Source of the DNA: an uncultured Ruminiclostridium sp.
GTDB taxonomy: Bacteria; Bacillota; Clostridia; Oscillospirales; Ruminococcaceae
Assembly: GCA_947623915.1 (NCBI GenBank)
Contig: CANQIB010000002.1
Coordinates: forward strand, 62,001 to 126,000
Reading direction: 5' to 3'
DNA length: 64,000 bases
How positions within the stretch are numbered: position 1 is the stretch's first letter; each line of letters begins with the position of its first letter. The translations under genes and the position numbers were made by a program. Below, one piece after another: positions 1-64,000 of this stretch. The notes beneath the pieces are model-generated. The model was not told the DNA's origin. It saw only the letters and a list, made by a program, of their open reading frames with translations, and ran no database searches.

Positions 1-271
1 CCACCGGCGCGAGATTTCCCTCGGTAAGACGGAGTATCTCGCCGACTGTATACTGATCCGGCCTGCGCGCAAGCCGATAGCCTCCCTGAAAGCCTCGGTT
101 GGTATGCAAAAAATTAGTCTTATTGAATACCGGCACTATCTGCTCAAGATATTTTTTGGAAATGCCCTGCCGCTCGGCGATATCCTTAAGCGCTATAAAT
201 TCGCCGTTTTGGTGTTCCGCAAGGTCTACCATCATTCTCAGCGCGTATCTGCCTTTTGTTGAAATTTTCAA
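1..271 (-). CDS. Rrf2-family (IscR-like) transcriptional regulator, 3' end outside window
   Basis: The reading frame runs leftward from a TTG start at 271-269, preceded by an AAAGGAGG ribosome site eight bases upstream. It begins MKISTKGRYALRMMVDLAEH and continues through the winged-helix region (IALKDIAERQGISKKYLEQI, then RGFQGGYRLAR), which is the standard Rrf2 N-terminal signature. About 90 residues are visible; the C-terminal part, where Fe-S-binding Rrf2 proteins carry three cysteines, is off the edge, so whether it is a true IscR cannot be told. Family members repress Fe-S assembly, cysteine metabolism or nitrosative-stress genes and usually repress themselves. A good promoter lies at 340-312. 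Confidence 0.9.
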   Translation of the reverse strand, partial: MKISTKGRYALRMMVDLAEHQNGEFIALKDIAERQGISKKYLEQIVPVFNKTNFLHTNRGFQGGYRLARRPDQYTVGEILRLTEGNLAPV

Positions 272-311
272 ACCGTTTTCCTCCTTTGAAAGAATAGTTT
301 TCCCAATTCCT

Positions 312-340
312 ATAATAACATATATTTTGTAGGTTTTCAA
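312..340 (-). promoter_or_regulatory. Promoter for the Rrf2 regulator
   Basis: On the minus strand TTGAAA (340-335) is followed after exactly 17 bases by TATTAT (317-312), about 40 bases upstream of the TTG start. This is a good sigma-A type match. Autoregulation is inferred from the family only. Confidence 0.6.
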
Positions 341-361
341 GATAATAAACAAAATGTTTAC

Positions 362-399
362 AAAAAAATTACGGGCAGGCTAAAACAAGCCTGCCCGTA
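362..399 (-). terminator. Rho-independent terminator after the amidase gene
   Basis: A perfect 12-bp stem (370-381 with 388-399, loop AAAACA) is followed on the minus strand by a T-rich run (369-362). It sits just beyond the stop of the leftward amidase gene. Confidence 0.85.
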
Positions 400-409
400 G
401 ATCTTGCGG

Positions 410-1831
410 TCATTGTGTTTCTTCCGTGCCGTTGTACCCGATTATCTTTATCAGCCTTATTTCGCTGTAGCCGTAAGCGGACATCGGGAAATCTACCTTG
501 TCGGCGGTGTTGCTGTTCACCAAGTAGTCGATGACATTTCCCGCAGAGTCGCGGATAACATCGGTGATAATTACCGAATGATAAGTGTATCCGTTTACGG
601 AATACTGTATCACATCTCCCGGCTCGCCGGTAAAAAGGTTGGCGTCGGGCAGGGTAACTATGGGGTCGCTGTTGTTAAGACAGTACATATAAAAGCTGTA
701 GGTCTCCGACCATGACGGTACTCTGCCTTTTTTTGTTTCTTTATAATTCAACTCGTCGTCGAACCATTTCCATTGATCGTCGTAAGTGCCTTGCCAGTCC
801 ATGGGCAAGCCTCCGGCGTGCAGACATTGCGAAACGAAGTTTTGGCAGTTTCCTCCGTAATCGGAATAATCGCTGTATTCCTCGGTGTTGCGAACGACCG
901 TTTGTTCGTCCGTCCAAAGGTAGGAATATTCGACGGCGGCGTCGCGGTCGTATTCGTTATCCGCGGTCGGCAATTCCGCCTCGGCGTCGACGGCTTTAAA
1001 CTGTGCGCTGCGCTTTTCTGCCTCGCTGTCCACACTTGTTTTAAGCTGCTTTAGTACCAGCGCGTAAGTCTTTGCCAAGTCCGTATCCTCGGGTATATCC
1101 GCCTCCAAAAGCTGCGTGTTGCCGTCCAGCTCCAGACGGTCGAGCATAAACTCCTCGGTTTGCATGACGGCGGCGGTCTCGTCGTACATACTGAGTAATT
1201 TACCGCTGTCCGACTGTATCACGGCTTTTCCCTGACACCCGACGGAATAGGACGGCTTTGAGGACAGCGCGAATTCCACGCTGTCGTTTAGCAGAAACGA
1301 TATTTCGTATGTATTTCCGTTTATTTTAAAATCGGTCACCGTTACCGTAACGTCCGCAGAGACAAACGAGAGGTTGGAGTTAAAGGAACGCCTGAGATAT
1401 ACGTTGTATTCCAGCGCGGTATCGCAAAGTCCTGCGGAAAGCTCGCCAAGACGCTCCTCGGTGTTGAAATATCCGCTGACGGGGAAAAATTCAAGACTTC
1501 CGAGAACGGTGTATATATCGGTAAAATAATCGCCCAGCAGTTCCTTTACCGTTTCCGGCACGGGTATGCTGCTGTCGTCTACCGTCATTTTTATATCCGG
1601 CCTTGTATAGGCAAGAGTCCCGCTGTTAAGGGAAAGCGAGATGTTTTGCTCCGGAGCGGTCGACGATTCGGAGACGGAGGTGTCGCCTTTTATATCCAAG
1701 TCATGAGTAAGCTCTCCGCTTGCCGCGAGGATTATAACGAAAACCACCACCACTCCGAATATGCAAAGACAGGGTACTGTCAGTAATGCGGTAAAAGCCG
1801 ACGGCTTTTTTTGTCTGCGTTTGTTGTTCAA
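410..1831 (-). CDS. Membrane-anchored amidase-domain protein (Amidase_6-like)
   Basis: 473 residues from a TTG start with GGAGG upstream. A basic N-terminus and one hydrophobic segment (about residues 14-37) suggest an extracellular protein anchored in the membrane. The middle (about 60-290) is a low-similarity domain I do not recognise. The C-terminal about 180 residues match the putative amidase domain of Firmicutes: GGNCQNFVSQCL with the likely nucleophile Cys329, GDVIQY, YHSVIITD with His418, then VNSNT. Proteins of this type are thought to cleave peptide or amide bonds in the cell envelope; the substrate is not known. It has its own promoter (1931-1903) and terminator. Confidence 0.8.
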   Translation of the reverse strand: MNNKRRQKKPSAFTALLTVPCLCIFGVVVVFVIILAASGELTHDLDIKGDTSVSESSTAPEQNISLSLNSGTLAYTRPDIKMTVDDSSIPVPETVKELLGDYFTDIYTVLGSLEFFPVSGYFNTEERLGELSAGLCDTALEYNVYLRRSFNSNLSFVSADVTVTVTDFKINGNTYEISFLLNDSVEFALSSKPSYSVGCQGKAVIQSDSGKLLSMYDETAAVMQTEEFMLDRLELDGNTQLLEADIPEDTDLAKTYALVLKQLKTSVDSEAEKRSAQFKAVDAEAELPTADNEYDRDAAVEYSYLWTDEQTVVRNTEEYSDYSDYGGNCQNFVSQCLHAGGLPMDWQGTYDDQWKWFDDELNYKETKKGRVPSWSETYSFYMYCLNNSDPIVTLPDANLFTGEPGDVIQYSVNGYTYHSVIITDVIRDSAGNVIDYLVNSNTADKVDFPMSAYGYSEIRLIKIIGYNGTEETQ

Positions 1832-1902
1832 GATGTTTCCTCCGTAAAAGTATAAAGGCTTAAAGTCGGTTCGGCATTATCTTCCGATATTATCCTAGTT
1901 GC

Positions 1903-1931
1903 AGTTTAGCATAAAAATCGAACCGTGTCAA
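1903..1931 (-). promoter_or_regulatory. Promoter for the amidase gene
   Basis: Minus-strand TTGACA (1931-1926), 17-base spacer, TAAACT (1908-1903), about 70 bases before the amidase start. Confidence 0.6.
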
Positions 1932-2031
1932 TATCCGACGAAGGCTTTTTTGAAAAATTGCCCATACACATTTTACCGCCGCGCGGCATAAATTGAAAAG
2001 TGTGCAAACCGTGACACAGGGAGTGATATAT

Positions 2032-3105
2032 ATGTATGAAAGGCTTGAACGTCCGCTTAAAGGAGCGGATATAAGCTATGTTCAGAAAAACTTTGATTTT
2101 TCCGCCGCTAAGGAGTACGGAATACGTTTTTTGATAATAAGGGCGGGGATAGCCCTGTCCGTGGATTCTCAGCTATATTCCCATATACGCGGGGCGGAGG
2201 CCGCCGATATACCCTACGGGTTTTACTGGTATTCCTACGCGTTCAGCGTAAAGGAGGCAAGAGCCGAAGCCGCCGCCTGCCTTGCCGCGATAAAGGCGTA
2301 CAGACCGAAATATCCGGTGTTTTACGACGTGGAGAGCAATCGTCAGGTAAGCGCGCTTAACACCCGCGAAAGGACGGATATCGTAAAAGCCTTTTGCGAC
2401 GAGGTGATAAAAGGCGGATACCCCTGCGGGATATACGCAAATCCGAGTTGGCTGCTGAATTATCTGAAAAAAGACGAGCTTGTCGGGAAATACGACATAT
2501 GGCTCGCAAACTGGACCGACGACCCGAACAGACCCACCGGCTTTGATTTCGGTCAGACTATATGGCAATGGGGACTGGACAGGATAGGCGGAATGAATAC
2601 GGACGGGGATCTGTGCTATGTTGATTATCCCGCGATAACCGAAAAATTTTACGAGGGGCTGTCAAAACCCAAACCCTACCCCGACCCCGAACCGACGGAA
2701 AAATTCAAAGTCGGCGACAGGGTGAGGGTGCGCAAAGGCGCGCGCACCTACGACGGAAAGCCGCTCGCGTCGTTCGTTTACGATAACGTTTATACGGTGC
2801 AGCAGGTCGGCATAAAGGGAAAGCCCGACTATATCGTCATAGGAGTAGACGGCATGGTCACCGCCGCGGTAAAAGCGTCCGACCTCATTTTGGAAAAAAC
2901 GGAAGTAAAGCTGAAGGTCGGCGACAGGGTGAGGGTGCGCAAAGGCGCGCGCACCTACGACGGAAAACCGCTCGCGTCGTTTGTTTACGATAACGTTTAT
3001 ACGGTGCAGCAGGTCGGCATAAAGGGAAAGCCCAACTATATAGTCATAGGAGTAAACGGCATGGTCACCGCCGCGGTAAAAGCGTCCGACCTTTCGTTGG
3101 TCTGA
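2032..3105 (+). CDS. GH25 lysozyme with two C-terminal SH3-like repeats
   Basis: 357 residues from ATG 2032, which follows AGGGAG at normal spacing; an in-frame TTG at 1993 lacks such a site. The first about 205 residues form a glycoside hydrolase 25 domain (muramidase): KGADISYVQKNFDF near the start, FYDVES with acidic catalytic residues, and TIWQWG near the end of the barrel. Two nearly identical 60-residue SH3-like modules (KVGDRVRVRKGARTYDGKPL) follow, probably binding the wall. No signal peptide is visible, so export or lytic release is unclear; such enzymes are often of phage origin. The module resembles the C-terminus of the endolysin in the prophage of this window. Confidence 0.9.
   Translation: MYERLERPLKGADISYVQKNFDFSAAKEYGIRFLIIRAGIALSVDSQLYSHIRGAEAADIPYGFYWYSYAFSVKEARAEAAACLAAIKAYRPKYPVFYDVESNRQVSALNTRERTDIVKAFCDEVIKGGYPCGIYANPSWLLNYLKKDELVGKYDIWLANWTDDPNRPTGFDFGQTIWQWGLDRIGGMNTDGDLCYVDYPAITEKFYEGLSKPKPYPDPEPTEKFKVGDRVRVRKGARTYDGKPLASFVYDNVYTVQQVGIKGKPDYIVIGVDGMVTAAVKASDLILEKTEVKLKVGDRVRVRKGARTYDGKPLASFVYDNVYTVQQVGIKGKPNYIVIGVNGMVTAAVKASDLSLV
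2707..3093 (+). repeat. Tandem 207-bp-period repeat encoding SH3-like modules
   Basis: Two 180-bp units (2707-2886 and 2914-3093) are almost identical in DNA as well as protein, joined by a 27-bp linker. Near identity of silent sites implies recent duplication or gene conversion. Confidence 0.9.
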
Positions 3106-3117
3106 AAAAACAAAAAC

Positions 3118-3148
3118 GTGCCGACGGATGGATAATACCCGTCGGCAC
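3118..3148. terminator. Bidirectional terminator between lysozyme and AraC genes
   Basis: Perfect 10-bp stem GTGCCGACGG / CCGTCGGCAC around an 11-base loop, with an A-rich tract on the left (T-rich for the leftward gene) and ATTTGTTAT on the right. It separates two convergent genes. Confidence 0.8.
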
Positions 3149-3162
3149 ATTTGTTATCGCAG

Positions 3163-4014
3163 TTAAAAGCTCTTGCGGCAGTAATCTCTGGGAGTTACTC
3201 CCTTATGATTTTTGAACACCTTGATAAAGTAGCTGTAATCGTTGAAGCCGCAGTTCATCGCTATGTCTATCAGCTTGTCGTCAGTGCCTACTATCTGTTC
3301 ACAGGCGGATTCTATCCGATAGTAGTTGAGATATTCCACGGGAGTTTTCGAGGTGTATTCCTTAAACGCGCGGCAGAAATAATTTCGGTTCATTCCGCAT
3401 TGCTTTGCCATATCCGCCAAGGTTATCGGCTCTTTGTAATGCGTTTCGATATAGGAAAGCACCTTTTTGAATTTTCTTATCTTCTTTATATCGCCGGTGG
3501 TCGTTTCGGTCAGCGGATATACGTCGTCGGAAGCCGTCACGCTGCCGAGCATGGATAAAAGATTGCCAAGCACGAAAAATTCATAGCCGCTTTCTTTTTT
3601 TATCATCGCGTCCACGGCGGCTGCGGCGTACGACGCAGTCGCGCTTCCGCTCATGAATACGGAGGATATCTGCTTTTCGTGATTTACTATCGGCTGCATT
3701 GCCGTCAGACAGTCGGGACACCCCTTGAGTATCGCCGATATATCAAAGACCAGACAGTCATACACGCATTTGTCCGGCACTCCTCCGTGCAAAGAGCCTC
3801 CCATTATCAGCGAACAGTCTCCCGCGCCGAGCGTATGTTCTTTTCCGTCGATGCTCAACTCAAAGCTGCCGCTGCGTACTACTATAAGTTCACATTCGGT
3901 GTGCCAGTGATGGATCATATTGTATCTGGGATGCTCGTCCGTTACATGGTATAAGGCGAACGGAAACTCTTTTGTTCCGTGATTTCGCTTTTCCCGGTAA
4001 TCAATATACTTCAT
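3163..4014 (-). CDS. AraC-family transcriptional regulator
   Basis: 283 residues when started at ATG 4014 (MKYIDYREK), which has a G-rich ribosome site; a TTG at 4047 would add 11 residues. The N-terminal half is a cupin-like sugar-sensing domain (MIHHWHTECELIVVRSGSFEL, GDCSLIMGG). The C-terminal about 100 residues hold two helix-turn-helix motifs (ITLADMAKQCGMNRNYFCRAFKEY; then IDIAMNCGFNDYSYFIKVFK). It is divergent from the GH94 phosphorylase, so it probably controls that gene in response to an oligosaccharide; this is inferred from position. Confidence 0.9.
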   Translation of the reverse strand: MKYIDYREKRNHGTKEFPFALYHVTDEHPRYNMIHHWHTECELIVVRSGSFELSIDGKEHTLGAGDCSLIMGGSLHGGVPDKCVYDCLVFDISAILKGCPDCLTAMQPIVNHEKQISSVFMSGSATASYAAAAVDAMIKKESGYEFFVLGNLLSMLGSVTASDDVYPLTETTTGDIKKIRKFKKVLSYIETHYKEPITLADMAKQCGMNRNYFCRAFKEYTSKTPVEYLNYYRIESACEQIVGTDDKLIDIAMNCGFNDYSYFIKVFKNHKGVTPRDYCRKSF

Positions 4015-4339
4015 TTTATCTGCCCCGCCTTTCTGTGTATTGCTCAAAGCGGCAGGCTGTAAAAAGTCTGCCGTAGAGCTTGAGTTTCTCTTTTATAGAG
4101 TAGCAAGAGTCGCCTCTTTATCGGAATTGGAAATTTTGATGCGATTCCCCAAGTTTATTTTAACATTTAATTTCCAGAAAGTAAAGGCTATTTTAAAAAT
4201 ATTTTGTTCAAATTCTAAATATTGTAAATTTTATACGAAAATGTAATGTTTTTTTGTGCAAAAAGTGTAAGCGCGGCGCTGCTCAGAAGCCGCAAATCAA
4301 GCGCCGCCAAAAAAATTTTATATAAAAACGATTACATAC

Positions 4340-4368
4340 TTGCAGAAATTTTTGTAATGTTATATAAT
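4340..4368 (+). promoter_or_regulatory. Promoter for the GH94 phosphorylase
   Basis: TTGCAG (4340-4345), 17-base spacer, TATAAT (4363-4368). It lies in the 473-bp gap between the divergent AraC and GH94 genes (4015-4487). The rest of this gap is AT-rich and shows no further gene; AraC binding sites are expected here but I could not assign a motif. The GH94 start has a strong AGGAGG. Confidence 0.65.
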
Positions 4369-4487
4369 ATTATTAAAGCATTCCTTTTTTTACCGCCGTC
4401 AGGCGGACAAGGGTATGCAAAGTGACGTAATGCCGCAGGAGAACCGATTTTATCGGTGCGGCAAAAATAAACGCTCAGGAGGTCAAC

Positions 4488-6992
4488 ATGAAATTCGGCT
4501 ATTTTGACGATGCCAACAGGGAATATGTCATTACATCTCCCAAGACGCCTTATCCGTGGATAAACTATCTCGGTACGCAGGGCTTTTTTTCGCTTATCTC
4601 AAATACGGCTGGCGGTTACAGCTTCTACAAGGACGCAAGACTCAGAAGAATTACCCGTTACCGTTATAACAATGTCCCGGTGGATATGGGAGGACGTTAT
4701 TTTTACATAAATGACGGCGGACATATCTGGAATCCCGGCTGGTCGCCGGTAAAAACAACGCTCGATTCTTACGAGTGCCGTCACGGTATGGGCTATACCA
4801 AGATAACGGGTTCGTCGATGGGCGTTACCGCGAGCATAACGTTTTTCGTTCCGCAGGATTTCAACGGCGAGATACAGAAGGTCACTATCACCAACGATTC
4901 CGACAAGGAAAAACAGCTCAAGCTGTTCAGCTTTGCGGAGTGGTGCCTTTGGGACGCAAACGACGACACCACGAACTTCCAGCGTAATTTCAACACCGGC
5001 GAGGTGGAGATAGACGGTTCGGTCATCTACCACAAGACGGAATACAAGGAAAGACGCGACCATTATGCGTTCTATGCGGTAAACGTTCCGATAAACGGCT
5101 TTGATACCGACAGAGAGAGCTTTTTGGGACTGTACAACGGTTTTGACGCTCCGCAGGCGGTATTTGCGGGCAAGCCCTCCATGTCCGTTGCGGACGGCTG
5201 GTCGCCTATCGCTTCCCACTATATCGAGATAACGCTCCGTCCCGGCGAGAGCAAGGATCTGGTGTTCTGTCTGGGATATGTCGAAAATCCCGCGGACGAG
5301 AAATTTGCACCCGATCTGGACGAGAACAGCAGCATAATCACTTCCGGCAACAGCAAAAAGAATATAATAAATAAGAAAAAGGCGCAGGAGATGCTCGCCA
5401 TGTGCGACACCGCCGAGAAAGCGGATAAGCTGTTCGAGCAGCTCAAGGCACATTGGAACAGCCTGCTCGGTCAGTACAGCGTAAATTCGCCGGACGAAAA
5501 GCTCAACCGTATGGTAAATATTTGGAATCAGTATCAATGTATGGTAACTTTCAATATGTCGCGTTCCGCATCGTACTTTGAAAGCGGAATAGGCAGAGGA
5601 ATGGGCTTCCGCGATTCCAACCAAGATCTGCTCGGATTTGTACATCAGATACCCGCCAGAGCAAGAGAAAGACTGCTTGACCTTGCGGCTACCATGCTGG
5701 AGGACGGCGGAGCTTACCATCAGTATCAGCCGCTCACCAAAAAGGGAAATCACGAGCTCGGCTCAAACTTCAACGACGACCCGCTGTGGATGATACTTGC
5801 GGTCGCAGCATACATCAAGGAGACCGGCGACGTTTCGATACTGGACGAAAAAGTGCCTTACGAAAATCGCGACGAGCTTGCGGATACCATGCTTAACCAC
5901 ATGAAGAGAGCGTTCGACCACGTTGTCAAAAAGGTAGGTCCTCACGGACTGCCGCTCAGCGGACGCGCCGACTGGAACGACTGCCTGAATCTTTCCTGCT
6001 TCTCGGATAAGCCGGGCGAATCTTTCCAGACCTATAACAATAAGGAAATGTTCACCGAACCGCCTTTCTACAGCCAGGTGGCGGAATCCGTGATGATAGC
6101 GGGAATGTTCTGCTTTATCGCTCCCGAATATCCGGCAATGTGCCGTCTTAAAGGCGACGAGCAGGAGGCGCTGAGAGCCGAGGCGGAGATAGCCAAGATG
6201 AGAGAGCTGACCGAGCAATACGGCTACGACGGCGAATGGTTCCTGCGTGCATATGACCACAACGGAAACAAGGTAGGTTCTCACGAGAACGAGGAGGGCA
6301 AGATATTCATAGAGCCGCAGGGCTGGTGCGTTCTTGCCGGAATAGGCAAGGATAAGGGATACGACATAAAGACGCTGGACAGCGTTGACAAGTATCTTAA
6401 CTCCAAGCACGGACTTGTGCTGAACAACCCCGCGTTTACTCATTACTATATCGAGTACGGTGAGATATCCACATATCCTCCGGGATATAAGGAGAACGCC
6501 GGAATATTCTGCCACAACAATGCGTGGATAATCTGTGCGGAAGCCGCGGTAGGCAGAGGCGACAAGGCGTTTGAATATTATTCAAAGATAGCGCCCGCAT
6601 TCAGAGAGGATATATCCGACCTGCACCGCACCGAGCCTTATGTATACGCACAGATGATAGCGGGCAAGGACGCTGCCCGTCACGGAGAGGCAAAGAACTC
6701 TTGGCTCACCGGAACGGCCGCATGGAACTTTGTGGCGGTATCTCAATATATACTCGGTATAAAGCCCGATTATAACGGACTCAAGCTCGACCCCTCCATT
6801 CCCTCGGCTTGGGACGGATTTACCGCGTCAAGACTGTTCAGAGGCGCTACCTACAACATCACGGTACAGAACCCCGAACACGTTTGCAGCGGAGTAAAGA
6901 CGGTGACGGTTGACGGCAAGGCTGTCGACGGCAATATCGTACCCGCGTTCGGCGAGGGTGTCCATACCGTTGAAGTAGTGCTTGGCAAGTAA
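4488..6992 (+). CDS. GH94 cellobiose phosphorylase
   Basis: 834 residues, full length for the family. It carries out phosphorolysis of cellobiose (or a related beta-1,4 glucoside) to glucose 1-phosphate and glucose in the cytoplasm, saving ATP; no signal peptide is present. The start ([15 protein letters not shown], then [14 protein letters not shown]) and the catalytic motif [11 protein letters not shown], whose Asp498 is the expected proton donor, are typical. An N-terminal beta-sandwich (about 1-300) precedes the alpha/alpha barrel. Cellobiose rather than cellodextrin specificity is judged from length and the conserved N-terminus. The neighbouring AraC regulator is the likely controller. 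Confidence 0.93.
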
Positions 6993-7040
6993 CACATACG
7001 GTTGAAATGTAATTTAGCGATATTTATTTTAACGATTAAG

Positions 7041-7333
7041 AAAACCGCCCGACGGATATTCCGTCGGGCGGTCAGTCTGTAGAAAAAGGTCAATATAAAG
7101 CGGAAGGAAAGAGTTGAGTTTAAAACTGTCCGCCGCTCGGCGGAAAGTTCACGGGGAAAACCATCAGGGTTTTCGCCCTCAAGTTTGATAAGAGCCGCGC
7201 AAAGCGCGGCAAAAATCGAGCTAGACTGCGTAAGCAGTCTAGCCGATTTTTTCAGCTTGTCGGGAAATCCGACCGTAGGGAGGGTTTTTCGACAAGCTGA
7301 CCCGCCCGACGGAATATCCGTCGGGCGGTTTTT
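7041..7333. repeat. Multi-hairpin intergenic element with 31-bp inverted termini
   Basis: A 293-bp block fills the gap between the convergent GH94 and M23 genes and contains no plausible gene. It holds seven stems: 7044-7072, 7129-7144, 7153-7178, 7194-7210, 7211-7251, 7253-7299 and 7302-7328. The first and last are the same self-complementary hairpin, and positions 7041-7071 are the exact reverse complement of 7302-7332. The 7211-7251 stem has A and T runs on both sides and could terminate transcription both ways. The layout fits a MITE- or REP-like repeat or a structured RNA; no transposase is present. Confidence 0.7.
7302..7333 (+). terminator. Terminator-like hairpin at the right end of the hairpin element
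   Basis: Stem of 11 bp (7302-7312 with 7318-7328) followed by five Ts (7329-7333). It would stop rightward transcription coming from GH94. Confidence 0.6.
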
Positions 7334-7356
7334 ATGTCATTCGTATCTGTTGATTT

Positions 7357-9198
7357 TTACGGTATCGTAAGATAGTAATCGGGATTAAGACGCTGATCGC
7401 CTAATCTGACCTCAAAGTGGCAATGGTTGCCCTCCGCTCTGCCGGTCTGACCCACGGCGGCTATACATTGACCTTGCGTGACCTCCTGCCCGACGGTGAC
7501 AAATACGTCGCTGCAATGTCCGTAAAGCGTCGTGTATCCGTCGGGGTGGAGGATAGTTACCATGTTGCCGTATCCGCCGTTATCCCAGCCCGCGTAGGTG
7601 ACTACTCCCGACGCGCCCGCATAAATATCCGCGCCGTATGCGCCGCCGATGTCCACACCGGTATGTCCCCAGTATGAGCCCCAGCCGCCCCAGTATGTAC
7701 CGCCTTGTACCGGCCATATGTACTTTTTGTCATATGCGACCGATTCGTTGGAGTAGTGGGAGGACTGCGGGGGTTGAGTACCCTCTGATATTATCTCGGT
7801 GACGGGTTCTTTTACCACCTTCGTGCCGGAGATGGTGCGGCGGGTCTCAACGCCGTTGACGTAATATACCCGCGCGGTAACTTGGTTTTTACCCTGTTCA
7901 CCTTTTTGAACAGTAGTGAACACTCCCTGATAGTGGTCGTCGTCGGTGGTATGCTCGGTATCGTAGGGTACGGATACTTCGTACACCTCCGTCCTCGCTA
8001 TACTTACCGACAAAAACGGTACGCTTTGTTCCAGCAAAAGCTGTTTTCCCGCACGCATGATATAATCCTCGTCGGTTATTTCGGGATTGTATTCTTCCAG
8101 AGTTTTAAGCGGTATATCCAGCTTGTCGGAGATAAGCGACGGCGAATCGCCCTCCTGCACGGTATAATAGGACGCCTGCTGCTTTTCGGAATTGAGCAGC
8201 GTTATCATTTCGTCCTCCGAGATTATACTGTCTTCCAAAAACAGCCCAGGCTCGTAGGTTATCTCCTGTTCAAAGGCGACCTCCTCGTCGTCGCTGTCGG
8301 TCCTGTAGGAATTTAATATGCTGTCCAGCGCTTTTTCTATCTTGTTATTTTCAAGCACCGCGCCGTAAAATTTGCCGTCTATGTATATTCCGAGCGCGTA
8401 TTCTATGTTGGAATCCGACATCTCCAGCATCATGTTGGCAAGCTGGAACTTGGTGACGTATTGCTGATCCCCCAGCCGTTCCAGAGAATATTCCGGCGTG
8501 AGGTCAAGCTCCGACGCGTTTCCTCCTGCATAAGTTATGCGCTCTCCCGTTATGCGTTCCGCGTCGGAATACACCTGCTCGTTTTCTATATATCCCATCA
8601 TTTTGCCGTTTATCGACAGCTTTATGGCATAGCCGGTATCGGTCACATAGTTCACTATCCCGAACAGGAACACCAGCGAGATTATCGGCGCGGCATAGTT
8701 GAACAGCGTTACCAACAGACCGCGTCTGCCGAACAGCGCGTCTTTTACCACCGCCGCTTTTATCCTGAACGCCGCAGTGCGGTCGTGGTTTTCCTCTGCT
8801 TTCTTTATCTCCGCCATGGAGATACGCAGCGTGCGCTTTATCCTTATAAACGGCGCTCCCAAAAACTTGAACAGCGCAGTAAATATCCTTATCAGAGTGT
8901 CGCGGAACAGCACGGTATGCTTCCACAAAAATTTTGCCAGCCTTACCGTCCATCTTATCGGTATCGAAACGGTGGTGATAAGTACGCCTACCACATATTC
9001 GCCGAACGACGCCGTAATATCGTAAAGCGCGTTCCTTTTTGAACGTGTTTCGGTTTGGGCAGGCTCAACAGCGCTTTTTTCTTCTTCCTGCGGGAGGGGC
9101 TGTTCTTCCTTGATCGGCTCCGGCTTTTTTTCTTCTATGATTATTTCTTCTATTTCCTCGGAAATTCCGGACGTATCCGGCTGCTTTGCTTCGCTCAT
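7357..9198 (-). CDS. Membrane-anchored M23 peptidase with LysM and G5 domains
   Basis: 613 residues; ATG at 9198 follows AGGAGG. The order is: an acidic, Glu-rich cytoplasmic segment (1-50), an amphipathic region, a transmembrane helix near residues 165-195, a region of unknown fold, a LysM domain (YTVQEGDSPSLISDKLDI), a G5-like domain (VQKGEQGKNQVTARVYYVNG), and a C-terminal M23 metallopeptidase. The zinc ligands appear in GHTGVDIGG and HCHFEV, so it is likely an active endopeptidase cutting peptidoglycan cross-bridges. The long cytoplasmic part is unusual and may bind a partner. The promoter overlaps an operator-like dyad, pointing to regulated expression. Confidence 0.9.
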   Translation of the reverse strand: MSEAKQPDTSGISEEIEEIIIEEKKPEPIKEEQPLPQEEEKSAVEPAQTETRSKRNALYDITASFGEYVVGVLITTVSIPIRWTVRLAKFLWKHTVLFRDTLIRIFTALFKFLGAPFIRIKRTLRISMAEIKKAEENHDRTAAFRIKAAVVKDALFGRRGLLVTLFNYAAPIISLVFLFGIVNYVTDTGYAIKLSINGKMMGYIENEQVYSDAERITGERITYAGGNASELDLTPEYSLERLGDQQYVTKFQLANMMLEMSDSNIEYALGIYIDGKFYGAVLENNKIEKALDSILNSYRTDSDDEEVAFEQEITYEPGLFLEDSIISEDEMITLLNSEKQQASYYTVQEGDSPSLISDKLDIPLKTLEEYNPEITDEDYIMRAGKQLLLEQSVPFLSVSIARTEVYEVSVPYDTEHTTDDDHYQGVFTTVQKGEQGKNQVTARVYYVNGVETRRTISGTKVVKEPVTEIISEGTQPPQSSHYSNESVAYDKKYIWPVQGGTYWGGWGSYWGHTGVDIGGAYGADIYAGASGVVTYAGWDNGGYGNMVTILHPDGYTTLYGHCSDVFVTVGQEVTQGQCIAAVGQTGRAEGNHCHFEVRLGDQRLNPDYYLTIP

Positions 9199-9271
9199 AT
9201 ACTCCTCCTTTCTCCTTTGTTTTATCGGAAGTACGGCTCAAAAAGCTCTTCTTTCTTTCGTTCCGTTATCT

Positions 9272-9300
9272 ATTATAGCAAAACGGTAACAAAACTTCAA
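9272..9300 (-). promoter_or_regulatory. Promoter for the M23 peptidase
   Basis: Minus-strand TTGAAG (9300-9295), 17-base spacer, TATAAT (9277-9272), about 75 bases before the start codon. Confidence 0.65.
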
Positions 9301-9333
9301 GGTTTTGTTACCGTTTTGTTACTATTTTGTAAC
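9280..9333. promoter_or_regulatory. Operator-like paired dyads over the M23 promoter
   Basis: A perfect 16-bp inverted repeat (9280-9295 with 9302-9317, core GGTAACAAAAC/GTTTTGTTACC) covers the spacer and -35 box. A second dyad GTTAC-N6-GTAAC (9318-9333) lies just upstream. The stem is followed by no T-run, so a protein-binding site is more likely than a terminator. The regulator is not identifiable here. Confidence 0.55.
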
Positions 9334-9388
9334 CTTTTTAGGATATTTGTACAATCCGTTGGGAAAATTTTTGTGATAATTGCACATA

Positions 9389-10222
9389 TTATCGCTTATA
9401 GTAATTCTCGATATTATCGGATATATAAAGCTGCTGCGGAAAATCCGAGGCTATCCGTCGGCGGCATTTTTCGCAGAATTTTTTTGCTTCGGACGGATTG
9501 TCCCGCATCGCCTGCTTTGCTCCCCAAAGATGGGTAAAGCTGTTTTGCGGGAAAAACAGCATATCCTTGTTCAGCAGCGTGGTATATCCGACTCCGCATT
9601 TTTTTGCCAACATCGGCAGCAGCCTTTGCTCGGCAAAAACCATATAGGTAAGGCAGTCGTCGGTATGCTCCGCCGACTTCATAAAAGCGACGGCCTGCGA
9701 GGTGTAGTACAGCTTGAAATCCTCGTCGGGCATATATAGGAACGCCGTGTTCAGCGGTCTTACGGTAAGGTCGATACCGTCGGGAAAGGTGTAACGCTCC
9801 AGCCTAAACGCCGATATATCGGGGTAAATGTCCGGCTGAGTATCCTCCTCATGCGCGGCGACCATACGGTCACCAAGCTCCAAATGTTCCCAAACGATAA
9901 AATCCGTGTCCAACATAACGCACGGCGCGGGGAAGTCCCTCAGCGCCAGCAGCTTTGCGGCAGCCCAGAACATGACGGGGTCTATCCCGTCGGCGTTGTC
10001 CGAAAGCGACGGCTCGACTTTGTCCCAGACGGAGGAGATGCCCATTTCGTCGAAAAGCCGTTTGCCTTGGCTGTCCGTTATCATGACTATGCCGCCGTTG
10101 TGCTTTTTCCACTCCAACGCCGAAAGCACCGCGCAGTACGCCTCGGTTTTGTCTATGGACAAGGGCTTGTCCTTGTGCTTTGCGAAGAAAGGCGCGGACG
10201 AAAAAATGTGGAACGCGTTCAT
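9389..10222 (-). CDS. Putative GT-A-fold glycosyltransferase-like protein
   Basis: 277 residues; its ATG overlaps the stop of the upstream gene (ATGA) and has no ribosome site of its own, so it is translationally coupled to the GSF-repeat gene. The motif CVMLDTDFIVWE is a DxD-type metal/nucleotide-sugar site, with MFWAAAKLLAL before it and PLNTAFLYMPDEDF after it, resembling DUF6734-type proteins. No transmembrane segment or signal peptide is seen, so it acts in the cytoplasm. The acceptor is unknown; its coupled neighbour, rich in serine and tyrosine, is a candidate by position only. Confidence 0.5.
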   Translation of the reverse strand: MNAFHIFSSAPFFAKHKDKPLSIDKTEAYCAVLSALEWKKHNGGIVMITDSQGKRLFDEMGISSVWDKVEPSLSDNADGIDPVMFWAAAKLLALRDFPAPCVMLDTDFIVWEHLELGDRMVAAHEEDTQPDIYPDISAFRLERYTFPDGIDLTVRPLNTAFLYMPDEDFKLYYTSQAVAFMKSAEHTDDCLTYMVFAEQRLLPMLAKKCGVGYTTLLNKDMLFFPQNSFTHLWGAKQAMRDNPSEAKKFCEKCRRRIASDFPQQLYISDNIENYYKR

Positions 10223-10860
10223 ATTATATGTATACCGTATCCGAATCGGTTGAGCGGTTCGGAGGAAAGATTTTTTATCACTGGGGCGGCAAGGTCGAAT
10301 TTTCCGTTTATCAGAAAATCGTCATAGGTAAAGCTGCCCGATAAAAAACTGCCTAAGAAAAATGAGCTTATGTTGAAAGAGGAAAGATATTTCGCAAACG
10401 AGCCTTTAAAATATGAGCCGAACTCATATTCGTATTCGTATTCGTATCGGTATGAGCCGGTAAAAAACCGAAAGCTGCCAAAGCTGCCGAGGGTAAAGCT
10501 GCCGATATTGTAGCTGCCGGATATGCGGCTGCCGTTTACCGTTAAGGACGAGCTTTTCATTGAGCCGTTAAAGGAGCGGTAGGCATCGCGGGGAGGATTT
10601 TTGTCTGCGGCGGTCGAGCGGTGATAATTCGGCGCGGCGTACCGCCTGTCAAAAATTTCGTACAGCACGCGGTCGACGTCTGCGTCCGACGGAATACTTT
10701 TAAGCATGGCGGCTTTTTCGTATTCTTCGCGGCTTTCCAGCCAAGGTATAAGGCTCCCGCCCAAATAATAACCGCGCACATCGGTAATATTAAAATTATC
10801 CGTTATTCCGTTTACATCATAAACCTTAACGCCGTTTATCCAAAGGCAGATGTTTTTCAT
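10219..10860 (-). CDS. GSF-repeat (degenerate pentapeptide-like) protein
   Basis: 213 residues from ATG 10860, which follows AGGAGG at eight bases; an upstream ATG at 10890 has no such site. Residues 1-75 form a small domain (WINGVKVYDVNGITDNFNI, YYLGGSLIPWLESREEYEKA, DADVDRVLYEIF) of a type I associate with other uncharacterised bacterial proteins. Residues about 105-200 are a low-complexity tract with Gly-Ser-Phe/Tyr triplets recurring at multiples of about five (SGSYNIGSFTLGSFGS, later FLGSFLSGSF), as in a right-handed pentapeptide helix. A hexanucleotide repeat encodes its EYEYEYE stretch. Function unknown; it is coupled to the putative glycosyltransferase. Confidence 0.6.
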   Translation of the reverse strand: MKNICLWINGVKVYDVNGITDNFNITDVRGYYLGGSLIPWLESREEYEKAAMLKSIPSDADVDRVLYEIFDRRYAAPNYHRSTAADKNPPRDAYRSFNGSMKSSSLTVNGSRISGSYNIGSFTLGSFGSFRFFTGSYRYEYEYEYEFGSYFKGSFAKYLSSFNISSFFLGSFLSGSFTYDDFLINGKFDLAAPVIKNLSSEPLNRFGYGIHII

Positions 10861-10926
10861 CGGGTATCCTCCTAAAAATCGGGAAAGCATGACCGCGTCC
10901 GTGAACTGCGGCGCGGTATCCGAACG

Positions 10927-11673
10927 TCAGTTCCAGCCGTCAACGCCGCTCTTGCATAAAGCGGTAAAAAGCCTTAGCTTAAAGCCTTTATCCGTATGTT
11001 CGGCATTTGCCGTAAATTCTTTTATTTTCTGTCTTGAGGTATGCTTGTCGGCAGGGCAGAGAGAGGGGATAGGCTTTATGCCGTTTCGCCTGCAAGCCGA
11101 CAGGACATGGGATTCCGGCGCGAGCACCAACGGCCGTATCACCGTTATGTCGTGCCCCGACGGTTTTTCGTTTCCGTCGGACGCGCGTTTTTCCAACCGC
11201 GTTATCGGGGAAAAACAGCCTATCCGCCCCTCCGTGAACAGATTCATCAGAAATGTTTCTATCACGTCGTCGTTGTTGTGACCGAGAGCCAACTTGTTGC
11301 AGCCCATTTCCTCTGCGGCGGCATACAGCGCGCCCCTGCGCATATTTGCGCAAAGCGAGCAGGGGTTAGGCTCTTTCCTTATCTCAAATACTATCTTCGC
11401 TATCTCGGTGCGTATCAGGCGGTATTCGACTCCGTACTTTTCGCAAAGGCGAAACACTTCGTCATAATTCCCCTCGACGCCGTTGAAACAGGGGTCTGCG
11501 GTAACGGCGGCTATCTCGTATTTTTCGGGGTAGAACCGCCTCATTTCGCAGATGGCGGCTAACAGCGCCAGACTGTCCTTTCCGCCGGATACCGCGACCG
11601 CTATCCTGTCGCCGCTTTGTATCATGCCGTAACGCTGGCACGCCTTGCGGACATATCCCATTATCCTTTGCAT
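10927..11673 (-). CDS. TtcA-family tRNA thiolation ATPase
   Basis: 248 residues starting at ATG 11673, which overlaps the stop of the small membrane gene (TAATG). The PP-loop SGGKDSLALL near residue 30 binds ATP; PNPCSLCANMRRGAL carries the CxxC pair and LGHNNDDVIET follows, as in TtcA, which makes 2-thiocytidine in tRNA using a Fe-S cluster. C-terminal cysteines (SLCPAD) are also present. Clostridial genomes have several TtcA/TtuA-like paralogues whose exact base target differs, so the modification is uncertain. It is co-transcribed with the small membrane protein and perhaps the export genes upstream. Confidence 0.85.
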   Translation of the reverse strand: MQRIMGYVRKACQRYGMIQSGDRIAVAVSGGKDSLALLAAICEMRRFYPEKYEIAAVTADPCFNGVEGNYDEVFRLCEKYGVEYRLIRTEIAKIVFEIRKEPNPCSLCANMRRGALYAAAEEMGCNKLALGHNNDDVIETFLMNLFTEGRIGCFSPITRLEKRASDGNEKPSGHDITVIRPLVLAPESHVLSACRRNGIKPIPSLCPADKHTSRQKIKEFTANAEHTDKGFKLRLFTALCKSGVDGWN

Positions 11674-11903
11674 TATTTGTTCTTTTTGAACCGAAACAGG
11701 TTTTCGTGGTATTTTATCGGTATATTCAGCTTTCTCTGCAATATCATGACCGTAGCGTCCGAGGCGACGAACAGCAAAATAAACACGATACACAGTATAT
11801 ATAACACGTCCATCTTTGCTGTGACCGCAGCTATGCCGAACGCGGCGGCGGCTATTATAAACAAATACCTCGCCTTTTTAAATATTTCAAGAACAAGCTG
11901 CAA
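11673..11903 (-). CDS. Small membrane protein
   Basis: 76 residues from a TTG codon with AGAGGTG upstream. Two hydrophobic helices (about 12-29 and 32-53) are followed by a basic tail ending FRFKKNK. No family recognised. Its stop overlaps the ttcA-like start, so the two are co-translated, and it follows the FtsX permease by 27 bases. Confidence 0.6.
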   Translation of the reverse strand: MQLVLEIFKKARYLFIIAAAAFGIAAVTAKMDVLYILCIVFILLFVASDATVMILQRKLNIPIKYHENLFRFKKNK

Positions 11904-11930
11904 TCATTACACCTCTTTTGCCGTGTTTTA

Positions 11931-14696
11931 TCAATCCTCGCCGAGCTTGAGCGCCTTGTTGATATTTATCTTTTTGATTATCGAGCCGAGTATCGCGAAC
12001 CCGCCGATAAGCATTATCGCTATCAACGCGTACATCTTTATATAATCCGCCTGCATAGCGGCGACTCTGAACGGCGGTATCTGGTCGCTGACGGCGTACA
12101 TATTCTGGAACAGAGGAACGAACAGGTCGCTGACCACTCCGCCGATAATGAACGAGCAGGCTATCGCAACGCCGGATACGAGCAGCTGCTCATAACCGAG
12201 CATTCCTATTATCTCTCTAAACGACATACCCATAGCGCGCAGTATGCCGAATTGCAAAGTCCTGCCTCTTATGGAGAGTATCCAGTATATCAAAAATCCG
12301 ATGATGGTCATTATCATTATAATGATAAAGTCCAGAGTAAGCGCACCGTTCATTCCCTGAAGCGACGGGTCGGTCTTTTGCTCGATAAGCTCCTGCGAGC
12401 TGTCGTGTACCTCGGCTATGGGCAGGCGGGATTCCTCTATGCTTGCGTAAAGCGCCTCGCTGGTCGCTCCGTCCGCCATTTTCAGCCATATCTCGTAAGG
12501 CTCAAGTATCGTTCTGGAGCGGACGTACCCGTAATTCATAACGGCAAAGTCCGATTCGTTCGGGTTGAGCCCCGGCCAATAGTCTATTATACCCATTACG
12601 GTAGCGTCGATATTGTCGTTTTTGCCCCAGCGGAACGATACCGCGTCGCCGACCGAAACGTCGTTCTTTTCCGCAAGCCCTGTGGATATGAACACGCCGG
12701 AACGGCTGTCCACCAAAGCGTTGCAGTAATTCCACCAATGTATCGGCAGCAGGTCGTTTCTGAACCAGGCGGTCTTGGCAAATTTATCCGGCTCTATCGC
12801 CATGAGCCGCAGCTCCGCTGAGTAATCGGCGGTGTCCATTCTGGCATTGTCTTTTATCAGCACCTTTGTGGCTATCTCCACGCCCTCCAGCGCTTCGTAC
12901 CGCTCGAAATCGGTTTCGACGTACTCCGTTTCGCCCTCGTCCTCGGTGGAGGTCATCGCGTATTCTATAAGAGTAACGTCCGCGCCGTTTTCATAATAGA
13001 TACGGTCGCTTATATTGTTGTTTATGGCGCGCGCCGTGTTCGCCGAGAAAAGCCCGAACGAGAAGGTCAGCACCAGGAACATCATAAGAAATCTTTCCTT
13101 ACCGCCCTGAGAACGGCAGACCGTAGTTATCGCCATATACTGCGACGGCGACCACAAAGGTCTCAACAGGAAGTAGACGGCTTTTAAAATATACGGGTAG
13201 ACCCTTATAAACAGCAGTCCGAAGCCCAATATCATAATGGTGGAGAATACGAACAGCAGCGGGTCCAGCTCGCCGGTCGGCTCAAACGTGCCTTTTTTCA
13301 GCGCATCCTCTAACTGCTGAGAATAGAAGAACAGATATACAAAGCCTCCGGCGATAAAGATAACGTCTATGAAGCATTTTTCCCAAAGCGACATTTTTAC
13401 CACTTTTGTGCGGCTCAGCTTGTACTGAACGATGGACAGCTTAGACGCGGGGATTATCGGTATCATGGTAGTGATAAAGAACACTACCGTCGCGATAAGC
13501 GCATAAATGACGCTTATCAAAGTCACCTTTGCGGAAATTCCCGTACGGTTGACAAATTCCAAAAATCCGTTGGACACGCCGAGGAACTGACACAGCACCA
13601 GTCCTATGAACGGGGCGGCGGCAAGCGTGACCAGTCCGAGCATACCGGACTGTGCCGCGTACATACCGAATATCTGTTTGGAGCTTGCTCCGCGGCTCTT
13701 GAATACCGCTATCTCGTTCCTCTCGCGGTCAACGTTCAGCTGCGATACCATGAACAGATAGAACGCCAGCATGACCATAGCGGGTATCTGGAGTATCCAC
13801 AGCATACGGGTGAGCCTATCCGCGCGTTCGATATATCCCTTTATTATATCCGACACCTCAAAGGTATGCTCGTATCCTTTGTCGGAGTAGAAAGAATCGT
13901 CGGTTTCCAGCTCCGCAACGACGGAGGAGATACGGTTCATGTCCAGGGTGTGGTAATCCAGCGAGTATCTTCTGTGTATATCCGATACGTTGAACCTGCC
14001 CGCGGGTATCATGTCGTTTACCACCATGTCATAATCGAATATGACGTTGTTGAGGTAAGTGCCCATGGTCTCCGCCCAGTAGCTGTCGGTATCAGTGAGC
14101 TGCTCAAATACGCCGGTTATCTCGATATAGTACGGCTCGGCGGAGCTGTCCATGCTGCGTATCTGATACTTTGTGCCGATATTTATGCCGAGCACCTGCA
14201 AAGCCTCTTCGGTGGCTACGCCCTGATATACTCCGTCCACGGGAGATGAGGAGGGCAATTCGCCGCGAGCCAGCTTTATATGGTCGCGGTAGCCGGTCAT
14301 GCCGGTAAGCCGTATCCTTGAGGACATATCCGTTCCGTTAAGCTGGTCGTTGGTAACGAAAAGGAAGTTATCCATTATGACTGTCTTTTCGTTTTCCGCG
14401 GCTATCCCGACGGCGGATATGCGGCTGTCGGCGTCGGAGACCAAAGCGTTAACTTCGTTTTGCTGAGCCTGAGGGGTAAGTCCGAATTGCAGCGTTTTCC
14501 CGACATAGTAAGCGCCGGGATATTTTTCGTTATCTATCTGGTATTGCTCCATATCCTTTATAAGCAGACGTTGGAGCGACGCGTCCATGTATATCGGTAT
14601 GGTACTCATCATGCCCGCCGCCATCAGATAGCCGATGAACAGGCACAGCACCATCCATTTTGTTTTGCGCATTTTGCGCCAGAGCATAGTAAACAT
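11931..14696 (-). CDS. FtsX-family ABC transporter permease
   Basis: 921 residues; ATG at 14696. A first transmembrane helix (about 12-35) precedes a large extracellular domain, then a four-helix FtsX block with MVMLAFYLFMVSQLNVDRER and EIAVFKSRGASSKQIFG. A second extracellular domain and a second FtsX block follow, with LQFGILRAMGMSFREIIGML. The duplicated layout is that of LolE/MacB-type permeases that move lipids, peptides or lipoproteins rather than import nutrients. It lies 28 bases after the HlyD-like adaptor gene. No ATP-binding protein is encoded beside it, so the ATPase must come from elsewhere. Confidence 0.88.
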   Translation of the reverse strand: MFTMLWRKMRKTKWMVLCLFIGYLMAAGMMSTIPIYMDASLQRLLIKDMEQYQIDNEKYPGAYYVGKTLQFGLTPQAQQNEVNALVSDADSRISAVGIAAENEKTVIMDNFLFVTNDQLNGTDMSSRIRLTGMTGYRDHIKLARGELPSSSPVDGVYQGVATEEALQVLGINIGTKYQIRSMDSSAEPYYIEITGVFEQLTDTDSYWAETMGTYLNNVIFDYDMVVNDMIPAGRFNVSDIHRRYSLDYHTLDMNRISSVVAELETDDSFYSDKGYEHTFEVSDIIKGYIERADRLTRMLWILQIPAMVMLAFYLFMVSQLNVDRERNEIAVFKSRGASSKQIFGMYAAQSGMLGLVTLAAAPFIGLVLCQFLGVSNGFLEFVNRTGISAKVTLISVIYALIATVVFFITTMIPIIPASKLSIVQYKLSRTKVVKMSLWEKCFIDVIFIAGGFVYLFFYSQQLEDALKKGTFEPTGELDPLLFVFSTIMILGFGLLFIRVYPYILKAVYFLLRPLWSPSQYMAITTVCRSQGGKERFLMMFLVLTFSFGLFSANTARAINNNISDRIYYENGADVTLIEYAMTSTEDEGETEYVETDFERYEALEGVEIATKVLIKDNARMDTADYSAELRLMAIEPDKFAKTAWFRNDLLPIHWWNYCNALVDSRSGVFISTGLAEKNDVSVGDAVSFRWGKNDNIDATVMGIIDYWPGLNPNESDFAVMNYGYVRSRTILEPYEIWLKMADGATSEALYASIEESRLPIAEVHDSSQELIEQKTDPSLQGMNGALTLDFIIIMIMTIIGFLIYWILSIRGRTLQFGILRAMGMSFREIIGMLGYEQLLVSGVAIACSFIIGGVVSDLFVPLFQNMYAVSDQIPPFRVAAMQADYIKMYALIAIMLIGGFAILGSIIKKININKALKLGED

Positions 14697-14724
14697 CAGA
14701 CAATATTCCTTTTCCGCAGTCGGG

Positions 14725-15714
14725 TCACTTGACCACTACCTCGTCGCCTTCGCTGAGTCCGGAAAGCACCTGTACCTCGGTCGCGTTGGATATGCCCAAT
14801 TCGACCTGTACCTCGGTCTTTGTGCCGTCCTTGAAAACTTCCACGAAATTCTGTCCTGACAGCGTTTTTACCAAATATTTAGGTATCACGATCGCGTTCT
14901 CCGCCTGCTCCTTGACAAACCAGATATCCGCAACGTCGCCTATCTTAGTAAAACTGGGCAGCTCTTCGCTGAATTCGGCGTAGACCGACGAGGTCTTCTC
15001 GTCGCCGTCCTCCTTTGCCTCCAGCGGAGTTTTTACTATCGTGCCTTTGTAATCCTTTTCATCTATGGTAATGGTAACGTCCTGACCTTTGGTGTATTTG
15101 CGGTCCTCGTTTACCGAAGCCTCTACATAAACGTCGTCGGGGTCTACTATTTTAGCTATGACCTTGTATGCTTTGACCTCTTCGCCGGGCTTTAGCTGCT
15201 CGGTGTAGCTTACCAGACCGTCGCAGGGCGCGTAGATGCGCGAGCCGTCATATTCGTGCTGTAACTGGTCGAGCGTGTTTTGCTCCATTTCAAGCTGAAG
15301 TCTGTCCGCCTCCGCGCCGGAGGAGTTGTATTTAAGCTGCGCCTGCTGTACCTTCAGATCCTGCTCTCTGAGCCGATATTGCAGATCGCCTGTGCTGTAT
15401 TCGGCGATAAGATCTCCTTTTTTAACGGTATCTCCCGCCTTGACGTAAACCGTCTTTATGTTGCCGTCCATTTCGGTGAAAAAGCAATCCTGCTGCAATC
15501 TCGAAACTACATAGCCCGTCGATGCGGCACGGTTCACTATCGTTTTTTTCACCGCTCTGTAGGTGGAATATGTAACGTCTTCGACCTTTAAAACAGGCGG
15601 ATCCAGTAATTTTTCTTCTTCCGGGAAGAAATAGCAGCCGGACAGCGTGCCTGCCGATAAGGAAACGGCGACCAAGCACGCGGCGAGCCTGATTTTTCTG
15701 CTGTTTGTTTTCAT
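14725..15714 (-). CDS. HlyD/MacA-type efflux adaptor lipoprotein
   Basis: 329 residues from ATG 15714 (MKTNSRK), which has GGAGG upstream. The signal peptide ends in a lipobox (AGTLSGC), so the mature protein is a lipoprotein. It has a barrel-sandwich (lipoyl-like) domain (GYVVSRLQQDCFFTEMDGNI; KKGDLIAEYSTGDL), a short coiled coil (about 115-155), then beta-barrel domains (VTITIDEKDYKGTIVKTPLE). In Gram-positives such adaptors pair with FtsX permeases to export peptides or small molecules. The next gene downstream is exactly that permease. Its promoter is uncertain; a TATAAT lies at 15883-15878 without a clear -35. Confidence 0.88.
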   Translation of the reverse strand: MKTNSRKIRLAACLVAVSLSAGTLSGCYFFPEEEKLLDPPVLKVEDVTYSTYRAVKKTIVNRAASTGYVVSRLQQDCFFTEMDGNIKTVYVKAGDTVKKGDLIAEYSTGDLQYRLREQDLKVQQAQLKYNSSGAEADRLQLEMEQNTLDQLQHEYDGSRIYAPCDGLVSYTEQLKPGEEVKAYKVIAKIVDPDDVYVEASVNEDRKYTKGQDVTITIDEKDYKGTIVKTPLEAKEDGDEKTSSVYAEFSEELPSFTKIGDVADIWFVKEQAENAIVIPKYLVKTLSGQNFVEVFKDGTKTEVQVELGISNATEVQVLSGLSEGDEVVVK

Positions 15715-16001
15715 ATACAAGAAAAACCTCCGTAGGTTAAAAGCATCGCGAGCGGCGGCAGCCTCCCGCCGTATGATGCAGGAAATCAAATGCTTTCGAC
15801 CGCGAAAGACCTTGCTTGACCGCGCCGACGGCGATCCACGGCAGGTTTTGTCCCGATCGTGCTGCCTATACATGACAATTATATCACTTTTTCCCGTTCT
15901 TTTCTATACTTTTAAAAAAATAAACGAAATAGACAAAAATCAAATCCTATATTTGTGTATTTTTAACATCGGTCAACCCTCTAAAAATTTTGTAAAACGG
16001 C

Positions 16002-16030
16002 TTGCAATCCGCACCGTTTTTTTGTATAAT
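16002..16030 (+). promoter_or_regulatory. Promoter for pyrG
   Basis: TTGCAA (16002-16007), 17-base spacer, TATAAT (16025-16030), about 105 bases before the pyrG start. The 421-bp gap between the divergent adaptor and pyrG genes (15715-16135) shows no other gene. I looked for a GGGC-type initially transcribed pyrG attenuator and found none. Confidence 0.65.
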
Positions 16031-16117
16031 TAAAATATATGCTTGTTCTCGGCTATTCGGTTTTAGTTTATTTCTGTCCGAGCGGCGCAGACGTCCGCTT
16101 TAACGGCCGATAACTAA

Positions 16118-19896
<3,779 letters not shown>

Positions 19897-20023
19897 TCAT
19901 GCGAAAAGTCGACTTGGGTTCGATTTCCGTATACCCTGCGCTGCCGCGCACACAATGTTTCATGTGTGTGCGGTATATTTTCCTCCGCGTTGAATACAGT
20001 TTTCGGAAAACAGGAGGCCGACA

Positions 20024-22501
20024 ATGAAATTTTTGGTTATAGACGGCAACAGCATACTGAACCGTGCGTTTTACGGCATACGAATGCTCACAAACAAGGA
20101 CGGTGTGCCGACCAACGCCGTTACGGGGTTTTTAAACACTCTGTTCATGCTGCAAAAGGACCTTGCTCCCGACAGTACGGCGGTGGCGTTCGACCTGAAA
20201 GCGCCGACTTTCCGCCATAAGATGTACGACGGATATAAGGCGAACCGCCACGGTATGCCGGATGAGCTTGCCGTGCAGCTCCCGTACGTCAAGGAAATAA
20301 TCCGCTGTATGGGGATAAAGATAATCGAAAAAGAGGGCTACGAGGCGGACGACATAATAGGCACGATCTCCGCGATATGCTCGCGCAGCGGCTGGGAATG
20401 TGTCATATCCACTGGGGATCGCGATTCGTTCCAGCTGGTCGGCGACAATGTAACGGTACGGCTCGCCAAAACCAAGGAGGACGTATATTACACCCCCGCC
20501 GTGATAGAGGAAACTTACGGGGTATCTCCTCGGCAGATGATAGAAGTCAAGGCGCTGATGGGGGATACAAGCGACAATATCCCCGGCGTAAAGGGCATAG
20601 GCGAAAAGACCGCGCTAAGCCTTATCCGCCGTTTCGGAAGCGTGGACGGGGTATATGAAAATATAGATTCGCCGGATATTTCCGTATCGGTGCGCGCAAA
20701 ACTGACGGTAGACAAGGAAATGTGCTATCTCAGCCGCAGTCTTGCCGAGATATGCCTTGACGCGCCTATCGACGGCGATTTGAAAAGCTATGCCCAATCG
20801 CCGCGCAACGACGAGGCTCTGGCAAAGGTATTGACTTCTCTCGGACTGTTTTCCGCGCTTAAAAAGCTGGGGCTTAAACCCTCCGCGTCCGCGCCGGAGG
20901 AAACACCCGTCTTGACGGACGGGCCGGAGCTTGAAAGTGCCGAGCTGATATTTGAGCTTGACGGCGAGCTGTATAAAGGCCGCGCGGGGGAGGTCAGCCG
21001 CACAGACGCTCGGACGGCGGCGGAGTTTTTGCGCTCCGACGCGCCTAAGCACACCTTTGACTTAAAAAGGCTGCTTACCGTCAGCGGGGCAAAAACGGCG
21101 GAGAACGTCACTTTTGACACAACGTTGGCGGCATATCTGCTCGCGCCGGATTCCACCGATTACAGCGCGGATAAGCTGTGCGCCGAATACGGCATAGCCA
21201 AAGGCGAAACTCCCGCGGAGATGTCCATAACGATAAGCGCGCTGAACTATCGGCTTTATGCAAAGCTGTGCGGACAGGATATGATAAAGCTGCTTACCGA
21301 TATTGAAATACCGCTTGCCGAGGTGCTGGTCAGCATGGAACGCGACGGCATAGAGCTGGACACGCGGGGCGTGGAGCGTTTCGGCGAGGAGCTTAAAGAA
21401 AAAACCGAGATAATAGAAAAGAAGATATACGAGTACGCCGGACAGGAATTCAACATCGCCTCTCCGAAACAGCTCGGACAGGTGCTTTTTGAAAAGCTGA
21501 TGCTGCCCCCTCCCGGCAAGAAAAACAAAAACGGATATTCCACCAACGCCGAGGTGCTGGAGCAGCTTTCCGACAAACACCCTATCGTACCGCTGATAAC
21601 CGAGTACCGCGCGCTTACCAAGCTGCAAAGCACTTATGTTGCCGGTCTGCTCAAGGTGGTAGGCGAGGACGGACGGGTACATTCCACCTTTAAACAGACC
21701 GAAACCAGAACGGGGCGTATCTCCTCGGTAGAGCCGAATATCCAGAATATCCCCGTGCGCACGCCGCTCGGACGCGAAATGCGGCGGTTTTTCCGCGCAG
21801 CAGACGGCTATGTGTTAGCGGACGCCGATTATTCGCAGATAGAACTCAGGGTGCTGGCTCATGTTTCGGGCGACGCGATAATGCGGCAGGCGTTCAAGGA
21901 CGGCGTGGATATCCATACGGTGACCGCGTCGCAGGTGTTCGACCAGCCTGTCGAGTGGGTAACCGGCGAACTCAGAAGTAAGGCAAAGGCGGTAAATTTC
22001 GGGATAGTGTACGGGATAGGAGCATATTCGCTGTCAAAGGATATAGGCGTATCGGTAAGGGAAGCGGGAGATTATATCAAGCAATATCTGGCAAAATACG
22101 CGGGAGTTGCGGCATATATGGACAAGACCGTCAAGGAGGCTGCGCAAAGCGGCTATGTAAGCACGCTGTTCGGCAGGCGGCGGCAGATACGGGAGCTTTC
22201 CTCGTCAAATAAAGTCATGCAGGCGCTGGGCAAGCGTATCGCCATGAATACTCCCATACAAGGCACGGCGGCGGATATGATAAAAATAGCAATGATAAGG
22301 GTATATAAGCGGCTCAAAGAAATGGGAACGGACGCAAGGCTTATCCTTCAGGTGCATGACGAGCTTATAGTAGAGGTAAAGGAGGAGAGAGCCGCCGAGG
22401 TCTCCGCGCTGCTTAAAGAGGAGATGGAGAACGCGGTAAGCCTCAGCGTGCCTATGACTGTTGAGGTAAACACGGGTAAAACATGGTATGATACTCACTA
22501 A
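20024..22501 (+). CDS. polA: DNA polymerase I
   Basis: 825 residues; ATG follows ACAGGAGG. The 5'-3' exonuclease domain (1 to about 260) contains YEADDIIGTI and STGDRDSFQLV. The middle domain (about 300-450) looks like an inactive 3'-5' exonuclease, lacking the DxE pair, as in many Gram-positives. The polymerase domain has motif A (DADYSQIELRVLAH), the finger-helix motif (RSKAKAVNFGIVYG) and motif C (QVHDELIVEV). It serves repair and Okazaki fragment processing. The 3' end overlaps rimI by 14 bases. Confidence 0.97.
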   Translation: MKFLVIDGNSILNRAFYGIRMLTNKDGVPTNAVTGFLNTLFMLQKDLAPDSTAVAFDLKAPTFRHKMYDGYKANRHGMPDELAVQLPYVKEIIRCMGIKIIEKEGYEADDIIGTISAICSRSGWECVISTGDRDSFQLVGDNVTVRLAKTKEDVYYTPAVIEETYGVSPRQMIEVKALMGDTSDNIPGVKGIGEKTALSLIRRFGSVDGVYENIDSPDISVSVRAKLTVDKEMCYLSRSLAEICLDAPIDGDLKSYAQSPRNDEALAKVLTSLGLFSALKKLGLKPSASAPEETPVLTDGPELESAELIFELDGELYKGRAGEVSRTDARTAAEFLRSDAPKHTFDLKRLLTVSGAKTAENVTFDTTLAAYLLAPDSTDYSADKLCAEYGIAKGETPAEMSITISALNYRLYAKLCGQDMIKLLTDIEIPLAEVLVSMERDGIELDTRGVERFGEELKEKTEIIEKKIYEYAGQEFNIASPKQLGQVLFEKLMLPPPGKKNKNGYSTNAEVLEQLSDKHPIVPLITEYRALTKLQSTYVAGLLKVVGEDGRVHSTFKQTETRTGRISSVEPNIQNIPVRTPLGREMRRFFRAADGYVLADADYSQIELRVLAHVSGDAIMRQAFKDGVDIHTVTASQVFDQPVEWVTGELRSKAKAVNFGIVYGIGAYSLSKDIGVSVREAGDYIKQYLAKYAGVAAYMDKTVKEAAQSGYVSTLFGRRRQIRELSSSNKVMQALGKRIAMNTPIQGTAADMIKIAMIRVYKRLKEMGTDARLILQVHDELIVEVKEERAAEVSALLKEEMENAVSLSVPMTVEVNTGKTWYDTH

Positions 22502-22940
22502 ACCTACAAAACGACTGACGGAGTACGCCGTCTATGTGGAGAGCCGCTGCTTTGACGATGCTTGGAGCGAGTCGGCGATAAGCGAGCTTTTCGCGCTGGA
22601 CGGAGTGATAGCTGCCGCCGAATGTGACGGCGACGGAGTCTGCGGCGTGCTTATCGCAAGATGTGCCGCCGACGAATGTGAGCTGTACCGTATAGCCGTA
22701 CTGCCGGAGCGGCGGGGCGGAGGCTGCGGCAAAAGCCTTATGTCTTATTTGCTGGAAGAATGTTCCCTGCGAGGGATAAAAAGGATTTTTTTGGAGGTGC
22801 GTCGTTCAAATATTCCGGCGATCTCGCTTTATGAGCGGTTCGGCTTTGTGCAGACCGCAATCCGAAAAAACTACTACCGCTCGCCCTGCGAGGACGCGGT
22901 GATATATGAACGGCAAATGTGCGAAAAAGCCGAGCTTTAG
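22488..22940 (+). CDS. rimI: Ribosomal-protein-alanine N-acetyltransferase-like GNAT protein
   Basis: 150 residues, starting inside the last codons of polA. The GNAT acetyl-CoA site is LPERRGGGCGKSLMSYLLEE, followed by IFLEVRRSNIPAISLYERFGF, which is the RimI pattern; RimI acetylates the N-terminus of ribosomal protein S18 and can act on other proteins. The overlap means translational coupling to polA. Confidence 0.85.
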   Translation: MILTKPTKRLTEYAVYVESRCFDDAWSESAISELFALDGVIAAAECDGDGVCGVLIARCAADECELYRIAVLPERRGGGCGKSLMSYLLEECSLRGIKRIFLEVRRSNIPAISLYERFGFVQTAIRKNYYRSPCEDAVIYERQMCEKAEL

Positions 22941-22952
22941 ACGAATTTTATA

Positions 22953-22981
22953 TTGACAATCCGCCGTTTTTATGTTATTAT
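22953..22981 (+). promoter_or_regulatory. Promoter for the papain-like surface protein
   Basis: TTGACA (22953-22958), 17-base spacer, TATTAT (22976-22981), about 35 bases before the start codon; the transcript leader would be short. Confidence 0.7.
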
Positions 22982-23015
22982 TTAATTGTAATTTATTTTG
23001 GGAAGGAGTTTCAAA

Positions 23016-26000
23016 ATGAATAAATTATTCAAAGGCCTTATCGGCGCTTGTACAGTCGGCGTTGCGATAGCGTCACTTGCTACCGCATCGGTATTTGCGG
23101 CTGACACGCTGCCCGCGAAGTTTGACTCGCGCGAGCAAGGCTACATATCTTCTGTTAAAGATCAGGGGCACCACGGCGTTTGCTGGGCGTTTGCCACGAC
23201 CGCGGCGAGCGAGGCCTCTATCAAAAAGGAGACCGGCAAGGACGTAGACCTTTCCGAGAATCTTCTTGCGTATTTTGTCAATTATCCGACAAAATACGGT
23301 CAGGTGTGCTTATCGAATGATAAGTATTCCCAAAACAGCACAGACCCGCATTTTTATCTGAATAGCGGAGGAAACGCCGTAATTGCTGCTCCGTTTATGA
23401 TGAACGGCGTCGGCCCGTATCTTGAGGATCCGGATTATCCGTATGATACCAAAAATGCTCCTACCATTGCGGATAATACGTTGTCCGAAGAAGAGTATAT
23501 TGCTTTGAGAGACAGCGCGGAATATAAGCTGACCGACTATATGTTCGTCGATCCTAAGAACGGCATAGAGACCGGCTACATAGAGGGCGTAAAGCAGCTC
23601 GTATACAATTACGGCGCGGCTGTTGTCAACTATCATGAGGAATCCGAGGAATCTCACGGAAACAGCAATTATTTGAACGAGCGTGACGGTCAGTACTACT
23701 ATTATTACAACGGGACCGATATCGGCAACCATGCGGTCACAATAGTAGGCTGGGACGACACTATCCCCGCTTCGTACTTTGCAAATAATTCCAAAACTCC
23801 CGCGGGTGACGGCGGCTGGCTCATAAAGAACAGCTGGGGTACCGATACCAGAAATGACGGATATTTTTGGATGTCTTATTATGATGCTTCCGTTATCGAT
23901 CGCGATTACGGTCAGAGCATTGTCGCTTTTGACTTTGCGGCGGAGGGCGACGAGGATTATTACGACAATATTTATTCGTATGACGGTGTTGTACTTCCCG
24001 GTACGTTCGGTTTTGGATCGGATCCCATGTACACCTCCAACGTGTTTACCGCCCAAGAGGACGGAGAGATACTGGATATGGTGTCTTATTATACTATGCT
24101 TGCGGGTTCCGAGCAGGAGATAACCGTTTATCTCAACCCTCCCAAGAATAATCCCAGCAAAGGAACGGAGGTAGCCAAGGCTGCTCACACCGCGCCTTCG
24201 GCAGGGTATCATTCGGTAATGCTGGATACTCCCGTGCAGCTTAAAAAGGGCGATACCTTTGCTGTCGTTATAAAATTCACCAATCCCTACGGCAAAACGA
24301 ATAAGGTATATGTTGAGGCACCGAGCAGGGAAGTATTGAGCGATTATGCTGTAAGCACGGCAATAAACGCCGGCGAGAGCTTCGTTTCAACTGACGGAGA
24401 AGTTTGGGAAGACATTCTTGATCTTCGTGGCAGTTTTGCAACTGAATTTAAATGTGGCAACATTATGATAAAGGCATATACCAAAAACGCTTCCGAGCCG
24501 ATAGAGCCTGTCGAGATAACCGAAGAGATGGTCAGCGACATCGACGACGTTACCTACAACACCAAGGCGCAAACTCCCGCGGTCAAAGTCACCTCCGACG
24601 GCAAGGCTTTGGTAAGCGGCAGAGATTACGAAGTGACCTACAAGGATAACGTTAAGGCAGGCGTCGCTTCCTACACCGTAAAGGGAATAGGAAGCTTCAC
24701 CGGCGAGGTCACCAAGACCTTTACCATAAACAAGCTGGATATTTCCGACGGTACGGTCAAGTTCGTTTCGGCAAGCGCCGCGTCCTATGCGGCACGCGCT
24801 GCGGCAACGGCTTATCCCTATACCGGCAAGGAGGTAATACCCACCGTTACCGTAACCGTAGACGGCGTTGCGCTTACGCTTGACACCGATTTCACGGCCG
24901 AATTTGAAAACAACGTTTACGTTACCGAATATGAGGAAAACGAGGACACCGTGACCACGGTAACTGGTGTAAACAGCTGCACAGGCGAAATAGAGATAAT
25001 CGGCGGATTTGTTATAACCGTAAACAAAGCGTCCGGCCATAAAGATACCTTTACCGAAAAGAGCAAGACCGACGCTACCTGCGTCGATGACGGACTGCTC
25101 ATAGAGATATGCAAGGGCTGCGGCGAAGAAAAGCACACCGTTCTTAAAGCTACCGGCGCTCATACCGGCGAGTGGACGACGGATAAGCCGGCAGACTGCG
25201 GAAATCCCGGATCGCGCAGCAGAGTATGCACGGTATGCGGCGAGAAGGAAGTTGAAGAGATACCCGCTACCGGCAAGCATACCGAGGGCGCTCCCAAGAT
25301 AGAAAACGAAGTTAAGGCTACCTGCGAAAAGGACGGTTCTTACGACAGCGTTGTTTACTGCACCGTCTGCGGCAAGGTCGTAACCAAAGAGACCGTTACC
25401 GTAAAGGCTGAGGGTCATAAGTGGGGCGAGTATGTAGTCGAAAAAGAGGCTACCTGCGGCGCCGAAGGCTCAAAGACCAGAGAATGTGAGGTTTGCGGCG
25501 AGACCGAGACGGTCACGATACCCGCTACCGGAAAGCATACCGAGGGCGCTCCCAAGATAGAAAACGAAGTTAAAGTTACCTGCGAAAAGGACGGTTCTTA
25601 CGACAGCGTTATTTACTGCACAGTCTGCGGTAAGGTCATATCCAAGGAGACCGTTACCGTAAAGGCTGAGGGTCATAAGTGGGGCGAATGGAAAGTCGAC
25701 AAGGAAGTTACCTGCACCGAGGACGGTCATAAGATCAGGACCTGCACGGTATGCGGCGCTACCGAGGAAGAGACCATCGTTTCTACGGGTCATCAGTGGG
25801 GCGAATGGAAAGTTGACAAGGATGCTACCTGCACCGAGGACGGTCACAAGACCAGGACCTGCATAGTATGCGGTGCTGCCGAGGAAGAAACCATCACTTC
25901 TACAGGTCATCAGTGGGGCGAATGGAAAGTCGACAAGGAAGCTACCTGCACCGAGGACGGTCATAAGACCAGGACCTGCACGGTATGCGGTGCAACCGAT

Positions 26001-26510
26001 GAAGAAACTATACCCGCCGCACATACTCCCGGCGACGCCGTTACCGAGAATGTAAAGGCAGCCGGCTGCACTACCGACGGTTCGTATGACGAAGTTGTAT
26101 ACTGCCAGGTATGCGGCGAGGAGCTTAGCCGCGAAACCGTTACCGTACCCGCGGCGCACAAGCTCATTAAGGTGGACGGTACCGCCGCTACCGCGTCTAA
26201 AGACGGAAACATTGAATATTATGAATGTGAAGTGTGCAGTAAGCTGTTTGCCGATGCTGAGGCAAAGACCGAGATCACCAAGGCTGACATTGTGATACCG
26301 GCGCTTGGCGATGAGGACTCCGACAATGGCGGAAATTCCGGCAGCACGGATAACAACGGCACTACGAATAACAGCACCGATAACGGCACGTCTTCCGAGG
26401 GAAGTACTAACGGCAATCCTCAGACCGGCGTTATCCCTGAGGGAGCTGTAACGGCAGTTATCGCGCTTGCAGCGGCAGCCGCCGCAGCAGCGATACGCCG
26501 TAAGAAATAA
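23016..26510 (+). CDS. Papain-family (C1A) surface protein with NPQTG wall-sorting signal
   Basis: 1164 residues from ATG 23016, which follows GGAAGGAG. A signal peptide (about 1-29, cleavage after VFA) leads into a C1A cysteine protease domain: Gln50, Cys56 in HGVCWAFATTA, His239 in GNHAVTIVGW, Asn272 in IKNSWGT, so it should be active. A lectin-like beta domain (about 310-480, IYSYDGVVLPGTF) follows, then an Ig-like repeat (EMVSDIDDVTYNTKAQTPAV) and ten CxxC(G/S) modules. The C-terminus has NPQTG (from residue 1134), a hydrophobic helix and RRKK, a sortase signal. Exported and wall-anchored; the substrate is unknown, perhaps dietary or host protein. Confidence 0.9.
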   Translation: MNKLFKGLIGACTVGVAIASLATASVFAADTLPAKFDSREQGYISSVKDQGHHGVCWAFATTAASEASIKKETGKDVDLSENLLAYFVNYPTKYGQVCLSNDKYSQNSTDPHFYLNSGGNAVIAAPFMMNGVGPYLEDPDYPYDTKNAPTIADNTLSEEEYIALRDSAEYKLTDYMFVDPKNGIETGYIEGVKQLVYNYGAAVVNYHEESEESHGNSNYLNERDGQYYYYYNGTDIGNHAVTIVGWDDTIPASYFANNSKTPAGDGGWLIKNSWGTDTRNDGYFWMSYYDASVIDRDYGQSIVAFDFAAEGDEDYYDNIYSYDGVVLPGTFGFGSDPMYTSNVFTAQEDGEILDMVSYYTMLAGSEQEITVYLNPPKNNPSKGTEVAKAAHTAPSAGYHSVMLDTPVQLKKGDTFAVVIKFTNPYGKTNKVYVEAPSREVLSDYAVSTAINAGESFVSTDGEVWEDILDLRGSFATEFKCGNIMIKAYTKNASEPIEPVEITEEMVSDIDDVTYNTKAQTPAVKVTSDGKALVSGRDYEVTYKDNVKAGVASYTVKGIGSFTGEVTKTFTINKLDISDGTVKFVSASAASYAARAAATAYPYTGKEVIPTVTVTVDGVALTLDTDFTAEFENNVYVTEYEENEDTVTTVTGVNSCTGEIEIIGGFVITVNKASGHKDTFTEKSKTDATCVDDGLLIEICKGCGEEKHTVLKATGAHTGEWTTDKPADCGNPGSRSRVCTVCGEKEVEEIPATGKHTEGAPKIENEVKATCEKDGSYDSVVYCTVCGKVVTKETVTVKAEGHKWGEYVVEKEATCGAEGSKTRECEVCGETETVTIPATGKHTEGAPKIENEVKVTCEKDGSYDSVIYCTVCGKVISKETVTVKAEGHKWGEWKVDKEVTCTEDGHKIRTCTVCGATEEETIVSTGHQWGEWKVDKDATCTEDGHKTRTCIVCGAAEEETITSTGHQWGEWKVDKEATCTEDGHKTRTCTVCGATDEETIPAAHTPGDAVTENVKAAGCTTDGSYDEVVYCQVCGEELSRETVTVPAAHKLIKVDGTAATASKDGNIEYYECEVCSKLFADAEAKTEITKADIVIPALGDEDSDNGGNSGSTDNNGTTNNSTDNGTSSEGSTNGNPQTGVIPEGAVTAVIALAAAAAAAAIRRKK
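25066..26250 (+). repeat. In-frame CxxCG repeat tract
   Basis: Ten modules of the form ATC..DG....CTVCG...E.(I/V), several nearly identical in DNA. The closest three start near 25710, 25830 and 25945, and a second pair of longer units lies near 25280 and 25545. Strong silent-site identity suggests recent expansion. Each module could be a small zinc-binding or disulfide-bonded stalk unit. Confidence 0.8.
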
Positions 26511-26529
26511 AACATACACAGCATAAACG

Positions 26530-26559
26530 TATATCCCCCTGCTAACGCAGGGGGATATA
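26530..26559. terminator. Bidirectional terminator
   Basis: A perfect 13-bp stem (26530-26542 with 26547-26559, loop TAAC) between the convergent surface protein gene and the pdxT/larE remnant. Confidence 0.8.
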
Positions 26560-26817
26560 TTTATGTATAAGGTTTGATGTTATTCGGCAGATTAAATGGG
26601 TGATCCCGTGGGACTTGCAAAAGGCTTTTGCCTCGTCAAGCTCCCTCTTCGGGAAAGAGCAGGACTGCGCCGTAACGGCGATCGCACTGCTTCCAAGCAC
26701 CTGATGGGCGGCATAGAGTAAAAAGGTAGAATCCACCCCGCCGGAAAAGGCGACGCAGACACTTCCCAGCGAGCGGAGATCGTCTTGTAATTTTTGATAT
26801 TTCTCAGATAGTTCCAT
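26542..26817 (-). pseudogene. larE: Truncated larE-like (sulfur-transferase PP-loop) remnant
   Basis: The ATG at 26817 has a good G-rich ribosome site and begins MELSEKYQKLQDDLRSLGS, then VCVAFSGGVDSTFLLYAA, the PP-loop of LarE, the sacrificial sulfur donor for the nickel-pincer cofactor. LarE is normally about 270 residues, but similarity ends after about 73 (KAFCKSHGITHLI). The remaining codons run into the terminator hairpin. The catalytic cysteine region is missing, so it should be inactive. It overlaps the 3' end of pdxT in another frame. Confidence 0.75.
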
Positions 26818-27410
26818 TCTATCCCCCCTTGATCTACCGCAGAATTTGTGCGTATCATATCAAGAAAATACCGATGCACCCGCGTATCGTCGCAAAGCTC
26901 CGGGTGGAACGCCGTAACGAGCTGGCTTTTTTGTCTTGCCGCCACGATATGGTCGTCCACGACGGACAGCACCTGCACATTTTCGCTTACGCTCTCGATA
27001 TACGGCGCTCGGATAAAGGTCATTGGGACAGTTCCGAGCCCGTCAAATTCAGCCTCGGCGGAAAAGCTGCCGAGCTGCCGTCCATAGGCGTTGCGCATTG
27101 CCGTAATGTCCATTGTCGCAAAGTGTCGACGTTCGTCATTTTCTATTTTCTTTGCGAGCAGCAGCAGTCCCGCACAGGTGCCGAATACGGGCAGCCCCTT
27201 TTCAATTTTTTCTTTGAGGGGGTCAAAAATCCCAAGGTCACGCAGCAGCTTGCCTTGCACGGTGCTTTCTCCGCCGGGAATGATAAGACCGTCCATCGGT
27301 CGGGACAGGTCGCTTTTTTGCCGAATTTCAAAGCAGGATGCTCCAAGGCGGGAGAGCATATGTTCATGCTCAATAAAAGCGCCCTGAACAGAGAGTATGC
27401 CGATATTCAT
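26592..27410 (-). CDS. pdxT: Pyridoxal 5'-phosphate synthase glutaminase subunit, with run-on C-terminus
   Basis: 272 residues, but the family is about 190. Residues 1 to about 195 are normal PdxT: MNIGILSVQGAFIEHEHML, IIPGGESTVQGKLL, the nucleophile in FGTCAGLLLLAKK, and TAFHPELCDD. It supplies ammonia from glutamine to PdxS. Beyond MIRTNSA the frame continues without a stop for about 75 residues through the larE remnant in the other frame, giving a non-homologous tail. Loss of the original stop probably accompanied the rearrangement that truncated larE. The core is intact and should function. Confidence 0.9.
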   Translation of the reverse strand: MNIGILSVQGAFIEHEHMLSRLGASCFEIRQKSDLSRPMDGLIIPGGESTVQGKLLRDLGIFDPLKEKIEKGLPVFGTCAGLLLLAKKIENDERRHFATMDITAMRNAYGRQLGSFSAEAEFDGLGTVPMTFIRAPYIESVSENVQVLSVVDDHIVAARQKSQLVTAFHPELCDDTRVHRYFLDMIRTNSAVDQGGIEWNYLRNIKNYKTISARWEVSASPFPAGWILPFYSMPPIRCLEAVRSPLRRSPALSRRGSLTRQKPFASPTGSPI

Positions 27411-27411
27411 G

Positions 27412-28287
27412 TTATTTTCCCCGTTCCGCCATCAAAAGCTCAATTTCCTGCTCATTGATGCCGACCATGGCTTCACCCAGATCCTCGGACAGCTCAGCCA
27501 GCATTTTCGCATCGTTAAAGTTTGTGACCGCTTTGACGATAGCCGCCGCCCGCTTTTCGGGATTGCCCGACTTAAAAATACCCGAACCGACAAACACGCC
27601 TTCGGCGCCGAGCTGCATCATCAGCGCAGCGTCGGCTGGGGTCGCAACGCCGCCCGCAGCAAAGTTCACCACCGGCAGTTTTTTATGTTCATGGACATAC
27701 AGCACCAGCTCATACGGCACCTGTAACAGCTTTGCGGCGTCGAACAGCTCGTCCTCGGACATGGAACCGAGCCGACGGATTTCCGCCTGCATCAGGCGCA
27801 TATGCCGCACCGCCTGTACCACATCACCCGTGCCGGGCTCGCCCTTGGTGCGGATCATGGAAGCGCCTTCGTTGATACGGCGCAGCGCTTCGCCTAAGTC
27901 CTTCGCACCGCAGACAAAGGGAACGTCAAATTTCGTCTTGTCAATGTGGTACTTGTCGTCGGCGGGAGAGAGTACCTCGCTCTCGTCGATGTAGTCGATC
28001 TCAATCGCCTGCAAGATCTGCGCCTCGGCAAAATGTCCGATGCGGCACTTTGCCATAACGGGAATGGACACGGCATTCTGGATACCTTTTATCATCTTCG
28101 GGTCGCTCATGCGGGACACGCCGCCCGCAGCCCTGATATCGGCGGGAATGCGCTCCAGCGCCATGACCGCGCAAGCGCCCGCAGATTCGGCGATTTTTGC
28201 CTGTTCGGGCGTGGTAACGTCCATGATAACGCCGCCCTTGAGCATCTGCGCTAAATTCTTGTTCAGTTCAAATCTTTTGTTTTCCAT
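27412..28287 (-). CDS. pdxS: Pyridoxal 5'-phosphate synthase lyase subunit
   Basis: 291 residues, full length. It builds PLP from ribose 5-phosphate, glyceraldehyde 3-phosphate and ammonia from Pdx[21 protein letters not shown], the first active-site lysine in [11 protein letters not shown] and the second in [13 protein letters not shown] are present. The stop lies one base before the pdxT start, so the subunits are co-expressed. The divergent cysK is a PLP enzyme, which is a sensible neighbour. Confidence 0.97.
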
Positions 28288-28393
28288 AAAGTTTACTCCT
28301 TTTCATTTGAATATTTTTAATTTATCATTCCTCCGACGACGGCAATATCGCCGTCATAGGAAACGATATTCTCATTTCGGTTCGCATATCGGG

Positions 28394-28966
28394 TCAAAAC
28401 CGTTCATACTCCGCTTCGCAGCTTCGCATGGCGAGGATGGTGCGGCTGATAAGGTCGTCCGGATCCCAGCCGAGCATATCAGCGCCCCGTTCTATCACCT
28501 CACGGGAGCAGCCTGCCGCAAAGTTCAGGTTCTTATATTTTTTCTTTACCGATTTCAGCTCCAGATCCGATACGCTTTTTGACGGTCGCATGAGTGCCAC
28601 CGCTCCGATAAGGCCGGTCAGCTCGTCCACGGCGTATAAAACCTTTTCCATCTCATGCTCCGGCTGAATATCGACCGTAAGCGCGTACCCGTGACTGGCG
28701 ACCGCATGGATCAGCCGTTCTTCCGCGCCGAAGTCCCGCAGGATATCCTGCTCTTTAATACAATGCTCGTTTGGATATTTCTCAAAATCCAAATCGTGGA
28801 GCAGACCGACGATACCCCAAAAATTTTCCTCCTCGGCGTATCCGAGTTCCTTTGCAAAATATCGCATCACGCCCTCTACCGTAACGGCGTGCCGCAGATG
28901 AAACGGTTCCTTATTCCACTTGCACAGCAGCTCCCACGCTTCGTCTCTTGTGATTTCCTTTGACAT
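28394..28966 (-). CDS. HD-domain hydrolase
   Basis: 190 residues with an HD phosphohydrolase pattern: FHLRHAVTVEGVMRYFAKEL (first His), GIVGLLHDLDFEKYP (HD pair), and VASHGYALTVDIQP. This matches small predicted HD hydrolases common in Clostridia, probably cytoplasmic and metal-dependent; the substrate is unknown. First gene of the leftward pdxS-pdxT cluster, about 105 bases upstream of pdxS. Confidence 0.85.
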   Translation of the reverse strand: MSKEITRDEAWELLCKWNKEPFHLRHAVTVEGVMRYFAKELGYAEEENFWGIVGLLHDLDFEKYPNEHCIKEQDILRDFGAEERLIHAVASHGYALTVDIQPEHEMEKVLYAVDELTGLIGAVALMRPSKSVSDLELKSVKKKYKNLNFAAGCSREVIERGADMLGWDPDDLISRTILAMRSCEAEYERF

Positions 28967-29077
28967 TTTTATGCCCTCCCTCCAATGATTTTTCTCCCGT
29001 TGTTTATCGGATCCACCAAACGGTTTTTCTCAGCGAAACAATAGCATATAAAACATATCTGTATACTATGAATTATA

Positions 29078-29106
29078 ATTTTACCACTCTATTATCAATT
29101 TGTCAA
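29078..29106 (-). promoter_or_regulatory. Promoter for the HD-pdxS-pdxT cluster
   Basis: Minus-strand TTGACA (29106-29101), 17-base spacer, TAAAAT (29083-29078). The 337-bp divergent gap 28967-29303 contains this promoter, the cysK promoter and a shared 14-bp sequence, but no gene. Confidence 0.65.
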
Positions 29107-29183
29107 GCGGGTACAGCTTAATATAGTTTTCTCCTATCGTAAAACGTTGCAATATCAGTATTTTTTATTTCGCAATTTTGCTC

Positions 29184-29212
29184 TTGACATCTCCGAACCC
29201 GCGTGATATACT
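29184..29212 (+). promoter_or_regulatory. Promoter for cysK
   Basis: TTGACA (29184-29189), 17-base spacer, TATACT (29207-29212), about 90 bases before the start. Confidence 0.7.
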
Positions 29213-29303
29213 AAAACATATAAAACAGATAGGCTTTATCGACAAAGTTTCTTCGTAATTGCCTTGATAACTGTTTTTGATTTAAATAAAGGAGTGGATA
29301 AAT

Positions 29304-30233
29304 ATGAAAACATATGAAAAAATCACCGACCTGATAGGCGGAACGCCGCTGCTCAAGCTAACAAACTACATCAAAGAAAAGAACTTGGGTGCAGCCGTTT
29401 ACGGCAAGCTGGAATACTTTAATACCGCAGGCAGCGTTAAGGACAGGATAGCCAAAGCCATGATAGATGATGCGGAGGCAAAGGGCGTGCTGAAGCCGGA
29501 TTCGGTCATTATCGAACCTACCAGCGGTAATACCGGCATAGGTCTTTCGGCTGTTGCGGCGGCAAGAGGATACAAGATCATTCTTACCATGCCGGAAACT
29601 ATGAGCATTGAACGAAGAAATCTTCTCAAAGCCTACGGCGCGGAGCTTGTTTTGACCGAGGGAGCCAAAGGAATGAAAGGAGCCATCGCCAAAGCACAGG
29701 AGCTGGCGGAAGCAACGCCGAACAGCTTTATTCCCAGCCAGTTTACCAACCCTGCAAATCCTGCGATACATCGCAGCACGACCGGCCCTGAGATATGGGA
29801 TGACACGGACGGCAAGGTAGATATCTTTGTCGCGGGCGTCGGCACGGGCGGAACCGTGACGGGCGTCGGCGAATATCTCAAGTCCAAAAATCCCGACGTC
29901 AAGGTGGTTGCCGTGGAACCGGCGGGCTCGCCCGTCCTTTCTAAAGGAACAGCCGGCCCGCATAAGATACAAGGTATCGGCGCCGGTTTTGTGCCGGATA
30001 CGCTGAACACAGGCGTTTATGACGAGATAATTGCTGTGGAAAACGAGGACGCGTTTGCGACCGGCCGCGCTCTGGCTCGTGAGGAAGGCCTGCTTGTCGG
30101 AATTTCTTCCGGCGCTGCTGTTTGGGCGGCGACCGAGCTGGCAAAACGTCCCGAAAACAAAGGAAAGATAATAGTCGCTTTGCTGCCCGACACCGGTGAG
30201 CGGTATCTCTCCACGCCTATGTTTGCCGACTGA
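29304..30233 (+). CDS. cysK: Cysteine synthase A (O-acetylserine sulfhydrylase)
   Basis: 309 residues. It makes cysteine from O-acetylserine and sulfide using [16 protein letters not shown], the PLP lysine in [13 protein letters not shown], the substrate loop [11 protein letters not shown] and the phosphate-binding [12 protein letters not shown] are all present. A ribosome site AAGGAGTG precedes the ATG. Downstream is a Cys-codon leader and attenuator, then a methyltransferase broken by the prophage. Confidence 0.96.
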
Positions 30234-30269
30234 TCGTTTTCAAATCAAAGATTTATGCGAGGAAGCATC

Positions 30270-30395
30270 ATGAACATTCAAATACGGATAAATTTGAATA
30301 CAGTAAACGGTGCAGCCGAAGAAACGTCCGATTTCTCCGGCTCCCTTGCCGTGTCCGTTTGTCGCTGCTGTGCGGTAAAGCATACAGGCGGCTGA
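30270..30395 (+). CDS. Cysteine-codon leader peptide
   Basis: 41 codons with GAGGAAG just upstream of ATG 30270. The C-terminal part reads SVCRCCAVKHTGG, giving three cysteine codons within four (TGT CGC TGC TGT, 30360-30371), followed closely by the stop at 30393-30395. The sequence covering the last codons (30384-30391) is one of three mutually pairing segments. It is not similar to any enzyme and is best explained as a regulatory leader peptide. Very small ORFs arise by chance; the pairing segments are what give it weight. Confidence 0.6.
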   Translation: MNIQIRINLNTVNGAAEETSDFSGSLAVSVCRCCAVKHTGG

Positions 30396-30487
30396 TTTTT
30401 CGGACAGTCTATCAAAACTCATAAACAAAACTCCGCCTGTTTTCAATATTTCGATTAGTTTTGGATCTTGAGAATACAGGCGGAGTT
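30384..30487 (+). promoter_or_regulatory. Cysteine attenuator (antiterminator/terminator pair)
   Basis: Segment 1 ACAGGCGG (30384-30391) lies at the end of the leader ORF. Segment 2 AACTCCGCCTGT (30429-30440) can pair either with segment 1 (8 bp) or with segment 3 ACAGGCGGAGTT (30476-30487, 12 bp perfect). Segment 3 is followed by CTTATGTTTTT. A ribosome finishing the leader would cover segment 1 and allow the 2:3 terminator; one stalled at the Cys codons would leave segment 1 free to pair with segment 2. The T-run is imperfect, so termination efficiency is uncertain. Confidence 0.6.
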
Positions 30488-30512
30488 CTTATGTTTTTAG
30501 AGAGGAAACCTT

Positions 30513-31236
30513 ATGATCGATACGCAGGAAAGTATGACGGCAAAATTGTGTTCCTTTGCCCGTGCATATCATTCAAATTACGAAAAAGAAAAAATATTTG
30601 ACGATTATCTGGCTTATGACCTTATGGGAAAAGAAGAATACGAGGAAATCGGGCAGCTTATCGAACACGGCTTTCAAAAAGAACGGTTCGACCCCGCGTA
30701 TTCTTTCAGCGGAAAAGATATAAGCGATGTTTTAAATACGTTTATTTCCCCTATTCCCTTATCGCGTGCGTCCTTTGCCGAACGCGAGCTATGGCGCTTT
30801 GCTTATGACAGAGGCGAATGTCAATATGTGATTTGCGGTGCCGGAATGGACACCTTTGCGTTTAGAAACGACGACCCTAAAATTAAAGTGTTTGAGATAG
30901 ACCACCCCGACACACAGCGTTATAAGCTGAAAAGGATCCGTGAGCTGGAGTGGAATATTCCTAAAAACGTAAAGTATGTTTCGGTAGATTTTACTTCCGA
31001 TCACATGGGAAATGAACTCAGAAAAGCCGGATTTGACCCGAAAATGCCTTCTTTCTTTGCGATACTTGGGGTGAGTTATTATCTGTCCCTTTCGGTCTTT
31101 GAGGAAACTATCCGAACGATAGGTCAAAACTCGTCCTTTGCAAGTAAACTTCTTTTTGATTTTCCCGACGATACGACATTCGGAGCCGAAGCCGCCGAGC
31201 GGGTCAAAATACTGACAGAAATTACGGCGGGACTGG
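30513..31236 (+). pseudogene. SAM-dependent methyltransferase (LCM/PPM family), 5' part, split by prophage
   Basis: The first 241 codons of a class I methyltransferase of the leucine-carboxyl-methyltransferase type: AKLCSFARAYHSN, SRASFAERELWRFAYD, the SAM site CQYVICGAGMDTFAFR, then VFEIDHPDTQRYKLKRI. The frame is cut after EITAGL by the prophage end and reads on for a few phage codons to a stop at 31268. The missing C-terminus lies at 60845-61056; joining them restores 311 codons. These enzymes often modify small molecules or peptides; the substrate is unknown. It sits behind the Cys attenuator. Confidence 0.9.
31232..31236. repeat. Target-site duplication ACTGG, left copy
   Basis: Five bases immediately before the left prophage end; the identical ACTGG follows the right end at 60840-60844. 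Five-base duplication is what Mu-type transposition makes. Confidence 0.92.
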
Positions 31237-31287
31237 TGTTGATTGACAAGCATAATCCGAAAAAATGACACGCGAAATACAAAAAGC
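31237..31287. other. Left prophage end with two transposase-binding-like sites
   Basis: After TGTTGAT come two 22-bp units, TGACAAGCATAATCCG (from 31244) and TGACACGCGAAATACA (from 31266), each ending in an A-rich tract. A matching unit starts seven bases inside the right end. They are likely MuA-type binding sites. Confidence 0.8.
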
Positions 31288-31308
31288 AAAGTCCGTAACA
31301 AACGCAAA

Positions 31309-31382
31309 AATCCGCACTGGCAAGCAAGTTTTCAACATTTTTAACGTAGAATGTTGAAAATCATGACGCTCATGTGCGGATT
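31309..31382 (-). terminator. Nested hairpin terminator near the left prophage end
   Basis: Outer stem AATCCGCAC (31309-31317) with GTGCGGATT (31374-31382) and inner 11-bp stem (31329-31339 with 31350-31360). On the minus strand the outer stem is followed by TTTGCG. It would stop leftward phage transcription leaving the element. Confidence 0.55.
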
Positions 31383-31392
31383 ATTTTTTTAG

Positions 31393-31593
31393 TTATGAAA
31401 CAATAGTAAAAAAATCACTTATTTTACAATTAAGCACCTCACATATACGCGAGAGGTGATCCAGTTTAATAAAGTCTATATTATTATGATAAATATCGCA
31501 GATTGTTGACGGTCTGATTCCTGTCAGACGAGCAAGATCCGCTTGAGACATTTTTAACTCTGTCAGAATCCGGTGAAGGTTTATTATTATCAT
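31393..31593 (-). CDS. Small Xre-type HTH regulator
   Basis: 66 residues; GGAGGG precedes the ATG. One Cro/C1-type helix-turn-helix (MSQADLARLTGIRPSTICDI) plus LDHLSRICEVLNCKISDFF, with no other domain. It is the last gene before the left prophage end, an accessory position, next to the Dam-like methylase. Its target is unknown. Confidence 0.85.
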   Translation of the reverse strand: MIIINLHRILTELKMSQADLARLTGIRPSTICDIYHNNIDFIKLDHLSRICEVLNCKISDFFTIVS

Positions 31594-31675
31594 ATTGCCC
31601 TCCGATCAGCACTATTTTGTTTGCGCAATCGTAACGAAATCCGTTATTGATATCGTAAAAAAAATACTGCTGCGG

Positions 31676-32422
31676 TTAGAAATTACGGATAATAAGCTCT
31701 CTATATAATCCCGCAGATAGATTATTGCTACGTGACACCGAAGTAATATTGTAATCTTTATACATCTCTCGCACAAGAGGAGTATCATTATAAGATAGTA
31801 TAAACATACCTTTAACGCTGTTCAAAGTGCGTTTTAAGCGGTTGTGATCATCGATTGTAAAACCTATTTCATAATATTTCTCCGAACCAAAATAAGGTGG
31901 ATCGCAATAAAACAACGCTGTAGGTCTGTCATATGTATTTATCAGATTTTCAATATCTTTGTGCTCGATTACAACGCTCTGTAAGCGCTCAGAAATGGTT
32001 TGCAAATACTCTCTTGATGAGTTTAGTGGCTTTTTTGAGCAACTGAATTCTCTGCCATTAGCGCCATAAGATAGTCGCATTTTGATATAATACCGAGCTG
32101 CCCGCTGAATATCCGTTAACCCGTGCATTTTAAGCTGTTCTAAGGCGTCAAAAAACATTTCACGGCTGTTATAATATCCGTTGATCTCTTTCTGAAGCTC
32201 TGAACAATGATATTTTATGCAGCGCAGCAGATTTACCAGTTCTCCATCAGCGTCATTGTAGACCTCAAGAGCGGCGTGCCTATCTTTTGTAAGCAGAACC
32301 CAGCCCCCACCGCCGAAAACCTCAATATAGCGATTATAGCGCGCCGGTTCAGGGAACAATTCACAAATTTTTTTGCGTAGTAGGCGTTTTCCGCCTATTC
32401 TTGGAATAGGGCTATTTGTCAT
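31676..32422 (-). CDS. D12-class (Dam-like) DNA adenine methyltransferase
   Basis: 248 residues; ATG follows TTTTGGAGG. N6-adenine methylase of the alpha (D12) class: IPRIGGKRLLRKKI near the start, SAM motif YIEVFGGGGWVLL, and catalytic FYCDPPYFG. There is no matching nuclease, so it is an orphan methylase that could protect phage DNA from host restriction or affect regulation. It lies beyond the late-operon terminator in the accessory left end, like a moron gene. Confidence 0.92.
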   Translation of the reverse strand: MTNSPIPRIGGKRLLRKKICELFPEPARYNRYIEVFGGGGWVLLTKDRHAALEVYNDADGELVNLLRCIKYHCSELQKEINGYYNSREMFFDALEQLKMHGLTDIQRAARYYIKMRLSYGANGREFSCSKKPLNSSREYLQTISERLQSVVIEHKDIENLINTYDRPTALFYCDPPYFGSEKYYEIGFTIDDHNRLKRTLNSVKGMFILSYNDTPLVREMYKDYNITSVSRSNNLSAGLYRELIIRNF

Positions 32423-32456
32423 GTGTTTACCTCCAAAAATCTCTTAAAACAACTTT

Positions 32457-32504
32457 AATAATCCTGTGCCTCCGACAAATGTTACATGAGGCACAGGGAT
32501 TATT
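32457..32504 (-). terminator. Terminator of the late operon
   Basis: Long inverted repeat, 32457-32472 with 32488-32504 (about 15 bp with one unpaired base), immediately downstream of the endolysin stop in leftward transcription. Confidence 0.7.
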
Positions 32505-32505
32505 A

Positions 32506-33414
32506 TTACATTTTTATTAGATCTTCTGCTCGCATTCCGGCGGTGATTTGACCGTCAAGACCTATCACGATATAATCTTTATTCGAGATCGTGCCGACCT
32601 GCTGAACGTCAAATACCGCATCGTATACCCAGCTTGCCAGGCGCGTGCCGGAATAGGTCAGCGCGCCGGTCTTTATTTTGACTTTGTCGCCGACTTTGAG
32701 TGCGACAGGCTGTGCGGGAGCAGGCGCGGGTTTTTCGGCGGGCTTGTCCGACTTGCAGTCGGCGGCATTTACCCAGCCAGTGCAGTCGGCGCAGCCTTTC
32801 GGCGTGGTTATCCTGATACGCCCGTTGATAATGCCATCGGCGTATATGTAGTATGTTCCGGTAATCGTGCCTGATTTCTTGCCAACCGTTGACGACACGT
32901 ATAACGGTGCAGTTTTAAGTTCAACTTTATCACCCTTTCGTAGATCAACAGGGTCGGAAGGCGACGGCTTGACGTTGCCAAATCCTTTTGTACCCATGAG
33001 ATACGGCAACGGATCGACATACACGCCATCGATGCAAACGTCAAAGTGCAAATGCTTGCCATAGCTGTCGCCAGTTTCACCCATTATACCCAGCTTGTCG
33101 CCCGCCTTTACGGTCTGTCCCGATTTGACGCAGACTGACCCAGTTTCGAGGTGCAGGTACCGCGTATATGTACCGTTCGGGTGGCGAATGCGGACATAGT
33201 TGCCCGCTGTATTGTATTTATGATCCACGCCGACGACATCATTACGGCAGCTCTCAACAACGCCGTCCGCCACAGCAACTATAACACATTTTCCCGCGTC
33301 ATCCACAAAATCCATACCTTTGTGCGTGGGGTAGGACGGGTTTCTGGTCTTATAATCAGCGGTAAGCTGCTCCGCCTCGGACGCCAAAACGTGGTGTTTG
33401 TAATTATTCAACAT
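32506..33414 (-). CDS. Phage endolysin: M23 endopeptidase with SH3-like domains
   Basis: 302 residues; GGAGG precedes ATG 33414. The M23 metallopeptidase domain spans about 10-140 (YPTHKGMDFVDD with the first zinc ligands, and GKHLHFDVC). Two SH3-like regions follow, one at about 155-225 (LRKGDKVELKTAPLYVSS), then a Pro/Ala linker (KPAPAPAQP) and a C-terminal module (KVGDKVKIKTGALTYSGTRL). The last module resembles the repeats of the host GH25 lysozyme at 2.7-3.1 kb. The start overlaps the holin gene by 11 bases, a normal lysis cassette. Confidence 0.92.
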   Translation of the reverse strand: MLNNYKHHVLASEAEQLTADYKTRNPSYPTHKGMDFVDDAGKCVIVAVADGVVESCRNDVVGVDHKYNTAGNYVRIRHPNGTYTRYLHLETGSVCVKSGQTVKAGDKLGIMGETGDSYGKHLHFDVCIDGVYVDPLPYLMGTKGFGNVKPSPSDPVDLRKGDKVELKTAPLYVSSTVGKKSGTITGTYYIYADGIINGRIRITTPKGCADCTGWVNAADCKSDKPAEKPAPAPAQPVALKVGDKVKIKTGALTYSGTRLASWVYDAVFDVQQVGTISNKDYIVIGLDGQITAGMRAEDLIKM

Positions 33415-33631
33415 CTTTCTTTTCCTCCTCTTGGTTGTTGATGTTTCCCGCGTCGGCGAACCCCTCCGCGAGAGTGTATGCTACCACCGACGCGGCGGTC
33501 ATTATGGCGCCGGATACGGTATTAGCTATGTTTTGGTTTCCGCTGATGATAACGATTATACCGCTTATCAGCCCCGCGACCGCCAGCCACCATTTGCGGC
33601 TGGTCAGTTTTCTTTTCCAATCAATTTTCAT
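33404..33631 (-). CDS. Phage holin (phi-LC3-type)
   Basis: 75 residues. It begins MKIDWKRKLTSRKWWLAVAG, like phi-LC3-family holins, with two hydrophobic helices (about 14-30 and 38-58) and a charged tail ending QEEEKKDVE. It should form membrane lesions that let the endolysin reach the wall. It sits directly before and overlaps the endolysin gene. Confidence 0.85.
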   Translation of the reverse strand: MKIDWKRKLTSRKWWLAVAGLISGIIVIISGNQNIANTVSGAIMTAASVVAYTLAEGFADAGNINNQEEEKKDVE

Positions 33632-33648
33632 GTTAGATTTCCTTTCTC

Positions 33649-34995
33649 TCAGCCGGTTGCGTGGCTGAGCTCGTATGTTATTTTCATAGTTTGCGACGCC
33701 GTTTTGGTTATAGGTTCGTCGAGATTGTTTATCGTGCCGAGATAATTAAACATGGCTGTTACGTATTTAGATTTATTATACGTACCATAGACATAACAGG
33801 GATTCTCTGTAGGAATAGACATATACCTTAAATCGCCAGAATCATAAAATAAATTTTGCTGTATTATGCCATGCGAATCAATAAGATATTTCCAAGAATT
33901 CTTCCTTTCATAAAATCTTCCGAAATACTGATTCAGTGAGGTCAAGTTATCCCAAAAAGGCATATCAGGCGTTAATAATGCTGTAACTGTCTGTCCATCT
34001 TCACTTAAGCGATATATTTGAGCTCTTTGGCTACGCTCATGCTGGGCAATTAAATAATAAAATCCGTCAAAAAAACCCGCTATACAAGCATAAATTCGAG
34101 AGTCATCCGGCAAAGCCGCGCATGTTACCTTTTTACTGTTCACCACTTTTTGTGAATATATGTCAACAACTATATGAGTAATGGTAGCTATATTTAATGA
34201 ACTAGAAGCATATATAAGATGCACCTGACCGTCTTTTAGGTAAATATCGGCATTATAACGGCTTATGCCACTCACCCCTATATCAATAGTATAAGATTCT
34301 GTATAGGAATAGTTAGTATTGCCTTTAGCTGCAATATCAAACATAGATATTTTTGCTAAATCCATATGGTGTACAATACTTAATTTAAGAGTAGAAGAGA
34401 GTGGTGAAATAGAAACAAAAACGTCCCTATCATCGCTTAACGCGCCTATAAAATCGCCATCAGGCGACATTATTACATTGCCGAGACAATAAAAACTAGT
34501 TAGATCGGCAGCGTTGTTATCGTATGATTGATATCCGGCATTACCGCATTTTACATGTGTAAGCGATAGACATTTAATTGTGCCATTTGCTTTGTCTGAC
34601 GCAAAATCCCAGACGTGCCGGTAACCTATATGTTTATTATCAGAATTATCAATGTATCCTGATTCGGAAGCGTTATATGTACCACGTTTAACTGCCGTTC
34701 CGGAGTAACTGCCCCCTGCATGCCCTACGCAATTAATGGTAGTAGGAGGGAATATAGTTTCCGAATTTGCGGCTATATTATCATCCCACAGCAATAATCC
34801 TCCTAGTCCTTTCGTACAGACCGGCATAAATTGATTATACAGATCGTTGTAGTTTATTCCCGCTTCAATCGTACATTTTGGCGGATTAAGAAGATACTCT
34901 ATCGCCTTTGTGACGATGTTCTTGTTCTCTATACACAGCTGTTCCTTGCCTGTTTTGGCATCAAACAGCTGTATTTTAGACTTACCAACTAGCAT
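33649..34995 (-). CDS. Putative receptor-binding or tail-fibre protein
   Basis: 448 residues, between the tail-hub gene and the holin, where host-recognition proteins usually lie. It starts MLVGKSKIQLFDAKTGKEQL, typical of phage distal tail proteins, and the rest is beta-rich without a recognised domain (repeated short hydrophobic strands, many Asn, Ser and Tyr). Its DNA looks more AT-rich than the neighbours, as expected for fast-evolving adsorption genes. The role is inferred from position. Confidence 0.55.
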   Translation of the reverse strand: MLVGKSKIQLFDAKTGKEQLCIENKNIVTKAIEYLLNPPKCTIEAGINYNDLYNQFMPVCTKGLGGLLLWDDNIAANSETIFPPTTINCVGHAGGSYSGTAVKRGTYNASESGYIDNSDNKHIGYRHVWDFASDKANGTIKCLSLTHVKCGNAGYQSYDNNAADLTSFYCLGNVIMSPDGDFIGALSDDRDVFVSISPLSSTLKLSIVHHMDLAKISMFDIAAKGNTNYSYTESYTIDIGVSGISRYNADIYLKDGQVHLIYASSSLNIATITHIVVDIYSQKVVNSKKVTCAALPDDSRIYACIAGFFDGFYYLIAQHERSQRAQIYRLSEDGQTVTALLTPDMPFWDNLTSLNQYFGRFYERKNSWKYLIDSHGIIQQNLFYDSGDLRYMSIPTENPCYVYGTYNKSKYVTAMFNYLGTINNLDEPITKTASQTMKITYELSHATG

Positions 34996-35009
34996 AATTA
35001 TTACCTCCG

Positions 35010-36998
35010 TTAGCTTTTTGAGGTAACCTCAAATGATAGGATAAATGACTCTACAAAAAGCTCATTATGATCTTTGAGGTTGCCATTTGATTGTTCATAC
35101 GATACGCTTATCACATTGCCGATTTTTGATATTTCCGCAAAAACAAGCGATATGGTATGCTGGTTTGACTGGGTTATCTCTGCCGGATTGAGGTATATCA
35201 CCTCATTTCCGACAGTAGAATTGACAACGAAAGCATTTAGATTATAAGTCATATCATCAGAGCAGACAGGATTAGAAAATGTGATCGTTATCTCGTTGTC
35301 ACTCATCTGAGCGTACACAGCTCTTATCGGCAGCAATTCCGATATATCGGTATGCCTAGCCTGTATATCTATGCCTTGCCACATAGGCAACTGCTCCCGT
35401 ATTGTTTGAGCGATTGGGTATTGTAGTTTATAGATGCCGCTGTCCGATATGTCCGTCATAACGGCCGCGAAAGCAGCAGACCAGTACGGCATCAGTTCCC
35501 GCACGGATATAGTGCCATCCCAAGCTACATTACCGGCAAGTCCGTTGCCTGTCACAACGGCATAACCCTGATTGGCAGGGACTGTACCTTCTGCCGTGTC
35601 AGAAGTGCTGATATATATAGATACATTATGCTGCCCGTTAGTGGTACCGGCTATTGGCATTGTTATTGACTTGAAGTTATCCCCAACAGCACATATCTGT
35701 GGGAAAGACGCTATTGCTGTACCGTTAAAAATTACGGTAAATACAACAGTACCCGCAGTAGTCAGCTTAAAAGGAATAGTGGCTATCAGTATAGGAACAC
35801 AAACCATATCAGCGGCAAAATTAACGCGCAGGACGTTCGCCCTTGTGCCTACTGCCGGGATAGTCGCCGCCGATGAGACGGAATAATACACCGCCATAGC
35901 GTTTTTGGATTGGCTGACGGGAGACTCACCGCCTATCCTGTTACCAGATTCGGCAGCTGACTCAGCATTGGAGATAATCGTTTCATTAAATCCGTTATCT
36001 ACTCCTATACTGTAGGTCAGCTCATGTATTATTGCTCGGCATTTTCTGCCACGATAGGTTACATTTATCGTATCTCCGGGAAAAAGCCACCCCGTACCTC
36101 TGCGTGTGAGATTAGCCGAGTAATATCTAAATCCGCCCAGCTTGTGCCATAAATACTCAAGGATCTCAACAGTGCAGAACGGGTTATTTACCTCTACAAT
36201 ACCCTCCATATCTTCTTCGTAAGTGTCGCCTGTATCGTTAATAAAAAATGTATCAGCCCCGCATATTACCCGCACGCCTTTTATTTCAAAGCCGTCGTCT
36301 GCGTCGCCGATAGAACAATCGCTGCATTGGGTATAATCTATTTCGGCAGCGGTAACGCCGGAAATTGAGGTAAAAATAAGCACACCCATATTGTCAAAAT
36401 GCACATTACATCCGTGAGAAGCGGCAATAAAACTTAATATCTCTCGGTATGTGTAATATTTGCTGCTGTCATCGACCGCCTCGGAATTATACACAGGACG
36501 CTTATCGACGGAAAAATCCTCACATAAAATATTGTGAGAAAATCCGTTTATTTTGGCTATATAATCAATCATCTGCTGATGAGTGGCGGGAAAGGATAAT
36601 GCAGGTACGGTACCTGATTTGTTGCCGGTGAACTTACACGGCTTGTCAAGGTAGTACATCTTATCTTGTGCCTCGATGGTCACTATACCGTTATCCTGTG
36701 TGAGGTCGATAATGAAAAAATGTCCGAGCTGCTGAAAGTCTGAGCCGCCTATTTTGATATAACTATCAACCGCATAATTAGACAGCGACGGCGGAGTATT
36801 GCCGCGAAAACTGGCGGTCATTCGGTCGGACACAGCCGCTCCGATCGAAAATCCGCTGCCGTTGGAATCCTCTCTGCTGATCTCAACACTCAGTATATCC
36901 TCGTTAATATATTCAACGCTGCCTATCTTGATTTTTGCGGCAATATCTCGGATGTTCTTTTCGGCAGCGATTTTGAAATCTGACGGTACCGATATCAT
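35010..36998 (-). CDS. Phage tail hub / minor tail protein
   Basis: 662 residues. The N-terminal half (FKIAAEKNIRDIAAKIKIGS, then DSYIKIGGSDFQQLGHFFI) resembles the tail-hub proteins of Firmicutes siphophages that cap the tail tube; GWLFPGDTINVTYRGRKCRA marks the end of this unit. The C-terminal about 300 residues look like beta-sandwich modules (VVFTVIFNGTAIAS; EITITFSNPVCSDDM), possibly carbohydrate-binding or peptidase-associated. Its start overlaps the end of the 113-residue gene upstream. Confidence 0.7.
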   Translation of the reverse strand: MISVPSDFKIAAEKNIRDIAAKIKIGSVEYINEDILSVEISREDSNGSGFSIGAAVSDRMTASFRGNTPPSLSNYAVDSYIKIGGSDFQQLGHFFIIDLTQDNGIVTIEAQDKMYYLDKPCKFTGNKSGTVPALSFPATHQQMIDYIAKINGFSHNILCEDFSVDKRPVYNSEAVDDSSKYYTYREILSFIAASHGCNVHFDNMGVLIFTSISGVTAAEIDYTQCSDCSIGDADDGFEIKGVRVICGADTFFINDTGDTYEEDMEGIVEVNNPFCTVEILEYLWHKLGGFRYYSANLTRRGTGWLFPGDTINVTYRGRKCRAIIHELTYSIGVDNGFNETIISNAESAAESGNRIGGESPVSQSKNAMAVYYSVSSAATIPAVGTRANVLRVNFAADMVCVPILIATIPFKLTTAGTVVFTVIFNGTAIASFPQICAVGDNFKSITMPIAGTTNGQHNVSIYISTSDTAEGTVPANQGYAVVTGNGLAGNVAWDGTISVRELMPYWSAAFAAVMTDISDSGIYKLQYPIAQTIREQLPMWQGIDIQARHTDISELLPIRAVYAQMSDNEITITFSNPVCSDDMTYNLNAFVVNSTVGNEVIYLNPAEITQSNQHTISLVFAEISKIGNVISVSYEQSNGNLKDHNELFVESFILSFEVTSKS

Positions 36999-37336
36999 AC
37001 TTCCTCCAAATCGATCGTGATGTTCGAAACATAACGGCCGGTATTATCCTCATAGACGGTCGCCGCCGACGGATTATTTATCAAATGTACATTATATTCC
37101 GCACCATCCTCTGACAGAGTTATCCCAGTCTTTTGGATCTCGACTGATATCTTTTCCCATTGAGATACACTAATCAAACCAAAAGTAAGGTGGAAAGTGT
37201 TTTTGAAATCTCCGATACGGTCTACTTTGGCAGTACCATCTAATGTATATAATACCGACTTGCCTCGGCAGCCCTTATCAACGGTATAACCGGTAATGAG
37301 CTTTGATACATCATATCCGTTTATCGTGATACGCAT
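36995..37336 (-). CDS. Phage tail protein of unknown role
   Basis: 113 residues (MRITINGYDVSKLITGYTVD), beta-rich, between the tape measure and tail hub, where a distal tail (Dit)-like component is expected. It is shorter than typical Dit proteins, so this is only a positional guess. It overlaps the next gene by four bases (ATGA). Confidence 0.6.
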   Translation of the reverse strand: MRITINGYDVSKLITGYTVDKGCRGKSVLYTLDGTAKVDRIGDFKNTFHLTFGLISVSQWEKISVEIQKTGITLSEDGAEYNVHLINNPSAATVYEDNTGRYVSNITIDLEEV

Positions 37337-37347
37337 ACACTATCCTC

Positions 37348-40300
37348 CTACAGCGGCGATTTGCCTGTTTGCTTAGTTATCTTTTTGATGCCTTTAACGG
37401 TTGCTTTTGCGAGTGTGTAATCGTTAGTCTTGAGCGTTACATCAAGCGTATATTGCATTTTTTCCTGTGCCGTTTTAAGGCTCTTTAACTCTGCGACAAC
37501 GTCATTAAGAGTAGCATCAGCTTTCTCAGTTGTGCCGGCTGACATGGCTTTGGTGGATAAGCCTGATATAATCTTAGCTGATGAGCTGTTCCCGACCTTT
37601 GATTTACCTATTGCAGCGGCTAGTTTGTTATTAGTCTCTTTAGCGTTGTCCCACATTGTCGGAATATATGAGGTTATGTTTATGGTGTTTCCTTCGGTAT
37701 TTCTGGAATTGGCATTTGCCGTTGCCGAACCGACGGTAGGAACAGTATTGCTATAAGTCGGCTTAACAACTGAGGCAATCTTAGATTTTTGAGTGTTACC
37801 GACCGATATGTTTGATGTACCTAACAAGGACTGTGTTGGCGTGTATGTAGGTATATCGATATTTGACGGAGTGTAGGCAAATTTTTCAAAGCCTAAATCG
37901 TCGACACTAAACTCAGGGGCTGTATAGGTATATCCTGAGCTTATATTAGCGGATTTTTTTTGGATATCATTTTTCGACTGCTCCTCTGCCTTTGCAGACA
38001 GATTGTCAGTAGAACTATAAGGCTTATATCCTTGCGAATACAATCCATTTGATTCTCTGATATTGTTATACCATTCATCGACATTATCCTGATCGAGGTA
38101 ATCGCTGAGCCACACGTCATAGGCACGCTTCTTCTCATCTGTGTCAAGGTACTTATTCTTGGCAGAGTTAAGTGCATCTTCAGCCGACATACCTTTTCGC
38201 AGCTCGTCTATAATATAAGCGTTCATGTCCGTTTGCAGACTGCTGTACTTAGATGATAGATTTACTGTTTCTATATCGTCTTGGTGAGTAGCCTCGTACA
38301 TTGCTCGGCCTATGTTCTCACAGGCTTTGACTGTATCATCGTACCATTTTTGCAAAGACGTTCCAAACATACTGTCTATTGCACCAAGAACATTAGAGAA
38401 AAGGTCAACAAATCCTTGTCCAAACTGTACAAGACCGCCCATGATATCGCCGGAAAGAAAATTTGCTACACCGCTGAAAACATCGGCGAGAGCGGCTATA
38501 TTCTGTGCAACAAATTCTATTGCAGGCGCCAAAAATGATATAAGGATATTTATTATGGCCTCGAATATAGGCATGATTGGCTCTAGTGCTCCGGTTATTA
38601 GGCTGACAAAAGCACCAAGCAACTGTCCTACAGCGTCTATTATTGTTCCGAGCGGATCTGCCAAAGCGACTATAAGGTCAAGGATAGGTTCTAATAGTGC
38701 AATCGCTATATCAAGGATCGGCATTAGAGCGTCGATGACCTCAAGCAGCGGGGGCAACAGCTTTTCAACCACTTCTATTAACGGTGGCAGGAGCTCATTA
38801 AGCAGCTCAATAAGAGTAGGCGCTATACGCTGAATCGCATCGCCCAGAAATGACATCAGCGGTTTAAGCAGTTCTACAAACTGAGGCAACACATTTTTAA
38901 TAATATCGATGAGCGGTTCTATAAGCTCCGACAAATCGGATATTATAGGTGTGATTAGCTCTGATATTTCAGGCAACAGCTCCTCGATAATCGGGGTTAT
39001 CGAGGCGATGACCTCTTTAAGCACGGGGATAAGAGTTTCGCCCAGCGGGATAAGCAGTAGCTCCATTGTGCGGGTAAGCCCCTCAAACATATCTGAAAGG
39101 CTGCTATATTTAACATCGTTCATCTCGGCGAGTTTATCTCGCTGGGTATCTATCGCACCGTCCATCTGTGACATAGCAAGCACGGCGTCGCGTCCGAGAT
39201 CCTCCCACTTAGTACCATAGAGGGCTACACCTGCAGCGTTTTGGACTACGTCATCATCGCAAGCTGCAAGCTGAGCATTAACAAGCTGATAAGCTTTATA
39301 TGCCCGGTCGCCGCCTGCCGCAAATTCCGCTGTCAGTTTTTCGGCATCAAGCCCAAGAGCATTTAAGCCCTCTGCTGTGGTAGTAGAGCCGTCCTTTGCA
39401 CGGATAGAAAATTCTTTGAAAGCGTCGTTTAAGAAATCTATCTGATAGGCACCGCTTTTCGCACCGGATATCATCATTGAGAGAGCTTGTTCGGCGGAAA
39501 AGCCCATATCAGCATAAAATGTGCTGTACTCAGATAGCTGATCCGCAAGGTCGCCGTTTTGGTTAAGGCCGTTTTCGGCACCTTGAGCCATGAGGTTATA
39601 CGCCTCTTTGGCAGAGATCCCAAACTGATTTACAAGGGCGTTTGCGCCTCGTATACCCTCGGCAATATCCATATCATAGACATCGGACATCATATAAGCA
39701 GCTTCTATCACAGGCTGTATATCTGCGTCTGACAGCCCGCGCATTTGCTGTTTGATAAGTGATATATTATTAGCTATGTCCTCAAACGACTCGCCAAAAT
39801 TATTGCCGTAAATCGCGGTTATCGTATCCTTATACTTTTCGGCATCAGCCTTTGACAGACCGAGCGATGCAGACAGCTGATTAGTAGCTTTGTCCAGATC
39901 GTTAGCTGCATTCACAGCTGCAGTACCTACAACGGCAACTCCTCCTGCCGCAGCGGCAACGCCTGCACCTATACCTGCAGCGGCTTTTTTACCGACAGCA
40001 GCCATCGAGGAGGACACCTTAGAGCCTAAGCCTTGAGCCTTTTCCTCGATGTTTTTTGCTGCTCCGTCCGCCGCTTTAACAATCTCATCAGCAGCTTGCT
40101 TGTTCGCGTCAACCACCTTTTGAGCCTCAGTCTTAGCAACCTTTGTCATCGACTGTTTATTAGCTTTATCGTTTTCCGCTATTCTGTCGGATTGGTCTTC
40201 CGCGTGATCGGCTATTTTTTTCTGAGTGCTGCTGCTGTCCTTTTGGATATCTGCGTTCGCTTTTTCGAAGGACTTACGCATTTTTTCTTCAGCTTTATCC

Positions 40301-40362
40301 AGATCCTTATCAAGGTTAGAATAATCAGCTCGCAGCTCATATTCTACATTTCCGTCTGCTAT
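37348..40362 (-). CDS. Tail tape-measure protein with apparent ATA start
   Basis: 1004 residues if begun at ATA 40362. A perfect anti-Shine-Dalgarno complement (AGGAGGTGAT) lies upstream and the frame from there reads ADGNVEYELRADYSNLDKDL, the usual start of tape-measure proteins. The first ATG is 27 codons further in (40281) and has no ribosome site. An in-frame ATT lies one codon earlier. The protein has a coiled-coil N-terminus, a Gly/Ala-rich hydrophobic stretch (about 110-155), an Ile/Leu/Pro helical repeat region (about 430-650) and a low-complexity C-terminus. It sets tail length. Confidence 0.9.
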   Translation of the reverse strand: MADGNVEYELRADYSNLDKDLDKAEEKMRKSFEKANADIQKDSSSTQKKIADHAEDQSDRIAENDKANKQSMTKVAKTEAQKVVDANKQAADEIVKAADGAAKNIEEKAQGLGSKVSSSMAAVGKKAAAGIGAGVAAAAGGVAVVGTAAVNAANDLDKATNQLSASLGLSKADAEKYKDTITAIYGNNFGESFEDIANNISLIKQQMRGLSDADIQPVIEAAYMMSDVYDMDIAEGIRGANALVNQFGISAKEAYNLMAQGAENGLNQNGDLADQLSEYSTFYADMGFSAEQALSMMISGAKSGAYQIDFLNDAFKEFSIRAKDGSTTTAEGLNALGLDAEKLTAEFAAGGDRAYKAYQLVNAQLAACDDDVVQNAAGVALYGTKWEDLGRDAVLAMSQMDGAIDTQRDKLAEMNDVKYSSLSDMFEGLTRTMELLLIPLGETLIPVLKEVIASITPIIEELLPEISELITPIISDLSELIEPLIDIIKNVLPQFVELLKPLMSFLGDAIQRIAPTLIELLNELLPPLIEVVEKLLPPLLEVIDALMPILDIAIALLEPILDLIVALADPLGTIIDAVGQLLGAFVSLITGALEPIMPIFEAIINILISFLAPAIEFVAQNIAALADVFSGVANFLSGDIMGGLVQFGQGFVDLFSNVLGAIDSMFGTSLQKWYDDTVKACENIGRAMYEATHQDDIETVNLSSKYSSLQTDMNAYIIDELRKGMSAEDALNSAKNKYLDTDEKKRAYDVWLSDYLDQDNVDEWYNNIRESNGLYSQGYKPYSSTDNLSAKAEEQSKNDIQKKSANISSGYTYTAPEFSVDDLGFEKFAYTPSNIDIPTYTPTQSLLGTSNISVGNTQKSKIASVVKPTYSNTVPTVGSATANANSRNTEGNTINITSYIPTMWDNAKETNNKLAAAIGKSKVGNSSSAKIISGLSTKAMSAGTTEKADATLNDVVAELKSLKTAQEKMQYTLDVTLKTNDYTLAKATVKGIKKITKQTGKSPL

Positions 40363-40382
40363 AATATATCACCTCCTCACGC

Positions 40383-40988
40383 CTACTCGTTTGCTTTTTG
40401 CTCCAAAATCGCAAACAGCTTGTTCCAGCCCTCCTCTGCCTTTTGAGGATTAACATGATCGCGTATTGCATAAATCGCCTTGAGATTGGTCAATTTCTCG
40501 ATATACTTGCCGTTATGCTTGTTAGGCGGTGGAACGGGAGTAGAGCGTATTTCTACTATCTGCATAAGCCGAGTATCCTCCGGCAAAGCTTTAAGCAACG
40601 ACAAAAAGCACCACCATTGCATATAGCCCTGTTCCTTGAAAAGGTCTATCCCGTATGCCTGTAAAAACGCCGCGTATATATAAGGCGCGTCCTGTGAGTA
40701 ACTGATAGTATCAGGTTCGTCGTCACTTTCTGCGGACTTATCAAAATTAATAAGTTTGCTGATTATTTCATTGACTACGGATATACGTTCTGCCATAGAT
40801 GCTTTTCGATTATCCATAACAAACCAGTCATACAGTATATCCAGTGCGCTCTCTTGGTCAAACTCCTCGCCCGATAACAGCTTGACAGCCTCCAAAACTC
40901 GGTCAAAGGACAAATTTATCGCATAATTTTTGCCCCCGACATTGATACTGCGGGGGCAGGGACGGCTAATGCTGTAGCTGCTGTCCAT
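40383..40988 (-). CDS. Gp15-family phage tail assembly protein
   Basis: 201 residues matching the bacteriophage Gp15 family: AINLSFDRVLEAVKLL, EFDQESALDILYDWFV, and QWWCFLSLLKALPEDTRLMQI. In siphophages of Firmicutes this gene lies between the tail chaperone and the tape measure, as here, and likely acts with the upstream gene as assembly chaperone. It overlaps that gene at TAATG. Confidence 0.8.
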   Translation of the reverse strand: MDSSYSISRPCPRSINVGGKNYAINLSFDRVLEAVKLLSGEEFDQESALDILYDWFVMDNRKASMAERISVVNEIISKLINFDKSAESDDEPDTISYSQDAPYIYAAFLQAYGIDLFKEQGYMQWWCFLSLLKALPEDTRLMQIVEIRSTPVPPPNKHNGKYIEKLTNLKAIYAIRDHVNPQKAEEGWNKLFAILEQKANE

Positions 40989-41410
40989 TAAAATTTGCGC
41001 TTGTATGCGCTTTTGACCTGTGCTTTGCGCCTTTTGAGCGCGTCTTCTAATGCCGGAGCTATCACATTATAGATATAAGGCACAAGCTGCACCGACATTT
41101 CTATATATTGCCCGTTGTAAAAATCAATTATGATTTTAGTGTTTTCTTCGCCGAAAACGAGCAGGAATATTTCTTTCACCGCGTTGCCGTAAGCAAAAAA
41201 CGCCGCGTCTATATCCGACTGTAGGCCGTTGCGCTGTACTTCCTTGAGCTGCCGCTCGGCGTTGATAATCTCGATCTGACGTTTGCGGTATTGAGTGCAT
41301 ATTACGTCTGCGTCGATGTCTATATCAAGAGTCTGTACTACATTGCCGTCCTCATCGCACAGCTCCAACACATCCTTTATATGTTTGCTCCGTGATACCT
41401 GATATGCCAT
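40988..41410 (-). CDS. Putative tail assembly chaperone
   Basis: 140 residues (MAYQVSRSKHIKDVLELCDE), helical with a basic tail (RKAQVKSAYKRKF). It lies after the tail tube gene and overlaps the Gp15-like gene, the slot of gpG-type chaperones. No slippery heptamer was clearly seen at the junction; overlap replaces frameshift. Confidence 0.65.
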   Translation of the reverse strand: MAYQVSRSKHIKDVLELCDEDGNVVQTLDIDIDADVICTQYRKRQIEIINAERQLKEVQRNGLQSDIDAAFFAYGNAVKEIFLLVFGEENTKIIIDFYNGQYIEMSVQLVPYIYNVIAPALEDALKRRKAQVKSAYKRKF

Positions 41411-41435
41411 TCCTATATTTTCCTTTCAATTATTA

Positions 41436-41462
41436 TAAGGGGCTGCTATTAACAGCCCCTTA
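41436..41462 (-). terminator. Intercistronic hairpin after the tail tube gene
   Basis: Perfect 10-bp stem TAAGGGGCTG / CAGCCCCTTA, loop of seven. On the minus strand it follows the tail tube stop and is followed by TAATAATTG rather than a pure T-run. Likely a partial attenuator or mRNA stabiliser giving excess tail tube protein. Confidence 0.6.
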
Positions 41463-41465
41463 TTC

Positions 41466-41993
41466 TTACTTTTTTGTCGTTGCTTTTTCGCTTTCGACTG
41501 TTGATATCATCGGCTGTGATGCTTTTAACGCTACAGCCTCAGACGCTTTGCTTACCGCCGGCTTGCCGTTAAACGCTATTGTAAGCGTGACAGCGTTCGG
41601 CGCGGTACTTTCACCGCCACTGATGGCTATGCCGGTCAGAGTGACAGGACAGGTAACAACGTTACCATTGCGGGTGAGTTTGATGTCGGTGACACGTTTT
41701 GCACCTATCTCATACTGGATAGAATCCAGATACTCGCATACAGTGTCGCCCTTGATAAAATCGCCCGTTACCGTAACGGTAGGGGCAGCACCGACCACCG
41801 TAGAGCTGCCAAATCCGCCGTCGGATAAGTAGGTGGCGTTATATATAACCTCGTTCATCGCCATTGCGATAGACTTAAACGCCTGCCTAAGATCGGCATA
41901 TTCGCCTTCTTCTGCATCAGGCTTAACGTTAAGCTCTGCGAGTATCTCGCTGTTAAGCTCAGCACTTGCTACTTTAGGCATTGTTTTTGCCAT
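41466..41993 (-). CDS. Major tail tube protein
   Basis: 175 residues beginning MAKTMPKVASAELNSEILAE, with a beta-rich core (TVTVTGDFIKGDTVCEYLDS, RVTDIKLTRNGNVVTCPV) as in tail tube proteins of siphophages. Located between head-completion genes and the chaperone/tape-measure block, and followed by a strong hairpin. Confidence 0.78.
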   Translation of the reverse strand: MAKTMPKVASAELNSEILAELNVKPDAEEGEYADLRQAFKSIAMAMNEVIYNATYLSDGGFGSSTVVGAAPTVTVTGDFIKGDTVCEYLDSIQYEIGAKRVTDIKLTRNGNVVTCPVTLTGIAISGGESTAPNAVTLTIAFNGKPAVSKASEAVALKASQPMISTVESEKATTKK

Positions 41994-42016
41994 ATTTTAA
42001 CCTCCTTAATTGGCTC

Positions 42017-42397
42017 TTAAAACGCTATTTTTACATCGATAACCATGGAATAGATCCATTGGTCGCCGACCTTATCTATCAGACCCGTTTCCGTTGACAC
42101 TGCCGCTGATAATATTTGTACATCATCGCTCGTAGGAAAATCTGCGGTCTTTGACAGTAGATTGCCTATGCTGCAAAGCCGCGTATATGCGGATTGCTGG
42201 TCGCGGTTTTTCGCCAGGAAAAGCATTGTCAGCGTTCTGTTTTGACGCTGTTTGTCAAGGGTAGATCCGTCATTTCTGCCGGACTGGATCTGTATAGATA
42301 TTCCGCCGCCCGGAGGCAGCGGAGCTATTTTGACCTCATAGCCTAAGTTATCGGCTATCAGCTTTAAGATAATGTCTAATGCTGCCTCCTGCGGCAT
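42017..42397 (-). CDS. Minor capsid protein 3-like / tail terminator
   Basis: 126 residues (LPPGGGISIQIQSG; RQNRTLTMLFLAKNRDQQSA; DKVGDQWIYSMVIDVKIAF), resembling the Minor_capsid_3 family of Firmicutes phages, which in siphophages corresponds to the tail-completion protein. Its start abuts the previous gene stop. Confidence 0.72.
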   Translation of the reverse strand: MPQEAALDIILKLIADNLGYEVKIAPLPPGGGISIQIQSGRNDGSTLDKQRQNRTLTMLFLAKNRDQQSAYTRLCSIGNLLSKTADFPTSDDVQILSAAVSTETGLIDKVGDQWIYSMVIDVKIAF

Positions 42398-42765
42398 TAT
42401 TTACCTCCTTTCAGCAAAGCTTGAAATTGCCTGCGCCACTGCTCGCCTTTTTGTTTTGAGGCTTTATGTGCCCACATTTTGGTGGCGTTGGGGTTATGGT
42501 CATGAGAAAACTTATACGGCTTACCGGACGGAGATATACCATAATAGAGCTGCCGAGCATAAGGCGTGCTCCAGCGCATTACCATCCTACTGTCTGCCAC
42601 CTCCGAAAAGTTGTAACTACTCTGTATCAAAGTACCTTCATCTTGGGGTGCATAATTATTACAGTCATCAAGAACTATGCCCATCATTGCATTTAATGAG
42701 TTCTCAGCCTTTTCCTGTAATTTTTTCTTCACCGCGCTGCGGTTACAAGTGATTTTTATATTCAC
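42397..42765 (-). CDS. Minor capsid protein 2-like (HK97 gp10-type) protein
   Basis: 122 residues with the family pattern: NAMMGIVLDDCNNYAPQDEG, MVMRWSTPYARQLYYG and a C-terminal NATKMWAHKASKQKGEQWRR. It completes the head-tail joint. It overlaps the upstream gene by four bases. Confidence 0.8.
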   Translation of the reverse strand: MNIKITCNRSAVKKKLQEKAENSLNAMMGIVLDDCNNYAPQDEGTLIQSSYNFSEVADSRMVMRWSTPYARQLYYGISPSGKPYKFSHDHNPNATKMWAHKASKQKGEQWRRQFQALLKGGK

Positions 42766-43094
42766 GTCAGCTCCACCTCGTAATGGTGCGGCTTGTTGGT
42801 ATCAAACCGTCGTATTTTCTGTATGTTGTAATCCTTACCCTCAAATGTAACCCTGTCGCCGAGCCGAAACGTATACCCCGCAGGCTTGGATAACACACAG
42901 TCATAATATAACACCGCGCTTTTTGCTTTTGAGGTGTTTTGCTTATCCTGTGTTCTCTCATCGGTAGTCTCTATACGGATAACACTTAAATCGGTGCTTC
43001 TTTTTTCCGTACGATTGCCCCATTTGTCGGGTTTACCTAATCGGATTATAGTACAGCTATGGATAAGCAACCTGCGCGGCAGCGGCTTAATCAT
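42762..43094 (-). CDS. Minor capsid protein 1-like head closure protein
   Basis: 110 residues from ATG 43094, which overlaps the stop of the head-tail connector (ATGA); a TTG further upstream would lie within that gene. LLIHSCTIIRLGKPDKWGNR and YTFRLGDRVTFEGKDYNIQK match the Minor_capsid_1/stopper type of head-closure protein. Confidence 0.75.
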   Translation of the reverse strand: MIKPLPRRLLIHSCTIIRLGKPDKWGNRTEKRSTDLSVIRIETTDERTQDKQNTSKAKSAVLYYDCVLSKPAGYTFRLGDRVTFEGKDYNIQKIRRFDTNKPHHYEVELT

Positions 43095-43483
43095 ACGACC
43101 ACCGTCCCTCGGTATATCATTCCGGCATTTAGCAGCAGCGTATATGCCGTTTGGCATAGCTTTATCGTGTTGCTTGCGCTTCCGGATGAGGAATTTGCGG
43201 CAGCAGAATAGCTGAAGCCGCCGAGCGCAGCACTCGCAATACCGCTGTCATCAAGGCAATCAATGCCGCCGTTTGATATGATCCACTCGGTCTGATAGCA
43301 TACAGCTTTTTTAATTAGCTCCTGCTGCCTTGCACTACACCGGTCAAAATTACGGGTTATATTACCCGCGCAGTAATTATCCGCAGATATAACCGATAAT
43401 TCTAACAGCTTTGACAGCTCATCATCTGAGCCGTCGAAGCTGCCGCCAAAAATATTGCGGAAATATTCGGGTGTAACCGTCAT
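43091..43483 (-). CDS. Head-tail connector (gp6-like)
   Basis: 130 residues: TPEYFRNIFGGSFDGSDDEL, then helices (ELIKKAVCYQTEWIISNGGI) typical of adaptor proteins that bind the portal. Located just downstream of the major capsid gene. Confidence 0.7.
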   Translation of the reverse strand: MTVTPEYFRNIFGGSFDGSDDELSKLLELSVISADNYCAGNITRNFDRCSARQQELIKKAVCYQTEWIISNGGIDCLDDSGIASAALGGFSYSAAANSSSGSASNTIKLCQTAYTLLLNAGMIYRGTVVV

Positions 43484-43497
43484 TTTGCTCTTCCTTA

Positions 43498-44721
43498 TTA
43501 TTCGAGAGTTGCACGTTCAAAATTAAGCGTCATGATGATATCATCATCTGCTTTGAATGTGAACTTAGTGCTTGACGACGGAATACGCAATACCCATTCC
43601 AGATCGGTAGATGTTTTAGGATCGTCGCTGTCGCGCTGACAAGAGATCGTCTTACCGCTGTATCTGCTATCAAGGACTACGGGAAGATAATGACCGCTCT
43701 GCTCCGCTTTAACGCCGGAGAACCCGGTATAATCCGTCACTTTCTTGATATTGCCGGTTACGCTGCCGTCTGCGCTGATTTTAACGTTATCGGCGATAAG
43801 ATCGCTTACTGATTTTCCGTATCCGTTTTTAAGCTCAGTAGGCACTTGAGCCGACGGCGATATGTGGCAGTACAGACCTTTACGCTTGTTGTCGTAGATC
43901 TCCGCTATGCTGTAAGCACGATAGAAGAACATATACCCGTCCGATGTCTGGTTTGCGTCGGGAGAGATGATCTTGTTGACCGTGTGTTTGCCGAACTGGA
44001 TAACAGCGTCCTTATTGATGATAAAGAAGTTAATGGGGTTAGCTCCATCTGCGGGTTTATAGCCGCCCGCCAACTCGTCACCGCTCTTACCGTCGAGCAG
44101 CTCGATAGCGGTGTAAAATCTCGGCTGAGGTACTTCCTTTATTTCGGAGAACCTTTCCAGTATCGCTTTTGATACGGTGGTTTTCACGTTTTTGGCCAAC
44201 GTGAGCAGGGTAGGCGTGATAAACAGCACCTTGCCCTCGTGATTCACCTCTGCCTCGTCCTGTACGTTGACAGCGGCGATAAGTGCCGCCAGCACCTCTT
44301 CACCGGTGGTGAGTTTTGCTTGTTCGGTGAGTATTCCGTCCATACCCGCATAAGTCGCAAGGCGGTATGCGTCCATTTCTGGGGTAGCTCTGGTGCGGAC
44401 AAATTCGCCTGCTAGCTTTCCGAACGCTATACCGGCAGTTTCCTCATCATCCATAGCGTCAACGTCAAATTTTCTGCCGCGATCATAGCCGCACTTCTTG
44501 GTCTGATAGGTGATAGACACATTGCCGCTTGCATATCCCGTGCCGCGATCATAATCGGCAAGCCCGTCCATGGTCATCATAGGGATAAGAAATTCTCCCG
44601 CGTTCTGACCCATGCGGACGGTTTCGGGATCCGCGTCCAGCACCGACGTCGCTGCCGCCTGTGCATAGACGGTATCCAGCTTGTTGATGTACTTCTTAAA
44701 AGGGGTAATTGTATTTGGCAT
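43498..44721 (-). CDS. Major capsid protein
   Basis: 407 residues (MPNTITPFKKYINKLDTVYA; GYDRGRKFDVDAMDDEETAG; EFVRTRATPEMDAYRLATYA). This is the pattern of HK97-fold capsid proteins of Clostridial phages, placed after the scaffold gene. The C-terminal 70 residues (NIKKVTDYTGFSGVKAEQSG) resemble an added Ig-like surface domain. Confidence 0.88.
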   Translation of the reverse strand: MPNTITPFKKYINKLDTVYAQAAATSVLDADPETVRMGQNAGEFLIPMMTMDGLADYDRGTGYASGNVSITYQTKKCGYDRGRKFDVDAMDDEETAGIAFGKLAGEFVRTRATPEMDAYRLATYAGMDGILTEQAKLTTGEEVLAALIAAVNVQDEAEVNHEGKVLFITPTLLTLAKNVKTTVSKAILERFSEIKEVPQPRFYTAIELLDGKSGDELAGGYKPADGANPINFFIINKDAVIQFGKHTVNKIISPDANQTSDGYMFFYRAYSIAEIYDNKRKGLYCHISPSAQVPTELKNGYGKSVSDLIADNVKISADGSVTGNIKKVTDYTGFSGVKAEQSGHYLPVVLDSRYSGKTISCQRDSDDPKTSTDLEWVLRIPSSSTKFTFKADDDIIMTLNFERATLE

Positions 44722-44740
44722 ATTTTGTTCCTTTCCGGGC

Positions 44741-45250
44741 TTACTTAATGCCCATTATCCTGTTGACCTTAGCCTCGTCGAGCGCGTCAGCGACGACATT
44801 AGAGGTGTGAGCCGCCGTCGTTAACGCGATCTCAACAGCACTGTCCTTAAACTGCGGATACTTTTCGACGATTGCGTCTATTGCTGATTCGATAGTCGTT
44901 TCGGCGTTTACCTTTGTTTTTGCCAGCGCGATAACGTCATCAAGGCAGTCTGACTTGATACCCGCCGCCAGCGCGTGTACCTTGCCCTCAAGCTCGGTGA
45001 GCTTTTCGGCATTTTCGGTCTTATCGGATTGCTCCGTCTGCTTTTCCTCAGCAGCTGCCTGTGGCTTTTCGGGGTCGGACGCAGCCGTTTTATCCTCAGT
45101 CTCCGATTTACTTTCTGCCGAAGGCTCTGACTTAGTGCTTTCTGCGGGCTTGGTTTCGCCGGCTTTTTCCGGCTGCTTTTCTTCAGTCGGTGTTTCTGCG
45201 GTTGCCGCTGCCGTTTCATCGGCGGCAATGGATACATTTTCGTTTTCCAT
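44741..45250 (-). CDS. Phage scaffolding protein
   Basis: 169 residues from ATG 45250, which has AAGGAAGG upstream. The first about 85 residues are a disordered Glu/Lys/Ala/Ser/Pro-rich stretch and the rest is helical (KLTELEGKVHALAAGIKSDC), ending DEALDEAK-like helices before NRIMGIK. Acidic, helical proteins directly before the capsid gene are capsid scaffolds. Confidence 0.75.
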   Translation of the reverse strand: MENENVSIAADETAAATAETPTEEKQPEKAGETKPAESTKSEPSAESKSETEDKTAASDPEKPQAAAEEKQTEQSDKTENAEKLTELEGKVHALAAGIKSDCLDDVIALAKTKVNAETTIESAIDAIVEKYPQFKDSAVEIALTTAAHTSNVVADALDEAKVNRIMGIK

Positions 45251-45283
45251 AGGTTTGACCTTCCTTTCAATTTTTTGCATATA

Positions 45284-45310
45284 AAAAACGCCCTCAAGGA
45301 GGACGTTTTT
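45284..45310 (-). terminator. Intercistronic terminator before scaffold/capsid genes
   Basis: Stem of about 11 bp with one mismatch (45284-45295 with 45299-45310, AAAAACG..CCTC / GAGG..CGTTTTT), with T-runs on both strands. It lies inside the late operon between the 78-residue gene and scaffold, so it must be read through. Confidence 0.7.
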
Positions 45311-45370
45311 AAACTTGTTATTAGGTGCAATAAAAGCATCCTGTTTATGGGGCGCTTAATTGTTTAATGC

Positions 45371-45607
45371 TTAAAAAAATTGAGTCAATTCAATTTCAGA
45401 CAGGATATAAACGGCACCGACCATATAATCGTTCTTTACCTTTATCTTTTTCCCGTCTTTGAAATATATCTGAATTTTTGTGTTATCAACATCTGTCATA
45501 AAAGGCCCTTTTTTCAGTGAAGGAATATGCTTTTCTAACGCTGCACATTGTCTCTCGAAAATGTCTTCATCGGGCTCTGTACAGATATTGTAATCATATT
45601 TATACAT
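45371..45607 (-). CDS. Small phage protein of unknown function
   Basis: 78 residues (MYKYDYNICTEPDEDIFERQ; KIQIYFKDGKKIKVKNDYMV), with a G-rich ribosome site before the ATG. No recognised family. Between the head morphogenesis and scaffold genes. Confidence 0.65.
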   Translation of the reverse strand: MYKYDYNICTEPDEDIFERQCAALEKHIPSLKKGPFMTDVDNTKIQIYFKDGKKIKVKNDYMVGAVYILSEIELTQFF

Positions 45608-45608
45608 A

Positions 45609-47240
45609 TCATCCCCCCAATCCTAAATATTTATTAACTGATTTTCTTGTCTTTGAAGCACTCTTTATAATATCTTTTAATGCTTGTTCTCTCGTCATTT
45701 TTTTGCGAGCCATCTTATCTTCCAGCAGTTCTTCAAAAGTTACGAGTTTCTCATCGGTATCTAATTGCTCTCGCATCTCTTGGTTTTTCATTAAATCGCG
45801 AGTTTGAATTTTAAATTTATTTCTTAATTCAAAAGCCTGCTTTGCCTGTCCTTCAAGCGGTATTGTTTTATCAATCATATCCGGAATTCTTTCGGTCTGC
45901 TGAAGATACCATCTGCGCGCATCTCGGTCTGATAATTTTCCCTTTAGCTTTATTATAATACTTTCTGAGTTTTTGTCAACATCAAAAAGCTCAGCTATAA
46001 GTTTTTCTTCCTCCAGCGCCCTCTTATACCCCGCCGTTACCTTACTTGCCTCGCTCCGCCCATATCCGGGCGTGGCGGTGCGGTCTGAGCGGTAAGTCAG
46101 TCCGTTATCGTTACAGTATTGTTTCAGCCGCTGCTCTTTCTGCTTGAGCTTATACGCCGCCTTATCAAATCCCTCTTTATCATCCAGCGCAACGAGGGAG
46201 CTGCACTCGCGCTTTGACTTTCTCACTTCGCGTTCGAGCCGACGCTGCTCCTGTATCTTTTTATACTGGGCGGCGTTTTCTTCCTCGTCATAAGGGAAAT
46301 ATGTCTGTACGCTTATCCCTTGTAAAAACGGTGTGATATGATGTCCACAGTTTATTCCCAGAATGCCGTCGGGCTTACCGTAGGATGAGCTGCGCCATGA
46401 GTAGAAACGTACTCTTTTGCCGTTCAGATCCGTTGTATACCCGGAGCGGTTTTTGCGGCTGAATATCTTTCCCTGATCTTTAGCGCACAGAGGACGCGCG
46501 CCGTTATGGCTGCTGACCTCTATCAGATCAAGTTCGTAATCGTCCATCTTGGCAAACTGCGTTTCAGCGGTGACATTGTTGACGGTGGAGCGTATGCACA
46601 TATTAACATACGCTTCAGGCGTCCACTTGCGTCCTGCGCTGTCGGTAAATGCCGGTATGCCTTTCTCGGTCATTTCGGCTATACATTCCCGCAAGGCTGC
46701 TTGGCGTGCTTCAACTCCTGTCACGACCTTACCCGCCGCTTTATTGAGCATATTTATGTACTCTTGCTTTTCCGCTCGCTCGGCTGTACGGTTGATGACC
46801 TTCATAGCGGCGTTTTTAGCTTCTATGCGCATCCTTGTATTGACAAGGTTAAGATCCTTGCGGGCTTGCTTTTTGAGCGATGTCAGCACTCTTTTTACGC
46901 CCTCGGACATATCGGGCGGCGTGCGTCTGTTTTCAACTAAGCCCTCTTCTACAAGCCGCTTATATCCCGGCTGAAATTCCTTTATAGCATTTACCGCCGC
47001 TCTTTTTAAGGTAACGTCCAGCAGCTCCGGCGCACCTTTGGCGTACTCGGCAATGGTTTTAGCATTAGCTTTGGTCAGCTTGCCCAGTTCCGCCAGCTTT
47101 TTGATTTTCCACTGTGCGGTAGGCTCGTCTATCTTTCCGGCTGCCAAATAGGCGGCTATATTTGCGATAAGGTCGGTTTCCATACCGATTATAAGGTCGG
47201 TTATACCTTTGCTAAGCTCAAACGATTGCAGCTTATTCAT
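45609..47240 (-). CDS. Phage minor capsid / head morphogenesis protein
   Basis: 543 residues from ATG 47240, overlapping the portal stop; a GTG three codons earlier is an alternative. The first about 330 residues match the Phage_min_cap2 family: TDLIIGMETDLIANIAAYLA, GYKRLVEEGLVENRRTPPDM, and HNGARPLCAKDQGKIFSRKN followed by GINCGHHITPF, a probable metal-binding cluster. The C-terminal about 200 residues are helical (EEENAAQYKKIQEQRRLERE) and have a short conserved GYGRSEASK motif. Confidence 0.85.
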   Translation of the reverse strand: MNKLQSFELSKGITDLIIGMETDLIANIAAYLAAGKIDEPTAQWKIKKLAELGKLTKANAKTIAEYAKGAPELLDVTLKRAAVNAIKEFQPGYKRLVEEGLVENRRTPPDMSEGVKRVLTSLKKQARKDLNLVNTRMRIEAKNAAMKVINRTAERAEKQEYINMLNKAAGKVVTGVEARQAALRECIAEMTEKGIPAFTDSAGRKWTPEAYVNMCIRSTVNNVTAETQFAKMDDYELDLIEVSSHNGARPLCAKDQGKIFSRKNRSGYTTDLNGKRVRFYSWRSSSYGKPDGILGINCGHHITPFLQGISVQTYFPYDEEENAAQYKKIQEQRRLEREVRKSKRECSSLVALDDKEGFDKAAYKLKQKEQRLKQYCNDNGLTYRSDRTATPGYGRSEASKVTAGYKRALEEEKLIAELFDVDKNSESIIIKLKGKLSDRDARRWYLQQTERIPDMIDKTIPLEGQAKQAFELRNKFKIQTRDLMKNQEMREQLDTDEKLVTFEELLEDKMARKKMTREQALKDIIKSASKTRKSVNKYLGLGG

Positions 47241-48654
47241 CACCGTCACCGCCGAACATATCGTCTATACCGCTTATGTCCTGCTCATCGATGATAGCTT
47301 TAAGCTCTTTTGCCGCTGCCTCGTCGTCGATATTCTGCGCGTCGGCTATCGCCCGAAGTTTTGACTTAAGACCGGCCTGTACCAGCTTAATGTTATTGTC
47401 AATTCGTGTGTTATCGTCACCGATGATATTATCCTGCCATACCACGGATACCGTGTAATCGGTCTGATTTTTGGTTATTGCCTGATAACAGCCGATTATC
47501 GCGTTGCACAAGCCCTCTATTACCTCGGTTACGATATTTTTATTGTTCTGCACCGTGCGCAGCGTGTCCTTTTCATCGGCGGCTACCTCGGTCGCGGTCT
47601 TAACGCCGGAAGAACCGTCAAACGACAATGTTCCGGGAGAAAATCCTATTTGTGCGGATAGAATATTAAGCAGATTTTTCAGTGCCTCCGAATGTTCCGC
47701 CACACGCAGCGTGATAGTATTATCGATAATAGCCAGCTTTTGGCTGTCCTCGATGTTCAGCGCTTGGAACGCTTCATCCTCGGTGTCAAAATACTTGACC
47801 TCGTTTCCCTCGTCGTCATAGGTGTTTCTCAGCGTTTCCGCAGGGACTATAAGCCTCTTTTTTCCGAGGACAAATTCCCGTTCCAAACTGTCAAATACCG
47901 TGTCTATTTCGCGCAAAGTATCTACGGCATTTTCAAAAATAGACAGTCCGAGCGGTACATCAAAATCCTTGTTGTTGCCGACAGCGGGCTTAAAATACAC
48001 AAATAACGGGCTTTTAACGCCCTTAAACAGCACTTCCGCAGCTATGTCCTTGCGCAGCTCGCTGATCGGCACGACAGACCCGATGTTATCATCGGTATCA
48101 GAACAATATAATATGTTGCGGACTTTTACTCCGCCTGACGTCATAGTGTGGTATTCAAATAGATTGTAATACTTGCCGTTTTGGACAAACGTGCTGCAAA
48201 ATACGCCGTCGAGAATACCGCTGCTGTTCCACCGCGTCGGGAAGAACCTATCCGCATTCACATAATCTATACATATTTCGGAATTGTCTATGTACACTTT
48301 GAGGACTCCGCCGCCAAGCGCATAAGCCCGCGAAAGGAATTCGGGGAATTTCGCCCAGAATTGATTATTCTCCAGCGCATTGGTAACGATCTTGTTATAC
48401 TGCTCGTCGCTGACGGATATGTTGCATTGCTCGGAAAAGGTCATGGTTGCCATTTTATCGCATATGACCTTTGCCATATTCATCTGTGCTCTATGGCGGT
48501 GCTTTTTCTTTAGTCCCGATACCGAGATGCGTTTCCACGGCGGATTGCCTTGATATATCCGCTTTGCCGGTTCTATTTCATTGATATAATAATCAGATAT
48601 ATCAACGATCGGAACATTCGGCATCGCAGTTTTTATATCGCTGTATATAGACAT
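47233..48654 (-). CDS. Phage portal protein (SPP1 gp6-type)
   Basis: 473 residues. KRIYQGNPPWKRISVSGLKK, LGGGVLKVYIDNSEICIDYV and FKPAVGNNKDFDVPLGLSIF are typical of SPP1 gp6-like portals. It forms the dodecameric DNA entry pore of the head. It overlaps the terminase stop by one base and the minor capsid gene at its end. Confidence 0.9.
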   Translation of the reverse strand: MSIYSDIKTAMPNVPIVDISDYYINEIEPAKRIYQGNPPWKRISVSGLKKKHRHRAQMNMAKVICDKMATMTFSEQCNISVSDEQYNKIVTNALENNQFWAKFPEFLSRAYALGGGVLKVYIDNSEICIDYVNADRFFPTRWNSSGILDGVFCSTFVQNGKYYNLFEYHTMTSGGVKVRNILYCSDTDDNIGSVVPISELRKDIAAEVLFKGVKSPLFVYFKPAVGNNKDFDVPLGLSIFENAVDTLREIDTVFDSLEREFVLGKKRLIVPAETLRNTYDDEGNEVKYFDTEDEAFQALNIEDSQKLAIIDNTITLRVAEHSEALKNLLNILSAQIGFSPGTLSFDGSSGVKTATEVAADEKDTLRTVQNNKNIVTEVIEGLCNAIIGCYQAITKNQTDYTVSVVWQDNIIGDDNTRIDNNIKLVQAGLKSKLRAIADAQNIDDEAAAKELKAIIDEQDISGIDDMFGGDGDE

Positions 48655-49904
48655 TATGATCTCCTTTCCGCGTCAATGAGCCTGCTCATATATTTTTCGG
48701 TGCTGTATTCCTGTGCGTCTAAGCTGTCGATGTTAATGCTGCCGTCATCAAGCCTTTTTTCGACGGTCGTATCAGGCGTCCATATGGCTGTCTGAAACGC
48801 TTCGATCGTATGCTTGCAACATGACACTATTTTGTATCTATCGGCAGCAATAAGGCGGTTATAAAACAATATACGACCGTTTATAGATCCTTTACGGGCG
48901 TTATGTATGATTACTTTAATGCCGCGCTTTTGAGCGGCAAGCCGCACGCCTTTAATAAGCAGCTGCTCTGCGCTGTCCAAGTATACATCTGTACATTTCC
49001 ACCGTCGGCAGACGCCCTCAATAAAATTGCAAAAATCGGTTTCGAGCTGCTGCGGCGTAATAGTTTCCTTGCGGTAATATTCATCCAGCGTAACGATGGA
49101 CTTAAATCCTCGTAAATATCCGGTAGCGTTAAGGGTGTGAGCGGAATTATTGCCGCCGAAGTCGCCCCCTATCGTGACAAACATTATGTCATCAGGAGGC
49201 GTATCGATAATATATCTTGCTGGATCGTCGGCAAATTGAGGATAACAAACGCCTTGAGCTGCTACCCAGCAACCGCGTATAAAACGCTCATAAAACACTC
49301 CGGTGTATTCCTTTTTGATGCTTGCAATATAATCTTTGGGCAGCGTCGTATTGTCATCGATCAAAAATTTGATTGTAAGCATATCGACATCTTTTTTGTC
49401 GATATACTCTTTCTTCAACCAGTGTGTAGGGACATCGGGGTTAGTGGTCGCGATAAGTTTTGCCCCCGAAACGGATAATCGGGACAGCAGCATAGCAAAA
49501 AACGGCTGCGGGAATAGTGTCAGCTCGTCGCAGTACGCACCACCGAGAGTAAGACCTCGAATCTTATTCTCGCTACGCTCGTCGTTAGCTCCCTCAAGGA
49601 GTATCTTCCGCCCGAATAATTTGCCCTCTTTGGTGGACAGTGAAAATGTAAAATGATTTATTCCTACCAAGTCCTGCAACGGCATTAGGCAGTTGCGCTT
49701 GAGCGTTTGCAGCGTTTTTGCACACATCATATAGGCGTGATCCGTCGGACGCTGTGACACCCATGCCGCCCAGAGTATAAGTGATATCCACGTCTTGCCG
49801 CTGCGCACAGATCCCTCAAGCAAATTAAGGCGGTGCAGCTTACCCGATTTTAGCAATCCCATAAGCTCACTTTGCTTTTGTGTAAACGTCAGCTTATTTA
49901 ACAT
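48654..49904 (-). CDS. terL: Terminase large subunit
   Basis: 416 residues from ATG 49904, which has GGAGG eight bases upstream; a further upstream in-frame ATG/GTG lies within the small subunit gene. The ATPase has Walker A LEGSVRSGKTWISL and a Walker B region around KIRGLTLGGAYCDELTLFPQ. The C-terminal RNase H-like nuclease includes ITIGGDFGGNNSA-like acidic residues. It packages DNA into the portal; Mu-type phages package by headful from integrated copies. Confidence 0.92.
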   Translation of the reverse strand: MLNKLTFTQKQSELMGLLKSGKLHRLNLLEGSVRSGKTWISLILWAAWVSQRPTDHAYMMCAKTLQTLKRNCLMPLQDLVGINHFTFSLSTKEGKLFGRKILLEGANDERSENKIRGLTLGGAYCDELTLFPQPFFAMLLSRLSVSGAKLIATTNPDVPTHWLKKEYIDKKDVDMLTIKFLIDDNTTLPKDYIASIKKEYTGVFYERFIRGCWVAAQGVCYPQFADDPARYIIDTPPDDIMFVTIGGDFGGNNSAHTLNATGYLRGFKSIVTLDEYYRKETITPQQLETDFCNFIEGVCRRWKCTDVYLDSAEQLLIKGVRLAAQKRGIKVIIHNARKGSINGRILFYNRLIAADRYKIVSCCKHTIEAFQTAIWTPDTTVEKRLDDGSINIDSLDAQEYSTEKYMSRLIDAERRS

Positions 49905-50361
49905 TTCGCAGTGCCTCCAGGATCTCGTTAAGCCTGCCCTCGCCGTCATCGGATTTTACAGCAGGGTTCTTGCTGTATTTGCCGTCGGAGCGATTTGTCA
50001 GATAGAATTCTATCGCCGCTTGATTTGGTGGGATATGTTTTGTGAGCGTTTCGGTCGTTCTTCGCCCGTTTGAGAGTTTGATTTTGGTTTCGGTCGCAGT
50101 ATACCCGGTTGCCGCTCGATATAACGCCTGCTCTATCTCTGATCTTATCAGGTCGGGATTATCATCAAGCAGCTGCCTAACCTCAGCGGATCGAGATACT
50201 ATGTCGTTTATCGCTTTTTGCCGCTTAGATATATTTTGTATGTTTAAGCAGCTGTCGACGATGCTTTGAATGGCGTTAAAACGCTCATCTGATTGTCTAT
50301 TATCAGCAGCCTGCATATTTGCCGCTATATTTTTTAATGCCTTTTTCTTGCGCGGTTTCAT
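49894..50361 (-). CDS. terS: Putative terminase small subunit
   Basis: 155 residues: basic N-terminus (MKPRKKKALKNIAANMQAAD), helical middle (SLQ-free, DNPDLIRSEIEQALYRAATG) and GYTATETKIKLSNGRR followed by KHIPPNQAAIEFYLTNR, a pattern seen in small terminases of Firmicutes phages. It overlaps terL by 11 bases. Confidence 0.78.
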   Translation of the reverse strand: MKPRKKKALKNIAANMQAADNRQSDERFNAIQSIVDSCLNIQNISKRQKAINDIVSRSAEVRQLLDDNPDLIRSEIEQALYRAATGYTATETKIKLSNGRRTTETLTKHIPPNQAAIEFYLTNRSDGKYSKNPAVKSDDGEGRLNEILEALRNVK

Positions 50362-50436
50362 ATTATGATCTCCTCCATCAAAAAAAGAGCCCGAAAACAG
50401 CCCTTTTTACGCCTTTGTTTATTTGATTGAAAATTT

Positions 50437-50493
50437 ACCCGTGCTGTTTTGTTTTAACGCTTAAAACGCCCGTTAAAACAGAATTAAACGGGT
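50437..50493 (-). promoter_or_regulatory. Structured leader before the terminase genes
   Basis: The 253-bp gene-free gap 50362-50614 lies between the NusG-like gene and terS. In it, ACCCGT/ACGGGT (50437-50442 with 50488-50493) encloses GTTTTAACG/CGTTAAAAC (50451-50459 with 50471-50479), and a weaker GC-rich stem follows near 50498-50518. Such paired hairpins could be the target of the NusG-like protein encoded just upstream; inference only. Confidence 0.45.
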
Positions 50494-50614
50494 ATATCCC
50501 CGCACTTTGAGCGCGAGGGTATGCTTCGCCATTCCGATTTAGCTTAAATCAGATGATTTTTCCTATTTACATAATCGTTCCGGCGGGGGAGCGGATCAAC
50601 CAACGCCATAGTTA

Positions 50615-51091
50615 TTATGCTTGTATATCGACGGTACAGGTAATGCGATAAGGTTCACCGTATAGTGTGATCTCTACTACCGCCTTATGCTGCCGTCTGC
50701 TGTACTTGATTATCTTGTGTTCATACTGCTTTAAGTAGCCTGTATCCAGCCTTAAATTTCCGTTTTCTATATGCCCTGTTGATATAGACAGTATGTCGTT
50801 ACGGCACATACCGGTTATATATTCGGCTTCGGTGGGCGACAGGCAAGACGTTCTGCTGACAAAATGCCCGACACCATGTACTGATTTTATTACATAGTAG
50901 TTGATGCCATCAACACATGGAAGATCTATAAATATGTAACCGTTAAAAAGTGTGCGGATATCTTTGTGCCACTTGCCGCCTTTACGGTAGGTGTATTCTT
51001 CCCTCGGACAGTATACCGTATAGCCTTTATCCCGCAAAGCATACATTATAGCTTGTTCATCGCCCGTGCGCACCCGTAGGACATATATCAT
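50615..51091 (-). CDS. NusG/LoaP-like transcription antiterminator
   Basis: 158 residues. The N-terminal domain MIYVLRVRTGDEQAIMYALR, then FNGYIFIDLPCVDGINYYVIK and KSVHGVGHFVSRT match the NusG N-terminal fold that binds RNA polymerase. A KOW-like C-terminal region (about 105-158; LKQYEHKIIKYSRRQHKAVV) follows. The first 90 residues resemble LoaP/RfaH-type specialised paralogues rather than housekeeping NusG. It sits immediately before the long packaging/structural block, which contains several hairpins, so a role in late-gene antitermination is likely. Confidence 0.85.
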   Translation of the reverse strand: MIYVLRVRTGDEQAIMYALRDKGYTVYCPREEYTYRKGGKWHKDIRTLFNGYIFIDLPCVDGINYYVIKSVHGVGHFVSRTSCLSPTEAEYITGMCRNDILSISTGHIENGNLRLDTGYLKQYEHKIIKYSRRQHKAVVEITLYGEPYRITCTVDIQA

Positions 51092-51645
51092 TGATTATCC
51101 TCCTCTTGTTTGCGCTTGATATAGCTTGCAAGCTGATTATACAGCTGCGGATCATCGGCGGCGAGCGCGTCAAAAATGTCCGACTTAAACACATCATACG
51201 CCGCAGCCATAGCCGATTTAGCCTTTGTATCTACATCTCGCTTGTAAGTTGCCGCTCTTATGAGTGCCGGCACAGCGTTAATAAGTTTTTCCGGCGATGC
51301 TGTTGCAAGATCCTCATCGGTCATATTTTGGAGCGCCTCAAGCACTCTATGATTTGCAAGTCTGGCAAGCGCCTCTGATACATCAAGATCGGGATACTTT
51401 GCCATTTCCTCATTTATCAACCGGAAATTTTCTGAGATCAGCATAACACGCTCAAGCGACGCATTAAGCGATTGTGCATACCTTGCTACTGACGACTTGG
51501 ATACTTCAAATCCGTTTGCTTTGATATAGTCCACTATATCGCTGTATCGGTATTCAGCCGGATTATTTATCATCATATCCACTGATTCGCGGATATCGGC
51601 CGGAAGGAGGTCTATCTTTCCGCGCTTGCGGTTTTTCCTTTTCAT
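51088..51645 (-). CDS. Mu gp27-like protein (DUF3486)
   Basis: 185 residues from ATG 51645 (MKRKNRKRGKIDLLPADIRE), which has AGGAGG upstream. This start is the DUF3486 signature of Mu gp27. The protein has an N-terminal HTH-like part (YRYSDIVDYIKANGFEVSKS) and helical C-terminus. In Mu-like phages it accompanies the packaging genes, though its exact role is unproven. Confidence 0.8.
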   Translation of the reverse strand: MKRKNRKRGKIDLLPADIRESVDMMINNPAEYRYSDIVDYIKANGFEVSKSSVARYAQSLNASLERVMLISENFRLINEEMAKYPDLDVSEALARLANHRVLEALQNMTDEDLATASPEKLINAVPALIRAATYKRDVDTKAKSAMAAAYDVFKSDIFDALAADDPQLYNQLASYIKRKQEEDNQ

Positions 51646-51659
51646 TGCTCCTCCTATCT

Positions 51660-51980
51660 TTACAAGTCGACGCAGCTGTCCTCTATCGCACCGCATATAA
51701 GCTGTATGCCCTTTGCGGTCAGCTTAGCGGCAAGCTGCTCAAAATCATCTCCGATACACTCGACCGGCTGCTGGGAGCGTATTTTGACCAGACGGATATA
51801 TCCGGATTCGAGCAGATAATTGACACTGTCCTGTACCTCGGCAGATGTCAACTGCGGCTCAAGTGCCGCAGCGACATCATAGAGGTTGACATAGTCAACG
51901 CGGAGGATATTTATCGCGCGTATGACCGCGCCGTTGTTTTTGATAAATTTGTTCTTTTTCATTTGATTTTTAATGTCCAT
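51660..51980 (-). CDS. Mu gp26-like small protein with winged-helix character
   Basis: 106 residues from ATG 51980. INILRVDYVNLYDVAAALEP, then VQDSVNYLLESGYIRLVKIR is a winged-helix-like pattern, and AAKLTAKGIQLICGAIEDSC follows. The position between gp25- and gp27-like genes suggests a Mu gp26 counterpart. Confidence 0.65.
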   Translation of the reverse strand: MDIKNQMKKNKFIKNNGAVIRAINILRVDYVNLYDVAAALEPQLTSAEVQDSVNYLLESGYIRLVKIRSQQPVECIGDDFEQLAAKLTAKGIQLICGAIEDSCVDL

Positions 51981-52329
51981 CTGCATATCTCCTCTCGCTC
52001 AGATTATCTATTTTCGTTTCCAGCCGCGTCATAAGACGCACAAACTCGGAGTTTTTGACGGTGGTCTGATTTATTTCATCTATGGCGGTATCTATCTTTT
52101 CGATCGTCCGTTTTATCTCGGCAACTTCCGCCTTAGTCGCATATTCTTTGTTAAGCGATTTTATGTCGTTGCGGTTTTCTTTGGTGATTTCGGCATAGTG
52201 GGCAAGCTCGTCTTTTTTAACGCACTTATCTACCTCTCCGTAGGTGCGTTTCAGGAAAAAGCCTATAACGCCGATCGCGGCAGTCAATACAAAGCTGTAT
52301 ATGTTTGATAATACTTCCCAGATATCCAT
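51970..52329 (-). CDS. Membrane-anchored coiled-coil phage protein (Mu gp25-like position)
   Basis: 119 residues: one N-terminal transmembrane helix (about 8-27, YSFVLTAAIGVIGFFLK), then a long coiled coil (DELAHYAEITKENRNDIKSL to ETKIDNLSERR). First gene of the middle/late transcript, right after the early terminator. Possibly lysis-related or spanin-like, but unproven. Confidence 0.65.
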   Translation of the reverse strand: MDIWEVLSNIYSFVLTAAIGVIGFFLKRTYGEVDKCVKKDELAHYAEITKENRNDIKSLNKEYATKAEVAEIKRTIEKIDTAIDEINQTTVKNSEFVRLMTRLETKIDNLSERRYADGH

Positions 52330-52419
52330 ATAAAAACCCTTTCAAATGCTTTTATTAAGCTGAATTTTGATATACTATTTTTAATGTAATTTCATTGTAT
52401 CATTTTCAGCGCAAAAGAT

Positions 52420-52464
52420 AAAGGCGTGACACAGTTACTATTGTAGTAACTATGTCACGCCTTT
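52420..52464 (-). terminator. Strong terminator ending the early operon
   Basis: Two stacked stems, AAAGGCGTGACA (52420-52431) with TGTCACGCCTTT (52453-52464) and AGTTACT (52433-52439) with AGTAACT (52445-52451), five-base loop. Bidirectional. Downstream on the minus strand lies TACAAT (about 52400) with no good -35 box, as expected for an activator-dependent middle promoter before the 52329 gene. Confidence 0.8.
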
Positions 52465-52482
52465 TGATATTGTAGAATTTGA

Positions 52483-52749
52483 TTATCTAAGACCGAGCCT
52501 GATTCGTTCTATTTCCTTTTCTGTAGCGTCTATACAGTTAAGGACATCGGGATTATCAAGGTTTTCACTTATGATTTTAACCCTTACTGATTGTGGGAAA
52601 AGCGACGTAAGCTTTGCTACTGCGAGCCGTTCACCGCCAAAGACTGATACTAATTTTCGATATGCCTCTATACCTATAGTATCACATAACTCTCTTTGCG
52701 CCCCGGAAAGATACTCCGGTTGTATAAGGTCGAGCTTATTCATTATCAT
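52483..52749 (-). CDS. Mor-like middle activator, lacking an obvious HTH
   Basis: 88 residues. REL..TIGIEAYRKLVSVFGGERL matches the N-terminal dimerisation part of the Mor/C activator family of Mu (IG-EA-KL---FGG-R). Mor is about 129 residues with a C-terminal helix-turn-helix; here the last about 45 residues (RVKIISENLDNPDVLNCIDA) do not show that motif. Last gene before the early terminator, exactly where Mu places mor. The start overlaps the GemA-like stop (ATGA). Confidence 0.6.
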   Translation of the reverse strand: MIMNKLDLIQPEYLSGAQRELCDTIGIEAYRKLVSVFGGERLAVAKLTSLFPQSVRVKIISENLDNPDVLNCIDATEKEIERIRLGLR

Positions 52750-53195
52750 GCCCTCTCTGCTTTACGTTTAGCAGCACGTATATAGCGCTTAATTGCATCT
52801 ATAAGGCGCGAACCCTGAGCGGCACTAAAGCCCCGAAAAATGTCCTGTGCAGGATCTGCCTTGATATCAAGCTCACGCTGTATAATGCCACAGAGCCTTT
52901 CTCTTATCGGAACATCAGACGGCGAGATTTCTGCCAGTTCATACATCAGCTGGAATATCTTTGCGGACTGTCCTCGACTGATATACGCTTTGACATCCGG
53001 CGTTATAGCCTTGAGGTTACGACGCAGCTGCTTTATAACAATATCGGCCTGTGCATCGTCAAGCTCGGATATAGATGTGCATGCAGTAAGCTGGAAAACA
53101 AAGCTGTGTAAATTATCACGTTTGTCGCCGTCCTCCACGAGCCCACACTTGCGGCCGAGAGAATAGATGTGCTGCCGTTTTTGCTTTATATCCAT
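52746..53195 (-). CDS. GemA-like (Mu gp16, DUF1018) protein
   Basis: 149 residues: KRQHIYSLGRKCGLVEDGDK, then FVFQLTACTSISELDDAQAD and IIKQLRR-like residues match DUF1018. Mu GemA modulates host gene expression and DNA topology. Located in the early operon before the Mor-like gene, as in Mu. Confidence 0.78.
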   Translation of the reverse strand: MDIKQKRQHIYSLGRKCGLVEDGDKRDNLHSFVFQLTACTSISELDDAQADIVIKQLRRNLKAITPDVKAYISRGQSAKIFQLMYELAEISPSDVPIRERLCGIIQRELDIKADPAQDIFRGFSAAQGSRLIDAIKRYIRAAKRKAERA

Positions 53196-53208
53196 TGTGT
53201 GTTACCTC

Positions 53209-53880
53209 CTATACGGTTATTTTAGTAGTGTCAGATACCGCTATAGCACTGTTGATTGCACGGATGATATCCTTGGTATCCGACATCTCTGTTACGTTGC
53301 CGACGATCTTTGCCACGGTCATAAATCGATCCCATATAAGCGATTCGGCGAACAAGTACGCATAATCCGCAGCGTCGTCCTCATCAAATCCTCCGATAGA
53401 TATTAGGTTCTTTGTGTCGGTCGCAAACGATGCGCCTTTTAGCTTTTTGCGTAAAGCTTGCTTTGCGACGGCATCGCAAGGCAGCTGCTCAAAAAACTCA
53501 TCAAGAGTAAGCCGATTTGCGGGTACATCCGGCACGGCGGAATAAACACCGCCGAAAACACGCTCAAGTTCCTTGTTCTTAAACGTGTATTTAGTCTCAT
53601 TTTCCTCTTTTACAAAATCATCATACGCATCTCCAAGCAGCTGATGAAGGACAGCGGGGCTTATGATCTTAACGCTTTTTGCCTCGGTGTACGCGACGGT
53701 GCGTCCGTAGTCGTCCTCGAATATTTGTGTTTTGCGTTTTGAATTTTGTAATTTGTCACTGCCGAGCCGCAGGAAAAACGCCTCCAGCTCCTTGTATTTT
53801 GCGTTAAGCTCTTCCTTCTGACGGACTATATCCTTGATCTGAGCTATCTTGCTGCTTATTTCTTGGGCGGTTACTGTCAT
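53209..53880 (-). CDS. Early phage protein of unknown function
   Basis: 223 residues with an N-terminal coiled coil (SSKIAQIKDIVRQKEELNAK) and a mixed rest (FEDDYGRTVAYTEAKSVKII; GDAYDDFVKEENETKYTFKN). The layout (coiled coil, then a short domain) and operon position recall Mu Gam, the DNA-end protector, but the sequence match is not convincing. It overlaps the upstream AbrB-zinc gene by four bases. Confidence 0.55.
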   Translation of the reverse strand: MTVTAQEISSKIAQIKDIVRQKEELNAKYKELEAFFLRLGSDKLQNSKRKTQIFEDDYGRTVAYTEAKSVKIISPAVLHQLLGDAYDDFVKEENETKYTFKNKELERVFGGVYSAVPDVPANRLTLDEFFEQLPCDAVAKQALRKKLKGASFATDTKNLISIGGFDEDDAADYAYLFAESLIWDRFMTVAKIVGNVTEMSDTKDIIRAINSAIAVSDTTKITV

Positions 53881-54122
53881 TTTATCACCTCGTTTCTGAG
53901 CTTATCGGCGCAAGACGGACAGATATCTATCCCGTGATAGGTCTGCGCCGATGAGCGATCGCCGCAAAAGCGGCATACCGGAGTATGCTTGCGAATAATT
54001 ACGCTGCCGTCGCTTTGTGCGGTTATATCAACCGCTTCTCCGCCTGATAGCCCAACATACTCACATAGATCTTTCGGTAGCGTTATACCGCGCTTTGATG
54101 TAAGACGTTTGCTTTTAAGCAT
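53877..54122 (-). CDS. AbrB-type DNA-binding domain fused to a C4 zinc ribbon
   Basis: 81 residues; AGGAGG precedes the ATG. Residues about 1-47 are a SpoVT/AbrB swapped-hairpin domain (RLTSKRGITLPKDLCEYVGL; GGEAVDITAQSDGSVIIRK). Residues 50-76 are a zinc ribbon (CRFCGDRSS... IDICPSCADKL). This is a compact regulator or DNA-binding adaptor in the early operon; the fusion is unusual to me. Confidence 0.75.
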   Translation of the reverse strand: MLKSKRLTSKRGITLPKDLCEYVGLSGGEAVDITAQSDGSVIIRKHTPVCRFCGDRSSAQTYHGIDICPSCADKLRNEVIK

Positions 54123-54214
54123 AGTTTTTTACCTCCTGTTATTTTTCCGCTCTGCATTTATACGGGCTTGCGACCGTTCCGTTTCGGAGCTGCATTACAC
54201 TGAGGCAGAATGCC

Positions 54215-54403
54215 TCAGTAATATGTACGTCTGCGATAGCAGCCTATACCCATTATTGGTATAAGGTTACGCGGACAGCTTGGTACCCCGTTTGTTACCA
54301 CTTTATTTTTACAAGTGCTGCATATCCTCGCCATTGCCGCGCTGTCTTCATTTGCATATATATCTTTATCTTTTATATCGTGTTTACTGAGATCACTTTT
54401 TAT
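54215..54403 (-). CDS. Small Cys-rich protein with apparent ATA start
   Basis: 62 codons from ATA 54403. AAAAAGGAGGTGATTACCG lies immediately upstream, so the ribosome site is strong, but no ATG, GTG or TTG is in frame near it. The product begins KSDLSKHDIKDKDIYANEDS and has ICSTCKNKV with two more cysteines later (SCPRN, IGC), a plausible zinc knuckle. It overlaps the 39-residue gene by four codons. It may be a real gene with a non-canonical start or a start-codon-damaged one. Confidence 0.5.
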   Translation of the reverse strand: MKSDLSKHDIKDKDIYANEDSAAMARICSTCKNKVVTNGVPSCPRNLIPIMGIGCYRRRTYY

Positions 54404-54512
54404 CGGTAATCACCTCCTTTTTGCCATACTTGTAATATCTGCATATAAGACAGCAGTGACGGCAGTGTTTATGCGGCGTAAACCACATCTTTATACGCTC
54501 AATAATCCTCAT
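54393..54512 (-). CDS. 39-residue Cys/His-rich protein
   Basis: ATG 54512 overlaps the end of the zinc-ribbon gene before it. The product contains FTPHKHCRHCCLICRYYKYG, a dense Cys/His cluster likely to bind zinc. Its last codons double as the ribosome site of the ATA-start gene, so the two are coupled. Confidence 0.5.
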   Translation of the reverse strand: MRIIERIKMWFTPHKHCRHCCLICRYYKYGKKEVITDKK

Positions 54513-54714
54513 TGAAGTTATCATCTCCCTCTATGATCTCATCCTCGGTATCCTCCTGACGATACCACGATATTTCCATGTGTCCGCATTTTTGGCAGCG
54601 TAGGATCTCAACCGTTACGTTCCGGTGGATCTCTGTTACCTCGTATTTGCACGGATCAAGTTCGTTTATCCCGTCCGGCTTGATAGTCATTCCGGGTAAG
54701 CAGCATTTATCCAT
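54499..54714 (-). CDS. Small zinc-ribbon-like protein
   Basis: 71 residues from ATG 54714, which has AAGGAGGATGAT upstream; a longer frame to 54780 lacks a site. MDKCCLPGMTIKPDGINELD, then EILRCQKCGHMEISWYRQED and an acidic C-terminus. The CxxC pairs suggest zinc binding. Its leader shares a conserved box with that of the AbrB-zinc gene. Confidence 0.65.
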   Translation of the reverse strand: MDKCCLPGMTIKPDGINELDPCKYEVTEIHRNVTVEILRCQKCGHMEISWYRQEDTEDEIIEGDDNFNEDY

Positions 54715-54801
54715 ATCATCCTCCTTATGCTCACTCTGTCTTTTCACGGGCTTGTGACCGTCCTCGGCGATATTAAGCATGGGGGAAAATACCCCCGTGC
54801 A

Positions 54802-55071
54802 TTATTCCCTGGGCTTTTTGCCTCTCTTAGCGTCTTTATAGCCCTGCTTGTAGAACCGCTCAGATACGATAAAGTAAAAATAGAATTTGGCTATCAAGTA
54901 TCCTATGTATAACAGGATCACCATTAGCGGAAGTACCAACACCTCTCCGCCTATATGATATTCTACACGCTTAGATGTGTAATCTGTGACCAGTTCCACA
55001 ATCGATAATGTCATAATCCCGGCAATAAACGCCGTCACAATAGCCAGTATAGTATTAACAAATCGTCTCAT
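54802..55071 (-). CDS. Small two-helix membrane protein
   Basis: 89 residues with hydrophobic helices at about 6-27 and 43-69 (VLVLPLMVILLYIGYLIAKF) and a basic tail (GYKDAKRGKKPRE). Early operon. No family recognised; superinfection exclusion would be a typical role for such a protein but is not shown. Confidence 0.6.
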   Translation of the reverse strand: MRRFVNTILAIVTAFIAGIMTLSIVELVTDYTSKRVEYHIGGEVLVLPLMVILLYIGYLIAKFYFYFIVSERFYKQGYKDAKRGKKPRE

Positions 55072-55074
55072 AAT

Positions 55075-55236
55075 TCAACCATCCTTTTCAATTTTAATTT
55101 TTCTCGCCGTATCGCGGCGGACTATCATAATATACTTAGCGTTGTCCTTAGCTACAAGCCATTTTTCAGCGTTGATCCCATGCTTTCGCAGGAAAGCCGA
55201 TTGCTTAATGGTGGGCTTTTTGGTGTGTAATCTCAT
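55075..55236 (-). CDS. 53-residue DUF6906-like protein
   Basis: Begins MRLHTKKPTIKQSAFLRKHG and continues INAEKWLVAKDNAKYIMIVR, ending in a basic tail. This resembles short DUF6906-type phage proteins (K-P-T-x-x-Q..., N-W-L-V-K-D). Its ATG overlaps the stop of the MuB-like gene (ATGA), so it is co-translated. Too short for a standard ORF cutoff. Confidence 0.7.
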   Translation of the reverse strand: MRLHTKKPTIKQSAFLRKHGINAEKWLVAKDNAKYIMIVRRDTARKIKIEKDG

Positions 55237-56180
55237 TTTCTTACCATCGCCCGCATATCTATCCTCATCGACTTAGCCATTGCCGCTAAGCCGGAGAGAG
55301 AGTAATCATCGTTGTCGTAAGCCTGCGAAAACATTCGCACCGCCCCTCTTATGCCTGCCTCGGTCTGAGCGACCTTATGCAAAAATTCCAGTTCCTTGTC
55401 CATTCCTGCATTTACGAGCATCGGAAACAACATTTTGATATCATTCGCCGTTATATCCGCTACTGTAAATCGTGGTGAAAGCCATTTGCGGTTATTTATC
55501 TGTCGATAATTTCGGCGTGTTTTGCCCTCGAATTTTTCTTCGATCCCGCTGTCCCCGACAAACGCGACGCCAAGCGTTTGACCTTTAGCGGCAAAATAGT
55601 CCGCCAGCGACCTGACTGTTTCTATACCCGCAAAGGTGAGCAGTTGTCCCTCGTCGATAATTATAACCATACCGTCATGCAGCTTTTGAGCTATCGCTAT
55701 CCATAGATCATCGGTAGACTGCATTACCGGGATATTTAATTCCGCAGCTATCAGCTTAACTACCGCTTTAGCCGACTTGAAACACGGGTTTATGGTGATT
55801 ACAACGCTTGTCAGCGGATTATCAGCATGATATTTTTGCACCGCTTTGGTCTTGCCGATCCCGCTGTCCCCAGTGGCTATCGCCACGCCGCCCTTGATCT
55901 GACAGTTTTTTATCGCTTGATAGATCTGCTCGGATATAGATGTAGGCGCATAGCTTATTTCCTCAAAAATCTCATCACTGCCTGACTTTGACTCAAAATA
56001 TGCTGCAAGTTTATCGAGCTGCGCGTCTATATTACCGGGATATGTACCGCTCTTTATCTGCGATACGACCGGGGCGGATATGCCGATGCGCTGCGCCGCT
56101 TTGGCGTTGCTGCCAAGCTCAGCGGCAAGCTCGGCAAATTGCTCGAGCAGTTTTGCTTTTCTTTCTTCAGTGGTCATCAT
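55233..56180 (-). CDS. MuB-like AAA+ ATPase (transposition target protein)
   Basis: 315 residues. An N-terminal HTH (NAKAAQRIGISAPVVSQIKS) is followed by an AAA+ core: Walker A ATGDSGIGKTKAVQ, Walker B GMVIIIDEGQLLTF, sensor-like AFVGDSGIEEKF, and C-terminal helices. MuB binds DNA, recruits MuA-bound ends and confers target immunity. It follows the transposase by four bases. Confidence 0.9.
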   Translation of the reverse strand: MMTTEERKAKLLEQFAELAAELGSNAKAAQRIGISAPVVSQIKSGTYPGNIDAQLDKLAAYFESKSGSDEIFEEISYAPTSISEQIYQAIKNCQIKGGVAIATGDSGIGKTKAVQKYHADNPLTSVVITINPCFKSAKAVVKLIAAELNIPVMQSTDDLWIAIAQKLHDGMVIIIDEGQLLTFAGIETVRSLADYFAAKGQTLGVAFVGDSGIEEKFEGKTRRNYRQINNRKWLSPRFTVADITANDIKMLFPMLVNAGMDKELEFLHKVAQTEAGIRGAVRMFSQAYDNDDYSLSGLAAMAKSMRIDMRAMVRK

Positions 56181-56184
56181 TTTA

Positions 56185-58158
56185 TCATCCTTTCTTACGC
56201 TTGAGCGCGTTGTTGTTTATGCGCTCATAATCGATCGTAATTTCTTTTATATCCGCTATTTGCGGATTGTTTTCTTTGAGCCTGTCAGATATAACCGGCT
56301 CAAATTTTGACGGTTTTTTGATCTCAAAGCTGTCAAGCCCTCGCTCAGCTCGCTGTAGACTTGCTGTCAAGAAGTCTATAGCCTGCTCCGCTGTGAGCGA
56401 TGCGGTAAGACCTTTGGCGTAATCATGTATAGATTTTGTTACCGCGCGGATCTTCTTTTCTGCCGCCGCTATCTCGTCTTTATCATCTGTGATATAGTCG
56501 ATTTCCATATCCATTGACAACGTCCATGTGAATCGGTACTCATCGGTGTCTTTATCATAGATGCGGACGCTTTCATGGTTAGCCGGGTCATAGCGTACAT
56601 ATACTTCCTGACCCTGATACTTCCATGCGTCGGGTGCGCTGTACCACAGCTTTTCGCCTGCAATCTCCACATATACGCCGTTGCGCTTGATTTTCTGGTA
56701 TCTCGTAGTTCTCGCAAGCAGCAGCGATAAATCGGCTTCTCCCGCGACGCGGAATTTGGCGGACATTATCGACTCGTTCCAGACCTCAATGCGCGTCATG
56801 CCCTTGTATTTTCGTTCTTTTCCTCCGTATGGGGATACGTTATAGTCGCCGTCTATAAGGGTATTGAGTGCCGTCCTTATCTGATCGTCTTCCGGAATAA
56901 CGCCGTGCTTCAGCTTCCATTTGAGCGACTCGGGACGCTCAAGGATAGTACCGCCGCAGAATGTTTCTATCATGCGGCTTATATGATTCTTAAACGTGCC
57001 GAATGTACGCTCTATCGGCTTTGCCTTTGCGTTGCGTACAATCGCGTTGTGCATCTCAACGCCCAGCAGCTCCAAGATAGTGGGCGGGATATCGTCCTTG
57101 TTCCATGTCTTGTGCGTCCTGTGTCCGCGTCCGCCGATGTCGTGTGTAAGAAATTCCGAGCCGTTATCAAAATACACTGAGCGCGGTACTCCGAACCGTA
57201 ATATCCCGTGCCTGAAAGCGAGCATCGTACTGTGTGAATCGGGCTGCTCGGTCAAATTCCAACCGACCATTACACCAGATTTAGCGTCGATAAACGCCGT
57301 CAGATACATACGGTGGACTTTCTGAGTGCTATCGCAGTAGGTGAAGAAGTCAAATGTATGGTTGTCCGCCACCCAGACATCGTTAGCCTTCAGGCCATCA
57401 TACATACGCTCTATATACGGTATGTAATGGTCTGCGAGATCCTTTTCGCCATATCGCATAAGCGATATAACAGCCGCCGGCAGCTTTTCGGCTTGACGTC
57501 TAAATGACCGTTCCGACGGTATGCTCGGCACATCGTCCGGGTAGAATTCCGCCGCCCACTCTTTCATCAGCTTGTAGCACCTTGAGATCGGCAGCCGTCG
57601 TTCATCGAGATAGAAATACAGAAATGCGTCTAAAATGTGGGATTTTATTGCCGTTTGCCCTTTATTTCCGCCACCACGCTTATCGATAAGCCCGGAGATA
57701 TCACCATTTTTATATGCTGTATATTTGCGGTACAGTATATCTCGGCTTATCTTAAGCTCTGGATGCTGCAACTGCATAATTGAGAGGAACAGCGTGTCTA
57801 TCTCGGATTTCGGTCGCTTATCCCGGTTTCTTAGATCCTCCCACGAGGACAGAATTCGCGTCCAAGTGACTATTTGCCGCCTTTCATCGTCGGTATAGCT
57901 TTCGAGCGGCCGTTTTTCAGGCTGTGGTTTAGTGCGCTTATCTTCTGCCGGCAAACCCAGCTCCTTGCGCTGCTCGGCGTAGTAGCGTTTTTGTGTCCTT
58001 TCGTCAAGGTCTTCTATCGAGATGCCATATTCCAGTCTATTATTAGCAGCGTTAGGCAGCTGTACAGCATTAAGTTTGCCGTCTGCTATTAATTTCCTTA
58101 TATACCTTTCACTGCATCCCCGAAGCCTTGCGGCATCTGACACCTTGATTATTTCCAA
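56185..58158 (-). CDS. MuA-like DDE transposase
   Basis: 657 residues from TTG 58158, which has GGAGGTGATTTT before it; a longer frame to 58266 has no site. An N-terminal HTH (VSDAARLRGCSERYIRKLIA) and a second one (RLPISRCYKLMKEWA) precede the catalytic core with Asp265 (VWVADNHTF), Asp331 (VYFDNGSEF) and Glu383 (KPIERTFGTFKN). A C-terminal beta-barrel and a region that may contact MuB follow. It cuts and joins the TGTTG ends, explaining the 5-bp duplication. Confidence 0.93.
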   Translation of the reverse strand: MEIIKVSDAARLRGCSERYIRKLIADGKLNAVQLPNAANNRLEYGISIEDLDERTQKRYYAEQRKELGLPAEDKRTKPQPEKRPLESYTDDERRQIVTWTRILSSWEDLRNRDKRPKSEIDTLFLSIMQLQHPELKISRDILYRKYTAYKNGDISGLIDKRGGGNKGQTAIKSHILDAFLYFYLDERRLPISRCYKLMKEWAAEFYPDDVPSIPSERSFRRQAEKLPAAVISLMRYGEKDLADHYIPYIERMYDGLKANDVWVADNHTFDFFTYCDSTQKVHRMYLTAFIDAKSGVMVGWNLTEQPDSHSTMLAFRHGILRFGVPRSVYFDNGSEFLTHDIGGRGHRTHKTWNKDDIPPTILELLGVEMHNAIVRNAKAKPIERTFGTFKNHISRMIETFCGGTILERPESLKWKLKHGVIPEDDQIRTALNTLIDGDYNVSPYGGKERKYKGMTRIEVWNESIMSAKFRVAGEADLSLLLARTTRYQKIKRNGVYVEIAGEKLWYSAPDAWKYQGQEVYVRYDPANHESVRIYDKDTDEYRFTWTLSMDMEIDYITDDKDEIAAAEKKIRAVTKSIHDYAKGLTASLTAEQAIDFLTASLQRAERGLDSFEIKKPSKFEPVISDRLKENNPQIADIKEITIDYERINNNALKRKKG

Positions 58159-58204
58159 AAAATCACCTCCATCCCTTGACAAAGTGCGTCTGCTCTGATA
58201 TACT

Positions 58205-58393
58205 TTAATCAGAGCCGTTCGAGAATTCTTCTTGAATGTAGAGATTAAGCGATTGGGCTGTGGCAATTAGCTTTCGCTTGATCTCGGGCTCTATTTTTTG
58301 TGCCTTTTTATCGGCTTTTACGAGCCTTGTAAGTTCCTTATACCACGCTATTACATATTTCAGTGTGGTCTTACGGAATTTCTTGAGGGTCAT
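58205..58393 (-). CDS. Small basic early phage protein
   Basis: 62 residues from ATG 58393 with AGAGGTG upstream; rich in Lys and helical (LKKFRKTTLKYVIAWYKELT). Unknown. Between the Cro-like gene and transposase. Confidence 0.55.
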   Translation of the reverse strand: MTLKKFRKTTLKYVIAWYKELTRLVKADKKAQKIEPEIKRKLIATAQSLNLYIQEEFSNGSD

Positions 58394-58450
58394 TTTGATC
58401 ACCTCTTTTCCGACCTGCCATCATCAGCGCAGGGCGGTCATTCCCTGCGG

Positions 58451-58474
58451 ACGGGCAATCTTCGGGTTGCCCGT
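58451..58474 (-). terminator. Hairpin in the early leader
   Basis: Perfect 8-bp stem ACGGGCAA/TTGCCCGT (58451-58458 with 58467-58474), no T-run. It lies just after the 58-residue gene in leftward transcription and may attenuate transposase synthesis. Confidence 0.35.
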
Positions 58475-58480
58475 TTCGGC

Positions 58481-58657
58481 TTAATTTGTATCTATAAAAT
58501 CGCGTTTTTCAAAATCAAACGTGCCTATCCATGTGCCGTTTACCATTACATTCCCTACCGTTGACTCGTTGGCATCAAATGATACCGCGCCTTTGAGCAA
58601 CCTGCCGTGAGATTGGAAATACGCATTGATTATCTTTTTCTTTTGCTCAAGGTTCAT
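58481..58657 (-). CDS. 58-residue early phage protein
   Basis: ATG 58657 overlaps the stop of the Cro-like gene (TGATG). Begins MNLEQKKKIINAYFQSHGRL, with an ordinary mixed composition and continuing GAVSFDANESTVGNVMVNGT. No recognised family. Coupled translation supports it being real. Confidence 0.6.
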   Translation of the reverse strand: MNLEQKKKIINAYFQSHGRLLKGAVSFDANESTVGNVMVNGTWIGTFDFEKRDFIDTN

Positions 58658-58860
58658 CAGATCACCTTCCTTCCAAGCAACTCATCTGTGCTGCAAAGAA
58701 AAAGATCGGCCAAGCAGCAGAGATTTTCGAGCGTAGGGCGTTTGTTACCGCGCTCCCAACCGCATACTGCCGATGCAGCAACACCGATCTTCTCGGCCAC
58801 CTCGCTTTGAGATAGACTGTGTTCTTCGCGCATACGCTTAATGTTTTCTCCGCAGGTCAT
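58657..58860 (-). CDS. Cro/Ner-like Xre regulator
   Basis: 67 residues, one helix-turn-helix (MREEHSLSQSEVAEKIGVAA, SAVCGWERGNKRPTLENLCC). First substantial gene of the leftward early operon, opposite the repressor gene, so it is the likely lytic-switch (Ner/Cro) protein acting on the operators at 59.04-59.10 kb. Confidence 0.85.
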   Translation of the reverse strand: MTCGENIKRMREEHSLSQSEVAEKIGVAASAVCGWERGNKRPTLENLCCLADLFLCSTDELLGRKVI

Positions 58861-58939
58861 GCTTTGCTACCCCCTCATGGCGTTTGATAACTGTCCATTC
58901 TCCGATAAACGGATATTTACAGAAATAATAAATTTCCAT
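58838..58939 (-). CDS. 33-residue leader-proximal ORF
   Basis: ATG 58939 with AAGGAAG six bases upstream reads MEIYYFCKYPFIGEWTVIKR and ends inside the Cro-like gene. It is the first ORF after the early promoter. Small and unproven. Confidence 0.35.
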   Translation of the reverse strand: MEIYYFCKYPFIGEWTVIKRHEGVAKHDLRRKH

Positions 58940-59046
58940 TCCATTCTTCCTTTCTGAAAATGTAATTTGACAGGGGATTGACTAATCAACCCCGGTGTGG
59001 TAAAATAGTGGTACGGATAACTATGCCTTATTCATTCACTAAGTTA

Positions 59047-59075
59047 ATTATAATTAGTTTTTTTCTAATTGTCAA
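59047..59075 (-). promoter_or_regulatory. Early lytic promoter of the prophage
   Basis: Minus-strand TTGACA (59075-59070), 17-base spacer, TATAAT (59052-59047), both consensus. CTAATT/AATTAG half-sites overlap the -10 and lie beside the -35, so repressor control is likely. Confidence 0.8.
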
Positions 59076-59079
59076 GCGT

Positions 59080-59102
59080 TTTTCTAATTTATAATTAGAA
59101 AA
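59080..59102. promoter_or_regulatory. Repressor operator dyad
   Basis: Perfect 10-bp arms TTTTCTAATT / AATTAGAAAA around TAT, between the early promoter and the repressor gene. Related half-sites occur near 59047-59056 and 59065. A rightward promoter for the repressor probably overlaps here (TATAAT at 59090-59095). Confidence 0.65.
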
Positions 59103-59143
59103 TTACTAATTTAGTTGTTTTGGACAAGTGAGGTGACTGTATT

Positions 59144-59905
59144 TTGGATATTTTAGACAGAATATCTATGCTTTTGGGCAAAAGAGAACAGCGAGAATTA
59201 ACTGACTATTTACAGTTAAAAAATGTAGCTTTTTCGGAATGGAAGTCAGGCAAAAGTAAATCCTATAGAAAATATCTAATCGAAATAGCAGATTTCTTTA
59301 ATGTTTCCCTTGATTATCTGGTATATGGGAAGGAAAGCCAAGAATTAAGTGAAGATGAACATAGACTTATATCAAATTATCGAAAGGTCAATGCTGTTGA
59401 AAAGGCTATGATTAGCGAAAGAGCGGCCGCTCTGGCAGAACAGGCGGACAGGCATAAAAATGCTACTATAACGCCGTTAAAACATACCGATAACACCGTT
59501 TTAATGCCGGAAAATGATGTAAAAGAATATATTTATCTTGATTTTCCGGAAGATGCGGTCAGTGCCGGTACAGGGGAGTACCTTTCCGGTAGTTACACCA
59601 TTAAATTAAGAGTTCCGTCAACAGAGTTGACCCGACAGGCAGATTATGCGCTGCGTATTTCGGGAGATTCTATGCAACCGGATTATCTTGATGGCGATAT
59701 AGTGCTTGTTTCCGCCGATGAGCAGCTCCGTATCGGTGATGTAGGTATATTTATACTCAATGGAGAGGGCTATATAAAAGAGTACGGTGGCGATCGTCTT
59801 ATCTCATATAACGATAAGTACCGCGATATAGTATTTAAGGATGACGATGAGTGCCGGAGCTGTGGCAAGGTCATAGGAAAACTGGAGGATAAAAATGACA
59901 ACTGA
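59144..59905 (+). CDS. S24/LexA-type prophage repressor
   Basis: 253 residues from a TTG with GAGGTGA upstream. An N-terminal HTH (about 1-60, LTDYLQLKNVAFSEWKSGKS) is joined to an S24 peptidase domain: cleavage site Ala141-Gly142 (DAVSAGTGEY), Ser176 (RISGDSMQP) and Lys212 (GYIKEYG). RecA-triggered self-cleavage would induce the prophage. It is divergent from the early operon and coupled to the next gene. Confidence 0.92.
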   Translation: MDILDRISMLLGKREQRELTDYLQLKNVAFSEWKSGKSKSYRKYLIEIADFFNVSLDYLVYGKESQELSEDEHRLISNYRKVNAVEKAMISERAAALAEQADRHKNATITPLKHTDNTVLMPENDVKEYIYLDFPEDAVSAGTGEYLSGSYTIKLRVPSTELTRQADYALRISGDSMQPDYLDGDIVLVSADEQLRIGDVGIFILNGEGYIKEYGGDRLISYNDKYRDIVFKDDDECRSCGKVIGKLEDKNDN

Positions 59906-60434
59906 TGAGAAAATAGCTCAATCTAAAGAAATGTATAAAGATATACTCAAAAAACTTTTTGAGCATTGTCAAAAATACAATATAGACTTAGTAGAAGCGA
60001 GTACCATTTATTCCCCTTGCGAGGAATGTGCTAAATATCAGGGGAGGATATACAGCATATCCGGGAATGATAAACGTTTTCCAAAGCTACCGGACTGGCT
60101 TAAAAACGATGAATGTCTATATAACTGTGGTATTAGATTATCCTCTTATATAGAGGGGATATTTGAGCCTACTTATATACACGGTGATATTATCGAAGTA
60201 AGCAACAGACCCTTTGTGGACGATAGAACGGAGGAACAGCGGGCTATTTTTGAAAAGCGAAAAGCTGATATACTCTCCGAGCGAGAAGATCGCGCTATAT
60301 ATGCACAACTTATTAATGTTATTCCCGATGACGCGCCTAAGACCTTTGGATCTTTTCGCCGAATGAAAAATGCAAAAACAAAAGGGTATATTTCTTTGGC
60401 AGAAAAAGCAAAAAATGCCGGGTTAGAAATATGA
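59895..60434 (+). CDS. Repressor-linked protein with Cys-rich phage-capsid-like motif
   Basis: 179 residues overlapping the repressor gene by 11 bases, so expressed in the lysogen. The motif SPCEECAKYQGRIYSISGND, then KRFPKLPDWL and CLYNCG resembles the metal-binding segment of Phage_min_cap2 proteins, but the rest of that family is absent. It could be a lysogenic-conversion or repressor-modulating protein. Function unknown. Confidence 0.6.
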   Translation: MTTDEKIAQSKEMYKDILKKLFEHCQKYNIDLVEASTIYSPCEECAKYQGRIYSISGNDKRFPKLPDWLKNDECLYNCGIRLSSYIEGIFEPTYIHGDIIEVSNRPFVDDRTEEQRAIFEKRKADILSEREDRAIYAQLINVIPDDAPKTFGSFRRMKNAKTKGYISLAEKAKNAGLEI

Positions 60435-60660
60435 CAATATTCACTTTTTACGCTTAAAAAATTTAATCGCGGAAGTAGTTCCGTGACTTTTCATTTTTTG
60501 TTCTGTGAGTTCCTTGCTAAAGATTGTAAAATTTGTAAAATAATATAAATAATCCCTAAAATATAAAAACGCTCTTAAAACGCATTATAAAGCCATTTAA
60601 TAGCATTAAAACGCTTTTTAACATCATTTTTTAACATTGGCCGAAATGAAATATAAAACA

Positions 60661-60693
60661 AAAAATCAGGGTAAAAACGCCCTGATTTTTTTG
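60661..60693 (+). terminator. Terminator after the repressor operon
   Basis: Perfect 11-bp stem (60661-60671 with 60680-60690) and T-run to 60693. The gene-free right end 60435-60839 also holds several TTAAAACGC-like repeats and the transposase sites. Confidence 0.85.
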
Positions 60694-60737
60694 ACAACCG
60701 ATTTGCAAAATCCATTCCAAATAAACTCAAATAAAAA

Positions 60738-60770
60738 CGGCTTAAACCGCATAAACAGCGGCTTAAACCG
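60738..60770. repeat. Two copies of CGGCTTAAACCG near the right end
   Basis: CGGCTTAAACCG at 60738-60749 and 60759-60770, 21 bases apart (two helical turns). Each is an imperfect palindrome. They lie about 70-100 bases inside the right end, where internal transposase or host-factor sites would be expected. Confidence 0.6.
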
Positions 60771-60810
60771 TGTCGGCAACTATTTTTTTCGGGGTTTCCC
60801 GTGATTTCCC

Positions 60811-60839
60811 ACTTTTTGCATTTTGCGTGTCAGACAACA
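60811..60839. other. Right prophage end with transposase-binding-like site
   Basis: Read inward from 60839: TGTTGTC, then TGACACGCAAAATGCAAAAA, matching the left-end unit at 31266 and spaced the same seven bases from the tip. Confidence 0.8.
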
Positions 60840-60844
60840 ACTGG
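60840..60844. repeat. Target-site duplication ACTGG, right copy
   Basis: Identical to 31232-31236; host sequence resumes at 60845. Confidence 0.92.
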
Positions 60845-61056
60845 GCGAACCGATGCGGCATGGGTATACGGTGGAGGAAATATCCGATGCGCTTCACCGT
60901 CACGGATATTTGATAGACGATCATGAAACGCCGGAAAAAATACAAAAGCGCTTTTTCGCGGGCAGAACGGATAAGCAAAGAGCATATGAAAACATCCATT
61001 TTATTTTAGCGAAAAAGGCAGACGATTCCAACGAGATCGACAATTATTACATCTGA
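60845..61056 (+). pseudogene. SAM-dependent methyltransferase, 3' part, split by prophage
   Basis: Continues the frame of 30513-31236: after EITAGL comes GEPMRHGYTVEEISDALHRH, then GYLIDDHETPEKIQKRFFAG and ENIHFILAKK, the usual C-terminus of the family. Joined length is 936 nt (311 codons plus stop). An apparent separate ORF beginning in the prophage end at 60823 is only this tail. Confidence 0.88.
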
Positions 61057-61061
61057 GCTTT

Positions 61062-61160
61062 AAACAGAAGAATATCCCGATAAAGTCGGCGATGGGGGAT
61101 CGTTATGTGGACGATCTGCTTGCCGATTTAGAACAGGCGATAAAAGAAAGCGAGGAATAA
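61062..61160 (+). pseudogene. Remnant of a gene 3' end upstream of the second cysteine synthase
   Basis: In the frame ending TAA 61158-61160 the sequence reads KSAMGDRYVDDLLADLEQAI then KESEE, strongly coding-like and similar in style to the C-terminal helix of PLP-dependent sulfur-amino-acid lyases (CGS/MccB type). There is no start or upstream body; it begins in the methyltransferase 3' end. The stop is three bases before the next start, so an upstream operon partner was probably deleted. Confidence 0.45.
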
Positions 61161-61163
61161 ACT

Positions 61164-62075
61164 ATGGCATACTATGATTCCATGCAGGAGCTTATCGGAC
61201 ATACGCCGCTTGTACGGCTAAATGCGATCGACCTGACCAAAAACGTCAAATTGTTTGCCAAGCTGGAGTTATATAATCCGTCAGGCAGCGTCAAGGACAG
61301 GATAGGCAAAGCCATGATCGAGGACGCCGAGAAAAAGGGGATTTTAAGACAGGGCGGCACGATTATCGACGCCACAGCCGGAAACACCGGTCTCGGTATC
61401 GCTTTTGCCGCGTTAAACAAAGGATATCGGATACGGTTTGTTGTCCCCACCAAATTTTCAGAAGAAAAACAAACCCTGCTTCGCGCATTGGGCGCGGAAG
61501 TCATAAACACGCCGCGCGAAGGAGGAATGTTGCTTGCCTCTCAAAAGGCGGCGGAGCTTAGAGAAGCGACCCCGGGCGCCGTTACGCTGGATCAGTTTAA
61601 GAATCAGGCAAATCCCCGTATTCACTATGAAACGACCGGTCCCGAAATCTATGAGGATCTGAATGGAAAGATCGATTATCTCGTCGCCGGAGCGGGGAGC
61701 GGCGGTACTTTCAGCGGGATAGTTCGTTATCTGAAAGAACGTGACCCGAAAGTCAAAGGTATACTTGCCGATCCCGTAGGCTCTACAATGGGTGGCGGAG
61801 AACATTCCGATTACAACATCGAGGGTATCGGAAACAATTTTATAGCCGAGACAATGGATATGTCGCTCGTAGATCAGGTAATAAAAATTACGGATAAAGA
61901 GGCTTTTAAAAATACGCGGGAGCTTGCCGCAAAAGAAGGCATTATTGCGGGTTCGTCATCGGGAGGGGCGCTCGCCGCCGCGAAAAAACTGATACGAACA
62001 GGCGCGAAGGGCAACATTGTGATAGTGCTGCCCGATCGCGGAGATCGCTATTTTTCCAAGGGATTATATGAGTAA
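61164..62075 (+). CDS. Cysteine synthase / cystathionine beta-synthase family protein
   Basis: 303 residues. LIGHTPLVRLNAIDLTKNVK, PLP lysine in SGSVKDRIGKAM, DATAGNTGLGIAFAA, and GAGSGGTFSGIVRYLKE are the family motifs. It differs from the CysK at 29.3 kb in the substrate loop (DATAGNTG versus EPTSGNTG) and in ADPVGSTMGGGEHSDYNIEG, which resembles MccA/YrhA-type O-acetylserine thiol-lyases that use homocysteine. With the lost upstream partner it may have served reverse transsulfuration. Confidence 0.85.
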   Translation: MAYYDSMQELIGHTPLVRLNAIDLTKNVKLFAKLELYNPSGSVKDRIGKAMIEDAEKKGILRQGGTIIDATAGNTGLGIAFAALNKGYRIRFVVPTKFSEEKQTLLRALGAEVINTPREGGMLLASQKAAELREATPGAVTLDQFKNQANPRIHYETTGPEIYEDLNGKIDYLVAGAGSGGTFSGIVRYLKERDPKVKGILADPVGSTMGGGEHSDYNIEGIGNNFIAETMDMSLVDQVIKITDKEAFKNTRELAAKEGIIAGSSSGGALAAAKKLIRTGAKGNIVIVLPDRGDRYFSKGLYE

Positions 62076-62144
62076 AACGATAAAGCGGAGGAACACCATC
62101 TGCTTTTTCGCCGTAAGTGAAAACATTTTAAGGAGGTCCGTCTT

Positions 62145-63074
62145 ATGACACTTCAGCAGCTTCACTATGCGATAGTCGTTTCCGAAACGGGGACGCTGCG
62201 CCGCGCGTCGGAGATACTTTATATTTCACAGCCGTCGCTCACCGGCGCTATTCAAGATCTGGAAAGTGAATTGGGCTTTGAAATTTTTCATCGCAGCGGT
62301 CGCGGAATGTCACTTACAAACGATGGCTTGGAATTTATCGCCTACGCAAGACAGGTCTATCATCAATTTGATATTTTAACGGATAAATACGGGAAGAACG
62401 GACAAAGGAAAAAGAAATTCGGAATTTCGACCCAGCACTATTCTTTCGCCGTCAAGAGCTTCGTTGAAATGGTAAAGCAATTCAACACCGCAGAATATGA
62501 GTTTGCGATACGCGAGACAAAGACCCGTGAAGTCATCGATGATGTATATACCGCAAAAAGTGAAATAGGTATCATCTATCTGAGCGATTTTAACCGAAAG
62601 ATCATTTCGGGGCTACTGAAAGCAAAAGGTTTGGAATTTTACCCGCTTATTGAATGTGACGCTTATGTTTATATATGGAAAAATCATCCGCTTGCAAAGT
62701 CGGAGTATATCGGGCTTAGCGATCTGGCTGATTATCCGTGCCTTGCTTTTGAGCAAGGCAGCGAGGGCTCGTTTTATTTTGCGGAGGAAATACTCAGTAC
62801 AAATGATTACCCCCGTATGATAAAGACCAACGACCGTGCGTCTATGCTGAATTTGATGGTCGGGTTAAACGGCTATACATTATGCTCAGGGATCATCTGC
62901 GAAGAACTCAACGGCTCGGATTATACAGCTGTCCCTTTTCGTGCGAGCGATGATGAAAAGATAGGTAAAATGAAGATAGGATATATCGTCAAAAAGAACC
63001 TTGTTTTAAGCAATATGGGGAAATTATATATCGAAGAAATGCAAAAATATCTGAAGGAACAGGAAAAGAAATAA
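62145..63074 (+). CDS. LysR-family regulator of sulfur genes (CysL-like)
   Basis: 309 residues; AAGGAGG precedes ATG 62145. N-terminal HTH (LHYAIVVSETGTLRRASEIL, YISQPSLTGAIQDLESELGF) and a two-lobed effector domain. Adjacent to a cysteine synthase and a probable sulfonate-type binding protein, so it likely responds to O-acetylserine, sulfide or a similar signal. Three CCTAT repeats occur at 63143-63163 before the downstream promoter. Confidence 0.88.
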   Translation: MTLQQLHYAIVVSETGTLRRASEILYISQPSLTGAIQDLESELGFEIFHRSGRGMSLTNDGLEFIAYARQVYHQFDILTDKYGKNGQRKKKFGISTQHYSFAVKSFVEMVKQFNTAEYEFAIRETKTREVIDDVYTAKSEIGIIYLSDFNRKIISGLLKAKGLEFYPLIECDAYVYIWKNHPLAKSEYIGLSDLADYPCLAFEQGSEGSFYFAEEILSTNDYPRMIKTNDRASMLNLMVGLNGYTLCSGIICEELNGSDYTAVPFRASDDEKIGKMKIGYIVKKNLVLSNMGKLYIEEMQKYLKEQEKK

Positions 63075-63170
63075 AACAGTATGACTTTATGTCGGCGGAA
63101 GGCGAACAGGACAAAATTTTTCTCTTCGAGATATAGGCTGTGCCTATTTCCTATAATACCTATATGATAT

Positions 63171-63199
63171 TTGCATTTTACTGTTTTTTATGCTACAAT
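63171..63199 (+). promoter_or_regulatory. Promoter for the leader / binding-protein operon
   Basis: TTGCAT (63171-63176), 17-base spacer, TACAAT (63194-63199). CCTAT direct repeats at 63143, 63150 and 63159 lie just upstream and could bind the LysR protein. Confidence 0.65.
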
Positions 63200-63235
63200 A
63201 AAATCGAACCCAAAACAAAGGAGGTCGATTTCATC

Positions 63236-63325
63236 ATGACACAGAAAAATCTTAAAATCAGATACATGTGCATGAAAAGAACCGAAGTTTGTCGCATCGT
63301 TCGATGTTGTGCGCCGCGAATGTGA
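63236..63325 (+). CDS. Cysteine-rich leader peptide
   Basis: 29 codons with AAAGGAGG upstream, within 40 bases of the promoter. It ends KRTEVCRIVRCCAPRM, with four cysteine codons in total and a paired TGT TGT (63305-63310). The pattern resembles short leader peptides before sulfur-transport genes. It is followed by a terminator-like hairpin. Confidence 0.7.
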   Translation: MTQKNLKIRYMCMKRTEVCRIVRCCAPRM

Positions 63326-63365
63326 CGGTAATCAGCGTCAAAAGATGATTTGATGATGTAAACTT

Positions 63366-63398
63366 CGGAAGCTGCTATTTGCACTTCTGTATTTTTTT
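63366..63398 (+). terminator. Attenuator terminator downstream of the leader peptide
   Basis: Hairpin CGGAAG (63366-63371) with CTTCTG (63384-63389, one G-U pair) followed by seven Ts (63392-63398). CCGAAGTTT (63282-63290, inside the leader) can pair perfectly with AAACTTCGG (63360-63368), which overlaps the terminator's left arm and could act as antiterminator. Confidence 0.55.
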
Positions 63399-63419
63399 GT
63401 AAAATTTTTAGAGGTAACC

Positions 63420-63596
63420 GTGAACAGTAAGAATAAAGAGATAAAAATAAGGCTTGCCGTTATTATACCGCTTTTGATCTGCCTTCTGCCGCTTTCTTCC
63501 TGCGGGAGATCCGCGGAAGATAAAAACATAAGCGAAGACAAAGATAGTATTGCGGAATATATTCGGCAGCTCCCCGACGAGGGATGCTGCGGCTAA
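63420..63596 (+). CDS. Tiny lipoprotein ending in CCG
   Basis: 58 residues from GTG 63420 with AGAGGT upstream. A signal peptide with lipobox (LLPLSSCGRS) yields a mature lipoprotein of about 35 residues ending IRQLPDEGCCG. A vicinal Cys-Cys at the C-terminus could bind metal or a thiol. Between the leader and the binding-protein gene. No family recognised; Cys codons at its very end might also sense cysteine. Confidence 0.6.
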   Translation: MNSKNKEIKIRLAVIIPLLICLLPLSSCGRSAEDKNISEDKDSIAEYIRQLPDEGCCG

Positions 63597-63640
63597 TTGC
63601 TGTTCATATAGTAAAGTACAAAAAACGAAAGGAAGAAACT

Positions 63641-64000
63641 ATGAAAAATAAAATTTTGGCGGGTCTTCTCGCAAGCGTTCTGCTGTTATCTGTGACAGCA
63701 TGCTCAAATGAAAACAGCGCCGTTTCCGCCGACGACAATAACAACTCCGTTTCCGCCGACGACAATAACAACTCCGTTTCCGCCGACGGAAATAACAACT
63801 CCGTTTCCGCCGACGGAAATAACGACTCCGTTTCCGCTGAATTGGAAAAAACGGATTTTACGGTCGGATATCTAAATTCCACAGCGCATTTGCTTGCGTT
63901 TGTCGCTCAAGAGGAAGGATATTTTCAGGAAGAAGGCTTGAATGTAACGCTAACGCAGTTTGCAAGCGCGGCAGAACTTGCAAACGGTTTGACTTCCGAC
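63641..64000 (+). CDS. SsuA/TauA-like ABC transporter substrate-binding lipoprotein, truncated by window end
   Basis: 120 codons visible from ATG 63641 (GGAAG upstream). Signal peptide with lipobox (LLSVTAC), then a variable linker of tandem SVSAD(D/G)NNN repeats, then the mature domain TDFTVGYLNSTAHLLAFVAQ, EEGYFQEEGLNVTLTQF, typical of NMT1/SsuA-like proteins that capture sulfonates, taurine or related molecules for import. The context (Cys leader, LysR, cysteine synthase) favours a sulfur compound. Confidence 0.85.
   Translation, partial: MKNKILAGLLASVLLLSVTACSNENSAVSADDNNNSVSADDNNNSVSADGNNNSVSADGNNDSVSAELEKTDFTVGYLNSTAHLLAFVAQEEGYFQEEGLNVTLTQFASAAELANGLTSD
63721..63837 (+). repeat. 27-bp tandem repeat in the binding-protein linker
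   Basis: Four nearly identical 27-bp units encoding (S/A)VSAD(D/G)NN(N/D), plus a partial fifth. Recent slippage or recombination is likely. They give a flexible Asn/Ser-rich tether between lipid anchor and binding domain. Confidence 0.9.

Follow-up and report, generated by a model that had tools for sequence, protein, structure and literature searches.

Between the cysteine synthase gene cysK and a methyltransferase gene, the window (the whole 64,000-nucleotide stretch of DNA analysed here) carries a short reading frame with clustered cysteine codons followed by a hairpin, and the question raised by this locus is whether the two together form a switch that responds to cysteine. We conclude, with a probability of roughly 0.88, that the element is a cysteine-specific transcription attenuator of the classical, ribosome-mediated kind. 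Features of the window are presented in Table 1.

Table 1. Features of the cysK-attenuator-methyltransferase region and of the downstream part of the window
Feature	Position	Strand	Basis and remarks
Promoter-like TTGACA-17-TATACT upstream of cysK	29184..29212	+	Consensus match only; 6 in the region versus 4.2 expected in shuffles
cysK, cysteine synthase A, 309 aa	29304..30233	+	TIGR01139 E 1.2e-140; Pfam PALP
Shine-Dalgarno-like GAGGAA of the leader	30259..30264	+	Sequence; identical in L191, GAGGGA in L174
Leader peptide ORF	30270..30395	+	41 codons; ATG 30270, TGA 30393-30395; MNIQIRINLNTVNGAAEETSDFSGSLAVSVCRCCAVKHTGG; end ..SVCRCCAVKHTGG
Regulatory codons TGT CGC TGC TGT (Cys Arg Cys Cys)	30360..30371	+	Sequence
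Segment A, overlapping the Cys codons and able to pair with 30380-30392	30361..30373	+	Fold prediction
Segment B, antiterminator 5' strand ACAGGCGGC, encodes the leader's TGG end	30384..30392	+	Alignment
Segment C AACTCCGCCTGT, partner common to B and D	30429..30440	+	Alignment
Segment D ACAGGCGGAGTT, terminator 3' strand	30476..30487	+	Alignment; hairpin -27.0 kcal/mol
T-rich tract CTTATGTTTTT, imperfect, 3' of the terminator stem	30488..30498	+	Sequence
LCM/TIGR00027 SAM-dependent methyltransferase, 5' part only	30513..31265	+	Aligns to relatives to about 31226, then the frame enters the prophage
Mu-like transposable prophage splitting the methyltransferase gene	31266..60832	.	Terminal inverted repeats TGACACGC.., 19/24 bases matching
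AAA ATPase, neighbour of the transposase, MuB-like by position	55233-56180	-	
MuA-like transposase with Mu-transpos_C, in the prophage	56185-58266	-	
Methyltransferase C-terminal part ..QQLGEPMRHGYTVEEIS..	60833..61056	+	By eye against C-termini of relatives
Apparent mccB 3'-end remnant ..DRYVDDLLADLEQAIKESEE*	61080..61161	+	By eye against mccB of L103
mccA-like PLP enzyme, CysK family, second copy	61164..62075	+	Name mccA from operon position

The initial annotation had placed a leader, its Cys codons and two mutually exclusive pairings here, and the window sequence bears out all of its coordinates. Cys codons lie at 30360-30362, 30366-30368 and 30369-30371 with the Arg codon CGC in between; ACAGGCGG at 30384-30391 is complementary to CCGCCTGT at 30433-30440, and 30429-30440 forms a perfect 12-bp stem with 30476-30487. 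The device had been described as having three segments, which is not so: a fourth segment (30361-30373) can pair with the antiterminator segment, making four in the manner of the trp type. We agree that the T run is imperfect in the window, and longer tracts are frequent in relatives. The leader ATG follows the cysK stop codon by 36 nt and the LCM ATG follows the terminator stem by 25 nt. Folding of this stretch gives a z-score of -5.4, none of 200 shuffles being equally stable; a Cys-cluster ORF with a Shine-Dalgarno-like site arose in 7 of 500 dinucleotide shuffles, and B:C complementarity of equal strength in 2 of 300. The hairpin is absent from the output of a plain terminator scan, probably because the loops allowed in the scan were limited to 3-8.

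Several searches at the nucleotide level yielded little. BLAST of the intergenic DNA against 60 relatives gave matches in 22 genomes at E<=0.1, the best of them outside the own genome having an E value of 1.6e-4 over 43 bases, and none was taken as real. The pattern TGYCGNTGYTGY was rejected as noise in the own genome (48 matches versus 54 for a reversed control); inspection by eye of 30 of its loci (17 on the plus and 13 on the minus strand) found a leader-like arrangement only at the window site, and a match 300 nt behind a cysK paralogue on contig C3 proved to be another frame of a longer ORF. The pattern TGYTGYNTGTGYTGY had matches in 206 of 394 genomes and a covariance model, R1, in 150 of 394 at E<=0.01. 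Only three R1 matches exceeded 60 bits, all of them at cysK-mcc loci (G325, G380, G000), the next being at about 40 bits or less; among 18 R1 loci inspected, the leader was present in these three only, L203 and L216 for instance being without one.

Conservation was followed through the methyltransferase. The loci of 80 of the 188 LCM relatives in an alignment scan of named genomes were examined, some of them from one genome; three (L169, L173, L185) with less than 400 nt upstream were left out, giving 77. A Cys-cluster ORF preceded by a Shine-Dalgarno site is present upstream of LCM in 72 of these 77 loci, as compared to none of 77 on the reverse strand and a mean of 3.3% in shuffles. The finder gave no such ORF in the remaining five (L146, L177, L179, L180, L183), in the first of which a Cys ORF continues towards the gene. 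The usual pattern of the leader is ..CCCMCC.DTGG... The 7-residue stretch richest in Cys holds 3 to 6 of them, and the median length is 45 aa (range 25-57), over the 65 leaders counted, 8 of 73 being left aside. A terminator is present in 72 of the 76 leader records, and the four without one are Selenomonas loci having a short Cys ORF. In these (L184, L186, L188, L189) an ORF of 20 residues, MKC(D/I)CCNI.., starts about 78 nt before LCM, and such a terminator-less Cys ORF might act on translation.

Judged by the titles of their records, carriers of the element are found, among others, in Ruminococcus and other Ruminococcaceae, Lachnospiraceae, Eubacterium oxidoreducens, Ruminiclostridium sufflavum, Ruminococcus bromii and Anaerotignum. 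Of three rumen Treponema loci two have it as well, and Selenomonas has it in the reduced form. Strain-named records are those of Eubacterium oxidoreducens DSM 3217, Ruminococcus bromii YE282 and Ruminiclostridium sufflavum DSM 19573; Anaerotignum sp. MB30-C6 is also a carrier, with a weak B:C pairing. In the own genus, LCM orthologues are present in 3 of 60 genomes; G030 has one behind a Cys leader of different sequence, MKNTVFAKCCCCIKNEYCCNDGT, and G025 by eye shows neither a leader nor such an operon. They occur in 5 of 295 genomes of the order at E<=1e-40: in other families G325 and G036 have the orthologue behind a Cys leader, and no leader was seen by eye in G086 and G217, whose LCM proteins are 37% and 33% identical. 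The initial annotation had staked its reading on conservation of the Cys codons and pairing segments in relatives; both are present, and the reading survived. It had also called a cysteine attenuator unusual for a Clostridium-like host. The interpretation is supported, and what it took for an oddity is a family, as relatives carry the same anatomy.

These counts bear on one alternative, namely that the hairpin is an ordinary cysK terminator and the Cys-containing ORF is there by chance. In its favour, the hairpin comes after cysK, the interval from cysK to LCM showed no further terminator, and the cysK paralogue of the own genome (contig C3, 85% identical) has by eye a short plain terminator right behind it. 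However, leader ORF and B segment are conserved far beyond chance, a co-oriented operon lies beyond the hairpin, and a Cys leader with terminator precedes LCM even where cysK is not upstream (L154, L165, L166, G030). As a general account this explanation fails on the leaders found on the coding strand and lacking on the reverse strand, and we regard it as highly improbable.

The pairings themselves were assessed in an alignment (A2) of 45 diverse sequences out of 76, leaving out 19 near-duplicates and 12 outliers (L146, L160, L170, L181, L182, L184, L186, L187, L188, L189, G030, G036), so that the covariation result applies to all but the most divergent leaders; in one row, L165, segment C is misaligned. 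For B:C, 91.6% of the cells are paired and 6 of 9 pairs have changed on both sides, neither pairing nor double changes being as high in any of 500 shuffles, and slid controls are 29-51% paired. For C:D, 92.6% of the cells are paired (none of 500 shuffles as high), 5 of 9 pairs show a double change (14 of 500), and covariation is 0.344 versus 0.182 (none of 500), in a shuffle control that leaves shared ancestry in. Segment B is mostly ACAGGCGGC or ACAGACGGC and C mostly GCCGTCTGT or TCCGCCTGT, while D repeats B. In 7 of 45 rows the fifth base of B is A instead of G, and C then has T; opposite a G at this position, C has a C in 22 rows and the other 16 are G-U. All three strands have changed together in L153 (CAGGTGG / CCACCTG / CAGGTGG) and in L162 (TCAGG / CCTGA / TCAGG).

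Locus by locus, B:C complementarity is reached by 5% or fewer of shuffles in 61 of 72 loci and by 1% or fewer in 44. Among the 11 that are not better than 5% of shuffles, the finder had picked a hairpin other than the aligned one in L112, L129, L135, L160 and L187, and the pairing is truly weak in L170, L178, L182, G030, G036 and L146; L143 and L155 passed despite misassigned hairpins. Apart from the weakness in these 11, antiterminator and terminator exclude each other through one common strand, as in attenuators of the trp/his type. Further marks of that type are found in relatives, namely the Cys-cluster leader ORF, a terminator with T tract before the first gene, and cysteine-making genes downstream. 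The ORF with its Cys cluster, both pairings with their double changes, the terminator and the gene context are conserved; leader translation, stalling, termination and induction by cysteine starvation are what we infer.

An equilibrium model was used to fold the transcript as far as the end of C in three states, namely ribosome at the first Cys codon, ribosome at the stop codon and no ribosome; it covers 65 loci, 7 of 72 having been left out for misassigned hairpins (L112, L129, L135, L143, L155, L160, L187). The initial annotation had predicted antitermination on stalling and termination on completion, which holds in silico for the window: the B:C antiterminator has a probability of 0.79 under stalling, and of 0.00 both when the ribosome has reached the stop codon and when there is no ribosome. 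Means over the 65 loci are 0.74, 0.30 and 0.40, respectively. Simulated stalling brings B:C above 0.5 in 60 of 65 loci. Relative to stalling, it falls by more than 0.3 with no ribosome in 33 of 65, and by as much at the stop codon in only 37 of 65. In the other 28 loci the fall at the stop codon is at most 0.3, many of these having the stop 12-23 nt beyond B. For the window, and for most loci with the stop close behind B, the folding model gives a clean off state; where the stop lies further on, a moving ribosome, outside the equilibrium model, would have to do the work. Pairing of A with B in the absence of a ribosome has a predicted probability of 0.72 in the window and a mean of 0.42 over the 65 loci, and is near 0 in some. 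Off-state folding is the weakest part of the argument for an attenuator.

In the proposed mechanism, RNA polymerase arriving from cysK would transcribe the leader with a ribosome trailing it. When charged Cys-tRNA is scarce, the ribosome would stall on the Cys cluster and leave B open, and B would pair with C once C emerges, blocking the terminator C:D. Transcription would then continue into the genes for the methyltransferase, (metK), (luxS), mccB and mccA. With plentiful cysteine, the ribosome would reach the stop codon, which in the window lies directly behind B, and mask B, so that C:D would form and transcription end. Without translation, A:B pairing is predicted to give termination in the window too. 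Transcription into the attenuator may start at the promoter-like site upstream of cysK.

A different view of the same ORF is that it encodes a functional small protein, for example a metal- or thiol-binding one, the hairpin merely lowering downstream expression constitutively. The leaders are fairly long, as their median length indicates, and the N-terminus is partly conserved among near relatives. Between lineages, however, the N-terminus varies while Cys cluster and RNA pairing persist. The window leader has no match in Pfam or NCBIfam, and among five further leaders there was a single chance match (E 0.096). Non-synonymous codon differences exceed synonymous ones among the three nearest leaders (8 to 5, 12 to 7, 10 to 6), which suggests no strong selection on the peptide, so few codons deciding little. 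We consider a small protein very unlikely.

In most relatives the operon reads cysK - leader - LCM - (metK) - (luxS) - mccB - mccA. Downstream genes were found by tblastn in the 80 loci as mccB in 65, mccA in 63 and luxS in 51, some contigs ending early; an intact metK lies in the gap between LCM and luxS in L174, and L117 and L163 have similar reading frames there. Similarity and position are the basis of the names mccA and mccB, since the best NCBIfam models score below their cut-offs. Directly upstream stands cysK in 56 of 77 loci, and the leader starts 3-38 nt after its stop codon (53 loci measured, 3 of 56 left aside). By the established pathway, enzymes of these kinds turn methionine via SAM, SAH and homocysteine into cysteine. 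By its position between cysK and LCM the attenuator therefore separates sulfide assimilation from methionine conversion, and most likely it switches on the genes for methionine-to-cysteine conversion only under cysteine shortage.

The short distance behind cysK also bears on whether a metabolite riboswitch or a Cys T-box, and not translation of a leader, senses the signal. An operon of the same type, ubiG-mccBA, is described as being under a Cys T-box in Clostridium (PMC2940859). Against this, no T-box, S-box or other Rfam family was matched at gathering score near the window site or in the 16 of 80 loci scanned, the ORF with its Shine-Dalgarno site is conserved, and a T-box has no room in the few nucleotides between the cysK stop and the leader start of the window and of the 53 loci measured. 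The chance of such a sensor appears to us close to nil.

The copy in the window itself is damaged. The gene behind the attenuator had been annotated as a methyltransferase; it is indeed an LCM gene, of which only the 5' part stands there, the rest being split off by a Mu-like prophage, whose inverted-repeat ends show no clear-cut target duplication. Inside this prophage, just upstream of the transposase gene, a Type II hammerhead ribozyme is found at 58409-58481 on the minus strand (Rfam RF02276, 47.3 bits). Beyond the prophage, the methyltransferase C-terminal part has no Pfam match on its own and the mccB remnant no tblastn match at E<=1e-10. What looks like a stub of mccB separates the methyltransferase C-terminus from mccA, so that the operon is not only split but seems to have lost mccB as well. 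Arg stands in place of one of the four Cys codons of relatives, the T tract is broken, and so are the target genes. Since its target operon is broken, the switch in the window is probably a relic or nearly so, and we give useful regulation in this genome even odds or less.

The nearest relatives of the window leader are L174 and L191, with the homologues MNIQMKIYLNTVNKAAKETSGFSGFLAMSGCCCCMVKYTGGCLKSFG and MNIQIRINLNTVNDAAEEASGFSGFLAVSDCCCCMIKHTGG, respectively; both retain segments B, C and D and have four Cys in place of the Cys-Arg-Cys-Cys of the window. L191 belongs to G380, from another family of the order. Its cysK piece is 94% identical to that of the window and its leader near-identical, and, with no LCM, the leader stands directly before mccB; this likeness suggests horizontal transfer of a cysK-leader unit. 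In L174 (6581-7216), where LCM is full-length, tblastn shows an mccB piece of 300 nt followed at once by an mccA piece of 336 nt, either a deletion or an assembly fault.

Control of cysteine genes in Firmicutes is described as resting on T-boxes, S-boxes and CymR/CysR-type regulators, and the Cys T-box as controlling the ubiG-mccB-mccA(-luxS) operon in Clostridium perfringens, C. acetobutylicum and C. botulinum (PMC2940859). The element reported here shares with that T-box the metabolic node (methyltransferase, LuxS, MccB, MccA), the input of tRNA-Cys charging and the output of premature termination. In contrast, the T-box binds tRNA whereas the sensor here would be a ribosome translating a leader peptide; the methyltransferase belongs to the LCM type, and the element often stands within an operon, 3' of cysK. 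Ribosome-mediated attenuation is likewise predicted for the uORFC-8-2 motif, found before cysS in Rhodobacterales, which also combines Cys codons with an intrinsic terminator (PMC8632094). By its description it differs in gene (LCM or mccB follows here), in phylum and in having two tandem Cys codons. Cys leader peptides before cys/cbs operons of Mycobacterium, Propionibacterium and Bifidobacterium similarly have runs of Cys codons near the leader stop, before cysteine genes; no conserved terminator hairpin is reported there (PMC1262725), whereas here terminator and antiterminator are both conserved.

Classical ribosome-mediated attenuation in Gram-positives is known from the histidine leader before hisZ/hisS* in bacilli (PMC2965389) and from Rli60 of the Listeria ilv-leu genes, demonstrated by experiment (PMC5864092). 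These serve other amino acids and operons, and unlike Rli60 the Cys attenuator is predicted from sequence. Full-text searches of open-access literature turned up no report of a cysteine attenuator in Clostridia. The element is a newly recognised Cys-specific family whose mechanism is classical.

A broader reading, to which we give somewhat less than an even chance, is that leader-peptide attenuators take the place of the Cys T-box at the methionine-to-cysteine node in many gut and rumen Clostridia and in some Treponema and Selenomonas. These would have arisen more than once, the separate origins being those of the CCCMCC..DTGG type, of the dissimilar leaders in G030 and G036 and of the terminator-less Selenomonas form, and would have spread horizontally with the operon. 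Behind cysK the attenuator would then be a branch switch, cysK staying on and costly methionine conversion being added only in cysteine starvation. Since strain-named records carry the attenuator, it is open to experiment. Conserved in about 70 of the loci examined, it would add a ribosome-based sensor at the methionine-to-cysteine node of Clostridia and would be a case in which tRNA sensing is exchanged for ribosome sensing within one type of operon. It would also supply a simple cysteine reporter for anaerobes and let small leader ORFs be annotated.
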